From: Rhodospirillales bacterium
GTDB lineage: Bacteria; Pseudomonadota; Alphaproteobacteria; Rhodospirillales; Casp-alpha2
Assembly: GCA_021775095.1 (NCBI GenBank)
Contig: JAJFII010000069.1
Location: 124,001-188,000 of the forward strand
Direction: 5' to 3'
DNA length: 64,000 nt
Part shown: in pieces, positions 1 through 64,000 of the stretch
Layout: every line of letters begins with the position of its first letter
How positions within the stretch are numbered: the stretch's first letter is position 1
Position numbers and translations under genes: made by a program
The notes under the pieces: model-generated
The model's database searches: none
What the model saw: the letters and a program-made list of their open reading frames with translations, nothing else
Told to the model about the DNA's origin: nothing

Positions 1-1626
1 GTGATTACCCATGCGGCCTTGCCGGCCCTGATTTCTTATATGGCACTTGTTTATATTGTGCATTTGGAGGCCGTAAAGGCCGATATGAAGGGCATCCCCC
101 GGCGTAACCCGCCCAAATTCCTTCAGAGTTTGACCAGTTTTCTGCTGTCGTTTGTTGGCATCGCGGTGGTATGCGCAATTGTTTATTACACCCTCGGCTG
201 GACAAAAGTGGCCTTCGGTGACGCAACCCCATGGATTGCCGCGGTTGCCATGATTATCGCTTACGTGGGGCTCGTCAAATACGCAGTGCGTTTTCCGGAA
301 CTGGCGACGGATATGGAAATCGACGTTCTGCCGCCGGCCGGTGAAACAATTAAAGCGGGTCTCTATTTTCTGCTTCCGGTGTTCTTGTTGGTCTGGTGTC
401 TGGTGGTTGAACGTCTGTCGCCGGGCCTAGCCGCCTTTTGGGCGACGGCCTTTATGTTATTTCTGTTGCTGACGCAGGGTGCCCTTAAATCGGTAATGCG
501 AGGGACCAGTGAAACCATTGGCGATCAAATGGCAACCGGCCTGAAAGACGTGGTCGATGGCCTGATCAACGGTTCTCGTAACATGATTGGGATCGGTGTG
601 GCGACGGCTGCTGCGGGGATTATTGTCGGTACGGTGACTCTGACTCCCATTGGTCAGGTCATGGGCGAACTGGTTGAGTTCCTGTCCGGTGGTTATCTGA
701 TCCTGATGCTGTTCTGGACGGCGGTTTTCAGCCTGATTCTGGGTATGGGACTGCCGACAACGGCAAATTATATTGTCGTCTCGTCGCTGATGGCGCCGGT
801 GATTGTCACCATTGGTGCAGAAAATGGCCTGATTGTACCGCTGATCGCGGCTCATATGTTTGTCTTCTATTTTGGTATTCTGGCCGATGATACGCCGCCG
901 GTGGCGATGGCTGCCTTTGCCGCCGCGGCGATTTCCGGCGGTGATCCCATCAAAACGGGTCTGCAGGGGTTCGCTTACGACATTCGAACCGCAATTCTGC
1001 CGTTTCTGTTCATTTTTAATACGGAAATTCTGATGATCGGCGTGGAGACCTGGTACCATCTGTTGATTACTGTGATAACGGCGATAATTGCGATGTTGCT
1101 GTTTGCTGCCGCGACCCAGGGATTCTTTATTGTGCGCTGCAAAATCTGGGAAATCGTGGCTTTGTTATTGATTGCCTTTACCCTGTTCCGGCCAGCCTAT
1201 TGGATGGATCAGCTATACCCGCCGTTGGTCGAAGCGCCAGCCGCCCAAATTTATGAGGTTGCCAAATCCCTCCCGGAAAACAGCCAGATTCGCGTGCGCG
1301 TGGTTGGTATTGATTTTGACGAGAAAAAAATCGACAAGATAATCATGCTGCCGGTGGGTTTGAACGGCGAAGGCAAGGATCGGCTGTCGAAAGCCGCCGG
1401 TTTGGATTTACGCGAAGAAGCTGGAAAATATGTGATCGAACAGGTTCAGTTCGATGGTGCGGCGGATAAACAAGGGCTTGGTGATTTGAATACCGGTGAA
1501 ATCGCCAATGTGGTCATTGAGTCCGACAGACCAGCAAAACAATGGATGTATGTGCCGGCCGTCTTCCTGATGGGTTTAATTATCCTGTTACAAAGGCGCC
1601 GTCGTCCGTCAATCGCAACCGCTTAA
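1..1626 (+). CDS. TRAP transporter permease, 4TM/12TM fusion (3' part)
   Basis: This is the C-terminal part (541 residues) of a fused TRAP permease, which imports organic acids with a sodium gradient and an extracytoplasmic binding protein. Many hydrophobic segments are visible. The DctM-type signature GMGLPTTANYIV is at about residues 248-259 and ADDTPPVAMAAFAAAAISG at about 295-313. After residue 380 the chain becomes a soluble-looking region followed by one last membrane segment, as in TRAP fusions with a C-terminal DUF3394 region. Full-length family members exceed 800 residues, so the gene starts before the window; the GTG at base 1 is only an in-frame codon. The universal stress protein gene follows 13 bases later. 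Confidence 0.9.
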   Translation: MITHAALPALISYMALVYIVHLEAVKADMKGIPRRNPPKFLQSLTSFLLSFVGIAVVCAIVYYTLGWTKVAFGDATPWIAAVAMIIAYVGLVKYAVRFPELATDMEIDVLPPAGETIKAGLYFLLPVFLLVWCLVVERLSPGLAAFWATAFMLFLLLTQGALKSVMRGTSETIGDQMATGLKDVVDGLINGSRNMIGIGVATAAAGIIVGTVTLTPIGQVMGELVEFLSGGYLILMLFWTAVFSLILGMGLPTTANYIVVSSLMAPVIVTIGAENGLIVPLIAAHMFVFYFGILADDTPPVAMAAFAAAAISGGDPIKTGLQGFAYDIRTAILPFLFIFNTEILMIGVETWYHLLITVITAIIAMLLFAAATQGFFIVRCKIWEIVALLLIAFTLFRPAYWMDQLYPPLVEAPAAQIYEVAKSLPENSQIRVRVVGIDFDEKKIDKIIMLPVGLNGEGKDRLSKAAGLDLREEAGKYVIEQVQFDGAADKQGLGDLNTGEIANVVIESDRPAKQWMYVPAVFLMGLIILLQRRRRPSIATA

Positions 1627-1639
1627 AGGTGGATTAAAA

Positions 1640-2068
1640 ATGTTTAATACAATTTTGTTGCCGATCGATCTTGACCACCAAAGTTCCTGGGAAAAGGCCC
1701 TGCCGACGGCCTTGGAATTCAGTCGGGCGTCGGGCGGCAGTCTCCATTTGTTAACGGTTTTACCGGATTTTGGTTTGCCGATTGTCGGCCAGTATTTCCC
1801 CGAAGGGTATGAAAAACAAATGGCTGACCATGTTTTGCAAAAACTGCACGAATTCGTTGACGCCAATGTTCCGGCGGAAATGAAGGTCCAACATATTGTT
1901 GGCGAAGGATCCGTCTATCAGGTTATTTTGTCGATTGCCAAAAAAATTAATGCGGATGTCATTGTAATGGGGGCCCACCGACCGGAACTTAAGGACTACC
2001 TGTTGGGTCCTAATGCGGCCCGGGTCGTGCGTCATGCGGACTGTTCGGTAATGGTTGTTCGTCCCTGA
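1640..2068 (+). CDS. Universal stress protein (UspA family), TRAP-associated
   Basis: A 142-residue single-domain UspA-family protein. The nucleotide-binding loop begins at Gly111 (GAHRPELKDYLLG) and ends in the conserved SVMVVRP strand. The closest known analogue is TeaD, the ATP-binding regulator encoded with the TeaABC TRAP transporter. The gene lies 13 bases after the TRAP permease with a GGTGG ribosome site, so the two are almost certainly co-transcribed, and the protein probably tunes that transporter (inference from TeaD). A strong bidirectional terminator follows. Confidence 0.93.
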   Translation: MFNTILLPIDLDHQSSWEKALPTALEFSRASGGSLHLLTVLPDFGLPIVGQYFPEGYEKQMADHVLQKLHEFVDANVPAEMKVQHIVGEGSVYQVILSIAKKINADVIVMGAHRPELKDYLLGPNAARVVRHADCSVMVVRP

Positions 2069-2090
2069 TGGCGACCAAGATCCCCGATAT

Positions 2091-2126
2091 AAAAAGCCGC
2101 CGACAGATACCTGTCGGCGGCTTTTT
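2091..2126. terminator. Bidirectional intrinsic terminator
   Basis: An 11-bp GC-rich stem (GCCGCCGACAG with its complement) closes a very short loop. It is flanked by A5 on the left and T5 on the right, so it can stop the rightward TRAP-usp transcript and the leftward cytochrome c transcript. Confidence 0.92.
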
Positions 2127-2144
2127 ACAAAAACCAGCGTGAAT

Positions 2145-2519
2145 TTATTGGGTCTTTAAGTACTCGATAAGGGCCTTGCGGTCTTTTTCTTTTTTCAAGC
2201 CGGCAAAGGCCATTTTGGTTTTTTTGATGAACTTTTTTGGTTTTGTAACAAAAGCGTCCAGGTTTTCTTCGGTCCAGACCAAACCTTCTTCTGATTTTGC
2301 CACCATCGCCTTGGAGTACTTAAATTCCATGGTCCCGGCTTTGCGCCCAACAATGCCAGTCAGGTCTGGGCCAAGACCATTTTTGCCGAATTTGTGGCAG
2401 GCTTTACATTTTTTGAAGACTTTTTCTCCGTCTTCGGCGGCATATGCGCTGGTGCTGGCCGACAGGGCAACGGAAAGACCAATAGCGGCTATTGCGGCAA
2501 ATTTAGTAACTGTTTTCAT
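2145..2519 (-). CDS. Class I c-type cytochrome, periplasmic
   Basis: A 124-residue protein with a Sec signal peptide (cleavage likely after AYA near residue 27). It has one haem-attachment motif, CKACH at residues 38-42. Met103 in TKMAFAG is the likely sixth haem ligand. Size and order match small soluble cytochromes of the c2/c552 type that carry electrons in the periplasm. A GGAG ribosome site lies 8 bases before ATG. It is alone in its transcription unit and ends at the shared terminator. The redox partner cannot be told from the sequence. Confidence 0.93.
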   Translation of the reverse strand: MKTVTKFAAIAAIGLSVALSASTSAYAAEDGEKVFKKCKACHKFGKNGLGPDLTGIVGRKAGTMEFKYSKAMVAKSEEGLVWTEENLDAFVTKPKKFIKKTKMAFAGLKKEKDRKALIEYLKTQ

Positions 2520-2685
2520 AAAAACTTCTCCACTCGGAATAATAATAATTTAAGTCCTGAACCCCATTGGAGCAAAGGATCGCTATCTCTGATAACCATT
2601 CCTCGCAGGTGTTTTCAAGTGAAAACCTTGTGAGGACCAGAGGTGTGGTGGTTACAATACCGCCATACCGGGGTTTGTATAAGGG

Positions 2686-3867
2686 TTACGGCTGAGAGAG
2701 CTCACGCCAAATGGCAAATTCCAGGCGAAATTTTTCGATGGATGTCCAAACGCGGGAAAAATCACGGTCCTTCTTGATTTCCTCGGCAACCACTTCTGCC
2801 CAGGCCTTTTGCAGGTTATCAAGCACTGGCGTCGGCCAGGACTGGATAGACACACCCTGTTTAACCAACTCCTTTAAGGCGGCAAATTGCAGGGCTTCGC
2901 TTTGTGCCAGGCTGTGGCGCACATTGTCGCCACAAATGCTGTTGATTTGTGATTTTTTTTCCGACGTTAGGGTTTGCCAGGAATCCAAATTAATCATCAA
3001 CTCAAACAAGGTCGCGGGTTGGTGCCAGCCCGGGAAATAATAATGTTCGGCCATGTTATTTAAGCCGAGCTCCAGGTCCGTTGCCGGTTGTGAAAACTCG
3101 GCTGCGTCCAAGGTTCCGGCCTCAAAGGCGACAAACACGTCGCCATCCGACAAATCGCGAGTTTCCACACCCAGTTTCGTCATGACCTTGGCAGCCAGTC
3201 CGGAAATCCGCATCCGCAACCCTTTGAGGTCCTCTGTGGTCTCAATTTTCCTTTTGAACCATCCAGACGCCTCGGGCGCGCCCATTCCGCAAATGACGCT
3301 ATGGATGCCCTGTTTTTGGTATATGTCCAGATAGGCGTCCTGGCCGCCGGCAAAATAGAACCAAGTCATATACTCGCGCGGTGTAGGGCCAAATGGCACG
3401 GCTGAAAACAGCGCCAGCGCCGGTACTTTTTTTGCCCAATCGGTTGGCGTTGTAAACGCCGCATCGATGGTCCCGGACTGAACGGCATCGAACATCTGAT
3501 CGGGGGCTACAAGGGATCCTGGGCCATGAAACCGGATTTTGAAGTGGCCACCCGATACCTGCTGGATTTTTTTTTCCACCCGTTTGGCCAGTTCACCGAG
3601 TTGTGGCAACCGCAGACCATAGGCGCTGGCCATGCGCCATTCAATGTCTGGGCCGATTGCACCGGCTTGCGCGGGCGGCGGTACAGGTGCCGGTTTCATA
3701 AGTTGGTTTTTGGCCGATGCAAAACCCGGCTTGGAATAGCTATTGAAGGTTGTGGTTTGGGACTTAAAACCGGGAATCTGTTGAACCAGTTGCGGCCCGA
3801 TAAAGGTGGCTCCTAACACGGCTCCACAGACGATACCAAATATTGCTCCGACAATTAAGTTGCGCAC
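2686..3867 (-). CDS. TRAP-type substrate-binding protein (DctP family)
   Basis: A 393-residue DctP/TakP-like binding protein. Residues 4-24 form a hydrophobic anchor or signal, followed by a proline-rich linker to about residue 70. The binding fold then starts at IEWRMASAYG and includes the family segments SGTIDAAFTTPTDW and GLRMRISGLAAKVM. Proteins of this branch commonly bind oxo acids such as 2-keto acids (family knowledge; substrate not shown here). The start is GTG with AAGGGA 7 bases upstream. It is transcribed away from the TRAP permease at the left edge, so it may serve that or another permease. Confidence 0.9.
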   Translation of the reverse strand: MRNLIVGAIFGIVCGAVLGATFIGPQLVQQIPGFKSQTTTFNSYSKPGFASAKNQLMKPAPVPPPAQAGAIGPDIEWRMASAYGLRLPQLGELAKRVEKKIQQVSGGHFKIRFHGPGSLVAPDQMFDAVQSGTIDAAFTTPTDWAKKVPALALFSAVPFGPTPREYMTWFYFAGGQDAYLDIYQKQGIHSVICGMGAPEASGWFKRKIETTEDLKGLRMRISGLAAKVMTKLGVETRDLSDGDVFVAFEAGTLDAAEFSQPATDLELGLNNMAEHYYFPGWHQPATLFELMINLDSWQTLTSEKKSQINSICGDNVRHSLAQSEALQFAALKELVKQGVSIQSWPTPVLDNLQKAWAEVVAEEIKKDRDFSRVWTSIEKFRLEFAIWRELSQP

Positions 3868-4272
3868 CTAGAAATCCCTTACCCGATTGTTGCCGTATAG
3901 TGCATTAAACCCATACCCGAGCTCAAGCGCCTATGTTTGGTGATGTATTTTGAGCCCTTTAGGATGCCCCTTAACAAGTCGAAACTTTTGGCCCATTTGA
4001 TTTCGAATTGAGATTTAACGGTGAACGGATGGTTTGGCGACGGGCGGTGTTTTCTTGACTATGGAATTGCCCCGCCTCTCATGTCCGTAATTGGATTTTT
4101 GGGCATGAGAGTTGCGCTCACCGTTATGCCGGTGTCGTTGTTTACGTATAGCCGGTACTCATGACAGGAAGCGAGACCCATTTTGACGACGGTTGATCGT
4201 TCTCTGATGCGCGGATTTAAGCCGCATTTCCTGGGTTCGTCCTAGGCGACTTTTTTAAATTCGAACCCGACC
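3868..4272. other. Intergenic, 405 bases, no gene recognised
   Basis: No convincing reading frame with a ribosome site is seen on either strand. The only structure noticed is a loosely repeated and inverted CCTAGG/TTCGAACCC-like segment near 4230-4275. The DctP promoter must lie at the left end. Confidence 0.5.
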
Positions 4273-5169
4273 CTAGGATTTGTCCCGCAGCGCTTTGATA
4301 ACAGCCGAACAATCGAGGTCACCGTCGCCTTGTTCAATCAAACCCGCCAAAATCTGCTGGTGCAGCTGCGCCATAGGTAGAGTCCGGTCAGACTTGTTTG
4401 CGTATTCCAGGATGATTTTCAGGTCCTTAGAATGCTGAGATACTTTTGCTTGAGGGGAAAAATCACCGCGAATCATTTTTTCGCCCTTGACGTCCATGGC
4501 GACGGAATAGGCAGGAGATTGTTTAAGAATTTCCAGAAAGGGCTCGAGTTGCAATCCAATATGCTCGGCAAAGACCAAACCTTCGGCCAGGGCCAGTCGG
4601 TTCAGGCCCAATATTAAATTGCTCGCCAGTTTCACTTTTGCGCCACTTCCTGTGGGCCCGACATATAAGGCTTTGTTTGTGATCGTGGCCAAAAGAGGCT
4701 TGCAGGCTCTGTAGGCGTGTTCGGACCCACCAACCAAAAATAGCGCTTCGCGGTCTCGAATTTGCTGACTGGATCCACTAATGGGGGCGTCCAGAAATTC
4801 AATGCCTTGGGTCTGCAATCGTTCGCCAAGGGCAATTGTTTCTGGGGGTGTGCCGGTTGTTGTATCAATAATCAAATGCGGTGTCCGGTCCGCTTCAAGC
4901 AATCCATTTTCCGCTTCGATGACCTGGCAAACCACCTCTGTCGTCATCAGGGACAGGAATATCTGGTCCGCATGAGATGCAACTTCAACCGGGCTTTTTA
5001 CGGCAACACCGCCGCGTTTGTCGAGCGCTTCACATCGAGCCGGATCAATATCAAAGCCGATAACCCGGTAACCGCCGGAAATTAAATGCTCGCTGATTGC
5101 CGTTCCAACCAGGCCCAGACCGACAAGACCAACGGTTCGGGGGGTATCAGTTTTTTGCATCGGGACCAT
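4273..5169 (-). CDS. NAD(P)-dependent 3-hydroxyisobutyrate dehydrogenase family protein
   Basis: A 298-residue beta-hydroxyacid dehydrogenase. The N-terminal dinucleotide loop is GLVGLGLVG (14-22), the substrate motif DAPISGS is at 127-133, and the catalytic lysine motif GSGAKVKLASN places Lys180 and Asn184. Relatives oxidise 3-hydroxyisobutyrate or reduce tartronate semialdehyde; the exact substrate is not readable. It lies five bases after the DUF475 gene, at the tail of the cluster downstream of the ABC genes, which suggests it may act on an imported hydroxy or oxo acid. Two starts are possible (5169 or Met4 at 5160); an AAGGGA site suits Met4 slightly better. Confidence 0.85.
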   Translation of the reverse strand: MVPMQKTDTPRTVGLVGLGLVGTAISEHLISGGYRVIGFDIDPARCEALDKRGGVAVKSPVEVASHADQIFLSLMTTEVVCQVIEAENGLLEADRTPHLIIDTTTGTPPETIALGERLQTQGIEFLDAPISGSSQQIRDREALFLVGGSEHAYRACKPLLATITNKALYVGPTGSGAKVKLASNLILGLNRLALAEGLVFAEHIGLQLEPFLEILKQSPAYSVAMDVKGEKMIRGDFSPQAKVSQHSKDLKIILEYANKSDRTLPMAQLHQQILAGLIEQGDGDLDCSAVIKALRDKS

Positions 5170-5174
5170 TTCCC

Positions 5175-6245
5175 TTAGGGTGTCGTCGGTTCCTGTGGAT
5201 TGGATTGGTTCTTTGCCAATTGCTGCCGATTGTACCTAAGCGAAGACCGTAATGCCAAACCAATCAAACCGGCGCCAATCATCCCAGTTACAACTTCGGG
5301 AACATGAACCATTGATTGCGCAAACATGATGACCGAGAGCACCAGTATGGAATAAAACGCGCCGTGTTCCAGATAACGAAACTCGGCTAACGTACCGCGT
5401 TGAACCAGCATGATTGTCATGGCACGTACATACATGGCACCAATTCCAAGACCGATAGCGATTAAAAAGAGATTTGTGGTCAGGGCAAAGGCTCCGATTA
5501 CGCCGTCGAAGGAAAAACTGGCGTCAAGAACTTCGAGATATAAAAATGCGCCAAGGCCGCCGCGTACAGCCGTTGCTTTTGCTTCGGCAGGCGCGTCTAG
5601 AAGGCGCCCGGTTAAATCGACAGCCATAAACGTTAACAACCCAAATACAGATGCGATCAAAAATGTCGCGGCCTCGACCGGCGGCAGATTGACGGCAAAC
5701 AGAACCACAACCAGCAGGACCAATGCAATTTCCAGTCCGCGTATGGATGCCCCTTTTCGCAGCCGCGCTTCAAGCGTACGGATCCAATCCACCTCTTTGT
5801 CCCCATTAATAAAGTAGGTCAATGCCACCATCATCAAAAATGTCCCACCAAATGCGGTAATGGAAAGATGAGCATCGCCTATGATCCGTTGGTATTCTTC
5901 AGGCCGGGCAACGGCCAGTTCAATCGCCGCAAAGGGGCTGATTTTTGCAGCGATCGCAACAATCGCCAGCGGGAAAATGATGCGCATCCCAAAGACCGCA
6001 ATGATAATTCCCCAGGTTAAAAACCGCCTTTGCCATAGGGGGGACATCCGTTGAAGGGTATTAGCGTTGATGACGGCATTATCAAAGGACAGGGATATTT
6101 CGAGTATGGATAGTACAGCACCAATCAACAAATAAGGCATCGCGCCGGTGATCGTCCCGGTTGCAATCCAGCCAAGATAATAGGCCAAGGCCAGCCCTAT
6201 AAAAGTTACAAAAAAGGGCCAGCGGAAATAGGTGATCGTCGACAT
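5175..6245 (-). CDS. DUF475 / TerC-like integral membrane protein
   Basis: A 356-residue multi-spanning membrane protein. It carries the paired acidic membrane motifs of the DUF475/TerC superfamily: EISLSFDNAVINA near residue 50 and LDASFSFDGVIGAF near residue 242. Family members are linked to metal-ion or tellurite-type stress, but no transport reaction is established for DUF475. A GAGGA ribosome site precedes ATG by 7 bases. It sits 73 bases after the ABC ATPase gene and five before the dehydrogenase gene, so it may be in the same transcript. Confidence 0.85.
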   Translation of the reverse strand: MSTITYFRWPFFVTFIGLALAYYLGWIATGTITGAMPYLLIGAVLSILEISLSFDNAVINANTLQRMSPLWQRRFLTWGIIIAVFGMRIIFPLAIVAIAAKISPFAAIELAVARPEEYQRIIGDAHLSITAFGGTFLMMVALTYFINGDKEVDWIRTLEARLRKGASIRGLEIALVLLVVVLFAVNLPPVEAATFLIASVFGLLTFMAVDLTGRLLDAPAEAKATAVRGGLGAFLYLEVLDASFSFDGVIGAFALTTNLFLIAIGLGIGAMYVRAMTIMLVQRGTLAEFRYLEHGAFYSILVLSVIMFAQSMVHVPEVVTGMIGAGLIGLALRSSLRYNRQQLAKNQSNPQEPTTP

Positions 6246-6318
6246 GGGTGTTCCTCGTTTATTTTGATTTCCGATTTTGTCCCGGAATAAAAGCCGTAAG
6301 GTCAGATGTGGCGATTAC

Positions 6319-7992
6319 TTAGATGCCGATTCCCCGGGCCGTTCTTCGTGCCATCATCTGAGCCGGGTCGGGGATGGGATTGGCTGCCAAAAGGTCAATC
6401 GTATATGGGTTTTTGGGGGCCTCGAATATCTGCTGGACTGTGCCTTGCTCGACTATATTTCCGGCCTTCATGACAATAACCCGGTCAGACAGCTCCCTGA
6501 CCACTGGCAGGTCATGTGCAATAAAAAGATAAGACAAACCAAACTCGTCACGAAGCTCACCAAGCAATTTAATAATTTGCGCCTGGATCGAAACATCCAA
6601 TGCCGACACGGCTTCGTCACAGATAATAATTTCCGGCTGCAACGCCAAAGCACGTGCAATGGCAATTCGCTGACGCTGACCGCCGGAAAACTCATGCGGA
6701 TAACGGTCGATGTGATCCGCTACCATGCCGACAGCATCCAGAAGCTCCAGAACACGTTGCCGATAACGATCTTTTGCCATCACGTCCTTATGGATCCGCC
6801 AGGGTTCGGATATGATATCAAAAACATTCATGGTCGGATTCAATGACGCAAAGGGGTCCTGGAAAACAGCCTGGAACCGGCGCCGTAATAAAAGCAATCG
6901 ATCTTTTGTGACACTGAAAATATCCTCGCCGTCCAAGGTTGCGGTGCCACTGTTCGGCTCAACAAGCTTCAACAACATATTGGCAACAGTGGTTTTCCCC
7001 GATCCGGATTCACCGACAATACCCAGGGTTTCGCCTTTATGCAGATCAAAACTGACGCCGTCACAGGCTTTGACAATCGAATTTGTACTGTTTGAAAACA
7101 ATCCGCTACTGACGGCATAATGTTTTGTCAAATCCCGGACTTCAAGAATGGGTTTCGCAATTTCGTCGGAAACAACCAAGTCCCGGTAGGGTCCACGTCC
7201 CGGTATGGCATTCATCAGCCGTTGGGTGTAGGGGTGCTTCGGCTTGGCGAAGACTTCATGCACAAGGCCTTGCTCGACGATTTCACCCTGGTTCATAACA
7301 ATCAGGCGATCAGCAATTTCAGCCGCAACGCCAAGGTCATGGGTAATCAAAATCAAACCCATATTGCTTTCGTTTCGAAGCGCGATCAGCAAGTTCAAAA
7401 TCTGCGCCTGTACTGTGACATCGAGCGCCGTGGTTGGCTCATCGGCGATCAGAATTTCGGGCTCCAGTGCCAAAGCCATGGCGATCATTATTCGCTGACG
7501 TTGACCACCGGAAAATTGATGCGGGTAGTCATGTGCGCGAGTTGCCGCATTTGGCATCTGTACTTTTTCCAGTAAATCAACGGCCCGGCCCCAAGCCTCC
7601 TTGGTACTGAACCCCCGGTGCACTTTAAAGCACTCGGAAATTTGCCAACCAATGGAATAGACCGGGTTCAGGTGGGCCAATGTGTCCTGAAAGATCATTG
7701 CGATCTTGTCACCCATCAAGTTCCGGCGCGCAGTTTGCGACATTTCAAATAAATTTTCACCATCCAGATAAGCGGTGCCGCCACGAATAAATCCGGGTGG
7801 GCTATCTAAAATGCCCATAATTGCCGAAGAGCTAACGCTTTTACCAGAACCACTCTCGCCTAAAATTGCGAGAGTTTCACCACGGTGCAAATCGAAACTG
7901 ATGCTTTTTACCGCATCAAACTCTCCGCTTCCCGTATGAAAAGCGACCGCCAGGTCCCGAACGGAAAGAACCGGTACCTTAGGATCACTCAT
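6319..7992 (-). CDS. Dipeptide/oligopeptide-type ABC transporter ATP-binding protein, fused double domain
   Basis: A 557-residue fusion of two ABC ATPase domains, equivalent to DppD plus DppF in one chain (like GsiA and YejF). Each half has a Walker A motif (GESGSGKS at 45-52; GESGSGKT in the second half), the signature FSGGQRQRI, and a Walker B (ADEPTTALD; CDEAVSALD). The C-terminal halves carry the NPYT/HPYTQRL features usual for the peptide/nickel family. I chose ATG at 7992: it overlaps the permease stop by eight bases and has GGTGG before it. Longer in-frame readings would run well inside the permease gene. It energises the DppB/DppC-like permeases upstream. Confidence 0.94.
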   Translation of the reverse strand: MSDPKVPVLSVRDLAVAFHTGSGEFDAVKSISFDLHRGETLAILGESGSGKSVSSSAIMGILDSPPGFIRGGTAYLDGENLFEMSQTARRNLMGDKIAMIFQDTLAHLNPVYSIGWQISECFKVHRGFSTKEAWGRAVDLLEKVQMPNAATRAHDYPHQFSGGQRQRIMIAMALALEPEILIADEPTTALDVTVQAQILNLLIALRNESNMGLILITHDLGVAAEIADRLIVMNQGEIVEQGLVHEVFAKPKHPYTQRLMNAIPGRGPYRDLVVSDEIAKPILEVRDLTKHYAVSSGLFSNSTNSIVKACDGVSFDLHKGETLGIVGESGSGKTTVANMLLKLVEPNSGTATLDGEDIFSVTKDRLLLLRRRFQAVFQDPFASLNPTMNVFDIISEPWRIHKDVMAKDRYRQRVLELLDAVGMVADHIDRYPHEFSGGQRQRIAIARALALQPEIIICDEAVSALDVSIQAQIIKLLGELRDEFGLSYLFIAHDLPVVRELSDRVIVMKAGNIVEQGTVQQIFEAPKNPYTIDLLAANPIPDPAQMMARRTARGIGI

Positions 7993-8911
7993 TGTTGCCA
8001 CCGTTAACTTCGAGGCGCCAGCGCTGGACAGGGTCAAGGGCGATACGAACCCAGCCCGACAACAGATTCAAAGACAGTGTTGAAAACATGATGAACAGAC
8101 CCGGAAGAAAGGCCAACCACCAGGCCGATTGCAAATAGTTTCGCCCCTGCGCAACCATCAGGCCCCAGGTGATTTCCGGCGGCTGAATGCCAATCCCTAA
8201 AAAGCTAAGCGCTGACTCACCCAACATAACAAAAGCGAAATCCAGTGTTGCGATGGTTGTCAATGTCGGTAACACCAGCGGTGCGATATGTCGCCCAATC
8301 AGGCGAAATTTGCTCGCCCCCATAACGTAAGCCGCCGAAACGAATAGGCGTTCTCTGATCTCAAGAACCTCGGCCCGCGCCGTTCTCATGTATATGGGCA
8401 TACGCGTCACGCCAAGAACCAGCACCAGGTTAAAGACACCCGGCTCAAAAATATAGAGAATAACCACCGCAATGAGCAGCGAAGGAAAGCTCATGATGAT
8501 GTCAGCAAAGCGCATAATGGCACCGCTGATCCAACTGCGGGAATAGCCGGATATCAAACCGAGTGTTCCGCCGACGATCATTGAAAAAGCGACGGCACTT
8601 GCGGCAATCGCCATGGTGTTTTGGCTGGCAACGATCAGCCGCGCAACCATGCTGCGACCCAATGCATCCGCACCCAGAATATACATCCAGCCGTGCTCCA
8701 AAGAGAACGGTGGAAAATTTCGGATACGGAGATTTAACTTTGTCGCGGTGCTTCCCAAAAGGGAAGGCCCAATGATTGCAAACAAAATAATCGTAATCAG
8801 GAAGACAGCTGAAAAAAATGCGAATTTATCGTTCCATAACAAGGTAAGCAGACGTAGTCCCCGACTGGGTGACGGCGGCAATACGGTAGTACTTTCAGGT
8901 TGTTGGGCCAT
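7985..8911 (-). CDS. ABC transporter permease, DppC type
   Basis: A 308-residue inner-membrane permease of the peptide/opine/nickel family. It has a long N-terminal cytoplasmic lead, then membrane segments, then the EAA-type loop in MGASKFRLIGRHIAPL, which contacts the ATPase. The start ATG at 8911 lies one base after the stop of the upstream permease, so translation is coupled. An alternative start 25 codons upstream would overlap that gene and is less likely. It pairs with the DppB-like protein to form the channel. Confidence 0.93.
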   Translation of the reverse strand: MAQQPESTTVLPPSPSRGLRLLTLLWNDKFAFFSAVFLITIILFAIIGPSLLGSTATKLNLRIRNFPPFSLEHGWMYILGADALGRSMVARLIVASQNTMAIAASAVAFSMIVGGTLGLISGYSRSWISGAIMRFADIIMSFPSLLIAVVILYIFEPGVFNLVLVLGVTRMPIYMRTARAEVLEIRERLFVSAAYVMGASKFRLIGRHIAPLVLPTLTTIATLDFAFVMLGESALSFLGIGIQPPEITWGLMVAQGRNYLQSAWWLAFLPGLFIMFSTLSLNLLSGWVRIALDPVQRWRLEVNGGNNE

Positions 8912-8912
8912 C

Positions 8913-9830
8913 TTATTTGTGTCGTATTCTTGGGTCGAGAATTGCGTAAGTGATGTCGACCACAATGTTGATGGAAAGGATGACAATTGCCGTCACCAAA
9001 ATTGATGTCTGAACAACCGCGAAATCCCGTTGAATGATGGAATCAATCATCAGTTTGCCAACGCCGGGCCAGCCGAAAATTGTCTCGACGATAACCGCCC
9101 CGTTGGCAATGCCCGCAGCTTGGTCACCGGCCACCGTAATAACAGGCAGCATCGCATTGCGTAGGGCGTGAATGAATATCACAGCACTTTCCTTGACCCC
9201 TTTTGCCCGCGCTGTTTTCACATAGGCTGAACTGAGAACTGTCAACATCGATCCGCGCACAACCTGCACCAACAGGCCGAACGGGCGAATTATCAAAATC
9301 GCAATTGGCATAATCCAGGAGAGCGGGCCGCCCATTCCTGATGTCGGTAACCATTGTAAAGTAACTGAAAAAATTAAAATGGCTGTAATCGCTACCCAAA
9401 AATCCGGGGCACTGGCACCGGCCAATGAAGAAATTGACGAAATACGGTCAAAGACACCGCCCGGTCTGTAGGCTGCTAATGAGCCAACAATAATCGATCC
9501 AAACAAGGCCACCAACATTGCCACTGCCGCAAGCGATAAGGTGACCGGGATCGCCTCCATTACAACGTCAAGGGCCGGGCGTTGTTTGCGCAGGGAATCA
9601 CCCAAATTACCTTGTGCAAGATCGGAAACGTAGCGTCCAAATTGCACGTAAATGGGGTCGTCAAAACCGTGTTTTTTGGTAAATTCCTGACGGGCTTCCA
9701 AGGTGGCATCAATTGGCAAATACAAGTTTCCCGGATCGCCGGTCAGGCGTGCCAGAAAAAATACCAGAACCAGCAATCCGGCGAGAGACAGGAAACTGTG
9801 GATGGCACGTTTGGTCAGATATTTATGCAT
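8913..9830 (-). CDS. ABC transporter permease, DppB type
   Basis: A 305-residue permease with the DppB layout: an N-terminal membrane helix, a periplasmic segment with the typical FDDPIYVQFGRYV, five further membrane helices, and an EAA-like loop at AKGVKESAVIFIHALRNAML. The following VETIFGWPGVGKLM is a hallmark of the family. It is separated from the binding-protein gene by a hairpin followed by T6, so it is probably expressed at a lower level than that protein. Confidence 0.94.
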   Translation of the reverse strand: MHKYLTKRAIHSFLSLAGLLVLVFFLARLTGDPGNLYLPIDATLEARQEFTKKHGFDDPIYVQFGRYVSDLAQGNLGDSLRKQRPALDVVMEAIPVTLSLAAVAMLVALFGSIIVGSLAAYRPGGVFDRISSISSLAGASAPDFWVAITAILIFSVTLQWLPTSGMGGPLSWIMPIAILIIRPFGLLVQVVRGSMLTVLSSAYVKTARAKGVKESAVIFIHALRNAMLPVITVAGDQAAGIANGAVIVETIFGWPGVGKLMIDSIIQRDFAVVQTSILVTAIVILSINIVVDITYAILDPRIRHK

Positions 9831-9847
9831 ATCCTAAAACCCTCGGG

Positions 9848-9885
9848 AAAAAACGCCCTGGTCAGTAACCATCGAGACCAGGGCG
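9848..9885 (-). terminator. Intercistronic terminator-like hairpin
   Basis: A perfect 10-bp stem (CGCCCTGGTC and its complement) is followed by six T on the minus strand. It lies between the binding-protein gene and the first permease gene. Partial termination here is the usual way such operons make more binding protein than permease. Confidence 0.85.
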
Positions 9886-9905
9886 TAGGGAGGTTTACAG
9901 GGCGT

Positions 9906-11414
9906 TTATTTGAACTTGACCTGTGCCAACTGAAGTTCACTGTTCGTCGAAATGGACGGTGTGAAGTTCAGGCGCGAATTGATGCGCGAAAAACCAACCA
10001 TGTGGAACATTTGCACATCAGGAACGATGTCCTGATGAAGCCGGCGCATGACTTCCTGCCAAAGCTTGCGGCGCTCGTCACCCGTTGCCGCACTGGCTGC
10101 GGCGATGCCGTCGTCAACCTGCTTGTCACATGTGGTTGATTGCGGACCCTCGCAGGCATACTTGAAGAACACAGAGAACACAGCGTCGCCACTGTTGTTG
10201 TCGTGCTGGCCTTGTTGCAGGACAGGACCCCGGTCTTCGGCGTAGGGACGCGTGTAACTCTCAACCCATGATGCAACTTCAACCATCTTCAGTTTTACGT
10301 TAAAACCAACATCCGTCAGCATGGCATGCATGGCTTCCATGGCTTCTGTTGCGTTCGGATACATCCCCAAACGACCGCGCATCAGGATTTCCGTATCGAC
10401 TTTAACACCATCTGCTTTGGCTTCCGCCAACAAGGCTTTGGCTTTTGCCGGGTCATAAGGCCAGGGTTTTAGCGAGGGATTGTGACCATTGATGCTGGGC
10501 ACGACAATTTGCGTCATCGGGACAACGCCGTCGCTGAAAATACTGCCGCGCATTGCATCGAGATCAATTGCGTAGTTCATGGCTTTGCGGACACGGATAT
10601 CATTCAACGGGGGACGCGTCATATCGATACGAAGACGGGACGTTTCAGAATTGAAATAGCTGAAATCCAGGCTCTTGTCCGTGGCATCTTGCAATGCAAT
10701 GTTCGGCGCAATATCGGCTTCGCCGGTTTGCACCATCGCAGCGCGAACGGCAGATTCTGAGCGCCAGATGTAGCGTGCGCCAGTGGCGTGGCCTTTGGCA
10801 CCCCAGTAGCCGTCAAACCGTTCAAGTACAACTTCCTGACCCGGTGTCCAGCTCTTGAACTTGTAAGGACCTGTACCGGCCGGATTGCGCTCACCCTTGG
10901 TCGCCTGGGTGTTCGGACTGGCGATGGTCATGGTGCCCATCAATGCCGGTAAAATAGGTTGTGGCGTATCTGTTTTGACTTCCAGAGTATTGCCGTTCAG
11001 TGCTTTCGCCATAACCTTGATGTTGCCGAAAAACTTCAAACGAATTTCGCAATCCTGCGTCGGGTTAAGGGTTCGGTTAATCGACGTTACTGCGGCGGCA
11101 GCGTTAAAGTCTTCACCATCGTGAAACTTCACACCATCGCGAAGCGTAAATTGCCAGGTCAGGTTATCAGTTTGTTTCCACGCCGTCGCCAAACGGGGTT
11201 TGATGGAACCGTCTTTTGGATCAATTTCCACCAGCGTTTCGGCGATATTTTGTTTAACGATCCGGCCAACATTTGAACGGGTCGCTTCGCAGGGATCAAT
11301 TATGTCAGGTTCTTCGGAAAGAACGACCGTAATCGTTTTGGATTGCGCATGAGCCGGATAGGCAGCCGACATCGCCAGCGCTGTTCCCAATAAACAGGCA
11401 CTCAAGTATCGCAT
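9906..11414 (-). CDS. ABC transporter substrate-binding protein, peptide/opine family (DppA-like)
   Basis: A 502-residue family 5 extracellular binding protein. It starts with a signal peptide ending near AHAQS, followed by ITVVLSEEPDIIDPCEATRS and RLATAWKQTDNLTWQFTLRDG, the usual first lobe. The segment FHDGEDFNAAAAV is the family's conserved site. The start at 11414 was chosen because GAGGAG lies 7 bases upstream and a clean signal peptide follows. It delivers ligand to the DppB/C-like permeases. The ligand is unknown; the family binds peptides, opines, nickel chelates, glutathione and other compounds. Confidence 0.93.
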   Translation of the reverse strand: MRYLSACLLGTALAMSAAYPAHAQSKTITVVLSEEPDIIDPCEATRSNVGRIVKQNIAETLVEIDPKDGSIKPRLATAWKQTDNLTWQFTLRDGVKFHDGEDFNAAAAVTSINRTLNPTQDCEIRLKFFGNIKVMAKALNGNTLEVKTDTPQPILPALMGTMTIASPNTQATKGERNPAGTGPYKFKSWTPGQEVVLERFDGYWGAKGHATGARYIWRSESAVRAAMVQTGEADIAPNIALQDATDKSLDFSYFNSETSRLRIDMTRPPLNDIRVRKAMNYAIDLDAMRGSIFSDGVVPMTQIVVPSINGHNPSLKPWPYDPAKAKALLAEAKADGVKVDTEILMRGRLGMYPNATEAMEAMHAMLTDVGFNVKLKMVEVASWVESYTRPYAEDRGPVLQQGQHDNNSGDAVFSVFFKYACEGPQSTTCDKQVDDGIAAASAATGDERRKLWQEVMRRLHQDIVPDVQMFHMVGFSRINSRLNFTPSISTNSELQLAQVKFK

Positions 11415-11552
11415 TGTAGGTCTCCTCTGTTTAGTTACGATGTGGGTGCTCAAATATTGAACACCCGGTCTTCAGAAAGATGGCGATCCCGCCATCGACG
11501 AATTCCGTCCCGATTGCGGCGGGTTAACCCGCTCTTCTATCGGTAATTTTCT

Positions 11553-12278
11553 TTATCGATTGTTGGCTTTACGCCATGCAGCGAATTTTGCTTTGGCGCC
11601 ATCGGTGGTCGCCGGGTAAAGGCCAATGATGGTTTCACCGCCATTGACCTGTTCGGTGACAAAATCTTCGAAAGCCGTCATCTCTTTGGCTTCTTCGGCA
11701 ATTTCTTCAGCCATGTGTAATGGGATAACGACAACGCCGTCTCCGTCACCGACAACGACGTCACCGGGGAAAACCGGCGTATCGCCGCAGCCAATCGGCC
11801 CGTTTAACTCAATCGCTTGATGCAGGGTCAGATTTGTTGGGGCTGAAGGTTGGTTGTGATAACATGGGATATCCAGTTTGCCGATTTCCGGCGAGTCGCG
11901 AAATCCACCGTCGGTAACAACACCACTAACACCACGACGCATCATTCGCGTCACCAGAATAGAACCGGCAGACGCTGCCCGGGGGTCCTTACGGCTATCA
12001 ATGACCATTACAAATTCCGGCGGGCATTCTTCAACACCAACCCGTTGCGGATGTTTCGGGTCCCGAAACACTTCTAGCGGATTTAGATCTTCCCGTGCCG
12101 GCATGTATCGAAGCGTATAGGCCTGGCCAACCATGTTGGTTGTTTTGGCCGAAACCGGAGAAACATTTTGAATGAACTGGTTACGTAAGCCGCGCTTGAA
12201 CAGTGCTGTGCACAGAGTCGCCGTACTTACATGCAGCAATTTTTCTCGAATTTCCGGGTTCAATTTTTGTGTCGGCAT
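11553..12278 (-). CDS. RraA/HMG-aldolase family protein
   Basis: A 241-residue protein of the RraA-like fold. The central segment GVVTDGGFRDSPEI holds the Arg-Asp pair that binds pyruvate and a divalent metal in 4-hydroxy-4-methyl-2-oxoglutarate and 4-carboxy-4-hydroxy-2-oxoadipate aldolases. VVVGDGDGVVVIP is the typical C-terminal strand. With the ABC importer downstream and a dehydrogenase at the end of the cluster, a catabolic aldolase or decarboxylase role fits better than RNase E inhibition (inference). ATG at 12278 with GGTGGGA upstream is preferred over a TTG ten codons earlier. Confidence 0.85.
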   Translation of the reverse strand: MPTQKLNPEIREKLLHVSTATLCTALFKRGLRNQFIQNVSPVSAKTTNMVGQAYTLRYMPAREDLNPLEVFRDPKHPQRVGVEECPPEFVMVIDSRKDPRAASAGSILVTRMMRRGVSGVVTDGGFRDSPEIGKLDIPCYHNQPSAPTNLTLHQAIELNGPIGCGDTPVFPGDVVVGDGDGVVVIPLHMAEEIAEEAKEMTAFEDFVTEQVNGGETIIGLYPATTDGAKAKFAAWRKANNR

Positions 12279-12696
12279 CAAGTTTCCCACCCTATCGTAC
12301 TGGTTCAAAGCGTCTCGATTTCAAGTACGCATAAATTAATATTGGTAAATATTTGTAAATTTTATCGTTATCATATTGTGACAAATTTTAAATGCAAGTC
12401 CTATTATGACCCTGCCTGAAATCATAATTCTAGGAGATTTTTTAAATTTTTCCCAGAGATCAGTACTTAAATCATTGTTTTATTTTATTTTTATAAACCA
12501 GTCCTATGATGACGCGCGGTCAGGAAAATGGCGAATTGTTCAAACCAGAAGAAAAAAAATGTCACTAATTGCGCCTTTTGTCTTCAGCGCGGATATGTGA
12601 GATGGATATTCTTTCGAAAGTCATGTACATCACCAGCGCCAACCGGTGACAAATAGAAGGATAACCGATAGCTGCATCCGTTTGCGTAAAGAATTC
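12279..12696. promoter_or_regulatory. Divergent regulatory region between rraA-like and GntR genes
   Basis: This 418-base AT-rich stretch separates the leftward catabolic/ABC cluster from the rightward regulator and holds both promoters. A 14-base direct repeat AGTCCTAT(T/G)ATGAC occurs at 12397-12410 and 12500-12513 with 13 matches. The dyad ATGTACAT lies near 12621. No gene is seen. Such regions usually carry operators for the neighbouring FadR-type regulator. Confidence 0.5.
12376..12384. promoter_or_regulatory. Candidate FadR/GntR-type operator
   Basis: The perfect dyad TTGT-G-ACAA lies about 100 bases upstream of the rraA-like start. FadR-subfamily regulators commonly bind TNGT...ACNA dyads of this kind. 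The link to the adjacent regulator is inferred only from position and shape. Confidence 0.35.
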
Positions 12697-13473
12697 ATGC
12701 CCATGGATGAGGTTCTATCCAAAAAGATCATACCAATGCAAAACCAGGCGCGAAAAAATACAAAACGAAAAAACCTGACCGAACACCTGATCAGCGATTT
12801 GAAATCGAAGATTCTGATGGGCCGGTTCCCGCCAGGCAGTCAGTTGCCAACAGAACAGGGGTTGATTCGCCAATACGGTGTCAGCCAAACGGTCGTTCGT
12901 GAATCAATTGCTGCATTGAGCGCCCAGGGGTTGGTAGAACCGCGCCACGGTGTCGGCGTATTTGTACTAATGCCTCCCGAGCCTGAAACAGGGCCGAACC
13001 TTTTTATCGTTGATCCCAACAAAGTGTCATCCATATTGGAAGCGTTAGAACTTCGCGCCGGCGTGGAAATCGAAGCGGCCGGGCTTGCCGCCGAGCGTCG
13101 ATCCCCGTCACAGGAAATAAAAATCACTGAAGCCTTTGAACGGCTCAGGGCTGCTGTTGAAGAGGGCAGAGCAGCCACCGTTGGCGATCTCGAATTTCAC
13201 GCCGCCATCGCGGAAGCAACAAACAATACCCTGTTCAAAAACTTCCTCGAATATGTTCATGATAAAACGAAAAATCGGTCTGCGACTATGGGGCACGGTG
13301 CAGACGCCGCTAAAGAATTGCATCAAACGGACTATTTTGTCAGGGAACATCGGGAAATCCTGAGGGCCATCATCAACCGGGATGCACAAGCCGCGCGCCA
13401 GGCAATGCGACGGCATTTGGACAATAGCCGTCAACGGTTTCAGAAATTAAATCGCAGCAAAGTTCTCGGTTAA
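12697..13473 (+). CDS. FadR-subfamily GntR transcriptional regulator
   Basis: A 258-residue regulator. The winged helix is in the segment LTEHLISDLKSKILMGRF to LVEPRHGVGVFV, including the recognition helix GVSQTVVRESIAAL. After it comes an all-helical FCD ligand domain with the conserved metal or ligand residues in DLEFHAAIAEATNN and REHREILRAI. These proteins repress catabolic or transport operons until a small carboxylate is bound. It faces the rraA-ABC cluster divergently and is its most likely regulator. The start is uncertain: ATG at 12697, ATG at 12736 and an upstream GTG are all open and none has a strong ribosome site. Confidence 0.88.
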   Translation: MPMDEVLSKKIIPMQNQARKNTKRKNLTEHLISDLKSKILMGRFPPGSQLPTEQGLIRQYGVSQTVVRESIAALSAQGLVEPRHGVGVFVLMPPEPETGPNLFIVDPNKVSSILEALELRAGVEIEAAGLAAERRSPSQEIKITEAFERLRAAVEEGRAATVGDLEFHAAIAEATNNTLFKNFLEYVHDKTKNRSATMGHGADAAKELHQTDYFVREHREILRAIINRDAQAARQAMRRHLDNSRQRFQKLNRSKVLG

Positions 13474-13509
13474 CTGAGAAACCGCAATTATTCGCAAACC
13501 TGGCAGTTG

Positions 13510-14382
13510 TCACGCCCGCTTCTGAGAGGTCAAAACTATCGACGAAACAAAGATAATCGCCGCGCCAATCAGCGTTGCCAGCGAAAGGATCTCGCCAAAG
13601 AACGCAAACGCCATTAGAGAAATCATTGGCAGCCGCAAAAAATCTAACGGTGCCACATAGGACGCATCAGCTAAGGAAATTGCGCGGGTGACAATCGCCA
13701 TGTTCAGCGCGCCTAACACGCCTTGCAATGCCAGAAGGCCGAACTGAGGTAAACTGGGCTCGGTCCAAAACCAATAGAGCGGAACGGCGGCCAACGGCAC
13801 AGTTAGAATTAAATTCCAGGCAACCAACGTTTCCGTAGAATCCCGTGCCGACATCCGTTTCAACATCAACTGAATAATTGCCGCCAATACGGCACCCCCC
13901 AGCGCAACAAGCAAGGCAATAGAAACTGTGTCCTGGCCCGGTCGCAAGATGACAAGGACACCGGCAAAACCACAAATCACAGCTGCCATATGTCGTCGTG
14001 TCAGATGTTCTCCGAGAAACGCCCAGGCGCCAATCGTGACAAAAATCGGAGCGGCAAACGAAATTGTTGTTACATTTACTAACTCAGCGCGCGATATCGC
14101 AAAGAAAAACGCAACAAGTGTCAGAAGCTTAAGCCCAGCGCGAACCAAATGAAGAAGCGAATAATTACTCGCCAATAGGGAACGTTTGCTCATTATCCAG
14201 GGCGCAATAAACAACAATCCAAAAAAGCTTCGAAAAAAGGCAATGACAAAGGGATGAATGGTTTCCGTTAGCATTCGGACAAGAACCGCATCTCCGGCAT
14301 TAAACAGGGCGGCAATCGCCATGAGGCCGAAAGCGATCAAACGTCGCCGGTCTTTTGGAGTTCGGTCAGGCATCATCTGCAT
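13510..14382 (-). CDS. DMT-family transporter (EamA domains)
   Basis: A 290-residue membrane protein with ten predicted helices in two EamA repeats. The first ends near VLVILRPGQ and the second has the usual PLDFLRLPMISLMAFAFFGE segment. Family members export metabolites such as amino acids; the substrate is not readable. It is convergent with the GntR regulator gene (36-base gap), so it is not clearly part of that regulon. Confidence 0.88.
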   Translation of the reverse strand: MQMMPDRTPKDRRRLIAFGLMAIAALFNAGDAVLVRMLTETIHPFVIAFFRSFFGLLFIAPWIMSKRSLLASNYSLLHLVRAGLKLLTLVAFFFAISRAELVNVTTISFAAPIFVTIGAWAFLGEHLTRRHMAAVICGFAGVLVILRPGQDTVSIALLVALGGAVLAAIIQLMLKRMSARDSTETLVAWNLILTVPLAAVPLYWFWTEPSLPQFGLLALQGVLGALNMAIVTRAISLADASYVAPLDFLRLPMISLMAFAFFGEILSLATLIGAAIIFVSSIVLTSQKRA

Positions 14383-15002
<620 letters not shown>

Positions 15003-15068
15003 ACCGATGCACAGATGTGCGAAGTGTGGCGGGGTTATAGCGCTGCTCGGATGGGAGATCAAGCGGCC

Positions 15069-16085
15069 TTAATAGGCCCGCTCAATGCAGAAGTCGATCA
15101 AATCCTCAAAAACGCTTTTGATCTCGCTTTCTTTAAATATTCCCAAAGAATCGCGGGCGATGGAGCCGTAATGACGGGCCCGTTCGACGGAGTCTTTCAG
15201 GGCCCCATGTCTTTCCATGAGACTGAGCGCATGGGAAAAATCATCGTCGGTTTGATCAAGTTCTTCCAGGGTTCGACGCCAAAAAGTTCGCTCTTTTTCG
15301 TCGCCCCGGCGAAACGCCAGAACCACTGGCAATGATATTTTACCTTCTTTGAAGTCGTCACCGATGGATTTACCCAGCGTCGCCTGTTTGGCGGAATAGT
15401 CCAGGACGTCGTCAATTAACTGGAAGGCAATCCCTAAATTCATGCCATAGGATTTAAGCGCCGTCTCTTCCACCGGTGGGCGGTCGGCGACAACTGCGCC
15501 GATCTGGCAGGCGGCGGCAAACAGTTGGGCGGTTTTCGCCTTAATCACTTCGAGATAAGTATCTTCACTGGTCTGGGTATCATTGGTCGTCATTAATTGC
15601 AAAACTTCTCCTTCGGCAATCACCGAAGATGCATGCGACAGGATACGCAAGACATCAAGGGAGCCGTCTTCTACCATCAGCTCAAAAGAGCGGCTAAACA
15701 GAAAATCACCGACAAGAACACTCGCTTGGTTGCCCCACAGCGCGTTGGCGGACTCCTGTCCGCGTCGTAAATTACTTTCATCAACGACATCGTCATGTAA
15801 CAGGGTTGCCGTATGAATAAACTCCACACAGGTTGCCAAGGAGACCTGACGCTCGCCCCTGTAACCGCATAATTTTGCCGCGCCCAAGGTCAATAACGGG
15901 CGCAACCGTTTGCCGCCCGCTGCGATGATATGTCCGGCGAGCTGAGGCACCAGATCGACGTCCGATTCCATGCGGCGCAGGATTAGGGCGTTTACGGCCT
16001 TGAGGTCGTTTGCCACGTGGTTGCCCAGTGTTTCCAAGGGCGATACCTTGGTACGGTCTTCATCCAGATTTATGACAACTCCCAC
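15069..16085 (-). CDS. ispB: Polyprenyl (octaprenyl/decaprenyl) diphosphate synthase
   Basis: A 338-residue trans-prenyltransferase. GGKRLRP at 57-63 binds diphosphate, the first aspartate-rich motif DDVVD is at 98-102, and the second, DDVLD, is at 225-229. It makes the long side chain of ubiquinone from isopentenyl diphosphate; in alphaproteobacteria the product is often C50, so the chain length is not certain. The start is GTG with GGAG 9 bases upstream. tRNA-Pro lies immediately downstream on the same strand. Confidence 0.95.
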   Translation of the reverse strand: MGVVINLDEDRTKVSPLETLGNHVANDLKAVNALILRRMESDVDLVPQLAGHIIAAGGKRLRPLLTLGAAKLCGYRGERQVSLATCVEFIHTATLLHDDVVDESNLRRGQESANALWGNQASVLVGDFLFSRSFELMVEDGSLDVLRILSHASSVIAEGEVLQLMTTNDTQTSEDTYLEVIKAKTAQLFAAACQIGAVVADRPPVEETALKSYGMNLGIAFQLIDDVLDYSAKQATLGKSIGDDFKEGKISLPVVLAFRRGDEKERTFWRRTLEELDQTDDDFSHALSLMERHGALKDSVERARHYGSIARDSLGIFKESEIKSVFEDLIDFCIERAY

Positions 16086-16252
16086 GCAGGCGGCTCCTTT
16101 AGGTCCGAGACAACTTGACGTCCTTTAAACAGAAGGCGAGCATAGGTATGCATGTGCTTATTGGTCAAGACAACATAAAGCGACCAATTTTCGGCGTCTG
16201 TGATACAAGTCAATTCCTAAGGATAAACGGCACTTAAATACATGGGGCAACA

Positions 16253-16498
16253 ATGGTAGAGTTAACGCGTTCAAACGACCCGGTTTTTTTATCCTGGTTA
16301 ATGGCCCACCTTGCGAGCGAAGGCGTCGAAGCAATTGTTCTTGATGCCCATGCCAGTGTTATGGAGGGGAGCATTTCTGCGATCCAGCGTCGTGTTATGG
16401 TGATCGATGAGGACCTGGCGGCGGCCAAAGCGATATTGGCAGAGGCGGAAAGTCTGGCAGCGGAAACCACATCACCGGAGCCCCATGACCCGCGCTAA
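16253..16498 (+). CDS. DUF2007 small protein
   Basis: An 81-residue protein matching the DUF2007 pattern: an N-terminal VELTRSNDPVFLSWLMAHL helix, LASEGVEAIVLD, and a final strand RRVMVIDEDLAAAKAIL. The family is a small alpha/beta fold often placed near PII-like signalling proteins, with no proven function. Its end overlaps the methyltransferase start by 14 bases, a linkage often seen in alphaproteobacteria. Confidence 0.9.
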   Translation: MVELTRSNDPVFLSWLMAHLASEGVEAIVLDAHASVMEGSISAIQRRVMVIDEDLAAAKAILAEAESLAAETTSPEPHDPR

Positions 16499-17291
16499 AC
16501 CGACCCGGCTCTCTGGCGCGCCGTTGATTGCGCATGACGAAACCTGGCTATTGGACGGGGCTGTGGTTTTTTTGCAACCGCAAAAAGGATACCGCTCGGC
16601 AATCGACCCGGTGTTTCTGGCCGCTGCCGTGAACGCCAAGCCTGGTGATCGTGTATTGGATGTGGGGTCCGGAACGGGTTGCGCTTCTTTGTGTCTTGCG
16701 GCGCGGGTCAGCGGACTTCGCATCACCGGGCTTGAATTGCAGTCCGATTATGTGAATTTGGCGAAAAAAAGCGCCGAGCTCAACGGCTGGCGCGAGCAGA
16801 TAAATTTTCTACCCGGTGATTTGGCTGAAATGGCTTTGTCCCCGGACCTCCGGGAATTTGATCATGTCATGACCAATCCACCCTATATGGAGCGGCGGCA
16901 CGGTAGAATTTCGCCCGATAAACAAAAAGCTTTGGCAACTGCCGAAAGCCATTTAGAACTGCACGATTGGTTGCAAACCTGTGCGCGAATGACGAGATCG
17001 AAAGGCACTGTAACGGTTATTCATCGTGCGGATCGACTGGAACATATCCTCGCTGCCTTTAGCGGCATCCTTGGCGGTTTGATGATCTGCCCGTTGTGGC
17101 CTTATGAGGCGCAGGATTCCCGGCAACCCCTATTGAACGCCAACCGGGTTATTGTCAGAGGTCGCAAGGGATCCAAAACCCCCGGGCAGTTGAAAAGAGG
17201 ACTGACCTTGCACCGGGGACCAACCGGTGCCTATACGGAACTGGCTGCGGGTATATTGAACGGAACCAAATCAATAGTTGATATGTACTGA
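16485..17291 (+). CDS. TrmN6-type SAM-dependent N6-adenine methyltransferase
   Basis: A 268-residue class I methyltransferase. SAM motif I is VLDVGSGTGCASL (57-69), and NPPY (131-134) is the catalytic motif of enzymes that methylate an exocyclic adenine amino group. Similarity of layout to TrmN6 (YfiC) suggests it methylates A37 of tRNA-Val; another RNA target is possible. The start at 16485 was chosen because GGAG sits 4 bases upstream; a longer reading would run far inside the DUF2007 gene. Confidence 0.88.
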   Translation: MTRAKPTRLSGAPLIAHDETWLLDGAVVFLQPQKGYRSAIDPVFLAAAVNAKPGDRVLDVGSGTGCASLCLAARVSGLRITGLELQSDYVNLAKKSAELNGWREQINFLPGDLAEMALSPDLREFDHVMTNPPYMERRHGRISPDKQKALATAESHLELHDWLQTCARMTRSKGTVTVIHRADRLEHILAAFSGILGGLMICPLWPYEAQDSRQPLLNANRVIVRGRKGSKTPGQLKRGLTLHRGPTGAYTELAAGILNGTKSIVDMY

Positions 17292-17381
17292 AACAAAAAA
17301 GATATCCTGAGACGCCTGGGGTATCTGGAAAAAGATTGTCGATAATTCGGCAATCAGGTAACTGACGGCGAGCAAGTTTAT

Positions 17382-17765
17382 TTAATTGATCGACTGATAC
17401 CCGTAGATAAACCAGCCCGCACAGCCAAACGACACCAACCAGATACAGACAATTATCACGGCTGCCGTGCGACTGGTCGGGCGTTGTTGTTGCCTATTGG
17501 CCATCTTTCGATGGTCAGCCATGACGTCAGGGGGGATCAGTTTGACGATAAGATAAATTCCAATCGGCAGAAGAATAATATCGTCAAGGTATCCTATAAT
17601 TGGAATGAAATCCGGAATCAGATCAATTGGTGACACCGCATAGGCAGCGACAACCATCGCTAAAGCTTTGGCATACCAAGGTACACGAGGGTCGCGGCCG
17701 GCAAGGTAAAGCGCATGGACGTCGCGCTTGATAGCTTTTGCCCAGTTCCTTAGTCGGTCAATCAT
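17382..17765 (-). CDS. DUF1232 membrane protein
   Basis: A 127-residue protein. The DUF1232 core is AGRDPRVPWYAKALAMVVAAYAVSPIDLIPDFIPI, split over a membrane helix, followed by the second helix IILLPIGIYLIVKLI. A third helix near the C terminus is an addition. The function is unknown in general. The start at 17765 fits the common N terminus MIDRLRNWAKAIKRDV; an upstream TTG would add 22 unusual residues. Confidence 0.85.
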   Translation of the reverse strand: MIDRLRNWAKAIKRDVHALYLAGRDPRVPWYAKALAMVVAAYAVSPIDLIPDFIPIIGYLDDIILLPIGIYLIVKLIPPDVMADHRKMANRQQQRPTSRTAAVIIVCIWLVSFGCAGWFIYGYQSIN

Positions 17766-17935
17766 GGGCACCGCATTACTCTTTTTCAATTGGGATTTCA
17801 ATGTCGCCGTCGGGGCCGAGGGATTTGTCAAATCAGCTTGGTTTGGCGGCGGCTTCCTCGCAGCGCGGCCGGTCGCATTGGAGGCCGCTCACTTTTTCGT
17901 TTTACTTCGATATGGCTGGCCGCTAAAAGGACCGT

Positions 17936-18178
17936 ATGTTCGGTTTATTCAGCCTTCCCAAACTCCTGCTCCTCGGTGCCATTATCTGCGCGGTGTGGTA
18001 TGGATTTAATTGGTTAAACCGACGCCAAAACCAATTAAAACATACCGATCGTAACGCGCCTTCCAGCAATAAAAAACGCGCCGAATCTGGCTCCAGCGAG
18101 CCCGATATCGAAGAGATGGTTGCCTGTCCTGATTGTGGTGCATACGTCGCCAAGGGCAGCAGGCACAGGTGTGGATAG
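17936..18178 (+). CDS. Membrane-anchored zinc-ribbon small protein (PP0621-like)
   Basis: An 80-residue protein. Residues 6-24 form one membrane helix. A charged linker follows, and the C terminus VACPDCGAYVAKGSRHRC holds Cys/Cys...His/Cys spaced as a small zinc-binding site. The layout is like short conserved proteobacterial proteins of unknown role (PP0621 family). The ribosome site AAAGGA is 4 bases before ATG. Confidence 0.8.
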   Translation: MFGLFSLPKLLLLGAIICAVWYGFNWLNRRQNQLKHTDRNAPSSNKKRAESGSSEPDIEEMVACPDCGAYVAKGSRHRCG

Positions 18179-18295
18179 GTTTTTTTCGCAATTGCACAAT
18201 TTTATCGGTGACGCGGCTTGATTCTATTGGAGGCGCTGGTTAGGTTCTCCGGGCATTTTGACAATTCTCCGTGATGGCCTGGAAGATTACCCCCC

Positions 18296-19195
18296 ATGGC
18301 GAGCCTACCCAATAAAGACACCTGTTTCCAAAATCTGATCTTAAAGCTGCAGGCCTTTTGGGCTGACCAAGGATGTGTCCTTTTGCAACCCTACGACATG
18401 GAAGTGGGGGCCGGCACGTTCCACCCGGCGACCACGTTGCGTTCCCTGGGGAAACCCGACGATGTCTGGAACTGCGCCTACGTGCAACCGTCGCGGCGGC
18501 CAACCGATGGCCGCTATGGTGAAAACCCCAACCGGCTTCAGCACTATTATCAGTTTCAAGTCTTGATGAAACCCAGTCCGATCAACATTCAAGACCTGTA
18601 TTTGGAAAGTTTGGAGGTGCTTGGTATCGATAAAAATTTCCATGATGTTCGATTTGTTGAAGACGACTGGGAAAGTCCAACCCTGGGGGCCTGGGGGTTG
18701 GGATGGGAAGTCTGGTGCGATGGCATGGAAGTTTCCCAGTTCACTTATTTCCAGCAGGTCGGCGGATTTGACTGCAATCCCATACCCGTTGAAATCACCT
18801 ACGGGTTGGAGCGACTGGCTATGTACGTGCAGGGCGTTGAAAATGTTTATGATCTGGATTGGGACGGGGTTGATAAAACGCGCGGCGGCAAAACCTATGG
18901 CGATGTCTTTTTGCAGGCGGAAAAGGAATTTTCGGCGCACAATTTCGAACACGCCAATACCGACCGTCTGAAATTACATTTTGCCAATGCGGAGGAAGAA
19001 TGTGCTTTGCTGTTGGCCCAAAACCTGACGCTGCCGGCCTATGATCAATGTCTGAAAGCCAGTCATTTGTTTAATCTGCTCGATGCCCGTGGTGTCATCT
19101 CCGTGACCGAGCGCCAGGCCTATATTGGACGGGTACGTACCCTTGCTAAAGGTGCCGCCGAGGGGTGGATGCGTAGCCAGGGAATGGATCTGTAA
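18296..19195 (+). CDS. glyQ: Glycine-tRNA ligase alpha subunit
   Basis: A 299-residue catalytic alpha subunit of the bacterial alpha2beta2 glycyl-tRNA synthetase. Recognisable blocks are [40 protein letters not shown] and [14 protein letters not shown], which build the class II active site. The beta-subunit gene starts two bases after the stop, as is usual. Confidence 0.98.
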
Positions 19196-19197
19196 AT

Positions 19198-21255
19198 ATG
19201 GCTGAACTGCTGCTCGAAATATTTTCCGAAGAGATCCCGGCCGGAATGCAAAAGCGGGCCTCCGACGATCTCAAACGATTGGTTTGTAAGGGCCTGAAAG
19301 ACGCTGGTCTCGACCATAAAGAGGCGACGGTTTTAGCGACACCCCGGCGGATAGTGCTTGCCATTGAGGGATTGCCGACCAGCCAGCCGGACATAAAAGA
19401 AGAACGCAAGGGACCCAATGTTAACGCCCCTGAACAGGCGTTAAATGGTTTTTTGAAGGGCAACGGATTGAGCTCCCTGGAGGAAGCCGTCGTTCGCGAC
19501 TTACCCAAGGGCCAGTTTTATTTCGCGGTTATTGACAAAAAGGGACTGGCAACGGCGGATGTGTTGGGTGCGTTGATTGTCGATGCCTTAAAGGCTTTGC
19601 CCTGGGCAAAATCCATGCGCTGGGGCAATCAGTCGCAGCGCTGGGTGCGTCCGGTGCATTCGATATTATGTCTGTTTGACGAGGCCATTGTCGCCTTCGA
19701 TTTTGCCGGAGTAAGCGCTGGAAAGATAACCAAAGGCCATCGATTTTTGTCATCGGCGCCGATCACCGTCAAAAATTTTGATACCTATAAAACCCAGCTT
19801 CGTGACGCCCATGTCCTGTTAGATCCTGCCGAACGCCGCCAGTTGATCGCGGCCGATGCCAGGCGACTTGCACAAGCCGAAAGCCTGATCCTTAAAGAGG
19901 ACCCGGGATTGCTTGAGGAAATCGTGGGTTTGGTTGAATGGCCGATTGTTTACATCGGTTCCATTGACGATGGTTTTATGGATGTGCCGGCTGAAGCCTT
20001 GATTTCCTCCATGCGTAAACATCAGAAATATTTTTCCTGCCTGAATGCCGACGGCAGGCTGTCAACGCGGTTTATTGTCGTTGCCAATATGCAAACGCCC
20101 GATGACGGCAGACAAATTGTCGCTGGCAACGAGCGGGTTCTTCGGGCCCGGCTTTCCGACGCCAAATTTTTCTGGGACCAGGACCGTAAAACCTCTCTGG
20201 CGTCGAAGGCACCCGCCTTGAAAAACCGGATATTCCACGCAAAACTGGGGACCCTGGACGAAAAGATTGACCGGGTACAGGCGCTTGCGGCTGATTTGGC
20301 TGGACATGTGGACGGCACCGACAGGGACCAGGTGCGCTCCGCCGCCCGCCTTGCCAAGGCCGATCTTTCGACCGGCATGGTCGGCGAATTTCCGGATCTA
20401 CAGGGGGTAATCGGGCGCTATTACGCCTTGTTCGACGGTGAATCCGAGGCGATCGCCGATGCCATCGCCGAGCACTATTCGCCGGTTGGCCCGAACGACA
20501 ATTGTCCCATCAAACCGATAAGTGTGTGTGTCGCGCTTGCCGATAAAATAGATACGGTGGTTGGTTTTTTTGCGATTGACGAAAAACCAACGGGATCCAA
20601 AGATCCTTATGCGCTGCGGCGGGCTGCGCTCGGTATCATTCGACTCGTTCTCGAGAATAAATTGCGGCTGCCACTTCGTCGCCTGTTCGAACAGGCCCAC
20701 AGTTTGTATGGCCTGGGTGACAATCCCGCTTCGGCACTGATGGCATTTGTCGCTGATCGATTGAAGGTACATCTCAAGGAACAAGGTGTCCGCCACGACT
20801 GTATTGATGCGGTGTTCTCGTCCGGCACGGAAGATGACCTGGTTCGCCTGCTGGCCCAGGTCACAGCCATATCTGAGTTTTTGGCCACCGACGATGGTGA
20901 AAATCTGTTGATCGCCTATCGTCGGGCGGCGAACATACTGAAGATTGAAGAGAAGAAAGACAACTGTTCGTATGCGTCGCTTCCCGATGCGAAATTGTTT
21001 TCGACCGACGAGGAACGCGCATTGCTCGCCAGCCTGGAGACGGAAAGTGCCGTCATTATGCGGGCGGTAGAAGCCGAACAGTTTGAACTGGCGATGCGGG
21101 CCTTGGCAAATTTGCGCCGTCCCGTTGACGGATTTTTTGAGCAGGTGACCGTCAACGCCGATGACGCACCGGTCCGCATAAATCGTCTAAAACTTTTATC
21201 ACGTATTCGCTCCGCATTGGATGGGGTCGCTGACTTCGCAAAAATAGAGGGATAA
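19198..21255 (+). CDS. glyS: Glycine-tRNA ligase beta subunit
   Basis: A 685-residue beta subunit that binds tRNA-Gly. It opens with [17 protein letters not shown] and contains [28 protein letters not shown] and [15 protein letters not shown], all family hallmarks. The C-terminal helical and anticodon-binding regions are complete. It begins two bases after glyQ; a GGCGTT hairpin without a T-tract follows, so read-through into ppdK is possible. Confidence 0.98.
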
Positions 21256-21313
21256 CGCCGGGTGGCGTTCTGTCGCCCCCGGTCACGTAATAATTAAAGA
21301 GGATATGTTGCAC

Positions 21314-23986
21314 ATGGCAAAATGGGTCTACAGCTTTGGAGATGGCAAAGCAGAAGGCAACGCGGAAATGCGCAATTTATTGGGTGGCAAAGGGGCCAAT
21401 CTGGCCGAGATGTCAAGTTTGGGTATCCCGGTGCCCCCGGGTTTTACAATTACAACGGAAGTCTGCAGCTATTTTTATGACAATGACCGGACCTATCCTG
21501 CAGACCTAAGTGATGCCGTGAACGAAGCGATGGCGGAAATCGAGCAGACCCTGGGAAATCAGTTCGGCTCGCATGAAAACCCGCTGCTTGTTTCCGTCCG
21601 GTCTGGGTCGCGGGCGTCGATGCCGGGCATGATGGACACGGTTTTGAACCTCGGTCTGAATGACCAAACCGTTGAAGCCCTGGCCCGGAATTCCGGAGAT
21701 AACCGGTTTGCCTACGACAGTTATCGGCGGTTTATTCAAATGTACGGCGACGTGGTTATGGGCATTGATCACCATTATTTCGAAGACATTCTCGAAGATC
21801 ATAAGGACGACCATGGTTTTGCCCTGGACACGGATTTAACCGGCGACGACTGGAAATTTGTTGTTGAAAATTATTTAGCGATGGTTGAACGCACCCTCGG
21901 TATTGCGTTCCCCCAGGATCCCAAAGAGCAGCTTTGGGGCGCTATTGGTGCGGTTTTTGGCTCGTGGATGAATGACCGGGCGATTACCTACCGTCGCCTG
22001 CAGAATATTCCTGCGGATTGGGGCACGGCGGTGAGTGTACAGTCTATGGTGTTCGGAAATATGGGCGACGACTGCGCTACGGGTGTCTGTTTTTCCCGCA
22101 ATCCGTCGACCGGTGAAAATGCTTTTTACGGGGAATATCTGGTTAACGCCCAGGGCGAGGATGTTGTCGCCGGCATTCGCACACCGCAACCGTTGACCAA
22201 CGCAGAAAGACACGCCACGGAAAGTGAATTGCCATCCATGGAAGAAACCATGCCCGAGATTTATGGCGACCTGTTGGCGGTTCGGGATAATCTCGAACGC
22301 CATTACAAAGACATGCAGGATATGGAGTTTACCGTCCAACAAAACAAACTATGGATGTTGCAGACCCGCAACGGCAAACGGACGGTCAAAGCAGCCTTAA
22401 AAATTGCCTGTGACATGGTTGACGAAGGATTGTTGACCCCCATTGAAGCTGTTTTGAGTGTTGACCCGGCGCAACTGGACCAGTTGTTACATCCGGCGCT
22501 GGATCCCGATGGCGAGCGCCGAATGATCGGGCGTGGGCTTCCGTCGAGCCCCGGCGCGGCTTCCGGGCGCATTGTATTCTCCGCCGATGACGCGGAAGAC
22601 TGGACGTCACGCGGCGAGAATATCGTTTTGGTCCGGATCGAAACGTCACCGGAGGATATTACCGGGATGCACGTATCAGAAGGGATTCTGACGACCCGTG
22701 GCGGGATGACGTCGCACGCGGCGGTGGTCGCCCGGGGCATGGGCAAACCGTGCGTATCCGGTGCCGGTGATCTGCGGGTTGACTACGAATCGAAGACCCT
22801 TCTGTGCATGGGACAAACCCTGGGTGAAGGGGATGTGATCACGCTTGATGGATCGACCGGTGACGTGTTTTTGGGAGCGGTGGCGACCATCCAGCCGGAA
22901 CTGACCGGTGATTTCGGACGCCTGATGGGCTGGGTTGATGAGGTCAGAACCATGAGCGTTCGCGCCAACGCCGAAACACCACAGGATGCAGAAACGGCAC
23001 GCAAATTTGGTGCCGAAGGCATTGGTTTAAGTCGTACGGAACATATGTTTTTCGATCCCGAGCGGATTATCCATATGCGGCAGATGATATTGGCGACAAC
23101 GGAAGCGGCGCGGCGGACCGCGCTTGATAAACTGTTGCCCTATCAACGCGAAGATTTTGCCTCGTTATTTCGCATTATGGACGGTCTGCCCGTTACCATC
23201 CGGTTGCTCGACCCGCCCCTGAACGAGTTTTTACCCCATACGGAAGAAGAGATCCTGGATGTTGCCAAGTCGGCAGGTGTTGACGCCAAAGTGGTAAAGA
23301 TCCGTCGTGTGGAACTGGATGAAGCCAATCCCATGCTGGGCCACCGGGGTTGTCGGCTCGGTATTACCTATCCGGAAATTTATGAGATGCAGGCGCGGGC
23401 CATATTCCAGGCGGCGGCACTGTTGGCAAAGGACGGCAAACAGGTAGAACCGGAAATCATGATTCCGCTGATTATCGACAAACCCGAGTTTGATATGTTG
23501 AAAGAGGTTATTGATCGGGTCGCCAGGGAAGTGGAAACCGACGAGGGCATAAAACTGGCGTATCTTGTCGGGACAATGATTGAATTGCCACGGGCCTGCC
23601 TGCGTGCCGGTGTGATTGCCGAAACGGCGGAGTTTTTCAGTTTTGGCACCAATGACCTGACCCAGACGACATTTGGGTTTTCCCGCGATGACGCGACACC
23701 GTTTCTTGACGTCTACCATGCAAAAGGCGTGCTCGCCGACGATCCGTTTATGACCCTTGACCGCGACGGTGTTGGCGAACTTGTAAAGATCGGCGTCGAA
23801 CGCGGGCGGGCGGTGCGACCCGATATAAAACTGGGGATCTGCGGTGAACACGGGGGCGACCCCGCGTCCGTTCGCTTCTGCCAGGAAATTGGCCTCGACT
23901 ATGTGTCCTGTTCGCCGTTCCGGGTGCCGATTGCGCGACTGGCAGCCGCCCAGGCCGCTTTGGATTTGGGTGCAAAATCAAACTAG
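21314..23986 (+). CDS. ppdK: Pyruvate, phosphate dikinase
   Basis: An 890-residue PPDK interconverting pyruvate, ATP and phosphate with phosphoenolpyruvate, AMP and diphosphate. The N-terminal ATP-grasp part includes GGKGANLAEM and SVRSGSRASMPGMMDTVLN. The swivelling domain has GGMTSHAAVVARG with phospho-His468. The C-terminal barrel has FFSFGTNDLTQTTFG and CGEHGGDP with Cys843. Start at Met4 (21314) is preferred because AGAGG is then 10 bases away and MAKWVYSFGDG is the usual N terminus. The glyQ-glyS-ppdK order is common in Rhodospirillales-like genomes (from memory). Confidence 0.97.
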   Translation: MAKWVYSFGDGKAEGNAEMRNLLGGKGANLAEMSSLGIPVPPGFTITTEVCSYFYDNDRTYPADLSDAVNEAMAEIEQTLGNQFGSHENPLLVSVRSGSRASMPGMMDTVLNLGLNDQTVEALARNSGDNRFAYDSYRRFIQMYGDVVMGIDHHYFEDILEDHKDDHGFALDTDLTGDDWKFVVENYLAMVERTLGIAFPQDPKEQLWGAIGAVFGSWMNDRAITYRRLQNIPADWGTAVSVQSMVFGNMGDDCATGVCFSRNPSTGENAFYGEYLVNAQGEDVVAGIRTPQPLTNAERHATESELPSMEETMPEIYGDLLAVRDNLERHYKDMQDMEFTVQQNKLWMLQTRNGKRTVKAALKIACDMVDEGLLTPIEAVLSVDPAQLDQLLHPALDPDGERRMIGRGLPSSPGAASGRIVFSADDAEDWTSRGENIVLVRIETSPEDITGMHVSEGILTTRGGMTSHAAVVARGMGKPCVSGAGDLRVDYESKTLLCMGQTLGEGDVITLDGSTGDVFLGAVATIQPELTGDFGRLMGWVDEVRTMSVRANAETPQDAETARKFGAEGIGLSRTEHMFFDPERIIHMRQMILATTEAARRTALDKLLPYQREDFASLFRIMDGLPVTIRLLDPPLNEFLPHTEEEILDVAKSAGVDAKVVKIRRVELDEANPMLGHRGCRLGITYPEIYEMQARAIFQAAALLAKDGKQVEPEIMIPLIIDKPEFDMLKEVIDRVAREVETDEGIKLAYLVGTMIELPRACLRAGVIAETAEFFSFGTNDLTQTTFGFSRDDATPFLDVYHAKGVLADDPFMTLDRDGVGELVKIGVERGRAVRPDIKLGICGEHGGDPASVRFCQEIGLDYVSCSPFRVPIARLAAAQAALDLGAKSN

Positions 23987-24459
23987 GAAAAAACCGCAGC
24001 GAGCGGGGTCATTGGCGATCGGACTACGCTGCAAAACCAGCCGATCGATGCGGTTTCGGCGACCGAAATATCACCAGATACACTCAGCAACGTCGTCCCC
24101 TAATATCAACCGGTCGGTAATAAATCCGGGACCTGGATTGCCGATCAACGCCACCTTTTGCCGTGCCGGTTGGGACGCAACAGCACATATCGGAAGCCGG
24201 CAACTCAAACCGACTTCTATCGGCTTTAAGGGCGCTCGACGCTGGCTCACGTCCCGGGGGTCCATCATCCGGCTTTTTGCTATCTGCCTGGCGTCGGCTC
24301 AAATGCCCCGGATGTTTTTTAAATGATCGACCCTTTTCCAATGGATTGGTGTAAACTGCATGAAAATTTTTCGCTTGGCGGTGCCAGTCAATAGATAATA
24401 AAATTGGATGGCATCATCCTGCTGGTAAAAGTTGGGGTTCAGAGTCTGGAGCGGCTATA
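23987..24459. other. Intergenic, 473 bases, no supported gene
   Basis: Several short frames are open on both strands, but none has a ribosome site, a family motif or a sensible composition. The left end holds a nested inverted repeat, listed separately. The promoter of the following cytochrome gene should lie near the right end. Confidence 0.5.
23991..24056. repeat. Nested inverted repeat downstream of ppdK
   Basis: An outer 8-bp pair AAACCGCA/TGCGGTTT (23991-23998 and 24049-24056) encloses a perfect 7-bp pair CGATCGG/CCGATCG. GCAGCG/CGCTGC can form an alternative pairing. It starts 5 bases after the ppdK stop, so it may stabilise or end that mRNA. It lacks the T-tract of a classical terminator. 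Confidence 0.5.
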
Positions 24460-24906
24460 ATGTTAAAACCGACCCTTTTTGCAATTGCCTTAACCGTCGG
24501 CATGACCGCCCCGGCACCGGTGAAAGCTGGCGGGAATCTGAAAAAGGGCGAAGATCTGGCAATCACCTATTGTGCCAGGTGTCATGTAATTGGTGACTTT
24601 AACAAATTTGGCGGCATCGGATCGACGCCATCGTTCCCGTTGATCCGGGGCCTGGACGATGGCATGGAACGATTTCAGACGTTTTATGCACGCCGACCTC
24701 ACCCGGCATTTATCACCGTGCCAAATGTTCCAAAGTGGTCCAAGGCACCTGCTTACGCAGCGGAATTTACGGTAACGGAAGAGGCCATTGAAGATCTATT
24801 GACCTATGTCAAAACAATTGAAAAACTTGACCTGTCGCGGGTGCCCGTGGTTCGCGGGTTTGGCCCCACCAGTAAACAGCGCCTGCAAGGGTCACGTCTT
24901 AAATAG
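24460..24906 (+). CDS. Periplasmic c-type cytochrome
   Basis: A 148-residue protein with a signal peptide (cleavage near VKA, residue 23) and one haem motif CARCH at 38-42. The middle part FGGIGSTPSFPLIRGLDDG and the aromatic, basic FYARRPHPAFITVP are typical of a small cytochrome group in alphaproteobacteria. An obvious Met haem ligand is not clear, so the sixth ligand is unresolved. GGAG lies 8 bases before ATG. Confidence 0.85.
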   Translation: MLKPTLFAIALTVGMTAPAPVKAGGNLKKGEDLAITYCARCHVIGDFNKFGGIGSTPSFPLIRGLDDGMERFQTFYARRPHPAFITVPNVPKWSKAPAYAAEFTVTEEAIEDLLTYVKTIEKLDLSRVPVVRGFGPTSKQRLQGSRLK

Positions 24907-24921
24907 TTTGGAATCCAGCCC

Positions 24922-25356
24922 ATGACTTACGCCACGCATTTCGACCAAAATTGTGTTTTTTGTAAGATTATCCATGGTGATATTCCCAGCTTTAAGATTT
25001 TTGAAGACGACGGTGTTTTCGCTTTTATGGATATCAACCCCATTGCGCCCGGCCATTCCCTGGTGATCCCCAAATATCATACGCCGGATCTGCTCAGTGC
25101 CCCCGCCGAAACGGTTTCGGTTACCGCAGCCGGTATTCAACGGTTGGCCAAAGCCGTGCAAAAAACCCTGCGTCCCGACGGATTAAATATCCTGCAGGCC
25201 AATGGGCCGGGGGCGGCCCAGTCGGTCCTCCACTTGCATATGCACGTGGTTCCCCGGCAAATGGGCGATGGCCTCGCCATGAACTGGGAAATGGTTCCCG
25301 GTGACACCCAACGGATTGCTCAATTGGCGGAAGAGATCAAGGGCAACCTGGATTAA
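24922..25356 (+). CDS. HIT family nucleotide hydrolase
   Basis: A 144-residue histidine-triad protein. The zinc pair CVFCKI is near the N terminus and the catalytic triad HLHMHVV spans His104, His106 and His108. Members hydrolyse nucleoside phosphoramidates or dinucleoside polyphosphates such as Ap4A. It starts 15 bases after the cytochrome stop and is probably co-transcribed. Confidence 0.93.
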   Translation: MTYATHFDQNCVFCKIIHGDIPSFKIFEDDGVFAFMDINPIAPGHSLVIPKYHTPDLLSAPAETVSVTAAGIQRLAKAVQKTLRPDGLNILQANGPGAAQSVLHLHMHVVPRQMGDGLAMNWEMVPGDTQRIAQLAEEIKGNLD

Positions 25357-25454
25357 CGGACGGGTTCAAATTGGGTCGCCGAAAACGCTTTAATTCATTG
25401 AGAATGCCGCCGTCACCAATAAAACCGTGCGCGCTGGTTTATCAGTGGGCTTTG

Positions 25455-26117
25455 TTATTGCTTTTCGCGCCGCACAAACAAGGTCCAGTCGGGCAGGGGG
25501 TGGTCGTTTTGAATGGTTACATTTGGACTTAAGTGAGATGCACAGAAGTCGAACAGGTCGTATCCGTTGATGTAAAAAAGTCCGTCATAGATATAATCGG
25601 CGTCGTCACGCAGCATATTAAACGCCATGCCCTTTTTTGTGTTCGCCCAGAGCTGCTGTAAACTGGCTTTCACATAAGCTTCCCATTCCTTTTCGTCCTG
25701 TCCCAAATGCATATTAAAGGTGCCGGAAACAAACGTGTAATCGGCTTCGTCAACGGCGCGAAGGTGGTGCAAAAATCGGGCCCGCGGGTCGGTTATTTTT
25801 GCCCGCGCCGCAGAAATCATATCAGCGCTCATGTCGGTGCCCAGATATTGACTGTTTGTCATCAGCGGGCTGTCCACGAGATACTCAAAAAGGGCTCCGT
25901 AACCGCAGCCAAAATCATGAATGGATATGTTCCCGGACCGATCTTCAGGAGCGACGATTGAACTTAATATTTGGAAGCGGCGAAATTGATATTCTTTGTT
26001 TTGCCAGAACACACCGCGGGGATCATTGCCAAATTGCCGCAGCCGTCGGCTGTAAGCGCGGGCCACGGGCGACAGGATTTTTGGTGATCGTCTCAAAATG
26101 TCACGGGGCGAGGGCAT
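25455..26117 (-). CDS. Class I SAM-dependent methyltransferase
   Basis: A 220-residue protein. SAM motif I is IHDFGCGYGALFEYL, the acidic end of strand 2 is LGTDMSADMI, and the motif IV region is DYTFVSGTFNMHLG. Proteins of this layout are often called cyclopropane-fatty-acid or small-molecule methyltransferases; no target can be read here. It lies downstream of ygfZ on the same strand with a 36-base gap. Confidence 0.82.
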   Translation of the reverse strand: MPSPRDILRRSPKILSPVARAYSRRLRQFGNDPRGVFWQNKEYQFRRFQILSSIVAPEDRSGNISIHDFGCGYGALFEYLVDSPLMTNSQYLGTDMSADMISAARAKITDPRARFLHHLRAVDEADYTFVSGTFNMHLGQDEKEWEAYVKASLQQLWANTKKGMAFNMLRDDADYIYDGLFYINGYDLFDFCASHLSPNVTIQNDHPLPDWTLFVRREKQ

Positions 26118-26153
26118 AGGCCCAGCTTATCGAAAAACCAGCAGAAACTAAAC

Positions 26154-27044
26154 TCAGAATTGGGCCCACTCCGGTTTCCTGGCACGCAGGATGGCGTTGT
26201 CGGTTCGGAGATCAGGCGCCGGATCCTTTAAATAATCGAGCCGCAGCAATGCCATTCCATATTCGCCATTGCTGGATCGCATTTCTCCGGCGATTTTTGT
26301 ACCGCTCAAAATAGGCTCGCCGGGTTCGGGCGCTTTTCCGTCGATTGTCACTGCCGTCAGGCGTTTTTTTATCAAACCACGGTATTTGGTGCGGGCCGTC
26401 AACTCCTGGCCCATGTAACAACCTTTTTCCCAGTCGATGCCATTGAGGTCATCAAATCCGCTTTCCAGTAAAATTGATTTTTCGACAACGAAATCGCGAC
26501 TGGCATCGGGCAGCCCCAGTTTGAGGCGATGGATGTCGTAGGCCGCCGCTGTGGATTGTTGGGCTCCTAAGGGCGACAGGGCTGTTTCGCGTTGGTCCGT
26601 CGGAACCACGGCGCGCAGGCCAGCTTCCTTTAATCTGGGGTCAAAGCACAAACTGCCGCCGGCAAATTCACGGGCATTTCCGGCCTGCGCCTTTAAGCCG
26701 CTTATCGATGAAAGATCCGCGCCCCACAGGGCACTGACGCCATATCGTTCGGTTTCATCGGTGACCACCGCGTCGGCCCGCAATTTATACATACGCAAAC
26801 GTTTCGAGAGGTCCGTTAATCGGCTTTTTTCGCAATCGAACAGAAGCGTATCTGCCGATTGGGAAATGAAAAAATCGAATAGATATTTACCCTGAGGCGA
26901 TAATAATGCCGCATAAATCGACCTTTCTTTTGTTACCCGGGTAATATCATTGGAAATGAGGCCTTGCAAAAAAGCTCGCGAATCGGGGCCAACAATGGTT
27001 AAAACACCGCGTTCGGGCAGGGCGGAGAGGTACAATTCAGGCAT
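26154..27044 (-). CDS. ygfZ: YgfZ/GcvT-domain folate-binding protein
   Basis: A 296-residue folate-binding protein. It has the diagnostic motif KGCYMGQE (207-214), whose cysteine is essential in the family, within a GcvT-like fold. YgfZ supports repair or assembly of iron-sulfur enzymes including the tRNA methylthiotransferase MiaB. The gene is divergent from the glycosyltransferase cluster. Confidence 0.93.
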   Translation of the reverse strand: MPELYLSALPERGVLTIVGPDSRAFLQGLISNDITRVTKERSIYAALLSPQGKYLFDFFISQSADTLLFDCEKSRLTDLSKRLRMYKLRADAVVTDETERYGVSALWGADLSSISGLKAQAGNAREFAGGSLCFDPRLKEAGLRAVVPTDQRETALSPLGAQQSTAAAYDIHRLKLGLPDASRDFVVEKSILLESGFDDLNGIDWEKGCYMGQELTARTKYRGLIKKRLTAVTIDGKAPEPGEPILSGTKIAGEMRSSNGEYGMALLRLDYLKDPAPDLRTDNAILRARKPEWAQF

Positions 27045-27208
27045 TAAAAAATCCTACGATATCGGGCAAATCAGACAAAAATTGCAGCAAATGCAAACCT
27101 TTCCATAGAAGTAATCAGGATTTGTCAGATTGGCAAGTGAGCAAAGCTTTTCAAGTGCCCGGCGGCACCGTATAAGTGGCCGAATCTTTGGCGTTTATGT
27201 GATGGTTC

Positions 27209-28171
27209 ATGCGCATTCTATTCATCACCGCAACCCGCATCGGCGATGCAATCCTGTCGACGGGGCTGCTTGACCATTTGCTGCGAACCTACCCGCAGGC
27301 ACGCTTTACCGTTGTCTGCGGACCGGCGGCGGCCGGTCTGTTTGAGGCCGCGCCCAACATTGAACGCCTGATTGTTATGGATAAGATGGTGTTTTCCCTG
27401 CACTGGCTGCGCATGTGGGGCCTCACGGTTGGCACGTTTTGGAGCTTGGTCGTCGATCTCAGGAATGCGCCCCTGTCCTATTTATTACCGGCCCGGCGGC
27501 AGCGTCATCTGGGCAAGGTCACCGACGATTGCCACCGGATCGTCAGCCTGTCGCGGGTTCTTGGGTTGCAGGGAACACCGCCAGCGCCAAAAATAACCTG
27601 TTCACAGGACGATCGGGCTCTGGCCAGCGAATTGATAGCCGACGGCCCTGCCGTTTTGGCCATTGGGCCGACGGCCAATTGGGCGGCAAAAACCTGGTCG
27701 GCCGACAGTTTTGCCGAACTCACCGAACGGTTTGCCGGTAAAAAGGGACTAATGCCCGGTTGCCGGGTGGCGTTATTTGGCCGCGACGATGAGCGTCCGC
27801 AGGCCATCCGGCTGATTGAAGCCATTGCCAAGGACCGTAGAATTGATTTGATCGGACGCCTGAGCCTGGCTGAAGTTTATGCCTGCCTGCAACGGTGCCG
27901 GTTTTATGTCGGTAATGATTCAGGTCTGATGCACCTGGCAGCAGCGGCAGGCACACCGACTCTGGGTTTGTTTGGCCCCAGCAAGGAACTGTTATACGGC
28001 CCCTGGGGGGGTCATTGCGCCAGCGTTCGAACCCCTGAAGGGTTCGATGATATCCATCCTGACGGATTTAATCACCGCACCAGCGGATCTCTGATGGATG
28101 GTTTGTCGGTCGATCATGTGGAACAGGCAGCACGGCGTCTTTGGCAGAGAATGCAAGGCGTTACCCCATGA
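27209..28171 (+). CDS. Glycosyltransferase family 9 (heptosyltransferase-like)
   Basis: A 320-residue GT9 protein. The N terminus RILFITATRIGDAILSTGLL is the acceptor-side signature of LPS heptosyltransferases. The donor site has GPTANWAAKTWSADSFAEL and FYVGNDSGLMHLAAAAGTP. It probably adds a heptose or related sugar to lipopolysaccharide core or an exported glycan. It is the first gene of a tight cluster and overlaps the next by four bases (ATGA). Confidence 0.92.
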   Translation: MRILFITATRIGDAILSTGLLDHLLRTYPQARFTVVCGPAAAGLFEAAPNIERLIVMDKMVFSLHWLRMWGLTVGTFWSLVVDLRNAPLSYLLPARRQRHLGKVTDDCHRIVSLSRVLGLQGTPPAPKITCSQDDRALASELIADGPAVLAIGPTANWAAKTWSADSFAELTERFAGKKGLMPGCRVALFGRDDERPQAIRLIEAIAKDRRIDLIGRLSLAEVYACLQRCRFYVGNDSGLMHLAAAAGTPTLGLFGPSKELLYGPWGGHCASVRTPEGFDDIHPDGFNHRTSGSLMDGLSVDHVEQAARRLWQRMQGVTP

Positions 28172-28941
28172 CGTCTGCTCGATCACAACAAGTTAAACTG
28201 TCGGCCGTGATCAGCGTGCATAACGAGCAGGATCAATTGGCTGAATGTCTCAAGACCCTGTCCTTTGCCGATGAACTGGTGGTCTTGCTCGATGACTGCT
28301 CGGACCGTTCCGGTGAAATTGCCCGCACCTTCACGTCACAGGTGATCGAAGGCAACTGGTCCAAGGAAGGGCAACGCAGAAACGCCGGGATTGACGCCTG
28401 CGCCGGCCCGTGGATCTTTGAGGTTGATGCGGACGAACGGGTGTCTGGTGAACTGGCCCGGGAAATTCGCCAGACGATCGCGATCAGCCGCTTCGACTGG
28501 CACGAGATTCTGGTCGACAATTATGTCGGTACCCGCCTGGTTCGTTGGGGATGGGGTGCGTCCTTTGGCAAAGCTGCCTATCCCGGCTTGTTTAAAAAGG
28601 GGGTAAAATCCTGGGGCGATCAACGGGTCCATCCGTCCCTCAAGTGGTCCGGCAAAAAGGGGCCGATGCTGAAGATGCGCCTGGTCCACTATGTCGATCG
28701 GAATATTTCCGATATGATCCGCAGGCTCGATAATTATTCGACGGCGCGGGCCAAGGATCTCAGGGAACAGGGCAAAAAAGATACCACCCTAAACAATATG
28801 CGACGCCTGATCAGCCGGTTTTTCAAATGTTATATCTGCCGCAAAGGATACCGGGAAGGCGGCTACGGGTTGCTGGTCGCCCTGTGCGCCGGATTATTTC
28901 CCCTTCTTTCCCATCTTAAAGCCACCTTGGAAGACGATTAA
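28168..28941 (+). CDS. Glycosyltransferase family 2 (WaaE/KdtX-like)
   Basis: A 257-residue GT2 enzyme. It begins LSAVISVHNEQDQLAECL, has the DXD-like FEVDADERV, and has the basic segment SKEGQRRNAGID. The layout matches the beta-1,4-glucosyltransferase group that includes WaaE/KdtX of LPS core synthesis. The start at 28168 was chosen because it makes an ATGA overlap with the GT9 stop. The C terminus carries a hydrophobic segment that may associate with the membrane. Confidence 0.9.
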   Translation: MTSARSQQVKLSAVISVHNEQDQLAECLKTLSFADELVVLLDDCSDRSGEIARTFTSQVIEGNWSKEGQRRNAGIDACAGPWIFEVDADERVSGELAREIRQTIAISRFDWHEILVDNYVGTRLVRWGWGASFGKAAYPGLFKKGVKSWGDQRVHPSLKWSGKKGPMLKMRLVHYVDRNISDMIRRLDNYSTARAKDLREQGKKDTTLNNMRRLISRFFKCYICRKGYREGGYGLLVALCAGLFPLLSHLKATLEDD

Positions 28942-29981
28942 TGGCGCGCATATTGTTAGCCGATGACGGCATTGAATTTGATGGACGGACGCCGGAACAA
29001 AAACCGCTGGGCGGCGTCGAATCGTCGGTTGTGAACCTGATGCAGGCCTTTGCAAAAGGCGGCCACGAGGTTTTTGTCCGCAACAGGTGCCATATGCGGC
29101 TTATCCATCATGGCGTAAACTGGCAGCCCCTGGACGATGGCCCCTGGCCGTCCGGTATTGACCTCTATATTGCCAACCGGGGCGATAAACTAATTGAACG
29201 GATGCCGACGGCGAAACGCACCGTGTTCTGGACCCATAATCCGGCCCAATACATGAAAAAATGGCGTTATTTATCGAAGCTGTGGCGGGTGAAACCAGCG
29301 ATTATTTTTATCGGCGATTACCATGCGACGACCTATCCGGACTGGGCCCCCGGTGGCCAGCGGATTGTCATTCCCTATGGACTGGCCGATGCGTTTTGTT
29401 TGGCCAAACCGCGCGCAAAAGCGCCGCCACGGCGCGCGATCTTTACGTCCAATCCCCTGCGGTCGCTCGATTGGTTGCTCGAACTTTGGGCAAAACATAT
29501 TGAACCCCAGGTGCCCGGCGCGGAACTGCATCTGTTCACCGGTGCCGCAACCTACGGCACCGTCGGCGATAAAAAAGCCGACGCCATGGCGCAGGTCATT
29601 GGCCTGGCCGAGACCCTAGGCGGGCAGGGTGTTCGGGTCCGCGGTGCGGTTTCCAAATCGGTTTTAATCGACGAATTTACCCGGGCGCGATGTATGCTTT
29701 ATCGCGGCGATCTCAATGAGACTTTTTGTCTGGCGGTTGGCGAAGCGCAGGCTTCAGGTGTGCCGGCAGTTGTCAGGGATTTAGGTTCTGTCGTCGAACG
29801 CGTACGCACCGGCGAGACCGGTTATGTGGCAAAATCAGACGGCCAGTTTATTGACAATGCCGTCGAATTGTTAAGCAACGATTCCACCTGGCGGGCGCAC
29901 CATCTGGCGGCACTCGACTTACAGCGCCATTGGCGGTGGCCGGATGTGGTGGCCCGGTTCGAAGAATTGATTCCCAACTGA
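28941..29981 (+). CDS. Glycosyltransferase family 4-like
   Basis: A 346-residue GT-B protein. The N-terminal loop KPLGGVESSVVNLMQAFAKG binds the acceptor, and the C-terminal donor site includes NETFCLAVGEAQASGVPAVV with the conserved glutamates. It starts on the last base of the previous stop (TAATG). The sugar is unknown. Position suggests a role in the same surface glycan. Confidence 0.88.
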   Translation: MARILLADDGIEFDGRTPEQKPLGGVESSVVNLMQAFAKGGHEVFVRNRCHMRLIHHGVNWQPLDDGPWPSGIDLYIANRGDKLIERMPTAKRTVFWTHNPAQYMKKWRYLSKLWRVKPAIIFIGDYHATTYPDWAPGGQRIVIPYGLADAFCLAKPRAKAPPRRAIFTSNPLRSLDWLLELWAKHIEPQVPGAELHLFTGAATYGTVGDKKADAMAQVIGLAETLGGQGVRVRGAVSKSVLIDEFTRARCMLYRGDLNETFCLAVGEAQASGVPAVVRDLGSVVERVRTGETGYVAKSDGQFIDNAVELLSNDSTWRAHHLAALDLQRHWRWPDVVARFEELIPN

Positions 29982-29991
29982 TGCAGGTCCC

Positions 29992-31047
29992 ATGAAGATA
30001 CTCCAGATAATGGCAGGTGCCGATGTCGGTGGCGCAGAACTTTTTTTCGAACGCCTGTGTGTGGCCTTCGGCAAAAGAAATTCTGTCGAACAACGGGTGT
30101 TGATACGGCAAAATGCCAATCGAAAATCCCGCCTCAATGCTGGCGGCGTCGAACCCATCGAGTTAAAATTCGGCGGTCGCTTGGATTGGGCGACGCCCCG
30201 TGCCATCAAACGTGAGATCAAAGCGTTTAACCCGGATCTGGTCCTCACCTGGATGAACCGGGCGACGGACATGTGTCCGAAGGGAAAAAATAATTCTTAC
30301 GTGCATATCGCCAGACTGGGCGGATATTACGACTTAAAATATTATCAGGGCTGTGATCATCTGATCGGCAATACCCGCGACATTGCTGATTATCTCATCA
30401 AAGAAGGGTGGCCGCCGCACCGGGCTCATTATTTGCCGAACTTCGTAAATCACGAACCGGCGGCAGCGCTCAATCGAAAGACCTATTTTACGCCGGACGG
30501 AGCACCGCTCATTGTCGCCCTCGGGCGGTTGCATGAAAACAAGGCGTTTGACGTTTTATTGCGGGCCGTGGCCAATGTACCGGGGGCTTATCTGTGGATT
30601 GCCGGCGACGGCCCCCTGAAGGGTGAGCTGGACCGGTTGGCGGAAAAGGTCGCGGTTAAACCACGGGTTCGCTTTTTGGGCTGGCGTGACGATTCTGCCG
30701 CCTTATTAAAAACCGCTGACCTTTTCGTCTGCCCGTCGCGCCATGAGCCGCTTGGCAATACCATACTGGAAGCCTGGGCGCAGCAGACTCCGGTTGTTGC
30801 CGCTGACAGTTATGGCCCGGGTACCCTGATCACCCATTTGCACTCTGGCGTACTTGTCCCCATCGATGATCCTGTAACGATGATGCGGGCGATAAAAAAT
30901 GTCCTGGGCGATCCGACCCTGGCGCAAAAAATTGTAAAAAACGGCTTGGCGGAGTTCGAGAACAACTTTACCGAAGACATCGTTACCGAGCAGTATCTGA
31001 CGTTTTTTCAAAAGGTTTTGGCACCATGTGCGGCATCGCCGGTATAA
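29992..31047 (+). CDS. Glycosyltransferase family 4
   Basis: A 351-residue GT4 enzyme. It starts KILQIMAGADVGGAELFFERL. The donor half has PLIVALGRLHENKAFDVLLRA, LWIAGDGPLKGEL and FVCPSRHEPLGNTILEAWA, the EX7E-type nucleotide-sugar site. It begins ten bases after the previous gene and overlaps the asparagine-synthase-like gene by 22 bases, so all are one transcript. Confidence 0.93.
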   Translation: MKILQIMAGADVGGAELFFERLCVAFGKRNSVEQRVLIRQNANRKSRLNAGGVEPIELKFGGRLDWATPRAIKREIKAFNPDLVLTWMNRATDMCPKGKNNSYVHIARLGGYYDLKYYQGCDHLIGNTRDIADYLIKEGWPPHRAHYLPNFVNHEPAAALNRKTYFTPDGAPLIVALGRLHENKAFDVLLRAVANVPGAYLWIAGDGPLKGELDRLAEKVAVKPRVRFLGWRDDSAALLKTADLFVCPSRHEPLGNTILEAWAQQTPVVAADSYGPGTLITHLHSGVLVPIDDPVTMMRAIKNVLGDPTLAQKIVKNGLAEFENNFTEDIVTEQYLTFFQKVLAPCAASPV

Positions 31048-32813
31048 TGACCCGCGACGGTTCGCCGCCGGCGGACTCGATAATTAAAAGTTTTGCCTCG
31101 GCCCTCGCCCATCGGGGGCCTGACGGCGTCGGTAGCTATTGTCTGGTCGATACGGCGATGGTGCAAACCCGCCTGGCGATTATAGATTTGCAGAGCGGCG
31201 ACCAACCGCTTTTTTTGAACAGCGACGATGATAGGGCACCACTCGCCCTGGTCGCAAACGGTGAAATTTACAATTATATTGAACTGAAACAACAAATTGC
31301 CGGTGCCGATTATAAAACCAATTCGGACTGTGAACCACCGCTTTATCTGTACCGACAACATGGCATTGAGTTTGCCGAACATCTGCGCGGTATGTACGCC
31401 ATCGCGATCCATGATCCGGCGAACAATCGTCTGGTTTTAAGCCGCGACCCGTTTGGAATTAAACCCCTGTATTATGGCGCGACCCACGACGGATTTGTCT
31501 TTTCGTCCGAATTTCAGGCCTTTCGGAAAGCCGGTATCTGTTCGGCAAAAATTCGTCCCGAAGCCCGTGACAGTTTGCTGCAGATGCAGTTTACTTCCGG
31601 TGCGGAAACCCTGTTGCAAGGGGTTTATCGGGTTTTGCCCGGCGAAACCTTGGTTGTCGAGCAAGGCGAAATCATAAAACGTTTGCTGTTGGGTGCCCTG
31701 CCGAGCGGGCCGCGACCGCGCAGTTTACAGACCACGGCGCTCGCGCAGCTCGATCAGGTGTTGATGGACAGTGTCGGTGTCCACCAGCGCTCAGATGTGC
31801 CCTACGGCATGTTTTTATCGGGTGGCATTGATTCGTCGGCGATCCTCGCCCTGATGGCGCGGTTAAATCCGGACCCGGTGCAGGCCTATACAATCGGCTT
31901 CAGCGGAACCGATGCCCGCGACGAAAGAGAACACGCCCGTATGGTTGCCAAAGCCTGCGGTGCCGATCACCACGAAGTTGATTTTTCAGAACAGGATTTT
32001 TGGGACCTGCTGCCGGAAATTGTTGCGGTTATGGACGACCCGGCCGCCGACTACGCCGTCCTGCCAACCTACAAACTGGCCGCCGAAGTTCACCGGGCGG
32101 GCCTCAAGGTCGTGCTTTCGGGCGAAGGAGGCGACGAGTTATTTGCCGGTTATGGCCGGTATCGGCGGGCCATGCGCCCGATTCTATTGGGCGGCCGTAA
32201 GATGCGCCTCTCGGGCGCGCTTGATGGAATGGGGCTGTTGCGGGCGCAAGGTACGAGCTGGCGCGCTGCCTATGACGCTGCGGCAGTGGACATTCCCACC
32301 TCCTATAGCCGCCTGCAACGGGCCCAGGCCCACGATTGCGCCGACTGGCTGCCCAATGACCTGCTGACCAAACTGGACCGATGTCTGATGGCCCATGGGG
32401 TCGAAGGCCGGGTTCCTTTCCTCGACCCTAAAGTTGCCGACTTCGCCTTTAATCTCGCCGACAGATTAAAAATAAGGTCGGGCCGAGGTAAATGGCTGCT
32501 GCGAAAATGGCTCGATAAACATTTGCCCGAAGCCCAGGCGTTTTCCAAGAAACGGGGATTTACGGTGCCGGTTGGTGAGTGGATCGCAAAAAAGGCACAG
32601 ACCCTGGGCCCCCTGGTCGCCCGGCAACCGGGTATCGATGACGCCTGTCATCCGGGTGCGGTCCGTGATTTGTTTTTGTCATTGCCGGTGCGCGCCAATA
32701 AAAAACACAATAAGGCCGCCTGGTATCTCCTGTATTACGCCCTTTGGCACAATTCCCATATTTGCGGAGTTAATTCCACTGGCGGCATTTTGGACAGCTT
32801 ACAACCGCAATAA
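31026..32813 (+). CDS. asnB: Glutamine-hydrolysing asparagine synthase-like amidotransferase
   Basis: A 595-residue two-domain protein. The glutaminase domain starts MCGIAG with catalytic Cys2 exposed after Met removal, and the ATP-pyrophosphatase domain has SGGIDSS at 265-271 and GEGGDELFAGYGRY. It could make asparagine, but homologues inside polysaccharide clusters amidate sugar uronic acids or other exported glycan parts. Because it overlaps a glycosyltransferase gene by 22 bases and has no separate promoter, a glycan amidation role is at least as likely (inference). Confidence 0.88.
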   Translation: MCGIAGIMTRDGSPPADSIIKSFASALAHRGPDGVGSYCLVDTAMVQTRLAIIDLQSGDQPLFLNSDDDRAPLALVANGEIYNYIELKQQIAGADYKTNSDCEPPLYLYRQHGIEFAEHLRGMYAIAIHDPANNRLVLSRDPFGIKPLYYGATHDGFVFSSEFQAFRKAGICSAKIRPEARDSLLQMQFTSGAETLLQGVYRVLPGETLVVEQGEIIKRLLLGALPSGPRPRSLQTTALAQLDQVLMDSVGVHQRSDVPYGMFLSGGIDSSAILALMARLNPDPVQAYTIGFSGTDARDEREHARMVAKACGADHHEVDFSEQDFWDLLPEIVAVMDDPAADYAVLPTYKLAAEVHRAGLKVVLSGEGGDELFAGYGRYRRAMRPILLGGRKMRLSGALDGMGLLRAQGTSWRAAYDAAAVDIPTSYSRLQRAQAHDCADWLPNDLLTKLDRCLMAHGVEGRVPFLDPKVADFAFNLADRLKIRSGRGKWLLRKWLDKHLPEAQAFSKKRGFTVPVGEWIAKKAQTLGPLVARQPGIDDACHPGAVRDLFLSLPVRANKKHNKAAWYLLYYALWHNSHICGVNSTGGILDSLQPQ

Positions 32814-32821
32814 AGGCACCG

Positions 32822-33868
32822 ATGAAAATGCATGAACTGACGATCCGGCGGCCCGACGACTGGCACCTGCACGTGCGCGACGGCGCCATGTTAAAAGCCG
32901 TTGTGCCGTGTACTGCGGCGCAATTTGGCCGGGCCATCATCATGCCCAATTTGCTGCCGCCGGTAACCACCGTCGCACAGGCGAATTCCTATAGAAAGCG
33001 GATCATCGATGCGCTGCCCAGGGGCCATAGGTTCCAACCCCTGATGACCGCCTATCTGACCGATGGCACCGACCCGCAGGAACTGCAACGGGGACATGCG
33101 GCTGGGGTTTTTGCCGCCGTGAAATTATATCCGGCCGGGGCGACAACCAATTCCGCATCGGGTCTGAGCGATATTACCAAGGCCCGAGCGGCCCTGGAGG
33201 TCATGCAAAAGATCGGCCTGCCGTTGTTGGTTCATGGCGAAGTGACCGATCCAAGCGTTGATATTTTTGACCGCGAAGCGGTTTTTATTGACCGGGTGAT
33301 GATCCCGTTACGAAGGAATTTTCCCGAGTTGAAAATCGTTTTTGAACATGTGACCACCAGACAGGCGGTCGAATATGTACAAACCGCCGGTCGACGAACG
33401 GCGGCAACCATAACCGCGCACCATCTGATGATAAACCGCAACGCGATTTTCCAGGGGGGGATCCGGCCCCACATGTATTGCCTGCCCATCGCCAAACGCG
33501 AAGAACACCGGCTGGCCCTTCGCAAAGCCGCCACATCTGGTCCTGGCAATTTTTTCCTGGGCACAGATTCTGCTCCGCATCCGCAAAACACCAAAGAAAC
33601 CGCCTGCGGCTGTGCCGGTGTGTTTACCGCAGTCACGGCGATCGAACTGTATGCTCAGGTCTTCGACGAAGACAATGCGCTGGCTAATCTCGAATCCTTT
33701 GCGTCGCTGAATGGGCCGGCGTTTTATGGTCTGAAGCCAAACGCCGACAGCATCACCCTGGTCCGATCGCCAAGGCACGTGCCGGAATATCTTGCTACCG
33801 ATACGGGCCAACCGGTGGTTAACTTCAAAGGCGGCGAGATGCTGGATTGGTCCCTAAAAACTGCCTGA
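32822..33868 (+). CDS. pyrC: Dihydroorotase (class II, PyrC type)
   Basis: A 348-residue enzyme closing carbamoyl-aspartate to dihydroorotate in pyrimidine synthesis. The metal motif is HLH (His15, His17) in DDWHLHVRDG. AAVKLYPAGATTNS holds the carboxylated lysine, and FLGTDSAPH carries a further metal and catalytic aspartate. Length and motifs fit the single-domain E. coli-type enzyme. It starts 8 bases after the amidotransferase stop with AAAGG, so it may be read with the glycan cluster. Confidence 0.97.
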   Translation: MKMHELTIRRPDDWHLHVRDGAMLKAVVPCTAAQFGRAIIMPNLLPPVTTVAQANSYRKRIIDALPRGHRFQPLMTAYLTDGTDPQELQRGHAAGVFAAVKLYPAGATTNSASGLSDITKARAALEVMQKIGLPLLVHGEVTDPSVDIFDREAVFIDRVMIPLRRNFPELKIVFEHVTTRQAVEYVQTAGRRTAATITAHHLMINRNAIFQGGIRPHMYCLPIAKREEHRLALRKAATSGPGNFFLGTDSAPHPQNTKETACGCAGVFTAVTAIELYAQVFDEDNALANLESFASLNGPAFYGLKPNADSITLVRSPRHVPEYLATDTGQPVVNFKGGEMLDWSLKTA

Positions 33869-33907
33869 GTATTCGCGCCAACTCGGTTGAATTTATCGGC
33901 CAGCAGC

Positions 33908-33938
33908 GGACAAGTTTTTGGCTGGAAAAAAACTGTCC
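33908..33938. terminator. Convergent terminator-like hairpin
   Basis: GGACAAGTTTTT and AAAAAAACTGTCC pair with one bulged base around a short loop. The element lies between the convergent pyrC and chrA genes, so it could end either transcript. The T/A runs are inside the stem rather than after it, which makes the call moderate. Confidence 0.45.
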
Positions 33939-33957
33939 CAAATTACGGGCGGTTTCT

Positions 33958-35253
33958 TCAAAGGGCGTTAAGGACCAGGGCCAAGACGGCGGCGACGGCG
34001 AGGACGGCCGGAATGCTCCAGTGGAAACGCAGCAGCAGAACCCCGCTGATTGCCGCCAACACCAGAACCTGCCAATTTAATGTCGAGAGATCCGGTGTCC
34101 AAACCTGCAACAAACCCCGTTGGACAAGCGCCACATCGGTGAAAAAAACATGCAGGGCAAACCAGATGGAGAGGTTTAGAATGACCCCGACCACGGCTGC
34201 GGTAATGCCGGAAAGCGCACCTTTTAAACGCGGTTGATTGTTGATCCATTCGATATAAGGGGCACCGGTAAAAATCCACATGAAACAGGGCACGAAGGTC
34301 GCCCAAAGGGCAATCCCGGCGCCCATGACACCCATGGCGATGCTGGGGGTCGCGGCGTTTTGGTAGGCCGCCAGATAACCAACGAACTCGGTTACCAAAA
34401 TCAACGGTCCGGGCGTGGTTTCCGCCAGGCCCAAGCCATCCATCATTTGCCCGGCATCGAGCCAACCGTGGGCGACCACCACGTCTTGGCCCATATAGGC
34501 AAGTACGGCATAGGCCCCGCCAAAGGTGACAACGGCCAGTTTGGAGAAAAACCAGCCCAGGGTGGCGAGGATTTGTCCGGGCCCGAGAATTTCCGTCAGG
34601 CCGACCAGCGGCAATAACCACAGGGCCGACCACAGGATGACGGTTTTCAGGGTTTCGCCAGCTCGCGGTCGAAGCGTCGGAACCGGACTGGCTTCGGCGG
34701 TTTGCGGCATCCGTAAAAACCCATAGACAGCGGCCATTAAAACGATCAGCGGATAGGGCAGGGCGAGAAAAAAGATCGCGACAAAAGCCAGGCCGGCGAC
34801 GATCCAATGTTCGGCTCCGTTCAGGGCCTTTTTTGAGACCCGTAACAGGGCCTCAATGACAATGATCACGACGGTCGCCTTGATGCCGAAGAATAGGGTT
34901 TCGACCAACGGAACCTGGCCATAGGTCCCATAGATCATCGCCAGAACCAGCACCACCAGGGCACCGGGGACGACAAATAACAAACCGGCAATCAAACCGC
35001 CCCTGACCCCATGTAACCGCCACCCGGCGTAGGTCGCCAGTTGCATGGCTTCCGGGCCGGGCAACAACATACAAAAACTCAGGGCGTTGAGAAACTGGCT
35101 TTCACTGAGCCATTTTTTTTCATCAACGATTATTCGGTGCATCAGCGATATCTGTGCCGCCGGCCCACCAAACGACAACAGGCCAATTTTTAACCAGACC
35201 CGGAAAGCCTCTACAATCGATGGCGATTGTTGAGCTGTTTGAGTTTGCTTCAT
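33958..35253 (-). CDS. chrA: Chromate efflux transporter ChrA
   Basis: A 431-residue long-chain CHR protein with two homologous halves. The first contains GLLSFGGPAAQISLMH and LLPGPEAMQLATYAGW, and the second VTFGGAYAVLAYMGQDVV and TTPGPLILVTEFVGYL; these are the CHR family hallmarks. It exports chromate across the inner membrane. ATG at 35253 lies 4 bases after the stop of the upstream ChrB-domain gene, with CAGGA/AAGG for a ribosome site. The pair forms an operon. Confidence 0.95.
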   Translation of the reverse strand: MKQTQTAQQSPSIVEAFRVWLKIGLLSFGGPAAQISLMHRIIVDEKKWLSESQFLNALSFCMLLPGPEAMQLATYAGWRLHGVRGGLIAGLLFVVPGALVVLVLAMIYGTYGQVPLVETLFFGIKATVVIIVIEALLRVSKKALNGAEHWIVAGLAFVAIFFLALPYPLIVLMAAVYGFLRMPQTAEASPVPTLRPRAGETLKTVILWSALWLLPLVGLTEILGPGQILATLGWFFSKLAVVTFGGAYAVLAYMGQDVVVAHGWLDAGQMMDGLGLAETTPGPLILVTEFVGYLAAYQNAATPSIAMGVMGAGIALWATFVPCFMWIFTGAPYIEWINNQPRLKGALSGITAAVVGVILNLSIWFALHVFFTDVALVQRGLLQVWTPDLSTLNWQVLVLAAISGVLLLRFHWSIPAVLAVAAVLALVLNAL

Positions 35254-35257
35254 GGCC

Positions 35258-36076
35258 TTAAGTCCTGCTACCGGTTGCCGGCCAGTCGTGGGTCTCGTCG
35301 ACGGCGTCGCGCGACCAACGGTAAAGGGCATCATACATCGCCATGCTGTGCTCCAGTTGTTCAAGATCGTCCCGATACATTCGGGAATATCCCAAAGACA
35401 GGGCCAACACGCCCGCCGACTGCGGGCTCAAATCCAGCTTGTCCGTATCGGCACCACGGACAATCACTGCCAGGCGTTGAAGTGCCGGGATGTTCAGGGC
35501 AAATTCTTCGACCATCGTATCAAACGTGCAACGTTCCGCCCGGTGGCTCCAAAACACGTCGTCAACATCAAACGGTGTGGCGTTAAATTTTTCCGCCACA
35601 CTCATGACTTCCGACGGCGAGACAAACAGGAACTGGGCGCGCGGATCGACAAAGCGGCGGATCAACCAGGGGCAGGCAATGCGGTCAATTTTTGGCCGCA
35701 GGCGGGTCACCCAAAGGGTCCGGCCCTGATCGTTCACGGCCGGCAGCGCCGACGCCGGGATCAGGGGTTGGCCGGCATCACGCCAGGCATAATTGCCGCC
35801 TTCCAGGGTTTCCGCCCGGACGCCAGCGGCGCGCAACAGGGCAGCCGCTCCCTGGCTCATCTTTTTGCCCTTTTGACAGATCACGACCACCGCCTGGCCG
35901 GCAACTTTCGGGGCCAGGGCAGCGATCTCGCTGGCCGGGTGACGAAAGGCACCGGGGATCAACCGCGGGTCTTCGGCAAAATCTTCGTCAATACAGACAT
36001 CGACCAGCACCGGTGCGTTGGCGGTTCCGATAAGTCGGGCGAGTTGGGATACGGTGATTTCAGTTGGTGACGGCAT
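35258..36076 (-). CDS. Rhodanese-ChrB domain fusion, chromate resistance protein
   Basis: A 272-residue protein. Residues 5-105 form a rhodanese-like domain with the loop CQKGKKMSQG (Cys67). From about residue 119 (LWVTRLRPKIDRIACPWLIRR) comes the C-terminal ChrB domain. Classical ChrB has an N-terminal regulatory part instead; here a sulfurtransferase-like domain takes its place. It is followed after 4 bases by chrA. It probably senses or handles chromate or thiol stress, but the activity has not been assigned. Confidence 0.9.
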   Translation of the reverse strand: MPSPTEITVSQLARLIGTANAPVLVDVCIDEDFAEDPRLIPGAFRHPASEIAALAPKVAGQAVVVICQKGKKMSQGAAALLRAAGVRAETLEGGNYAWRDAGQPLIPASALPAVNDQGRTLWVTRLRPKIDRIACPWLIRRFVDPRAQFLFVSPSEVMSVAEKFNATPFDVDDVFWSHRAERCTFDTMVEEFALNIPALQRLAVIVRGADTDKLDLSPQSAGVLALSLGYSRMYRDDLEQLEHSMAMYDALYRWSRDAVDETHDWPATGSRT

Positions 36077-36307
36077 AAGGCGTCCTTCCTGTGTTAAGGT
36101 TTGAATGGACGCGAATCTTCGGCTGTCGCCTCACGGGGTCGTTCGCATTCCCCATGGTGGTATCCGAACAGAAAAGCCGGCGGCTGTCAATGTGGCATCT
36201 GATGGGATTTTTTTCGTTATTGTGAAGCTGGCTCCCGCCACCGGATTGACCTTCCCGATGGGCGATTTATAAAGGCGCATCGATTTTTTTTTCAAAGGGC
36301 ATTTATT

Positions 36308-37315
36308 ATGGCTGATACCGGGACCTTTACCGCGCTGCTTCTCGAACAGGACGAAAACCGCAAGGTTTCCAATTCCCTGCAGGAACTTTCCAACGACCGG
36401 CTGCCCGATGGAGACGTCACCATCGCCGTCAAATATTCGACCCTCAACTACAAAGACGGCATGATCATCCAGGGCCTCGGTCGTCTGGTTCGCGATTATC
36501 CCCATGTTCCGGGTATTGATTTTTGTGGCATTGTCGAAGACTCGTCATCGGCTGATTACAAACCGGGCGATCCGGTGATCTTGACCGGATGGCGGGTTGG
36601 CGAAGTCCGCTGGGGCGGCTTTGCCACCCGGGCGCGAGTTAAGTCCGAATGGCTGGTGCCCCTGCCCAAGGGACTTACGCTCGAGCAATCCATGGCCATC
36701 GGGACGGCCGGCCTGACCGCCATGCTGGCTCTTATGACCATTGAAGAGCACGGACTGACACCGGAAAAACCGGGCGACGTTTTGGTCACCGGTGCCGCCG
36801 GCGGCGTCGGCTCGATCGCCGTCAGTCTGCTTGCCAACCTGGGTTACGATGTGGCGGCCGGCACCGGTCGCGTCGAACAACACAATTATCTCAAGGGTCT
36901 GGGGGCAAAAACCATCGTCAGCCGCGCAGAGCTGGCCGAGGTGCCCCGCGGGCCGCTTGGCAGCGAACGGTGGTTGTCGTGTATTGATAATGTCGGTGGC
37001 GAAGGCCTGGGCAATTTGCTGCTGTCCATTGCCTATTGGGGAACCGTCGCATCGGTCGGCAATGCCAGTGGCATCGAATTTAAATCCAATGTGCTGCCGT
37101 TCCTGCTCCGCGGCATCAATTTGTGCGGCATCGATTCCAACACCTGCCCCAAAGACCGGCGGATGGTCGCCTGGGATCGCCTCGCCACCCAGCTGCCGCT
37201 CGATAAACTGGCGGAAATGAGCCACGTGGTAGGTCTTGCCCAGTTGCCCGAAATGGCCGGTAAAATTCTCCAGGGACAAGTCCGCGGGCGCACCGTGATT
37301 GATGTCAATGGCTAA
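36308..37315 (+). CDS. acuI: Acrylyl-CoA reductase family oxidoreductase (AcuI/YhdH)
   Basis: A 335-residue medium-chain reductase without structural zinc. STLNYKDGMIIQGLGRLV is the diagnostic N-terminal block, GAAGGVGS (162-169) binds NADPH, and the C-terminal LLRGINLCGIDSNTCP is typical of AcuI. The enzyme reduces toxic acryloyl-CoA to propionyl-CoA, which protects cells using DMSP or 3-hydroxypropionate. No DMSP lyase is in the window, so the source of acrylate is unknown. Confidence 0.9.
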   Translation: MADTGTFTALLLEQDENRKVSNSLQELSNDRLPDGDVTIAVKYSTLNYKDGMIIQGLGRLVRDYPHVPGIDFCGIVEDSSSADYKPGDPVILTGWRVGEVRWGGFATRARVKSEWLVPLPKGLTLEQSMAIGTAGLTAMLALMTIEEHGLTPEKPGDVLVTGAAGGVGSIAVSLLANLGYDVAAGTGRVEQHNYLKGLGAKTIVSRAELAEVPRGPLGSERWLSCIDNVGGEGLGNLLLSIAYWGTVASVGNASGIEFKSNVLPFLLRGINLCGIDSNTCPKDRRMVAWDRLATQLPLDKLAEMSHVVGLAQLPEMAGKILQGQVRGRTVIDVNG

Positions 37316-37379
37316 AATCCGTCGATCTAAACCCTTAAAACATAAGTATTTTTTGGCGGCATAAGCAAATCAAGTTTTT

Positions 37380-37396
37380 TTGGCACGGAATCTGCG
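37380..37396 (+). promoter_or_regulatory. Candidate sigma-54 promoter
   Basis: TTGGCACGGAATCTGCG matches the RpoN -24/-12 pattern. The GG and GC pairs are exactly 10 bases apart, and the consensus TGGCACG is complete on the -24 side. A start near 37406 would give the lipoprotein mRNA a 45-base leader ending in GGAG 7 bases before ATG. No enhancer site was identified. Confidence 0.55.
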
Positions 37397-37450
37397 TTTG
37401 TTTTACCGACATGTGACGGTCAGTCACGGAACTATCGGTGGAGACAAAAA

Positions 37451-37945
37451 ATGTTTAAAGTGTTGGGTGTTTCGCTGGCTTTATTAAGTTTAACCGCCTG
37501 TGCGCAGAAATCGGCTTACGAGGCGGCGGTCGAAGACCTGGAGCCGCGCTATTGTTATAAGTCCCTGGCCGGGGTTACTTGTTACGACAAACCCTACCAC
37601 CGCGATGCCAAACGCCTGGTCAATTATTTCGGCCCGGCGCCGCAACGCTATGAGCAACCGGCTGCGGCACCCAAACCTCAATATTTTGCCCCGGAATCCG
37701 TTAACTACTGGGTCAAGGACCCGGAACCGGTGCCGGCAGCGGCACCATCGGGTGATTTGTCAGACCGCCCCTGGCTGACCAAAAAAGCCGCTGTTGAAGC
37801 CGGGCCGTCGGCCAACCCCGATACCTTCCGGGTGCGCCGTGACGGTGCCACTTACATCATTCAGGAACTTCCGGCGGCACCGCCCGAGGTGCCGGAAATT
37901 GCCCCGGAAAAACTCAACGAGACGGCAGAATCGGGAGCAATTTAA
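37451..37945 (+). CDS. Proline-rich lipoprotein of unknown function
   Basis: A 164-residue protein. The signal sequence ends in a lipobox LTAC with Cys17 as the lipidation site. A short conserved-looking block follows (EPRYCYKSLAGVTCYDKPY, two cysteines that could pair), and then a proline/alanine-rich tail reaching into the periplasm. I recognise the layout from alphaproteobacterial genomes but know of no function. It is preceded by a sigma-54-like promoter and stands alone. Confidence 0.8.
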   Translation: MFKVLGVSLALLSLTACAQKSAYEAAVEDLEPRYCYKSLAGVTCYDKPYHRDAKRLVNYFGPAPQRYEQPAAAPKPQYFAPESVNYWVKDPEPVPAAAPSGDLSDRPWLTKKAAVEAGPSANPDTFRVRRDGATYIIQELPAAPPEVPEIAPEKLNETAESGAI

Positions 37946-38045
37946 GATATTCCGCCTGTCCTCTTAATGTGCCGTGAATGCCGCTTGACAGTCCATGGTC
38001 TTTGGCCTTAATACCCCTGTCTCGCGGCTTCATCCGCGACATGAT

Positions 38046-38122
38046 GGCTGGGTAGCTCAGCTGGTTAGAGCGCGGCACTCATAATGCCGAGGTCGGCAGT
38101 TCAAGTCTGCCTCCAGCTACCA
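38046..38122 (+). tRNA. tRNA-Met (anticodon CAT), prophage attachment gene
   Basis: A complete cloverleaf with the D arm TAGCTCAGCTGGTTAGAGC, the anticodon loop CTCATAA giving CAT, the T loop GTTCAAG, and an encoded CCA. It resembles elongator tRNA-Met; an isoleucine tRNA with modified CAT cannot be excluded without modification data. A tyrosine integrase gene ends 71 bases downstream and points at it, so the 3' half is the likely attL core. The matching attR was not found in the window. Confidence 0.93.
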
Positions 38123-38135
38123 TTACGTTTTTAAG

Positions 38136-38158
38136 ACCGTTGATTTTAAACGGTTTTT
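38136..38158 (+). terminator. Terminator after tRNA-Met
   Basis: The perfect 6-bp stem ACCGTT/AACGGT is followed by TTTT. It lies 13 bases after the tRNA CCA end and probably ends the tRNA transcript at or beside the phage junction. Confidence 0.6.
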
Positions 38159-38167
38159 ATCAACAAA

Positions 38168-38206
38168 GTGTCAAACCTTTTTGGACATACCTCTAAGGTT
38201 TGACAC
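38168..38206. repeat. 12-bp perfect inverted repeat at the end of int
   Basis: GTGTCAAACCTT at 38168-38179 is mirrored by its exact complement at 38195-38206. The right arm overlaps the last codons of the integrase gene. It may be the int terminator, or a binding or arm site for recombination near attL. It lacks a long T-tract on the minus side. Confidence 0.6.
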
Positions 38207-39275
38207 TCTTGTTCGATTTTTGTCCCGCTTCCATCTTCTCACCGGCAGAATCTGCGAGCACTTTTTGACGTGCTGATTTGGTATATCGCTGGACTTCTTT
38301 TAGCGTCGTCCAGCCACCAATAGACATGATTTCATGATCACTGCATCCCAGTTCAGCCATTCTGGCTGCCGATGCTTTTCGTAGGCCATGGGCAGAACAA
38401 TGCGGTAATCCGGCCTCGTCACACCATTTGCGAAACCGGGAGCCGAAACCGTTGGCAGTGAACGGTTTATTAAACGATGTGACCAAGTAGGTCATATCAC
38501 CGGTCGGTGACAGGTCCAGTATACGACGCAATTCAGATATTATCGGTATCGACAATCGAATGGGGTGTTTCTTGCGACCCTTGAACTGGGTGAATTCCAG
38601 GCGCCCCAGGTGCTCATGCTGCCGGCCAAGTTGCACGATGTCGGATCTGCGCTGACAGGTATATAACAACAATGCCAACGTCATTCGGGCTTTGGTCCCT
38701 TCGGCGTGAAAATCTTCATATCGCTGAACCTCTCCCAGCGTCCAGGGGTGGAAGCCGTTTCCGCTGTGCAGGCTCGGGATTTTCCATGCCGGGTTTACCT
38801 CGACAAGCTCCATATCACAGGCATATTCGTAAACTTGGCGGATTGCCTTGACCATATTATTGGCAGTCCCAGGGACGTGAGAATGTTTGTCCCGAATGGC
38901 GGATATATGCTTTTTGGTCAAAAGGGCATAGGGCTTATCGCCGTGGTCCTCGATTATCCGGTCGAGCAAACCAGATCTGGTGGTCGCCGTCTTTGGTTCC
39001 AGCATCTTATACTGAGCGGATTTTTTGTATTGCAGACATAGCCAGGCGAAACTTCCAGACTTTGCTATCTTTGGCGCTTTTGGTTTTCCTGAGGTTTGCA
39101 GGCCGGGCGGGATTTTGCCGGCCGCTGCGGCATGATAATCAAGCCAAAATTCAGGAGACCCAATCGGAGTCCTTAATGCGTAGGTGGTAAATCCCTTGCG
39201 GCGAAAGTAAGCACGTTCAGATCCGTGCCGATCGGAAAAGTTCTGCACATACTTAATGTCGACCGTCTTACTCAA
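38193..39275 (-). CDS. int: Phage tyrosine integrase
   Basis: A 360-residue tyrosine recombinase. The N-terminal arm-binding and core-binding parts come first. The catalytic part has Arg209 in TCQRRSDIV, the HGLRK box (His296, Arg299), Trp322 in IGGW and the nucleophile Tyr331 in RYTKSAR. It joins phage and bacterial att sites at tRNA-Met. The start is TTG overlapping the stop of the upstream excisionase-like gene (TTGA), so expression is coupled. Confidence 0.95.
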   Translation of the reverse strand: MSKTVDIKYVQNFSDRHGSERAYFRRKGFTTYALRTPIGSPEFWLDYHAAAAGKIPPGLQTSGKPKAPKIAKSGSFAWLCLQYKKSAQYKMLEPKTATTRSGLLDRIIEDHGDKPYALLTKKHISAIRDKHSHVPGTANNMVKAIRQVYEYACDMELVEVNPAWKIPSLHSGNGFHPWTLGEVQRYEDFHAEGTKARMTLALLLYTCQRRSDIVQLGRQHEHLGRLEFTQFKGRKKHPIRLSIPIISELRRILDLSPTGDMTYLVTSFNKPFTANGFGSRFRKWCDEAGLPHCSAHGLRKASAARMAELGCSDHEIMSIGGWTTLKEVQRYTKSARQKVLADSAGEKMEAGQKSNKSVKP

Positions 39276-39511
39276 TCCAAGACCTCATCCCAAGGGTTAT
39301 CAACTGTTTCGGATCTGTATCTGGGGAGCTCTTCGAAATGAGAATCGAGCTCTTTAACATCCCATAATTTCCGCCGATCTATACAGCGTGGCTTAGGCAT
39401 GCGCCCGTCGTCAACCATTTCATCAAATTTTGTCGTGCCGACGCCGACATACGAGGCGGCGCGTTGCCGGTTAAGTCCACGAATGGGATATATGGTCTGT
39501 AACCCGTCCAT
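39272..39511 (-). CDS. AlpA/excisionase-like small HTH protein
   Basis: A 79-residue protein with a winged-helix segment LNRQRAASYVGVGTTKFDEMV followed by GRMPKPRCIDRRKLWDVKEL. This is the pattern of MerR/AlpA-like excisionases and of the small regulators read with integrase. It overlaps int by a few bases and follows the zinc-finger gene with a one-base overlap (TGATGG). A role in directing excision is likely. Confidence 0.75.
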   Translation of the reverse strand: MDGLQTIYPIRGLNRQRAASYVGVGTTKFDEMVDDGRMPKPRCIDRRKLWDVKELDSHFEELPRYRSETVDNPWDEVLD

Positions 39512-39711
39512 CAGCCCGTATACGGTCCAACAGCAGCTTTCTTCGCTTCGTGCCTATCCCTGAGCTGTGAGATTGTAATTATGCCGCTGGCGACCATATC
39601 CTCGCCCAGGTCTTTGACCGCGGCGTGGCAGGCGCTCTTGCAATCGGTCGAGCAGAACACTTTCTTTTTCATAGGCGGGAAGCTGGTGCCACACCATTTG
39701 CATGCTGTCAT
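39511..39711 (-). CDS. Small zinc-finger phage protein
   Basis: A 66-residue protein. CKWCGTSF and KVFCSTDCKSACHAA give the Cys2...Cys2 spacing of a treble-clef or FCS-like zinc site near the N terminus; the rest is helical and charged. The function is unknown. It is one of several cysteine-rich small proteins in this early operon. It overlaps the excisionase-like gene by one base. Confidence 0.7.
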   Translation of the reverse strand: MTACKWCGTSFPPMKKKVFCSTDCKSACHAAVKDLGEDMVASGIITISQLRDRHEAKKAAVGPYTG

Positions 39712-39729
39712 TTGACGTCACCTCTGCTT

Positions 39730-39918
39730 TTATTGATCGATTATTGCCTCAACGAGGTCATCGTTAAGGGCGTGCTCTAAAATCTCCGTCAACATTTCGG
39801 CGGGGTCCATTTTAAGTCTTTCTGCATATTCAATTGCCGCCTTGGCCATCGGTCCTCGGAGATTTATTTCTAAGTCGATCTCAATCTGATCGAGCGGATG
39901 AATGACGTGGTTATCCAT
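39730..39918 (-). CDS. Hypothetical phage protein
   Basis: A 62-residue acidic protein starting MDNHVIHPLDQIEID with two likely helices; no family was recognised. ATG at 39918 has AGGGG 9-10 bases upstream and is preferred over an ATG three codons earlier, which would lie directly on that ribosome site. It sits in line with the leftward early operon. Confidence 0.6.
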   Translation of the reverse strand: MDNHVIHPLDQIEIDLEINLRGPMAKAAIEYAERLKMDPAEMLTEILEHALNDDLVEAIIDQ

Positions 39919-39931
39919 TGCAACCATTCCC

Positions 39932-40198
39932 CTATAAAACCCGAATTCCTAAAATCGTCCGATGGCCAGTCACTTTGCCCCGCACTGAAACGCGGTCGGT
40001 AATTTTGTCCTGGAGAGCGGCCAACGTCTTATCCGACAACTCAACGGCTACAGGCGTTTCGAGCCCTCGGCGTTTGAATGCGTTGATCATTTCGCGAAGG
40101 GCTTCTGCGCAGGTGTTGTTCATTGTGTCTACCTTTTCGGCGGCATCATCGCGAGCGCAATTGCATCCTAGTTCGCCTACGTGGCATTTCATTCCCAT
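39932..40198 (-). CDS. Hypothetical phage protein
   Basis: An 88-residue protein with three cysteines near the N terminus (CHVGELGCNC) and a helical centre; it was not recognised. GGAG lies 8 bases before its ATG, and 13 bases separate it from the next gene, so it is well placed as a real member of the operon. Confidence 0.6.
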   Translation of the reverse strand: MGMKCHVGELGCNCARDDAAEKVDTMNNTCAEALREMINAFKRRGLETPVAVELSDKTLAALQDKITDRVSVRGKVTGHRTILGIRVL

Positions 40199-40213
40199 AT
40201 CCGTATCTCCTGG

Positions 40214-40804
40214 TTAACTCAGTGGCTCGCTGTAAACACATCGTCCTCGATCACCCGCGCATCTTTCCCCATTAGGCCCACAGCCACGGTCGTTGCAAAT
40301 AACAATCCCCGGCACTTCTCGTAAATTGTCTAATTCGACCTGACCAAAATCGCCTTCATTGTGTTTGTGCGACTTATCCAGATGCCAATGCTGTTTGCGA
40401 TACTGATGTGGGATGGACATGAGCGCCGAAGCGTACGCGCGCCGATGACGAGCAACATTATCGGCTTTTGTTTTCGCCCTCCGCTTCTTTTCTTCTTCGC
40501 TTATCGGCCTGTGAGGGTGAAACGCCTCACAATCTCCTAGCCACTTGGGCTTTGTCCTTATTACGTGGGCGGTAAACTCGGCAACGTGAAGGGCTGTTAT
40601 CGGCTGGTGGTGGTCTATATGTCTGCTGCGTTCCATCCACCGTGAACACCGCGATAAACACCACCAACACATATCGAGTGAAGCGGCGGCTTTTTCTGCA
40701 TATGACATGCTATTGCCAAAACACTCTTTGCGGCCAGAATTTCCGGTGTGGTCCTCAAGGCCACAAAGAGGGCAGGTCGGGCGGAAAAGCCATTCCCGAG
40801 TCAC
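40214..40804 (-). CDS. Cysteine/histidine-rich hypothetical phage protein
   Basis: A 196-residue protein. The N terminus CPLCGLEDHTGNSGRKEC looks like a zinc ribbon. A second cluster, CWWCLSRCSRW, lies near residue 46, and the C terminus has four more cysteines (CNDRGCGPNGERCAGDRGRC). Many His and Arg residues suggest nucleic-acid binding. No family was recognised. The GTG start overlaps the previous stop (GTGA). Confidence 0.65.
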   Translation of the reverse strand: MTREWLFRPTCPLCGLEDHTGNSGRKECFGNSMSYAEKAAASLDMCWWCLSRCSRWMERSRHIDHHQPITALHVAEFTAHVIRTKPKWLGDCEAFHPHRPISEEEKKRRAKTKADNVARHRRAYASALMSIPHQYRKQHWHLDKSHKHNEGDFGQVELDNLREVPGIVICNDRGCGPNGERCAGDRGRCVYSEPLS

Positions 40805-41040
40805 TGCGTGCCTAGTTTCAAGGTGTTGTCGAGAGGCGTTTGATCGTCGACTCCCGCGCCTCGAACATGAGAGTGGAATTCAATTTCAGCCTTTACCGAA
40901 TTGATGATTTGGCATGATAACTTTGAAACAGCTTGCGCCATTTGTGGATTGCTATCTCCGACCCTTAACCGGTCCAGTTCATCAAACAGCGCATCTCTAA
41001 GACCCGCTGATGTTCTAATTATTTTTTTAGGTTTTGACAT
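40801..41040 (-). CDS. Hypothetical phage protein
   Basis: A 79-residue protein; the segment RTSAGLRDALFDELDRLRVGD to KAEIEFHSHV resembles small conserved phage proteins of unknown role (seen from memory in rhizobial and other alphaproteobacterial prophages). AAGGAA is 6 bases before ATG. It overlaps the next gene by four bases. Confidence 0.65.
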   Translation of the reverse strand: MSKPKKIIRTSAGLRDALFDELDRLRVGDSNPQMAQAVSKLSCQIINSVKAEIEFHSHVRGAGVDDQTPLDNTLKLGTQ

Positions 41041-41066
41041 AACTATTTCCTTTCGCCGTATAGGCT

Positions 41067-41255
41067 CTATTCCGGGGGTGCTTCTGGCAGGTCTTGCCAG
41101 TGGGTAGGATTGCTCTCAGCGAATTCCCCATCATCCGAGAGCATCATCCAAGCTTCATCAAAATACCCCATGGAAACTTCCACATATGAAAGCGGTGAAT
41201 ACAGTAAGACCACCCGGTCTTTCGGCGCTTCATTTATTGATTGCCATTCGGTCAT
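41067..41255 (-). CDS. DUF551-like small phage protein
   Basis: A 62-residue protein. MTEWQSINEAPKDRVVLLY and the closing THWQDLPEAP are the two ends of the DUF551 pattern found in many phages. The function is unknown. The start at 41255 is fixed by GGAG 8 bases upstream; five extra upstream codons would swallow that site. Confidence 0.75.
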   Translation of the reverse strand: MTEWQSINEAPKDRVVLLYSPLSYVEVSMGYFDEAWMMLSDDGEFAESNPTHWQDLPEAPPE

Positions 41256-41383
41256 GTTTAACTCCTCCATTTATGCAGTGCAGTTTATTCTCCATGGCCG
41301 TTACTCCAAATTTGTAAAATGCGTAGGTTCGTTTGATACGAGAAACATGCTGTAAAAAGAAAAATCCATGTTAATTTGAGGCT

Positions 41384-41977
41384 ATGAATCCATCGACAAA
41401 AAGAGACGAACCGGCACCTTTAAGCCCTGAGAATTCAGCCGAAATGACATTTTTAGGGTATAGACTTAATGAATTGCCGGCGGACGATGCCGAAAAATTG
41501 TTACGTGATTTTACCCAAGGGACCCAATATTTTGAATCTTTAGTTTTAAAAAGTGCAGAGCACTCTGGGCGGTTTTTGGTTGTTATGAACAGCGGCGGAA
41601 TTATGGCCTGTCTTGGAGTTGTGACCGCCTTGCTGGCGGCGGAGTTGGGCGTCATACAAGTATTGCCCGCCGCCATAATATTTATATTGGGTCTTTGTTT
41701 CTGCGGCTTCGGGATTGTTCGCGCTGGAAGCCGGTTGCAGACAGAGGCGCGGCATTCTTTTGACGACACCCTGTTGATTTCGAGAAATGAAATCGGAATC
41801 ACGCACGCCGTAGAAAAAGCCACGCACCGACGGCGTAGTGTGGGTAAAGGTGAAAAAGTGCCGTTATTCTTAACCTCCTTTATTCTGTTTGTTTTAGGGG
41901 CGTTCGCGTTGGTTATCGGTTTAGCTTGGCCCGAATTTTCAGCTATAATCTGCAATCTTTTGAGCGACAAATCTTAA
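41384..41977 (+). CDS. Three-helix membrane protein, likely prophage moron
   Basis: A 197-residue protein with an 80-residue soluble lead, then hydrophobic segments at about 71-85, 92-112 and 160-180. No family was recognised. It is read rightward, against the leftward early operon around it, so it needs its own promoter in the 113-base gap before it. Such isolated opposite-strand genes in prophages are often expressed from the lysogen and change the host; that role is inferred. GAGG lies only two bases before ATG. Confidence 0.65.
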   Translation: MNPSTKRDEPAPLSPENSAEMTFLGYRLNELPADDAEKLLRDFTQGTQYFESLVLKSAEHSGRFLVVMNSGGIMACLGVVTALLAAELGVIQVLPAAIIFILGLCFCGFGIVRAGSRLQTEARHSFDDTLLISRNEIGITHAVEKATHRRRSVGKGEKVPLFLTSFILFVLGAFALVIGLAWPEFSAIICNLLSDKS

Positions 41978-42004
41978 ACTCCTTTCTCTGCCCGATAGGG
42001 CTGG

Positions 42005-42196
42005 TTATTTCATTTTCACTTCTTTGACGCCGCACAAGATGACGCCTTCTGGTTTAGGTCGGACACCGGCCCGCCAAAGATCGATGCCGGTTTCAATATC
42101 GGCCATGCGCTCATAGGTGGCCCGTAGATCTGGCGTGATTTGCGCCACCATTTCGGGTGTAATATCCAAATACTCTGCAAGCTGTTCGTCGTTCAT
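42005..42196 (-). CDS. Hypothetical phage protein
   Basis: A 63-residue protein starting MNDEQLAEYLDITPEMVAQI, with a helix-turn-helix-like rhythm, and ending in a basic tail. No family is assigned. CGGAG lies about 10 bases before ATG at 42196; a longer reading adds eight residues with no ribosome site. Confidence 0.6.
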   Translation of the reverse strand: MNDEQLAEYLDITPEMVAQITPDLRATYERMADIETGIDLWRAGVRPKPEGVILCGVKEVKMK

Positions 42197-42328
42197 TTTG
42201 CTAAAACTCCGGTGTTGCAAAACCCATCCCTTTGGCTGAGGGGGTTTTCATAGTGGTTTTTGCGAGTCGCAGAGTTCTGCGGTTTTTCGCGATTTGGTGA
42301 TTTTGTTGCAAAAACGTGTTGCATAACC

Positions 42329-42691
42329 TCACGCGGCCTTTGTTTCTGCGGTTTTCATAGCCTTGAAGTCATCGCTAGGAGAAAACCAATCATCTTTAAC
42401 AATATGGCCGATAGCGTGAATTTTGCTGTGTTCAGCCCGAACCCTGATAGTTTTGCCGACCATCTTTGACCATTCAGTTACGTCTGCAATTTCCATTACA
42501 CGCCAGATAAAGTGGCCTGCGTAATTAGCTTGAGGGTCATGGTTCTTATAGCTTTGCGGGAGATATAGAGCGTATCCGCCGAAGCTCTGCCCGAGCCCGC
42601 CGTAATCCAGATTAAGCCATGCAGATAGTAATCCGTGATCGTCATTAGATATTTTCACTGACTTGATAACAGCGTTCTTTTCGTCAATCAT
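42329..42691 (-). CDS. Conserved phage protein of unknown function
   Basis: A 120-residue protein. The core GLLSAWLNLDYGGLGQSFGG followed by YALYLPQ is a pattern I recognise from small proteins in many prophage early regions; none has a defined role. ATG at 42691 has GGAG 8 bases upstream and overlaps the end of the DUF5131 gene by eight bases, so the longer open frame upstream is not used. Confidence 0.72.
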   Translation of the reverse strand: MIDEKNAVIKSVKISNDDHGLLSAWLNLDYGGLGQSFGGYALYLPQSYKNHDPQANYAGHFIWRVMEIADVTEWSKMVGKTIRVRAEHSKIHAIGHIVKDDWFSPSDDFKAMKTAETKAA

Positions 42692-43670
42692 TGTTGTTCT
42701 CCATTGCAGAAACCGACCCTTCGCCCGACGCGACACGCGCCGGAAATTCGAGCCACTGTCGCCTGTCAAGGAACGGCCTTTCAATTTTCTTGCCGTCTGG
42801 ACCAATTTTTTGTTTGTAGAAAAATGCGGTGTTTGTCGCCTGGCATTGATCACGTAAAGAGCGGGCCCAATCTTCATTGAACGGTCGTTTATTCCGGCCG
42901 CTTTCGGATCCGCAGATAACCCAATCGATCAAAGGTAGCCATGGTGTCATGTCTACGTGGTCCAGGGCAGGTTCATAGCTTACAAATCGCACCGCGGCCG
43001 GTGTATTTATCAGGTTGGGTAGGCGCTGTTCTGCTCTGGCCATGTCTTCGGCGGATACGCCTAACCAGACGTTAGGAAGCGGCCATCCAACTCCGTTTTC
43101 AACATCCCGACTTAAACCGCCAGCACAGATACGATTATGTGCGAAGCGATATGCCGCATTTGCCACTTTTTTACGAAATGATTGGCTATGCAGAAGCATC
43201 TGCATTCTTTCTGATCGCTTTGTTAGGGTTTGGAATATATGCGGCCCATGATTAAGTCTTGGCCACCTCGCGATAACTTTCTGGTCGAAATCGGATTTCT
43301 GAATGTCATGCCCGTCACCAGCACCATGAAAGGGCTGACCCGCAACGGCCATGATGCCAAACACTTTGGCAATCCATTCGTCAGGCACGCTCTCATGGAA
43401 TAAATCGCCATGGGCGCAGACAAATATCATCCTAGGTTTACGCCAATGTAGCGGCTGTTCTATCCAACCCTCATTGAACCGGACGTCACCATTCCAGACG
43501 ACGTTCCCATTGACCTTTGTTGTCAGGCCCTCGCGTGACGGATGATGCTTTAACCGTGTGCCGGCGAGGCCCATGGCGTAGCAATTCGTGCAACCGGGAG
43601 ATACGACGGAACAGCCGGTAACCGGATTCCAAGTGGCATCTGTCCAGCTTATTTTTGTGCCATCGCTCAT
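42684..43670 (-). CDS. DUF5131 phage protein (Gp37/Gp68 family)
   Basis: A 328-residue protein. The diagnostic opening is WTDATWNPVTGC and SPGCTNCYAMGLAG, with Cys20, Cys27 and Cys30. Later blocks IFVCAHGDLFHESVPDEW and VICGSESGRNKRPFNEDWA are typical. Known members are annotated only as phage Gp37/Gp68. The cysteine spacing (CX6CX2C) and barrel-like strands suggest a radical-SAM-like metal site, but that is inference. Confidence 0.9.
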   Translation of the reverse strand: MSDGTKISWTDATWNPVTGCSVVSPGCTNCYAMGLAGTRLKHHPSREGLTTKVNGNVVWNGDVRFNEGWIEQPLHWRKPRMIFVCAHGDLFHESVPDEWIAKVFGIMAVAGQPFHGAGDGHDIQKSDFDQKVIARWPRLNHGPHIFQTLTKRSERMQMLLHSQSFRKKVANAAYRFAHNRICAGGLSRDVENGVGWPLPNVWLGVSAEDMARAEQRLPNLINTPAAVRFVSYEPALDHVDMTPWLPLIDWVICGSESGRNKRPFNEDWARSLRDQCQATNTAFFYKQKIGPDGKKIERPFLDRRQWLEFPARVASGEGSVSAMENNND

Positions 43671-43672
43671 GG

Positions 43673-44035
43673 TTATGCGGCCTCTTTCGGAAGGGGGTTG
43701 TTAAATTGATTCATGGCAAGTTCGAGAAGACAAATTGCTGAAGCACTCACGGTTGCAGAATTTGTTTCAAGGTTCTCGTTTGTGATTGACGAAAGAACTA
43801 ACGTGGCGGCGATGCGTAATGGCGTAGAATTGGCATCGGGTAGGCGTAACGATCGGGCTCTCTTGGGCGTAGATATGAGGTGGCCCTGGGCGATCAAGGA
43901 TTTGGTTATCCGGGAAATGCCTGATTTGGATGCCAACCCAATATCGGTTGCAATTTCGTCATAGGTCGGGCCGTATCGGTGGTCTTTCCAATACTGCGAT
44001 ATAAAATCAAGGACCTGGCGTTCTTTGGGTGTCAT
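43673..44035 (-). CDS. LexA-type DNA-binding domain protein without peptidase domain
   Basis: A 120-residue protein. Residues 1-65 (MTPKERQVLDFISQYWKDH to RSLRLPD) match the LexA winged helix, including RYGPTYDEIATDIGLASKSG. The remaining 55 residues lack the LexA protease Ser/Lys motifs. It may compete at LexA-like operators or regulate the early operon. The stop is two bases from the next start. Confidence 0.8.
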   Translation of the reverse strand: MTPKERQVLDFISQYWKDHRYGPTYDEIATDIGLASKSGISRITKSLIAQGHLISTPKRARSLRLPDANSTPLRIAATLVLSSITNENLETNSATVSASAICLLELAMNQFNNPLPKEAA

Positions 44036-44048
44036 GGGTTCATTTCAG

Positions 44049-44465
44049 TCAAATTACTATTGAGGGCGTTGGTGCAATGCGGAGGCTGACTTGTTGCCAG
44101 CAATTTCTAATGATCAGTGCGCCCAGTTCGAAATTGCCTGAGGCTGTCCAAAGCGATCGGGCTAATAGGGGGCCGTCGATATCGAACTTATCGAGATAAC
44201 GCGGCTCGTTTCCGTCGTCATGAAGCCCACGGTGATGGGCAGGGCACAACGGAATTCCCCACATATCATCGGACCGGCTGCCGGCGTATTTGCCGTGGCT
44301 TGAGTGCTCCAGCATTTCACGTGGAACACGTAGCAGATGATGGAATTCAGGAAGGCGACCGCAAATGGCGCACCCGAGGGAGCAAACAAACGCTTTATGG
44401 TCGCTGCGATTCTCTCGCCTCAGAGAGACGCGCCCAACCTTTTGGCCTTTGGGTATTTGTAACAT
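44049..44465 (-). CDS. HNH-like / DUF968-type phage nuclease
   Basis: A 138-residue protein. CAICGRLPEFHHLL and WGIPLCPAHHRGLHD have the Cys2/His and CPxHH spacing of HNH-type phage proteins near recombination genes (Ref/DUF968-like). It probably cuts or binds DNA with a metal. Its ATG overlaps the stop of the ATPase gene by one base (TAATG). Confidence 0.78.
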   Translation of the reverse strand: MLQIPKGQKVGRVSLRRENRSDHKAFVCSLGCAICGRLPEFHHLLRVPREMLEHSSHGKYAGSRSDDMWGIPLCPAHHRGLHDDGNEPRYLDKFDIDGPLLARSLWTASGNFELGALIIRNCWQQVSLRIAPTPSIVI

Positions 44466-45472
44466 TAGATTTGAACCTGTGGTTCTTGAGCCTGTTCAGG
44501 TTCACCGAAAGGTTCGTCATTGGCCGGAGCCTTTTGGCTGTCTGCTTCAAAAGCGAGCGCCTTTAATTCGGGCCAGATAGACTTGATAACAGTCTGATCT
44601 TTCTCAGGCTGGCTTTTGCCGTGTTCGGTAAGTTTCTCCATGCCGAATGTCGCCATATCCCTGGCAATCTTCTTCACCTGTTCTGCGTGGTGGTCGATTG
44701 CTTCGCCGCCCTTGATCCACCCAGCGATTGCAGCACCGGTGCCTTCACCAAGATATTCGTTCGGCTTGATCAGGTGTTTCAGTTCCTCCGGTACCTTCAC
44801 CGATGGAATACTTGGGTTTGCGTGGTATTCGGAGTTGTCGCCAGGAAAGACAGGTTTATGGTCAGCGCCCAGAAGGACTGATATCGTCATTTCGAACAGA
44901 AAGTTTTTGCCAATTATCGGCTCAAGCCCGACATTCGCAATTTCCGCCTTGTCGCCGAATCCCTTTTGTTTAAATCCGTCCTTGGCGCGTAAGCAGAATA
45001 TGACGTGGAACGGCGCGCGAAGCTGGTTATTCACCATTCTTTTGTATGCCGCTTTGGGCTTGTTCCACTTCACCAGACCGGTCAGGGCCTTGCCGGATTG
45101 AGCGCGGCCATTTTCGGCCATGTCCAATACGCCGCCTTCGCCTTCCCATGCGTGAGACCCGGAGTCGACGATCACGCAACCATACCCTTTGTCCTCAAAG
45201 GTTTTGAGCGCAGCGGTATATCGATCAGGGCTAAAGGGTGGCTGGAAATCCAGGTGTTCCCACCCGTCGGCCATTGCGGCATAAAACAAAGCTCGATTGT
45301 TCTCGGTATCGATCAGTCCGATCTTGCCTTCTGGACCGACCAGACCGCGCGCCAATTCCAGGGCGGTGTAGGTCTTGCCGCTGGACGACGGACCCCACAG
45401 AGAAATCAGGGCGGGGGTACCTTTGCGAACGGCGGGTTTAATCTCAAACATCGGTTGATCATCATGCAACAT
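44465..45472 (-). CDS. Phage RecA-like P-loop ATPase, recombination partner
   Basis: A 335-residue protein. Walker A is GPSSSGKT (27-34), followed by LIDTENNRALFYAAM and CVIVDSGSHAWEG (Walker B side), as in phage nucleotide-binding proteins related to the Sak4 group. The acidic, glutamine-rich C terminus is typical of single-strand-annealing partners. It overlaps the RecE-like nuclease gene, so the pair is probably a phage recombination system (inference). ATG at 45472 has GGAG 7 bases upstream. Confidence 0.82.
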   Translation of the reverse strand: MLHDDQPMFEIKPAVRKGTPALISLWGPSSSGKTYTALELARGLVGPEGKIGLIDTENNRALFYAAMADGWEHLDFQPPFSPDRYTAALKTFEDKGYGCVIVDSGSHAWEGEGGVLDMAENGRAQSGKALTGLVKWNKPKAAYKRMVNNQLRAPFHVIFCLRAKDGFKQKGFGDKAEIANVGLEPIIGKNFLFEMTISVLLGADHKPVFPGDNSEYHANPSIPSVKVPEELKHLIKPNEYLGEGTGAAIAGWIKGGEAIDHHAEQVKKIARDMATFGMEKLTEHGKSQPEKDQTVIKSIWPELKALAFEADSQKAPANDEPFGEPEQAQEPQVQI

Positions 45473-46574
45473 GTCTTGTCTCCAGTGCATAGGGTGGTAG
45501 GTCTTCGTCTTTCAGCGGCGTAACCCCGTAATCTGTCAACCATGGGACATCAGGGCCATATTGTTTCCTGTATTGAAGGAACAATTCGAGGCCTCTTGAA
45601 TATTCGGCCTGGCCGCGCGTCCAATAGGCGTTATGGGTGGCACCGTTGCCGCCGTAGGTTTCCCATTCATCAAAGGACTTGCCGGCGATGTTCGGGATAT
45701 CTCCTGTCTGGCAGAAGACATAAAAGAACCGCTCCAGGTCGCTGGTCAGAACCCTTTCCAACCAGTCCAGGTCAACATCGCCGTCGACGTGTAAATCTCC
45801 GTGGGCATAGGCGTCCTTGATAGCTCTGAACCCCGTCGTGTAAGCCACGGGCTGACAGAAGTATTTGCGGTTGGTGATTTCCCAAACGACGGCTTCTCTG
45901 ATTTCCTTGTCCATCTGGTTGGCGAAGGTTTTAAGATCGACCAGGCTTGCTGCATCGCGACCCGTTGTCTGGTCTTTGCGATGTTTCAGATAATCGAACC
46001 GCGCTTTCATCGGGATTCCATATTCCATCCAGAAAATAGAAACCTCAGAATAGCCGTTGGAAAATGCCTCTTTCAGGGACGGCGTGTTGTCCAGGATGTA
46101 TCGGGATTGTTGGATCTGATTCCATAGTGTTTGGTCGATAAATTCCTTGCCTTCGTTCGCTTCATTGAATTCGGACATGAGCACAGGGAACAGCTCAATA
46201 TCAGCGTCAACGGCACGTATACGGTCGCACATCTCGGCTATTGTTCCGGTCGCGGATAAGTCATGGTCTTTGAGCCACGCCTTTAATTCCTTAGCACCAT
46301 CGAAGGCGTCAGGGTGGTTGTCCTTCGTCGGCTTAACCGCATAGGCCGCGTCAAATACTTCGTCGCCTTCCAAAATCATTTTGTGATAGGCCTTGCCGAC
46401 GGCTCTTGATGGGCTGGTCTTGTCTTCGTAATCCGGGTTCATCCAGGACCGGTGCCAAAATGTTGACGGGCTCACCAGCATGTTTTTGATGCCGCTGTTT
46501 GAGAGAGCGGGAACCGCGTGATAATCGTCTTCGAGAAGGTCGAAATAGATGCCTGGGAATTGGATGTCAGTCAT
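45462..46574 (-). CDS. PD-(D/E)XK exonuclease, RecE/DUF3799-like
   Basis: A 370-residue nuclease. YHAVPALSNSGIKNMLVSP is the usual N-terminal block of the DUF3799/RecE group. The active site is spread over Glu177, RFDYL (Asp194) and VDLKTF (Asp213, Lys215), and the QPVAYTTGF segment follows. It would resect double-strand ends for the annealing partner encoded downstream. ATG at 46574 overlaps a tiny upstream membrane ORF by four bases (ATGA), with GGTGA as a ribosome site. Confidence 0.88.
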   Translation of the reverse strand: MTDIQFPGIYFDLLEDDYHAVPALSNSGIKNMLVSPSTFWHRSWMNPDYEDKTSPSRAVGKAYHKMILEGDEVFDAAYAVKPTKDNHPDAFDGAKELKAWLKDHDLSATGTIAEMCDRIRAVDADIELFPVLMSEFNEANEGKEFIDQTLWNQIQQSRYILDNTPSLKEAFSNGYSEVSIFWMEYGIPMKARFDYLKHRKDQTTGRDAASLVDLKTFANQMDKEIREAVVWEITNRKYFCQPVAYTTGFRAIKDAYAHGDLHVDGDVDLDWLERVLTSDLERFFYVFCQTGDIPNIAGKSFDEWETYGGNGATHNAYWTRGQAEYSRGLELFLQYRKQYGPDVPWLTDYGVTPLKDEDLPPYALETRHVA

Positions 46575-46666
46575 GGCATCACCAGCATTGAAAGGGACAG
46601 GATGGTGAGCGTCAGGCCGAGCCAAATAGCGTGCTTAATTGCTCTGGTGTTGTGTGGATCTCTCAT
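46571..46666 (-). CDS. 31-residue single-helix membrane protein
   Basis: A very short frame starting MRDPHNTRAIKHAIW, followed by a hydrophobic stretch (about residues 14-30) rich in Leu, Ile and Ser. It starts with an ATGA overlap on the stop of the upstream gene and ends with another ATGA overlap on the exonuclease start. Such exact double coupling is unlikely by chance. The function is unknown; small membrane helices in phage early operons can act on host membranes. Confidence 0.6.
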   Translation of the reverse strand: MRDPHNTRAIKHAIWLGLTLTILSLSMLVMP

Positions 46667-47019
46667 GGCTGCGCCTTTGCTTTGGCGATGGCGGACTGAA
46701 CCTGCGCGAACGAAGAAACAAGATGCTCTGGGACAATCGCGCCTATTGATGTCAGCCTAGTTTCAAATTTATCCAGCGTGGTCTGCGCGGCCTCCAAAGC
46801 CTCCACCAGTTCCGCATTGATGTCCTTGAGCCGTTCGTTCTCTGCCTTGAGGACATCAGCAATCCCGGCGCTGCCTTCTGTAATTCCGGCCTCCTCAAGG
46901 CGGTCAGTCGCAACGTCTATTGCGGCGCAATATCCATCTGAAAACACATCTGTCGGCGTTCCTCCTTCGGCGTCTATCGTGCGCCAAAGCCCAGGAGTGT
47001 GCTTATCGTTGGTGTCCAT
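46663..47019 (-). CDS. Coiled-coil hypothetical phage protein
   Basis: A 118-residue protein. The N terminus (HTPGLWRTIDAEG) resembles small phage proteins with a sandwich-like start; the rest is a long helix with heptad character (IADVLKAENERLKDINAEL). The function is unknown. ATG at 47019 has GGAG 6 bases upstream. Confidence 0.65.
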   Translation of the reverse strand: MDTNDKHTPGLWRTIDAEGGTPTDVFSDGYCAAIDVATDRLEEAGITEGSAGIADVLKAENERLKDINAELVEALEAAQTTLDKFETRLTSIGAIVPEHLVSSFAQVQSAIAKAKAQP

Positions 47020-47030
47020 AACTATCTCCA

Positions 47031-47414
47031 TCACCAGTCTTGTCCGTGGGAGGCAAAGGCCTCGTTCATAATTTCTTCCTCAATACGTTCCTCTGTGGTC
47101 TCCGCGTCTGGTGCCGGGCTGTGTCGCTTGTGAACAACGCGCACTCCATGCCCTAGCTGTTTGCCAATTGAGGGGGCTTTGGGTGGCGCTTCGCCGCCGT
47201 ACATTTTCACTCTCAGCCCCCAACAGACAGCGGCCCACATGCTCGTCTTGGCGTGCTTCTCATTTACGTCCACCGGACGCTGGCGGCATTTGTAGGCGGC
47301 AGAGCAGGCCTTATCGCAAAACTTGCCCCATCCGCGTTTGTGGTCGGCAAGGCGCACATCGATTAAGTCGCCACATGCTAAACAGTTCTTTTTGACCATT
47401 ATCGGGTTAGGCAT
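47031..47414 (-). CDS. Zinc-finger hypothetical phage protein
   Basis: A 127-residue protein. CLACGDLIDV and GKFCDKACSAAYKCRQRP form a Cys4-type site like those of small DNA- or RNA-binding phage proteins; the C-terminal third is acidic. It was not assigned to a family. AGAGGA lies 7 bases before ATG. The inverted-repeat element at 47429-47560 ends 15 bases upstream. Confidence 0.65.
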   Translation of the reverse strand: MPNPIMVKKNCLACGDLIDVRLADHKRGWGKFCDKACSAAYKCRQRPVDVNEKHAKTSMWAAVCWGLRVKMYGGEAPPKAPSIGKQLGHGVRVVHKRHSPAPDAETTEERIEEEIMNEAFASHGQDW

Positions 47415-47428
47415 CTCGTTTCCTCTCT

Positions 47429-47560
47429 CAGTTCTTTGCAGTGCGGGCCAGACTTCGAATTTTACTGGCTTGCCCTAACTCCCGGCTAAATTGGGAGGCC
47501 CTTGGGTCGGGTAACATCTCACCGGCATTTCCTTCAATGCTGCCGCACTGCAAAGAACTG
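47429..47560. repeat. 132-bp element with 18-bp perfect terminal inverted repeats
   Basis: CAGTTCTTTGCAGTGCGG at 47429-47446 is repeated as its exact complement at 47543-47560. TCT flanks both outer ends and could be a 3-bp target duplication. It lies between two early genes and carries no credible gene. It could be a MITE-like non-autonomous element, or the stem of a long RNA hairpin in the early mRNA. Confidence 0.7.
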
Positions 47561-47564
47561 TCTC

Positions 47565-47792
47565 CTATCCAAAAACGCGCCTGACAAACCCGTGTCGTGG
47601 GCACTCGTAAAACCTGCCTTCTTCTTGAACTCTCTTCTTTAGTCGGCCTCCACATTTCGGGCATGAAGGGCCGGATTTCTTCTTCGTGAAGGCTGACTCT
47701 TTAATTGATGTCTCAGCCCTTACGTCTCGAATCAAACTTCGAAGTGATACGGAGGGGAAATCGACCTTACGCATAGTGCTATCCTTGGCCAT
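47565..47792 (-). CDS. Small zinc-ribbon phage protein
   Basis: A 75-residue basic protein. Its C-terminal part CPKCGGRLKKRVQ and FYECPRHGFVRRVFG gives a CPxC...CPxH zinc ribbon. A GGAGG ribosome site is 8 bases before ATG at 47792. A perfect hairpin lies just upstream and the inverted-repeat element begins five bases after its stop. Confidence 0.7.
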   Translation of the reverse strand: MAKDSTMRKVDFPSVSLRSLIRDVRAETSIKESAFTKKKSGPSCPKCGGRLKKRVQEEGRFYECPRHGFVRRVFG

Positions 47793-47811
47793 TCTCTTCC
47801 CCTCCATCACA

Positions 47812-47841
47812 ACACGGACAAATCCTTTGTTTTGTCCGTGT
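47812..47841. repeat. 11-bp hairpin upstream of zinc-ribbon gene
   Basis: ACACGGACAAA and TTTGTCCGTGT pair perfectly around an 8-base loop. It sits in the leader between the 47908-48330 gene and the zinc-ribbon gene. It may be an operator, an RNase processing site or an attenuator. Confidence 0.5.
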
Positions 47842-47907
47842 GCAGCGAATGCTGCGCACTCTGCCCCTCCCCTGGATAAGCACGGGGTAAGGGCAAATCC
47901 CCTCCGA

Positions 47908-48330
47908 TTACTTGTTGAATTCGATTGCTTCTATAAGCTTGTAGTCGTCGCCCATCGTTGCTTTTAAATCAGCGGCTACAGATTCTCGCGCACGCGCACG
48001 ATCACCTTCATTTAGCTTTTCCATTAACGCCTTTTCACCGGCGATGTTGCTTTCATAGGTAGTGAAATCTGCTCGACCAGCTATCCACTTCACCTCTTTG
48101 GTGCGTTCAAAGTCTGGGTCCACATCCACCTGAACAACTTTGTTTGTTGTGAAGCCCAAGCGAGATTTCGCGGGTACGATTACAATGTCGTTAACTTCAA
48201 TATCTTGATCGAATGTTTTGTAAAAGATTCCCTTAGATGCGTCGTCACCGTCGTTGTAAACGGCTATAATTCCTCGGACGCTGTTATCGACTGCGAATAC
48301 TGCTAATGATTTGTTTTTGATTGCTGACAT
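47908..48330 (-). CDS. Hypothetical phage protein
   Basis: A 140-residue, mostly beta-rich acidic protein (start MSAIKNKSLAVFAVDNSVRG) with a helical end; no family was recognised. GGAG lies 8 bases before ATG. It is part of the leftward early operon but is separated from both neighbours by non-coding gaps that each contain a hairpin. Confidence 0.65.
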   Translation of the reverse strand: MSAIKNKSLAVFAVDNSVRGIIAVYNDGDDASKGIFYKTFDQDIEVNDIVIVPAKSRLGFTTNKVVQVDVDPDFERTKEVKWIAGRADFTTYESNIAGEKALMEKLNEGDRARARESVAADLKATMGDDYKLIEAIEFNK

Positions 48331-48381
48331 GAATAAAACTCCTTGTTGTCATCCGATTGTTAAAATTCTTACCCACCCCGA

Positions 48382-48407
48382 AACCGGACCATAAAGGATG
48401 TCCGGTT
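48382..48407. repeat. 8-bp hairpin in early operon
   Basis: AACCGGAC and GTCCGGTT pair perfectly around a 10-base loop in the gap between two early genes. No T-tract follows on either side, so an RNA-processing or binding site is as likely as termination. Confidence 0.4.
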
Positions 48408-48447
48408 AAGGGCACGGTGGATTAGGCCGCGAATGGGGGAGGGGTTG

Positions 48448-48747
48448 TTATGCGGATTGCAGCGGTACAATGGTCGGCGTGTGGTCGCGCTCGAACATTG
48501 TCCTTGTCTCATGGGCCTGGCGGAATTGCTGGCGGATACCTGAGACAACAGCTTCAAATTCGGCCTCTGTCATGGTGCAGGTATTGGAGTCTTCGAGAAA
48601 TTCGTCAGTGCCGTTAAAGCCGGCACGTTGCGGCCGGAACTCAATCTGACCCGTGCCGTCTTCGACACCGACCGTCACCACTAATCCGGTGTCGTTTTCA
48701 AACTCAATCTTCGCACTGGTTTTTACTTCGTGGTCATGGACTCTCAT
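48448..48747 (-). CDS. Hypothetical phage protein
   Basis: A 99-residue acidic protein (opening MRVHDHEVKTSAKIEFEND) with alternating strands and a C-terminal helix. It was not recognised. Its ATG overlaps the preceding stop by four bases (ATGA), so translation is coupled to the first gene of the operon. Confidence 0.65.
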   Translation of the reverse strand: MRVHDHEVKTSAKIEFENDTGLVVTVGVEDGTGQIEFRPQRAGFNGTDEFLEDSNTCTMTEAEFEAVVSGIRQQFRQAHETRTMFERDHTPTIVPLQSA

Positions 48748-48977
48748 TGAATTGATCCCTTGTGGTTTAGCTTCGAGTTAAACGCGGCCATGGAGCGGTT
48801 GTAGGAGGTCCTTTGATCCACCGTAATCGGGCGAAACGTGTAACCACGACTTTTGTAAAGAGGATAAAGGACGACGTAATCAGCCCACTCGCTGTCGCCG
48901 TTTACGACGATAAACATGTCAGTATCGTTCAGAACTGAAATCCAGCTTTCGGCGGTGGGGGTTTGATCGAGTGGCAT
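48744..48977 (-). CDS. First gene of the leftward early operon, hypothetical
   Basis: A 77-residue protein (opening MPLDQTPTAESWISVLND) of unknown function. GGAG is 7 bases before ATG, and the PL promoter with its operator is about 27 bases upstream. As the first PL gene it would be made first on induction, the position of anti-termination or host-takeover proteins in lambdoid phages; no sequence similarity supports a specific role. Confidence 0.65.
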   Translation of the reverse strand: MPLDQTPTAESWISVLNDTDMFIVVNGDSEWADYVVLYPLYKSRGYTFRPITVDQRTSYNRSMAAFNSKLNHKGSIQ

Positions 48978-49003
48978 TTTCTATCTCCGTTATAGGGGAG
49001 ATA

Positions 49004-49031
49004 ATATTACACAAAACGTGAAACTAAACAA
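49004..49031 (-). promoter_or_regulatory. PL early promoter with repressor operator
   Basis: On the minus strand, TTGTTT (49026-49031) and TAATAT (49004-49009) are 16 bases apart. The operator-like sequence ATTACACAAAACGTGAAA (read on plus, 49006-49023) fills the spacer and -10. It agrees at 17 of 18 positions with the PR site. It should drive the leftward early operon. The whole 48978-49296 stretch holds no gene. Confidence 0.75.
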
Positions 49032-49040
49032 TATAAAAAG

Positions 49041-49056
49041 TAACAAAAAGTGAAAC
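49041..49056. promoter_or_regulatory. Second, weaker operator upstream of PL
   Basis: TAACAAAAAGTGAAAC resembles the PL and PR operators (13 of 18 aligned positions with the neighbouring site). It lies just upstream of the PL -35, as a second repressor site would. Confidence 0.45.
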
Positions 49057-49084
49057 TATTTATTATTCACTGAAACCCAAACAC

Positions 49085-49106
49085 AAAAAACCCGCACGGG
49101 GCGGGG
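49085..49106 (-). terminator. Repressor transcript terminator
   Basis: On the minus strand a short GC stem (CCCGC/GCGGG) is followed by six T. It lies about 190 bases after the repressor stop and before PL, so it likely keeps repressor mRNA from running into the early operon. Nothing else is seen between it and the repressor stop. Confidence 0.65.
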
Positions 49107-49296
49107 CTTTATAATTGCTTAATGGTGCTATTTTTGCGGGAATCGTTGAGAGTGCATCGCCCACTCGTGCCTAACCCAGGTTTTAACAGACGTTCGGCCG
49201 GACTCATGAAAGGTCGCTGTGAGAGTTGCCGTCGAAAAAGACGATTAACCGGTGTTTAAACGATTGTTCTCAGAAATGGAGTTGTCATTTTGTCCA

Positions 49297-49962
49297 TTAT
49301 CCACCAATCAATTCGCCGGCAGGAACAACCACGTCTACTGATTTTACCTTTTCGACGGCTATTTCAATGCTCTGCTCATAGTCTGGATTGTAAGATGAGA
49401 ACACATATATCGATGGGGTTTTCTTCATGTAGACTTTGAGCATCGCTCGCTGGATTCCACCTCTGCCATCGTGCAGTTGAACAACGACGTCACATCCATG
49501 CCTGGGCTTTAGTTTGGTGTCCACATACACGGTTTCTCCGGGGAAAAACCTCGGTGTCATGCTCTCACCTGACGCTTTTACGGCGTAAACATCGTCCCGA
49601 CCGCTCCAGATCGGCGGCCGCTTAATCATAAAAGTGTCTGTGAATTCCATATAATCACCATCGCCGCACTCGACAGTCCCGTACACGGGCAAATCAGTGG
49701 TCATTTCTGCTGCTGCGGGGATGTTGATAGGGGTTTGTGACACGATTGCGTTCATTTCTAGGCTTTGTTGCGCGTTCCCAGAAAAGACAAGATCTACCGG
49801 TGAGCATTTTAATATTGGTGCCAGCTTTTCGGCGCTCTTCTTCGTTATCGCCTTTTGCTCCGTCTCCATTTGAGCAATCAACGACTTGCTGAGCCCAGAT
49901 AAGTTGGCCAGTTCTTCCTGAGTAATGTTTATCGCATTTCTGAGTCGAGCGAGTACGTTCAT
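49297..49962 (-). CDS. Prophage repressor, HTH plus S24 peptidase (CI-like)
   Basis: A 221-residue repressor. The N-terminal HTH_3 domain is at ITQEELANLSGLSKSLIAQM. The C-terminal LexA-like peptidase has Ser134 in SGESMTP and Lys176 in AMLKVYM. The likely self-cleavage bond is Cys99-Gly100 in TVECGDG, the residue pair also cut in UmuD. It should hold lysogeny by blocking PL and PR and be lost by RecA-stimulated cleavage. ATG at 49962 is 6 bases after a -10 box, so the mRNA is probably leaderless. Confidence 0.92.
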   Translation of the reverse strand: MNVLARLRNAINITQEELANLSGLSKSLIAQMETEQKAITKKSAEKLAPILKCSPVDLVFSGNAQQSLEMNAIVSQTPINIPAAAEMTTDLPVYGTVECGDGDYMEFTDTFMIKRPPIWSGRDDVYAVKASGESMTPRFFPGETVYVDTKLKPRHGCDVVVQLHDGRGGIQRAMLKVYMKKTPSIYVFSSYNPDYEQSIEIAVEKVKSVDVVVPAGELIGG

Positions 49963-49968
49963 ATTCAA

Positions 49969-49996
49969 ATTCTACACATAGTGTGAATAGTGTCAC
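49969..49996 (-). promoter_or_regulatory. PRM-like repressor promoter with operator
   Basis: On the minus strand GTGACA (49991-49996), a 16-base spacer and TAGAAT (49969-49974) lie so that the repressor ATG would be near +1, as in lambda PRM. A divergent copy of the operator (TCTACACATAGTGTGAA on plus, 49971-49987) covers it, allowing autoregulation. Confidence 0.65.
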
Positions 49997-50006
49997 GAAA
50001 AAGATA

Positions 50007-50035
50007 TTGACGAAATTTCACGTTTCGTGTAATTA
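50007..50035 (+). promoter_or_regulatory. PR promoter with repressor operator
   Basis: TTGACG (50007-50012), a 17-base spacer and TAATTA (50030-50035) precede the Cro-like ATG by six bases. The operator TTTCACGTTTCGTGTAAT (50016-50033) fills the spacer and -10, exactly as at PL. Confidence 0.75.
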
Positions 50036-50041
50036 ATTTTT

Positions 50042-50245
50042 ATGACCAACATATCACAAATCGTAAAACTTTTCGGAGGCGTAAGTAAACTGGCGTCTGT
50101 TTCTACGGAGTTCACTCCTCAAATGGTCGCAAATTGGCGCTCCCGTGAATCTATTCCGGCAAAGCACATACCGATCATTCTGAAAGCGGCTCGGGAACTC
50201 GGGATTAAACTCTCCTACGCTGATTTCTTTGAGGACGCAGCCTGA
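50042..50245 (+). CDS. Cro-like DNA-binding protein
   Basis: A 67-residue protein, first rightward gene after the switch. GGVSKLASVSTEFTPQMVANW gives a helix-turn-helix like Cro/YdaS-type phage regulators that repress their own early promoters. There is no ribosome site; the -10 of PR ends six bases before ATG, so a leaderless mRNA is likely. Divergent from the S24 repressor, it is the lytic partner of the switch. Confidence 0.85.
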   Translation: MTNISQIVKLFGGVSKLASVSTEFTPQMVANWRSRESIPAKHIPIILKAARELGIKLSYADFFEDAA

Positions 50246-50256
50246 TGTTCTCGATC

Positions 50257-50439
50257 CTACCGCGTCCGTTCATTCAACAACATCGCTACGGTGCTACCGA
50301 TTTTCAGCGCTTCTCGGTCTTCGGAGATTTGCGCCGCATAGATCAGATCGTAGGCCGCCTGGAAGAGGGCATTAAGCGCCTCGTCAACCGATTGGGTCGT
50401 AGGATTTTTGTAAGTGGTGACAAGTTGCGTGATTTGCAT
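50257..50439 (-). CDS. Possible antisense-strand small protein
   Basis: A 60-residue frame (opening MQITQLVTTYKNPTTQSVDE) on the minus strand between cro and the CII-like gene. Its composition is like a folded helical protein, while the overlapping plus-strand frame is Arg-rich and looks like a shadow. No ribosome site is clear and no family was recognised. If real, it would be read against the PR transcript. Confidence 0.35.
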   Translation of the reverse strand: MQITQLVTTYKNPTTQSVDEALNALFQAAYDLIYAAQISEDREALKIGSTVAMLLNERTR

Positions 50440-50500
50440 GAGCGGACCGTCGCACACGGAAAATAAAAAAAGAAGTGTAAAAAACAGGAGTTTTTACAGA

Positions 50501-50992
50501 ATGACCAAATCAAAAGATTTTTACACTTTATCCGGGGTCGTGGGCCGGGCTATCGATTTTCTTACCAAGAACGGTGTTTCTGATGCGATCGGCGTTAGCC
50601 GCGATAGTTCCATTGTCTATCAATATGCCGATGGCGATAACGCCACCGTTCTTAAAGATGTTAATCAGCTTGAACGACTTGATATCGCGTGCTTGTCGGC
50701 TGGCAAATCTCCACCCTTTTTAACTTATTACGCTCGACGAATTGGATCCGTAGAGCGTCCCGGTGGTGAACTGGATGACCGCGTACTTAAGCTCGTAGAT
50801 GTGGTTGGCACTCTTGTCGAACACCATCGGAAAGCTCGAAAGCCTGATAGTCCAAATGGTTCAGGCTATTCGAAATGCGAAGAAGTTACAGCCGAAGAAA
50901 TCATGCAGGAGCTATACGAAGTCTTCGGCGAAGTTAAGCAGGGGATTGCAGATGAGGTGAACCCAATATCAATGGGTGCCGCTGCAGAATGA
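50501..50992 (+). CDS. CII-like phage regulatory protein
   Basis: A 163-residue protein. FYTLSGVVGRAIDFLTKNGVSDAIGVSRD to LKDVNQLERLDIACLSAG resembles a helix-turn-helix protein of the CII/regulatory type that follows Cro in temperate phages; the rest is helical with a Glu/Val-rich end. GGAG lies 11 bases before ATG at 50501. A two-hairpin region separates it from the replication operon. The function is inferred from place and fold only. Confidence 0.65.
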   Translation: MTKSKDFYTLSGVVGRAIDFLTKNGVSDAIGVSRDSSIVYQYADGDNATVLKDVNQLERLDIACLSAGKSPPFLTYYARRIGSVERPGGELDDRVLKLVDVVGTLVEHHRKARKPDSPNGSGYSKCEEVTAEEIMQELYEVFGEVKQGIADEVNPISMGAAAE

Positions 50993-51035
50993 CAAACATC
51001 CCCGCAACAAAATTCGGGTTGGTAGCCCGGATACT

Positions 51036-51108
51036 GAGGGCAACCCTCCGCCCTCAAACTCCCTGTTTAAACTTGGCCGGATCGTCTTAGGGCGGTCCGG
51101 TTCTTTCT
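51036..51108 (+). terminator. Two tandem hairpins, tR-like region
   Basis: A 7-bp perfect stem TGAGGGC/GCCCTCA (51036-51057) is followed by an 8-bp stem CCGGATCG/CGGTCCGG (51077-51100) and then TTCTTTCT. This is a plausible attenuator between the CII-like gene and the replication operon, like lambda tR1. Confidence 0.45.
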
Positions 51109-51124
51109 ATAATGGAGAAACCGA

Positions 51125-51538
51125 ATGACGGAAGAACCGAATCGATTACATAACGTAGCGGCGATTAATCAAACGATTAATGACAACTTCAAGAAAATCC
51201 TGGACCTTGAATCCCACATTGCCGAATTGATGGAAGAACACATCAAGCCTCTCAAAAAAGAGGTGTCCAAAATCAAGAAAACGAATTCTGCGGATACCGG
51301 TGTAGACAGCACTGATTTAACGCTGTTCTACAAAATTTATAAACGCCAGGAATTGGCGAAAGTCCTCGAAGACGAAGATGATCGCGGGCGAATTGCCGAC
51401 AACCTTCGAACAGCATTCGGCGCCATGGTCAGTGGCCAAACCCTCGACTTTATTGACGTGTTGGAAAATGGCCATACGCCTCAGGTCGCGGCAAATGATC
51501 AGGCAGAAATCGACGCTGAAGAAGCGGCGGTCAAATAA
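51125..51538 (+). CDS. Coiled-coil hypothetical phage protein
   Basis: A 137-residue acidic protein. A long helix (NDNFKKILDLESHIAELMEE) precedes a Lys-rich patch, and the C terminus is acidic. The layout is like small DNA-associated proteins but no family is certain. GGAG is 6-7 bases before ATG. It overlaps the resolvase gene by one base (TAATG). Confidence 0.65.
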   Translation: MTEEPNRLHNVAAINQTINDNFKKILDLESHIAELMEEHIKPLKKEVSKIKKTNSADTGVDSTDLTLFYKIYKRQELAKVLEDEDDRGRIADNLRTAFGAMVSGQTLDFIDVLENGHTPQVAANDQAEIDAEEAAVK

Positions 51539-52053
51539 TGGCGTTTTCGACCATAAAATCCATGGCAGAGCGCGTTCGGGAACAAGACCCTGCAGCGCGT
51601 CTCTACCTTGGTGTCGATTTCGGGACCAGAATGGGTCTGGCGATCCGCCATTTAGATGGTCGCTACGCCCATTCAATGGTCCAGTTTTCCAAAGGCAGCC
51701 ATCCAGGGGTCAAGTTCAAAAATTTCCGAGGGTGGTTGACCCAAACCAAAAATGCCCATGGCCTGTTTGATCGAGTCTTTTTTGAGCGCATAGATTTTTC
51801 GAATTACACGGAAGCTGCCCGGTCGACTTTTGGCTTTGAGGCGACGTTGCTCGCCTGGTGTTGCCTTTACAATATCGCGGTAACCCCAATCGCAAACGGC
51901 ACCCATAAGAAATTCACTGCTGGCCATGGCCGCGCAGACAAAGAACAGACGATGCAAGCGCTCCGCGATCTCGGACATCAAGTGTTCGACGATAACGCTG
52001 CCGACGCGCTCTCGATTCTGCGATGCGGGCTTCAGGACAGGAGCCCGATATGA
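51538..52053 (+). CDS. RuvC-like Holliday junction resolvase
   Basis: A 171-residue RNase H-fold nuclease. Asp27 in GVDFGTRMGLA, Glu83 in FFERIDF, and DDNAADALSI (Asp151/152, Asp156) give the acidic RuvC catalytic set. Phage versions resolve branched replication and recombination intermediates. It overlaps the following J-domain gene (ATGA). Confidence 0.88.
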   Translation: MAFSTIKSMAERVREQDPAARLYLGVDFGTRMGLAIRHLDGRYAHSMVQFSKGSHPGVKFKNFRGWLTQTKNAHGLFDRVFFERIDFSNYTEAARSTFGFEATLLAWCCLYNIAVTPIANGTHKKFTAGHGRADKEQTMQALRDLGHQVFDDNAADALSILRCGLQDRSPI

Positions 52054-52631
52054 CCGAAGCTTATCCCCTCCAATGGCCTGAACACCGACCCCGCACAAAT
52101 CGCCGGGAGAGATCAAGGTTCGAGACTACACAGAATATCGCCCAGCATGCTTTACTGGATGAAATCAGACGCCTTGGCGGCTCCAACGCTGTGATATCAA
52201 CGAACGTAGAACTCCGCCTTGACGGAATGCCGTATGCAAGCCGACGCGCCCCAGATGATCCTGGTGTTGCTGTCTACTTTTCTTACAAGAGCACTCCTGT
52301 TTGTTTTGCTTGCGATCGATGGGACCTGGTTCAGGACAACATACAAGCCATTCGAAAAACCATTGAAGCCCTGCGAGGCATCGCCCGTTGGGGAACCGGT
52401 GACATGATGGAAGCGGCGTTTCGAGGGTTCGAAGCGTTGCCGGCACCAAGCGAACGGAACTGGCGTGAAGTGATCGTAATGGATGGTGTCGTACCGGAGA
52501 CCGTTGGTCAATGCACGGCAATGTATAGGGCCCTGAGCAAGGAACGTCATCCCGACCACGGCGGCAACGATAACCTGATGTCGGAACTTAACGTCGCATA
52601 TGCCGACGCTAAAAAGGAACTTGGGTCATGA
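52050..52631 (+). CDS. J-domain phage protein
   Basis: A 193-residue protein. PLQWPEHRPRT and VYFSYKSTPVCFACDRWD form a conserved phage core, and the C terminus ends in a short J-domain with the HPD motif (KERHPDHGGND), the contact to DnaK. It probably recruits host DnaK for replication complex remodelling, as lambda phage uses the host chaperones (inference). The start at 52050 makes an ATGA overlap. Confidence 0.88.
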   Translation: MTEAYPLQWPEHRPRTNRRERSRFETTQNIAQHALLDEIRRLGGSNAVISTNVELRLDGMPYASRRAPDDPGVAVYFSYKSTPVCFACDRWDLVQDNIQAIRKTIEALRGIARWGTGDMMEAAFRGFEALPAPSERNWREVIVMDGVVPETVGQCTAMYRALSKERHPDHGGNDNLMSELNVAYADAKKELGS

Positions 52632-52801
52632 CCAAACCCCATGCCTACGACGTAGACCTTTATGAACATCACGGACCGGGGCTTGAAAAAGCCGCGCTGA
52701 TCGCCAAAGCGGTGAAACAGAACATCGTGACAGTCGGGAACCATAAAAGCCCCGTACTTGAGCCGTGCACGGTCCTCTGTGTCGATTGTGAGGGGGAGTG
52801 A
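52628..52801 (+). CDS. Small hypothetical phage protein
   Basis: A 57-residue protein opening MTKPHAYDVDLYEHHGPG and ending in a Cys pair (CVDC). It overlaps both neighbours (ATGA at the start, TGATG at the end), which supports it as real. No function is known. Confidence 0.7.
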   Translation: MTKPHAYDVDLYEHHGPGLEKAALIAKAVKQNIVTVGNHKSPVLEPCTVLCVDCEGE

Positions 52802-53772
52802 TGAACGTTCGCCTTACTCAGATCGATGGCAAGTTGCCGAATATAGCGCTAATGAAATTGGCGCACTGGCATCGGTCGCGTGGTGATACTGTATTTTTAA
52901 CCCGCGATTTAGAACCTGATTTGTTCGAAGAAAAGTCCGATGTCGTATATGGCAGCACCATATTCACGGCCAGCGCCAAGCGAACAGAACGGCTTAGGCG
53001 GGCTTTCCCTGACGCCATTATCAGCGGGACCGGAATCAATCCGAAAACTGGTGGAATAACAGTCGAGCAAACGATCAGGTCAAATTCCTGGAACTATGAG
53101 AATTATGATTACAGCATATACCCGGAGTTCGATGCTTCCATTGGCTTCACCCAACGCGGCTGCCGGCTAAAATGCAAGTTTTGCGGCGTTCACACCAAAG
53201 AAGGGAAACCGATCAGCCTGAACAACATAAGCAATGTTTGGCGGGGCGAAGGCCACCCGAAGAAACTACACCTTTTGGACAACGATTTTTTCGGTCAACC
53301 CGACTGGCGTCAGGTCATCGCACAAATTCGCTTAGGCGGATTTAAGGTCTGTATGTCGCAGGGGGTCAATACACGCCTGATAAATGTCGAAGGCGCTGAA
53401 GCCCTGGCCGGCATTGAATACAGAAATACCGATTTCGATAAACGTCAGCTTTATACGGCATGGGACAATATTGGCGACGAAGCCATTTTCTTTAGGGGTA
53501 TCGATATCCTTGAAAATGCGGGTATCCCCGGAAAGCACATAATGGCGTATATGCTTGTTGGATTTGACCCGAAGGAAACCTGGGACCGGATCTTACACCG
53601 ATACCAGCGTATGCGTGAACGCCAGATCATGCCTTACCCGATGGTTTTCGAAGACAAGACTTATCCCGGCGATTGGCGAACGTTGAAGCATTTTCAGCGA
53701 TGGGCGATACGTCTCGCCAGATCTGGCAACATCGCGTGGCGCGATTACAATCCTCATATGAGGGCGGCATAA
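52801..53772 (+). CDS. Phage radical SAM protein
   Basis: A 323-residue enzyme with CRLKCKFC (Cys121, Cys125, Cys128), the CX3CX2C [4Fe-4S] motif of radical SAM proteins. The N terminus LTQIDGKLPNIALMKLAHWH looks like a partial cobalamin-binding-type domain. The block KKLHLLDNDFFGQPDWR and the C-terminal YQRMRERQIMPYPMV recur in phage relatives (from memory). It lies beside two DNA methyltransferases, so it may help modify phage DNA, but no reaction is known. ATG at 52801 follows GGGGAG. Confidence 0.85.
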   Translation: MNVRLTQIDGKLPNIALMKLAHWHRSRGDTVFLTRDLEPDLFEEKSDVVYGSTIFTASAKRTERLRRAFPDAIISGTGINPKTGGITVEQTIRSNSWNYENYDYSIYPEFDASIGFTQRGCRLKCKFCGVHTKEGKPISLNNISNVWRGEGHPKKLHLLDNDFFGQPDWRQVIAQIRLGGFKVCMSQGVNTRLINVEGAEALAGIEYRNTDFDKRQLYTAWDNIGDEAIFFRGIDILENAGIPGKHIMAYMLVGFDPKETWDRILHRYQRMRERQIMPYPMVFEDKTYPGDWRTLKHFQRWAIRLARSGNIAWRDYNPHMRAA

Positions 53773-54515
53773 TGGCAGGCCAAAACACCTCATCTGCCGT
53801 CATGGCGCAACGAACCGAAGCCCACGACAGTTTGGATGATTTTCCGACAATGCCCTGGGGCACTCGGGCACTTGTAGAGCACGTTCTATTTCCCGCTGGG
53901 GTTCCTTTTGCAATGATGAAAGTTTGGGAGCCGGCGGCGAACAGGGGATATATGGTTTCGCCCCTTGAGGAATATTTCGCGACAGTCTACGCCAGCGATG
54001 TTCATGATTATGGGGCTGGCTTTCACGTCCACGATTTCTTGCAGCCGTATCGACCCGACGGGTTTGACGACATTGAATTCGTCATCACAAACCCACCATT
54101 TAGGCTGGCCAAACAATTTATTGAGCGCGGTCTTGACGTGGCAAGCGTGGGGATCGCCGTCGTTGTCCGAACATCCTTTCTTGAGGGTATCGATCGCTAT
54201 GAAACCCTCTTTCGCGATAATCCGCCGACAATTGTCGCGCCTTTCGTCGAGCGAATTCCAATGTTCCGAGGCCGCATAGATCCGACTGGTAGCAGTGCTA
54301 CCAGTTACACCTGGCTTGTATGGATTAAGGACTGCGAGCCCATGCCGATGTGCTGGATCCCGCCTTGTCGTCGCGGCCTGGAACGCCCAGGAGACTACAA
54401 ATTCAATCCGAATAACCAGAGCGGCCCAGACCGTTTACCAGCCGTCAACACTGAAGCGGCTGGGCCCGCATTTCGGCTCGGTTGCTCAGGTTTGCCTAAA
54501 CAGGGAGCAAAATAA
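53772..54515 (+). CDS. Adenine-type DNA methyltransferase (NPPF)
   Basis: A 247-residue protein. WEPAANRGYMV is a diverged SAM-binding motif, and ITNPPFRLAK (NPPF at 107-110) is the catalytic motif for exocyclic amino methylation. The size suits a phage orphan N6-adenine methyltransferase or a close relative. It has no restriction partner. It begins at the last base of the radical SAM gene stop (TAATG) and ends on the start of the cytosine methyltransferase. Confidence 0.78.
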   Translation: MAGQNTSSAVMAQRTEAHDSLDDFPTMPWGTRALVEHVLFPAGVPFAMMKVWEPAANRGYMVSPLEEYFATVYASDVHDYGAGFHVHDFLQPYRPDGFDDIEFVITNPPFRLAKQFIERGLDVASVGIAVVVRTSFLEGIDRYETLFRDNPPTIVAPFVERIPMFRGRIDPTGSSATSYTWLVWIKDCEPMPMCWIPPCRRGLERPGDYKFNPNNQSGPDRLPAVNTEAAGPAFRLGCSGLPKQGAK

Positions 54516-56422
54516 TGCCAGGTTTAATTGTTGATAATTTCGCCGGCGGCGGTGGTGCCAGTGTTGGAATTGAAATGGCCCTGGGTCGCTCGATCGATAT
54601 CGCGGTTAATCATGATCCGCGTGCCGTCGCAATGCATAAACTCAACCATCCGAATACCCGGCATTTCTGTGAGGACGTCTGGACGGTGGACCCTTTGGAA
54701 GCGACTAAAGGCAAACCGGTTGATCTGGCGTGGTTCAGCCCCGATTGCACGCATTTCAGTAAAGCCCGGGGCTCCAAACCAGTTAAGAAGAATATACGCG
54801 GCCTGGCCTGGGTTGTTCTTAAATGGGCAGTGCTGACACGGCCAACGGAAATCTACCTGGAAAATGTCGAAGAGTTTCAGGACTGGGGGCCGGTCAACGA
54901 TGACAACATGCCGTGCCCTGATCGACGTGGTGAAACTTTTGATGCATTTAAACGAGCGCTTTCATCAGGCGTGCCCAAATCCCATCCGGCATGGTCTGAA
55001 ATCAAGTCTCATCTCCAGGCTGAAGGAAATAAATATTCAGACAAGATAATCAACGCGATAACCAAAGGGCTTGGGTACGACGTCGAGTTCAAACCTCTCA
55101 AGGCGTCAGATTATGGTGCGCCAACGATCCGCAAACGGTTGTTCATGGCCGCGCGATGCGACGGTCAACCCATTGTATGGCCGGACCAATCCCACGGAAA
55201 AAAGGGTTCAGGCTTGTTGCCGGAACGAACCGCCGCGGAATGTATTGATTGGTCGATACCGTGTCCGTCGATATTCGAACGCAAGCGGCCGTTAGCGGAA
55301 AAAACCATGAAGCGGATTGCCATGGGGCTGAAGCGGTTTGTGATCGATGCGGAAGAACCGTTTATCGTTAAGGTCAATCACGGCGACGATATGCGGTTCC
55401 GAGGCCAAAGTGTTTCTGAACCGATCGATACCCTGACGTCAAAAAATGGCTTTGGTCTCATTACGCCTTACGTCAGCACCTACTACGGTGCGAAAAGCGA
55501 CAATGACGGGAGAGGGGCAAGTCTGGACGAACCACTGCGCACCCAAACAACTGAAAATCGCCATGCGCTAATAACGCCCTACGTCAACAGGACTTTTGGT
55601 GAAGGTGTCGGACGTCGTGCAGATGGGCCTTTGCCAACGACGACAAGTGGTGGAATGGGTAAAAGCCAACTGGTTACACCCTACATATCCCGGATCGGTC
55701 AAACCGGAGGGAAAGGAATCTATTCGAACGATGCCCGGGACCCGCTGACAACGGTCACTTCAAAGAATGAACATCTGTTGATTTCCCCTTCGATAGTTGG
55801 TGTCGGGGGGAGGGCAGGACAATCTCGCCCGAGGGGTGTCGACGAACCTATGGCCACGACTACGGCCAAGGCGGATACGGCAATCGTCGAAGCTTTCCTG
55901 GCCAAGCATTTCGGCGGTGTCGTCGGTGTTGAAGTCGACAAACCGTTACCAACCATTCTTTCCAGGGCGACACAGACGCAAATTGTCACTTCGCACATGT
56001 TGAAACTGCGGGGCACCTGCCGGCACGGACAACCGATCGACGAGCCGGCACCGACGATAACCGCGACCGGCCAGCACATTGCAGAAGTTCGCGCCTTTCT
56101 CATGAAATACTATTCGTCCGGCGGTCAATGGGCATCAGTCAAAGATCCCATGCACACCATCACGTCAAAGGAACGTCTGGGTTTGGTTACCGTCCAGGGC
56201 GAGGACTACCAGATCGCTGATATCGGCATGAGGATGCTTGATCCAAAAGAATTATACCGGGCCCAGGGCTTCCCCGAGACCTATCAAATCAAGCCAATGT
56301 TCAATGGAAAGTATATCACCAAAACAGACCAGGTCCGGATGGTCGGGAATTCGGTTTCCCCGCACCCTGCCTGTGCGCTTATCCGTGCGAACCGTCCTGC
56401 GGGACAGGCGGTGGCTGCATGA
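54515..56422 (+). CDS. C5-cytosine DNA methyltransferase with repeat-type recognition region
   Basis: A 635-residue enzyme. Motif I is FAGGGGAS (9-16), motif IV is SPDCTHFS with catalytic Cys78 (SPDC in place of the usual PPCQ), motif VI is ENV (116-118), motif VIII is DYGAPTIRKRLF, and the last motif is GNSVSPHPACALI (611-623). Between them, residues 298-560 hold eight copies of a DEPLxTxT...LITPYV-like unit as the target recognition region. It is likely an orphan phage methylase that protects its DNA from host restriction. GGAG lies upstream. Confidence 0.93.
   Translation: MPGLIVDNFAGGGGASVGIEMALGRSIDIAVNHDPRAVAMHKLNHPNTRHFCEDVWTVDPLEATKGKPVDLAWFSPDCTHFSKARGSKPVKKNIRGLAWVVLKWAVLTRPTEIYLENVEEFQDWGPVNDDNMPCPDRRGETFDAFKRALSSGVPKSHPAWSEIKSHLQAEGNKYSDKIINAITKGLGYDVEFKPLKASDYGAPTIRKRLFMAARCDGQPIVWPDQSHGKKGSGLLPERTAAECIDWSIPCPSIFERKRPLAEKTMKRIAMGLKRFVIDAEEPFIVKVNHGDDMRFRGQSVSEPIDTLTSKNGFGLITPYVSTYYGAKSDNDGRGASLDEPLRTQTTENRHALITPYVNRTFGEGVGRRADGPLPTTTSGGMGKSQLVTPYISRIGQTGGKGIYSNDARDPLTTVTSKNEHLLISPSIVGVGGRAGQSRPRGVDEPMATTTAKADTAIVEAFLAKHFGGVVGVEVDKPLPTILSRATQTQIVTSHMLKLRGTCRHGQPIDEPAPTITATGQHIAEVRAFLMKYYSSGGQWASVKDPMHTITSKERLGLVTVQGEDYQIADIGMRMLDPKELYRAQGFPETYQIKPMFNGKYITKTDQVRMVGNSVSPHPACALIRANRPAGQAVAA
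55406..56194 (+). repeat. Eight protein-coding tandem repeats in the cytosine methylase
   Basis: At about residues 298, 335, 367, 405, 440, 472, 506 and 540 the units read SEPIDTLTS, DEPLRTQTT, DGPLPTTTS, RDPLTTVTS, DEPMATTTA, DKPLPTILS, DEPAPTITA and KDPMHTITS, most followed by a hydrophobic ITPYV-like strand. Spacing is about 32-38 residues. The DNA is diverged, so the repeats are old and kept by selection. Confidence 0.85.
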
Positions 56423-56907
56423 AAAACAAATTGACCATCATTTTGGATATTGTAACCCGACATCACAAAGTAACCGTCGATGGCGTCATGTCGTACAGCT
56501 ACAACGCCGACAAGATGGCCGCTCGGCATGTCGCTTACTGGCTGCTCCATGAGACGACAGAGCTTTCGTGTTTTGTGATCGGCCAGCACATGAACCGGTC
56601 TGGGCGGTCGGCCATCGAACGCAATATCAGACAAATCAATGACCAGCGGGAAAGTTGTGCGGCATTCAAAAACGAAACGGATTTTCTGTTAAAGCGTTGC
56701 AAGGACCATCCCGATTGGAAAACCGCCGCCGATCCGGACCCCGTAGATAATCCAGCTTCCAGGTTTGACGGCTCAATAAAACCACCGGTCAAAAAGCCTC
56801 GAAAATGTTTGATGTGCCAGAAAGACTTTATGTCTGGGCATGTCGGCGAGCGGATTTGCTCGTCCTGCAAAGAGACGGTGGACTGGCGTAGCGGAGTGGC
56901 GGCATGA
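56419..56907 (+). CDS. DnaA domain IV-like protein with C-terminal zinc ribbon
   Basis: A 162-residue protein. Residues 10-75 (VTRHHKVTVDGVMSYSYNADKM to CFVIGQHMNRSGRSAIERNI) follow the helix-turn-helix and signature layout of the DnaA DNA-binding domain. The C terminus has CLMCQKDFMSGHVGERICSSC, a Cys4 zinc ribbon. It lies two genes before dnaB, so it may mark the phage origin or load the helicase (inference). Its start overlaps the methylase stop (ATGA). Confidence 0.72.
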   Translation: MKNKLTIILDIVTRHHKVTVDGVMSYSYNADKMAARHVAYWLLHETTELSCFVIGQHMNRSGRSAIERNIRQINDQRESCAAFKNETDFLLKRCKDHPDWKTAADPDPVDNPASRFDGSIKPPVKKPRKCLMCQKDFMSGHVGERICSSCKETVDWRSGVAA

Positions 56908-57167
56908 CCTGCAGACGCGCTATCCAGCCAGCCAACAGGGCGGCATATTGGGCTGTAACTCTTCGCAGGGCGGCGTCTACGGCTCACAGAGCGGCTTTTA
57001 ATGCTGACCCGAGCCGTGAGAAGGCCGCGATCACTTGCAACGCTCTCCGGCTTTACCTGACTGAAATAAAAATGGCACCGGGCGAGATCAATCGCCGGGT
57101 CGACAAGATGTGGTGTGACCTGATCGAAATTTGCGAATACGTCGATAAGCAGGTGTCAAATGGTTGA
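56904..57167 (+). CDS. Hypothetical phage protein
   Basis: An 87-residue basic, helical protein (opening MTCRRAIQPANRAAYW) of unknown function, between the DnaA-like gene and dnaB. It overlaps the first by four bases and the second by eight, so it belongs to the replication operon. It could be a helicase-loading factor by place, but no motif supports that. Confidence 0.6.
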   Translation: MTCRRAIQPANRAAYWAVTLRRAASTAHRAAFNADPSREKAAITCNALRLYLTEIKMAPGEINRRVDKMWCDLIEICEYVDKQVSNG

Positions 57168-58641
57168 AAATGAGCCCGACTATCTGAGAGAAGTATCTCC
57201 GGATGACGCGGTTCAGCAAACTGAATTTATGCCGCGGGTGCCGCCATCGAACCTGGACATCGAAAAGAGCTTTCTGGGCTCAATCCTTTTGCACAATTCT
57301 ATTTATGAAGATGCGGCAGAAATTTTACGGCCGCAGCATTTTGCCAGTCAAACATACGGCGAGATATTTGAGATCATCGGCAAGATCATCAACAGGGGTG
57401 ACATCGCCGACGGATGGACCTTGCGGACCTTCTTTGAGGAAAACAGAAAGCTTCAATCAATCGGTGGTGATGCATTTCTGGCCGAAATCGCCAGTGCTGC
57501 CATGAACAAAAAAACAGCACTTGGTTATGCCAAAGTCATAGTGGAGCTTTACCAAAAAAGAGAGCTGATCTTATTCGGCGAAGATGTCGCGGTTCGTGGC
57601 TATAGCAGTGAACCAGATGATACGGCCAAAGCTGTTCTTGAATTTGCGGACAAACGTTTGTTTGAGCTGAGCGAACCGGGCAGGGTGCCAGAGCAATCCC
57701 GCGACGCTGGTATTAACGATTCTATGCGCCTGACGGAGCAACGCTACCAAGACCCTGACAGCCTATCTGGCGTGACCACGGGATTGGAAAAGCTCGATAA
57801 CGAACTTCTTGGATTGCAACGGCAGGATCTCATTGTATTGGCGGCTGCGTCATCAATGGGAAAAACAACACTTGCCCAGAAGTTTGCGAAGGGATCCGCC
57901 GACGCCGGCGTTCCCGCTGATTTATTTTCAATGGAAATGCCGGCAAGCCAGATCTGGCAACGGATTGTATCAGACAAGGCGAATGTTCCCCTGAATTTTA
58001 TTCGCTCAGGTCGATACCACGATGACGAACAGGCTCACAGGGTTTTTGAGACATACAACGAGCTTAAACGATCATTCCCCGTTGATGTGATAAGCGGGGT
58101 GCGCAGCGTCCCGGAAATTCGTTCCGTGGTGCGCCGATCGATCAAGTCGGTGGGCACTGGTTTGGTTATTGTCGACCAGTTATCTCATGTCAGGGACACG
58201 TCCGGATATACGCAGCGCAACCACCAATACGGGGCCCTTACCAAGAGCCTCAAAGCCATGGCAATGGAACTCAAGATTCCCGTGGTTTTGCTGCACCAGA
58301 TTAACCGTGGCGTGGCCAGCCGAGAAGACAAACGACCCAACCTGTCAGACCTTCGCGATAGTGGCGAGATTGAACAGGATGCTGACGTCGTATTGTTCCT
58401 ATACCGCGAACATTATTACCTCAAGAAAGCCGAACCCCAACAGCAGGACCGGGAAAGCACAGACGATTTCTCTATCCGCTATGCAAAGTGGCAAGCCCGT
58501 CTGGAAGCCAAAAAATACAGTGCTGAAATCGATATAGCCAAACAACGAATGGGGCCGACGTCGACCGTGCACGTTCACTACAACGGTGCCTATTCGAGAT
58601 TTGGAACCCAAGACACGACAGAAAAGGATTTTGACTTATGA
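57160..58641 (+). CDS. dnaB: Replicative DNA helicase, DnaB type
   Basis: A 493-residue hexameric helicase. The N-terminal domain has IEKSFLGSILLHNSIYEDA. The C-terminal RecA-like domain has Walker A (AASSMGKTT, about 228-237), Walker B (LVIVDQLSH) and the arginine-finger block DLRDSGEIEQDADVVLFLYR. It carries phage replication in place of the host enzyme. It overlaps the DUF1376 gene by four bases. Confidence 0.96.
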   Translation: MVENEPDYLREVSPDDAVQQTEFMPRVPPSNLDIEKSFLGSILLHNSIYEDAAEILRPQHFASQTYGEIFEIIGKIINRGDIADGWTLRTFFEENRKLQSIGGDAFLAEIASAAMNKKTALGYAKVIVELYQKRELILFGEDVAVRGYSSEPDDTAKAVLEFADKRLFELSEPGRVPEQSRDAGINDSMRLTEQRYQDPDSLSGVTTGLEKLDNELLGLQRQDLIVLAAASSMGKTTLAQKFAKGSADAGVPADLFSMEMPASQIWQRIVSDKANVPLNFIRSGRYHDDEQAHRVFETYNELKRSFPVDVISGVRSVPEIRSVVRRSIKSVGTGLVIVDQLSHVRDTSGYTQRNHQYGALTKSLKAMAMELKIPVVLLHQINRGVASREDKRPNLSDLRDSGEIEQDADVVLFLYREHYYLKKAEPQQQDRESTDDFSIRYAKWQARLEAKKYSAEIDIAKQRMGPTSTVHVHYNGAYSRFGTQDTTEKDFDL

Positions 58642-59612
58642 CCACACGCAAAAACATATCGAATAAAATGCAGAGAACGGCAGTTTCACATATCGATTTT
58701 TACGCAGATGATTGGTTGGCAGGAGCGTCAGAATTAACACCTGAACAACGCGGTGCATTTATCACTATTTGCGCCCTATATTATTCAAAGCAGGGTAGGG
58801 TGCCGGAGAACGATCATTGGCTATCAGGCATGTGCAATATGTCTGTGAGAAAATGGCGATCGATCAAAAATACATTGATCGAAATCGGAAAAATAGAAGT
58901 CATCGACGGGTTTATCTTCCAAGAACGTTCAGAAATCGAGCTTGAAAACGCGCTGAAAGCAAAAGAATTCGCGCGGATAAACGGATCGAAAGGAGGCAAA
59001 AAAAGCGCTGAAATTCGGACTAACGCTATGAAAAGACACAAAACAGGGTCAAGCAGGGCTTCAAGCGCCGCTCAAGCGACGGTTGAAGCTGAGAATCAAC
59101 CTCCCTACCCCAACCCCTACCCCTATACTAATCAACAACCATCTCAACCTACTACCGCGCGCGACGTTCCCCAGGGTGATGATTTTGAACCGGTCGAATT
59201 TATCAAACTTTATGATCGCCTCGTTGTCGAGATTTGGGGGCAGCCCCAACTGGAACGGATGTGTCCAAGCCAAACTGATCATATCACCGCCGGGATTTTC
59301 AAGGATAACGGCGTTTCGTTGAGGCTTGCCGATCAGGTTTTCAGGGGCATTCTCGGAAACGCGAAAGGCAAGGGCAATCCGCCGCCGTCGGCGCTCAGAT
59401 ATTTTGTCAAACCGATGGAACAGGCGCTGGTATCAGGGCCGCCGAGGGTGGGCCCAACGAACGTGATCGACATTAATGACCGCGAAAATAACCAATGGAA
59501 GGCCAGGCTTACAGGGTTTCGGGACCGGGGATCATGGCTCGATGACTGGGGCCCAAAACCGGGCGAGCCAGAATGCAGGGTGCCGAGGGAGTTACTGGAG
59601 CAGGTTGCATGA
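58638..59612 (+). CDS. DUF1376 phage protein
   Basis: A 324-residue protein. Residues 16-110 (VSHIDFYADDWLAGASELT to FIFQERSEIELE) are a DUF1376 domain, common in prophage replication modules and thought to act in helicase loading or replisome assembly. A disordered Ser/Pro/Thr/Gln-rich linker follows, then a second helical part. It comes straight after dnaB (ATGA overlap). Confidence 0.88.
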   Translation: MTTRKNISNKMQRTAVSHIDFYADDWLAGASELTPEQRGAFITICALYYSKQGRVPENDHWLSGMCNMSVRKWRSIKNTLIEIGKIEVIDGFIFQERSEIELENALKAKEFARINGSKGGKKSAEIRTNAMKRHKTGSSRASSAAQATVEAENQPPYPNPYPYTNQQPSQPTTARDVPQGDDFEPVEFIKLYDRLVVEIWGQPQLERMCPSQTDHITAGIFKDNGVSLRLADQVFRGILGNAKGKGNPPPSALRYFVKPMEQALVSGPPRVGPTNVIDINDRENNQWKARLTGFRDRGSWLDDWGPKPGEPECRVPRELLEQVA

Positions 59613-59806
59613 TACGACTGAGCCGCAGTGGAGAATGCCGAGTAACGCATCGCAGACCTGTCGAAGATGTTAAACGAGAGGGATGGGTGGACGAGGGGAC
59701 CTTGGTCATTTCGGTTCTGGATCCAGATTTGACCTGGCCGGAAAGGGAGTTGGTTGATCAGCTTGGAACTAAAAAATACGGGAAGACAAAGGTGCGTGGT
59801 GAATGA
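59609..59806 (+). CDS. Hypothetical phage protein
   Basis: A 65-residue protein opening MIRLSRSGECRVTHRRPVED; it was not recognised. ATGA overlaps tie it to both neighbours. The Asp/Glu-rich middle and basic ends do not suggest a known fold. Confidence 0.6.
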   Translation: MIRLSRSGECRVTHRRPVEDVKREGWVDEGTLVISVLDPDLTWPERELVDQLGTKKYGKTKVRGE

Positions 59807-60612
59807 GAAATCAATTTCAACCGATTAAAAAACTTGCTCGCGTGGCTCTGGACCAGGCGGATAATTGCAAAGCGGTTGTCGATGTCGTTTTGTCAATCGA
59901 GAAGGAATTCAAAATCACAGGCGAGCAGGTACTGCTGGACCAGGCCAATGAATTGCGCGGAATGGTTACACGTCACCTGCGCCGAAAAGAGCCGGCACCC
60001 AAAAAGGACAAAGATACACCGACGCCAGAAACGAAGCAGAAACTTCGTAAAGACCCGGTGATGATCATGTTCAATCGAAACAGTTTGAGTGTTCAGGATT
60101 TGCGATCAGTCGATCTCATCCGGAACTGCATCGAGGCGATTTCGAAAGGTATCTCTTTGAAGGGGTCTAATCTGGATTCCGTTCGAGTCGACGGCCATGG
60201 AGCTTTCAGGGACCCAATCGACCGGATGACATTAAAGATGAATTATGATTATTCGACCGTATACGCCCCGTGGGCTGACGAAATGAAAACCTACGTAGTG
60301 CCAGAGACCAGAGAACTTAAACGCGCCTGTCCGATGCTTACAGAAGGCGAGCGCATCCAAATCGAATTATCAGGTGGGACAATGGACGCACCACTACAAT
60401 GTAAGGCCGATTGGACACCAACTGTCCGAAACATGAAAAAACATGAGCGAATAAGATTGAGACACATAGATTTAGTTAAGCAGGTTGTGGTCGATGGCGT
60501 CCGAATAAGAGAAGTTGAGGGGAATTACAAAGTTAGAAACGGCTCTTTGTCCAAACCGTTTATATCCACGATCCGCAGGTTTACTGCATTGTGTGAGCGT
60601 GCTGGAATTTAG
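59803..60612 (+). CDS. Hypothetical phage protein, end of rightward operon
   Basis: A 269-residue protein. A helical N terminus (VALDQADNCKAVVDVVLSIEK) leads to a Lys/Pro-rich linker near residue 65-85 and a C-terminal beta-rich part. It was not recognised. It is the last clear gene read rightward; the next gene faces it. Confidence 0.65.
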   Translation: MRNQFQPIKKLARVALDQADNCKAVVDVVLSIEKEFKITGEQVLLDQANELRGMVTRHLRRKEPAPKKDKDTPTPETKQKLRKDPVMIMFNRNSLSVQDLRSVDLIRNCIEAISKGISLKGSNLDSVRVDGHGAFRDPIDRMTLKMNYDYSTVYAPWADEMKTYVVPETRELKRACPMLTEGERIQIELSGGTMDAPLQCKADWTPTVRNMKKHERIRLRHIDLVKQVVVDGVRIREVEGNYKVRNGSLSKPFISTIRRFTALCERAGI

Positions 60613-60818
60613 CAACCATTGACATTGACTTCGCCAAAAATATCGGTGTCACAACAACGTTATTGCTTAATTCATAGCCCCCACTCTACATTTTCGTTCA
60701 AACCAGATTGTAAAGTGACATCGTCAGGTAGTCGAAGTGTGGTTTTCCGGACGAACACTTTCGTTGTGTTCTGAACCGTTCCAGAAATCGGCACATTGAT
60801 GGGCGGCTATAATTATTG
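60613..60818. other. Gap between convergent genes
   Basis: 206 bases separate the last rightward phage gene from the leftward NACHT gene. It holds no gene or attR-like copy of the tRNA-Met end. Base composition turns AT-rich here. It could be the left boundary of an inserted cargo segment. Confidence 0.5.
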
Positions 60819-63779
60819 TTACTCTTTAAAAGCACCCGTTTTTTTTATAAAAGGCACCATTTTTTGAACATCTTCAAATATCCGTAGGATCTTTTCATCG
60901 TCATAATTGATGGCTAGAAGACCTGCCTTTGTGGCATTCATTGCTTCCCCCGATGCCTCAATTAGCGATCCAATTTGAGAATTATAATTAACTCGTAGAA
61001 ACGCCAATATAGCCAAATGCGAAAATATCCAGAGAGACAAATATTCGTCAGTCATTTCCTGTACCATTAGATTTATTGGTATATTTTGGTAAATATATTT
61101 TGGAGTGGTAAAGATTGGACTTCGTTGAAAGTGTAACGTTAACCGTTGAATTCTATTTTGCCGCTCGTAGTCCAATATTCTCAAACCGTATCTCAATATT
61201 GGGAATCCCTTTGGTGATGCACCTTCAGCAAATACTGCCAACAACGCCTCGGAAATACTTACAACATCTGCAACAAAAAACGTTTTCCTTTGTATCCTGA
61301 TTACACTTGAATTCCATATTTCTGCGCCGCGCCGCGCTGCTTCATCTGGGAAATCACCAAATATATCAAGATGAATTTTGGCTATGTCCTTATCTTCACT
61401 GGCCTTTTTGATAGCCTTTTCGTCGGATTGAAGTTTATCCAATAGGCTTTCGAAAAGGTCACGATGATCACTTTTGCTTATCCCATACGTTAATTCGTCA
61501 GCAAACTGTCCTGTTTTTCTATTAACCTCTGTCAAATAAATCACGGCTTCATCTGAGATTCCGGCAACTATTGCTCTTCTCCGTTTATTCATACTCCAAA
61601 GCAACCGCGATATACTCGATGTTCCCTGATCAATTCTAATTACAGTCCGAACGAAAGAATGGATTTCCATTTCCGATACACCAGAAAGGCAGTCTAGTAC
61701 CTCAAGCATAAATGAGGAATACTCTTGCAGGTTGGATTTCCTTATCTTTTCTCTTTGGGCGACCTCAATCAAATAGTTTGCGATTATTGAAGCACTAGAT
61801 CTAGTTGACTCAATCCTTTCCTGTATCGCTAGAACGCTTGGCACATGCCAAGAACCATCGAGAATTTTTGGCTCAATCGCTTTCAACAAATCAATTGTGC
61901 GTTCATTCTTTTCATGTAGTGACTGTGCAAAAAAATATTCAAGAAATGTACGGTGGGTAAAATTAAAATATTCTGGGCCTTTTTCCGTGAGTATCCACGC
62001 TCGCCCCGTGACAAACCTAACCACGCTTTCTGCATCCGTTTTTGCACGAAGATTGCCTACGTCTTTGTAGTAGGAGCGCACAAAATGGGCTTCAATCATT
62101 TGGGTGAGCCTACGTTTCGAAATGCCATCTGCATATTCGGCTTCCGTAAACATCGGAACCGCAATTTCTCTTATTAAATCAAAGATGCTGAAACCTTGAG
62201 GTAATTCACTTTGAATTCCTCGTTGCCGGTCCCAATCATCAAACATTAGTTTAGCGCAGGCACTATATAAACCGGCGCGGGTCGCAGGCAATTCTCCTTG
62301 CCGCATATGAAATAGCCAGCACATTAAGGTCAGCATAAGCGGGTTTCCGATAAGATCCGCACTATATCCCCCAACGCCCTTCATAAATTCGACGCTAGAT
62401 TTTTCAGCGTCTGCATGTTTTTTGCCCCAAAGTTCAACGGATAAATTGACAAATAACTCTTTCGCATTTTGAGCCGGTAATTGCATCAATTCATACGTAT
62501 CAAAACCATTCATCGGTGCTTGCGAATATCCATGTTTCCTAGAAGTTACCAAAATACGGCAGAGAGGAAATTTGTGAGCGAGCCCTTGAATTGCGTCTCG
62601 ATATTCCCTTCGAATTTGCAATTCGATGATTTCGTCGATCCCATCAAAAATCAGAAATAGGTGCCCGTAACCAAGATAATTCAGCAAATACGATTTTGTA
62701 TCGTTTATTGAGTCGTCTGTAAGCTTTGAAAGTTCTGCGGCGAGAAAATCAACAATCGAAATATTTGGATTAACTGCTGTTGCAGCTCGATACCGTTTTG
62801 CTTCCGACAATATTGGAATTTGCCCCAACTTGTGTTGGGCATTCTGAGCCAAGTTTGTAGAACACCAACGGGTTAACGTGGTTTTTCCACCACCCGGGTC
62901 ACCAAGTAATACTGCATGATGTATTTCCGAATAAACCTCGTTGGGATTTAACACAGCGTCTAAATCTTTATTCGCCAACAATTTAACTGGGCATTCTGCG
63001 AATACTCGATTGGAATTAACATGCTTTTGCTGGTTATCAGCCCCATAAACCGGAGTCATTGCAGTCTGATGTTCTACTGCTTCCGATACGCGCAGCCCCC
63101 ATTCTCTTAATGCATCAATACTAACTTTTGGCGGGAAAGGTGGAAGGTTTGCTTTTTTTCTTCCCTCATCACCATATAGATTTACTAAGCATTTATCTCT
63201 AGAAGCGAATTGATTTATTAAATCCCTATCCCGCATTTTTAATTCACGCTTAAGTTCATATTCGATAAGCGAAGATGAAACAGCTGAATTTTTGGCAAGT
63301 TCGCGGACCTGTTTAATTTCCACTTCTTGCCGACGTTCGTATAAACTACGTGAAAACGAGCGCATGAACCTGTCGTAAGTGTCAAGCCCTGCAGATTTTG
63401 TACGGCCAGTATGATAAATATATAGACTACAAAAACATTCTCGCGCACCCTCACGGTTTTCGTAGGAAAACTGGGTATCCATTTTACCGGTCTTATTGTT
63501 GTATTCGTCAATAGGAGGATATAAAATTGCTATTTCCACTAAATGCTGAAGAAATCCACAATCTCTAATTCCATTTAAAAAATTTCCTAGGGATTCGGTC
63601 AACTCACCTTTGCGGCCAAATGCTCTTTCCACATCATTGATCGATTTCGATATAATCTTTTTAAATTTCTGCCCATCATCCATTGCGTCATGAACATTAA
63701 TTATTCGCGCTACGGGATAGGAGAGGCGTTTAATCGCGCTGGGTAGCAACATTTGTAAAGCTTCACCAATTACTCCCAC
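60819..63779 (-). CDS. NACHT-type STAND NTPase, candidate anti-phage defence protein
   Basis: A 986-residue protein. The N-terminal part (about 1-240) is helical with no readable catalytic motif. The NACHT core has Walker A GDPGGGKT (293-300), Walker B LFLIFDGIDEI (374-384) and the sensor-type RILVTSR (408-414). The C-terminal half is helical with no LRR or WD pattern, so it may be a sensor region. Bacterial NACHT proteins protect cells from phage. It starts with GTG, GGAG 7 bases upstream, and stands alone on the strand opposite the neighbouring operon. Three 60-base samples had 39 % G+C in total, against 55 % in one dnaB sample, so it was probably acquired from elsewhere. Confidence 0.85.
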   Translation of the reverse strand: MGVIGEALQMLLPSAIKRLSYPVARIINVHDAMDDGQKFKKIISKSINDVERAFGRKGELTESLGNFLNGIRDCGFLQHLVEIAILYPPIDEYNNKTGKMDTQFSYENREGARECFCSLYIYHTGRTKSAGLDTYDRFMRSFSRSLYERRQEVEIKQVRELAKNSAVSSSLIEYELKRELKMRDRDLINQFASRDKCLVNLYGDEGRKKANLPPFPPKVSIDALREWGLRVSEAVEHQTAMTPVYGADNQQKHVNSNRVFAECPVKLLANKDLDAVLNPNEVYSEIHHAVLLGDPGGGKTTLTRWCSTNLAQNAQHKLGQIPILSEAKRYRAATAVNPNISIVDFLAAELSKLTDDSINDTKSYLLNYLGYGHLFLIFDGIDEIIELQIRREYRDAIQGLAHKFPLCRILVTSRKHGYSQAPMNGFDTYELMQLPAQNAKELFVNLSVELWGKKHADAEKSSVEFMKGVGGYSADLIGNPLMLTLMCWLFHMRQGELPATRAGLYSACAKLMFDDWDRQRGIQSELPQGFSIFDLIREIAVPMFTEAEYADGISKRRLTQMIEAHFVRSYYKDVGNLRAKTDAESVVRFVTGRAWILTEKGPEYFNFTHRTFLEYFFAQSLHEKNERTIDLLKAIEPKILDGSWHVPSVLAIQERIESTRSSASIIANYLIEVAQREKIRKSNLQEYSSFMLEVLDCLSGVSEMEIHSFVRTVIRIDQGTSSISRLLWSMNKRRRAIVAGISDEAVIYLTEVNRKTGQFADELTYGISKSDHRDLFESLLDKLQSDEKAIKKASEDKDIAKIHLDIFGDFPDEAARRGAEIWNSSVIRIQRKTFFVADVVSISEALLAVFAEGASPKGFPILRYGLRILDYERQNRIQRLTLHFQRSPIFTTPKYIYQNIPINLMVQEMTDEYLSLWIFSHLAILAFLRVNYNSQIGSLIEASGEAMNATKAGLLAINYDDEKILRIFEDVQKMVPFIKKTGAFKE

Positions 63780-64000
63780 AAACGATCTCCTATTTTATTT
63801 GAATTTCATCGGGCGATTTTGGATATGCGAATTGATTCTTACATTAATGAATTTTCTAATCAACGAATTTTCAACCATAAATTGCTGCATGACAGGGTGA
63901 GTATTTGATCTTCTCGCTGTTCTGCGCCAATTTTACTCCCGAAGTACTGATATATCCGCAGTATTTTTACAGTAAACGTCCGGACACTCATCGCGATTTT
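63780..64000. promoter_or_regulatory. AT-rich upstream region of the NACHT gene
   Basis: 221 bases with no gene on either strand, AT-rich like the NACHT gene. It holds the NACHT ribosome site GGAG and, presumably, its promoter; no clear -35/-10 pair could be fixed. No tRNA-Met 3' repeat is present, so the prophage end is beyond the window. Confidence 0.45.

Follow-up and report, generated by a model that had tools for sequence, protein, structure and literature searches.

An NLR-related NACHT protein encoded in a prophage region of a Rhodospirillales bacterium, a probable single-gene antiphage sensor

Most of the characterised bacterial NACHT defence proteins are enterobacterial. The bNACHT proteins, among them bNACHT25 and bNACHT12 (Whiteley group), have a tripartite architecture and act in antiphage defence by STAND logic (PMC12169576), and prophages and satellites are known to carry STAND and other defence genes (PMC9122126). 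In the alphaproteobacterium Caulobacter, the CARD-NLR-like system LypABC controls gene transfer agent lysis (PMC13236601). Here we describe a NACHT gene from a Rhodospirillales bacterium (assembly GCA_021775095.1), located in a window of 64,000 nucleotides that comprises positions 124,001 to 188,000 of contig JAJFII010000069.1. The gene probably encodes a prophage-borne, single-gene, NLR-related (bNACHT-type) abortive-infection sensor. Bacterial NLR-related defence proteins are already known as a kind; the subfamily is rare and new, and neither it nor its end domains are described in the family libraries and literature searched.

The NACHT gene lies on the minus strand at 60819-63779 and is intact: from a GTG start, with an AGGAG Shine-Dalgarno sequence 6 nt upstream, the 986-codon frame is open throughout. 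Pfam NACHT (PF05729, curated cutoff 26.7 bits) matched residues 290-443 with 42.3 bits, and the Walker A motif GDPGGGKT (residues 293-300; 62880-62903, minus) and the Walker B motif FLIFDGIDE (residues 375-383; 62631-62657, minus) are both present, which together identify a NACHT STAND NTPase. The winged-helix motif THRTFLEYFF was also found. No LRR family was matched in Pfam at E values up to 1 and, as C-terminal leucine-rich repeats are lacking, the protein is termed NLR-related rather than a bona fide NLR. The Pfam matches included no nuclease, TIR or protease family, and PADLOC and NCBIfam gave weak matches to the NACHT part only. These results agree with the sequence-only reading, which had recognised a lone 986-residue NACHT STAND protein of the bacterial kind, with both Walker motifs and without LRRs.

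Relatives were found by pattern searches. Six are full-length (959-991 aa) and all come from other genera of the Alphaproteobacteria: Pseudovibrio exalbescens (locus L029), Rhizobium cremeum (L030), Shimia gijangensis (L031), a Minwuia MAG (L020/L032), Pelagimonas (L033) and Pararhodobacter aggregans (L034). The window protein is the most divergent member, with about 22-24% identity to the others. A profile of the six relatives aligned to its residues 279-828 with 301 bits; the next NACHT protein tried reached 153 bits. Pairwise identity within the family was about 31% in the core and about 14-20% in the N-terminus. Of 385 genomes of the class, 2 had a full-length member; in the family to which the Pelagimonas genome belongs, only that genome did, out of 395. 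Viral contigs and phage records yielded no relatives of the window protein beyond generic NACHT matches. The profile of EruA (NCBIfam NF058535) matched around Walker A in all seven members (best E 1e-10), but on the window protein it reached 27.5 bits against a cutoff of 1000, reflecting the shared NACHT domain only, and no metallophosphatase domain was found. The profile of the antiphage NACHT protein DS-8 weakly matched one family member (E 1e-3).

An AlphaFold model of the full-length protein was built from the seven family members; its mean pLDDT was 51, poor outside the core and sound enough within it. In a Foldseek search with this model, NLRC4 ranked first. VIA-align placed residues ~218-745 (61545-63128, minus) on NOD2, NLRP3 and NLRC4 with Z scores of 12-12.6 and rmsd values of 7.8-10.5 over 361-395 residues, and these and other animal NLRs scored above DnaA, ORC and p97. 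The predicted model has the NBD followed by HD1, a winged helix and HD2, the order by which a STAND protein is recognised. Although this NACHT-HD1-WHD-HD2 core is shared with the animal proteins, sequence identity to them is about 10-14% and no CARD or PYD was recognised in the window protein. Because residues ~218-745 align with the NLR core, much of what had been noted earlier as a C-terminal helical region after residue 440 is standard NLR core: up to about residue 745 it corresponds to HD1-WHD-HD2, and the remainder, residues ~746-986, stands as a candidate sensor.

The N-terminal region (residues 1 to ~217; 63129-63779, minus) is an all-helical putative effector that matches no family. 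The family N-terminal model has helices at residues 4-27, 31-38, 45-57, 65-76, 79-88, 94-106, 112-140 and 143-171, with a mean pLDDT of 62 and values of 64-86 in blocks at about residues 60-200. Within the first ~215 residues there was no Pfam match, to PD-(D/E)XK, TIR or other recognised effectors, and no recognised catalytic motif, in line with the earlier remark that no nuclease or protease motif could be read there. No credible match to this model came from Foldseek (best E 0.33 in PDB and 0.17 among viral structures) or from VIA-align (Z at most 4.2); at such a pLDDT the model is too weak for the absence of a match to make the fold new. Residues 48-83 are the only part of the N-terminus that is clearly family-like (hhalign score 26.7; highest shuffle score 18.8). 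In six of six relatives the first helix ranks with the most hydrophobic stretches of the protein (top 0.1-1.3% of sequence windows), whereas in the window protein it does not stand out (top 10%), and an effector acting on membranes is thus only a guess. Two further N-terminal candidates were dropped: kinship with Rhodococcus and Streptomyces NACHT proteins seemed possible by eye and scored no better than shuffles, and a coronavirus spike construct that the N-terminal profile matched (E 7e-4) was put down to coiled-helix composition.

The C-terminal region (residues ~746-986; 60822-61544, minus) is a helical, fast-diverging candidate sensor without LRRs, as judged from Pfam, the model and the family comparison. 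Over its last ~160 residues, the window protein retains no similarity to the family. No SNaCT or NCH1 C-terminal domain was among the Pfam matches of the seven members at E values up to 1; the same library did detect SNaCT11 in a control protein, so the control covers SNaCT11. As silent sites are saturated among the relatives, rates were compared by dN and not by dN/dS. Among close relatives, dN was lowest in the core (0.11-0.24) and higher in the N-terminus (0.32-0.54) and the C-terminus (0.39-0.70), the two ends thus diverging 2-5 times faster than the NACHT core. A conserved core with fast-changing ends is the pattern expected of sensor and effector ends. The window protein resembles the bNACHT proteins in being a single protein with a central NACHT core, a non-LRR C-terminus and an N-terminal region in the effector position, but differs from them in that no PD-(D/E)XK nuclease, SNaCT or NCH-type domain was matched and its ends belong to no Pfam family. 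A separate phage-borne NLR-related gene was observed in the tailless Vibrio phage 10N.286.49.B11_PE003 (14.8 kb; L046), where positions 4725-6515 encode a 596-aa NACHT protein with SNaCT11, annotated as bNACHT01-like.

The integration site of the prophage region is a tRNA-Met gene (38046-38122, plus), whose 3' end contains the 15-bp attL core TGCCTCCAGCTACCA (38108-38122, plus). Beside it lie an integrase arm-type-like repeat, GTGTCAAACCTT (38168-38179, plus), and its inverted copy, AAGGTTTGACAC (38195-38206, plus), both common to the attR side. A tyrosine integrase gene (38193-39275, minus; Pfam Phage_integrase, phrog_1) abuts the tRNA and is followed by early genes, a CI-like phage repressor (49297-49968, minus; HTH and S24-type region read from the sequence, no family scan), methyltransferases, a phage DnaB-like replicative helicase (57160-58641, plus; phrog_19) and a phage primosomal protein (58638-59612, plus; phrog_9327). 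Left of the NACHT gene the phage genes end with g59803 (59803-60612, plus), and to the right of the NACHT gene, which is 22.7 kb from attL, a 55-aa ORF on the plus strand belongs to phage family phrog_16066.

The contig that carries the window (C79) ends at base 64500, 500 bp beyond the window, and no second copy of the tRNA end or att site was found between 39 kb and that point. The only matching attR in the genome is on contig C25, where positions 9554-9568 are identical to 15 bp of the tRNA 3' end. On its phage side it is flanked by GTGTCAAACCTT repeats as at 38168-38206, and on the opposite side a terminator-like stem follows. Another genome of the same genus keeps the left flank and the tRNA with a terminator-like stem directly behind them, as an unoccupied site. 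The search for an empty site with joined flanks gave no match across the junction in relatives, since these do not share the sequence to the right of the tRNA. At C1:125-139, another 15-bp match to the tRNA end was rejected as attR, as it lies in coding repeats of a giant surface-type protein. With the att core and the repeats common to C79 and C25, and no att copy between on C79, the case that these sites are the attL and attR of one element, its ends on separate contigs and the NACHT gene inside, is strong though not complete. The possibility raised earlier, that the gene sits inside the prophage, is upheld to that extent, and an attR left of 60819, which would have spoken against it, was not seen.

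In composition, the stretch at 60613-64000 is an AT-rich insert (about 0.37-0.45 GC), flanked by phage genes with a higher GC. The NACHT gene has a GC of 0.41 and a GC3 of 0.35; the corresponding values are 0.47-0.54 and 0.51-0.60 in the prophage genes tested, and GC3 is 0.61-0.69 in the host genes tested. By these values it is a moron-like insert in the prophage. Plus-strand phage genes lie on either side of it, and its description as AT-rich, on the opposite strand and alone holds. The six relatives are likewise AT-rich (0.39-0.47 versus flanks of 0.50-0.64). Two of the six adjoin known antiphage systems: the Pelagimonas gene a type II-A retron (RT and NDT; island at L033:4451-8784), with an integrase near tRNA-Leu, and the Pararhodobacter gene a Lamassu LmuA/LmuC/LmuB set (island at L034:5171-8831) with an integrase. 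Three have an integrase, or a tRNA gene with phage genes, close by. The Minwuia gene (L020) has a terminase-like gene on one side and tRNA-Gly on the other, and the Pseudovibrio gene adjoins a tRNA-Met gene, GIY-YIG-type and GHKL-ATPase genes following at a greater distance. Mobile, defence-rich settings thus recur while the partners change, which fits a stand-alone gene. In the Pelagimonas island, a gene beside the NACHT relative encodes a product with a GDSG motif that is trypsin-like by eye and has no Pfam match.

The reading as an abortive-infection sensor is based on the NACHT core, the prophage location, the moron-like composition and the relatives in mobile, defence-rich islands; antiphage activity is the most likely role, judging from the family, the architecture and the relatives' neighbours. 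In the resting lysogen the protein would be an ADP-bound monomer, and its C-terminal helical region would sense a superinfecting phage through one of its products or effects, either directly or via a host process. Nucleotide exchange would then allow the NACHT core to form a ring and cluster the N-terminal helical domains, which might act as effector by membrane disruption or partner recruitment rather than as nuclease or protease. The superinfected lysogen would arrest or die before the intruder matures, and the prophage would gain by the protection of its own host. A bolder version would see in the ~215-residue N-terminal domain a bacterial death effector of an undescribed class: a bundle of helices whose leading hydrophobic, small-residue-rich helix is driven into the membrane by NACHT rings, functionally like the plant resistosome or fungal HeLo-type domains. 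This version is tentative and on balance doubtful. The gene represents a rare, phage-carried alphaproteobacterial NACHT subfamily whose putative effector region at the N-terminus and candidate sensor region at the C-terminus are its own. It is a single defined gene for studying how NLR-like proteins work when no enzyme is recognised in them, and would add another example of a prophage that equips its host against competitors.

The location inside the prophage, after the replication genes, would also suit a protein that serves the prophage's own cycle through timed host lysis or gene-transfer release. LypABC offers a precedent, as a CARD-NLR-like control of GTA lysis in an alphaproteobacterium (PMC13236601), and shares with the window protein an NLR-like ATPase and a link to cell death and phage-like elements. 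However, LypABC is a multi-gene system with trypsin-like proteases and TPR repeats, whereas the window gene stands alone, with no CARD-protease partner gene beside it on the contig up to its end; it is AT-rich and on the strand opposite to the replication genes, pointing to a recent insert, and its relatives occupy varied islands beside a type II-A retron or Lamassu and no fixed phage-type position. We consider such a role unlikely. A STAND regulator outside defence, for example in MalT-type transcription control, is more doubtful still: STAND proteins do include regulators, but no DNA-binding domain was matched in Pfam, and the family is rare, patchy and placed near defence systems.

That the gene belongs to a host defence island, the element ending left of 60819, is very improbable. 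The early end of the contig, which leaves the right junction on another contig, is what makes room for it; against it are the lack of an att copy from 39 kb onwards, the attR on C25 followed by the stem expected behind a tRNA, and the phrog_16066 ORF to the right of the gene. The divergence of the window copy could be taken as the mark of a decayed or inert passenger, yet the complete reading frame, the good ribosome-binding site, the intact core motifs and, among the relatives, an amino-acid change far below the saturated silent change leave this with hardly any weight. A prophage-borne antiphage sensor remains the preferred reading.

Several further observations concern the rest of the element and the genome. 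On the C25 stretch that contains attR (9000-19035; L172), the right end of the element has genes for two HNH_2 endonucleases, a MazG-like protein and an Exo_endo_phos protein, apparently additional cargo. Just outside attR, at C25:9061-9348 and about 4083-4271, are fragments related to g59803 (the former with 62% identity to its product over 81 residues), perhaps remnants of an element that previously occupied this tRNA. Contig C61 (5.8 kb; L149) begins inside a terminase large subunit gene, with downstream genes that are ParB-like by eye, and is possibly the middle piece of the window prophage. Contig C36 of the same genome carries, at about 20-22 kb (L148), a second prophage with terminase and structural genes; its terminase was considered as part of the window prophage and judged to belong to a separate one. 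At 54515-56422 the window encodes a phage cytosine methyltransferase of 635 aa, which has several internal repeat units interposed between its motifs and is common in phage contigs (163 relatives found).
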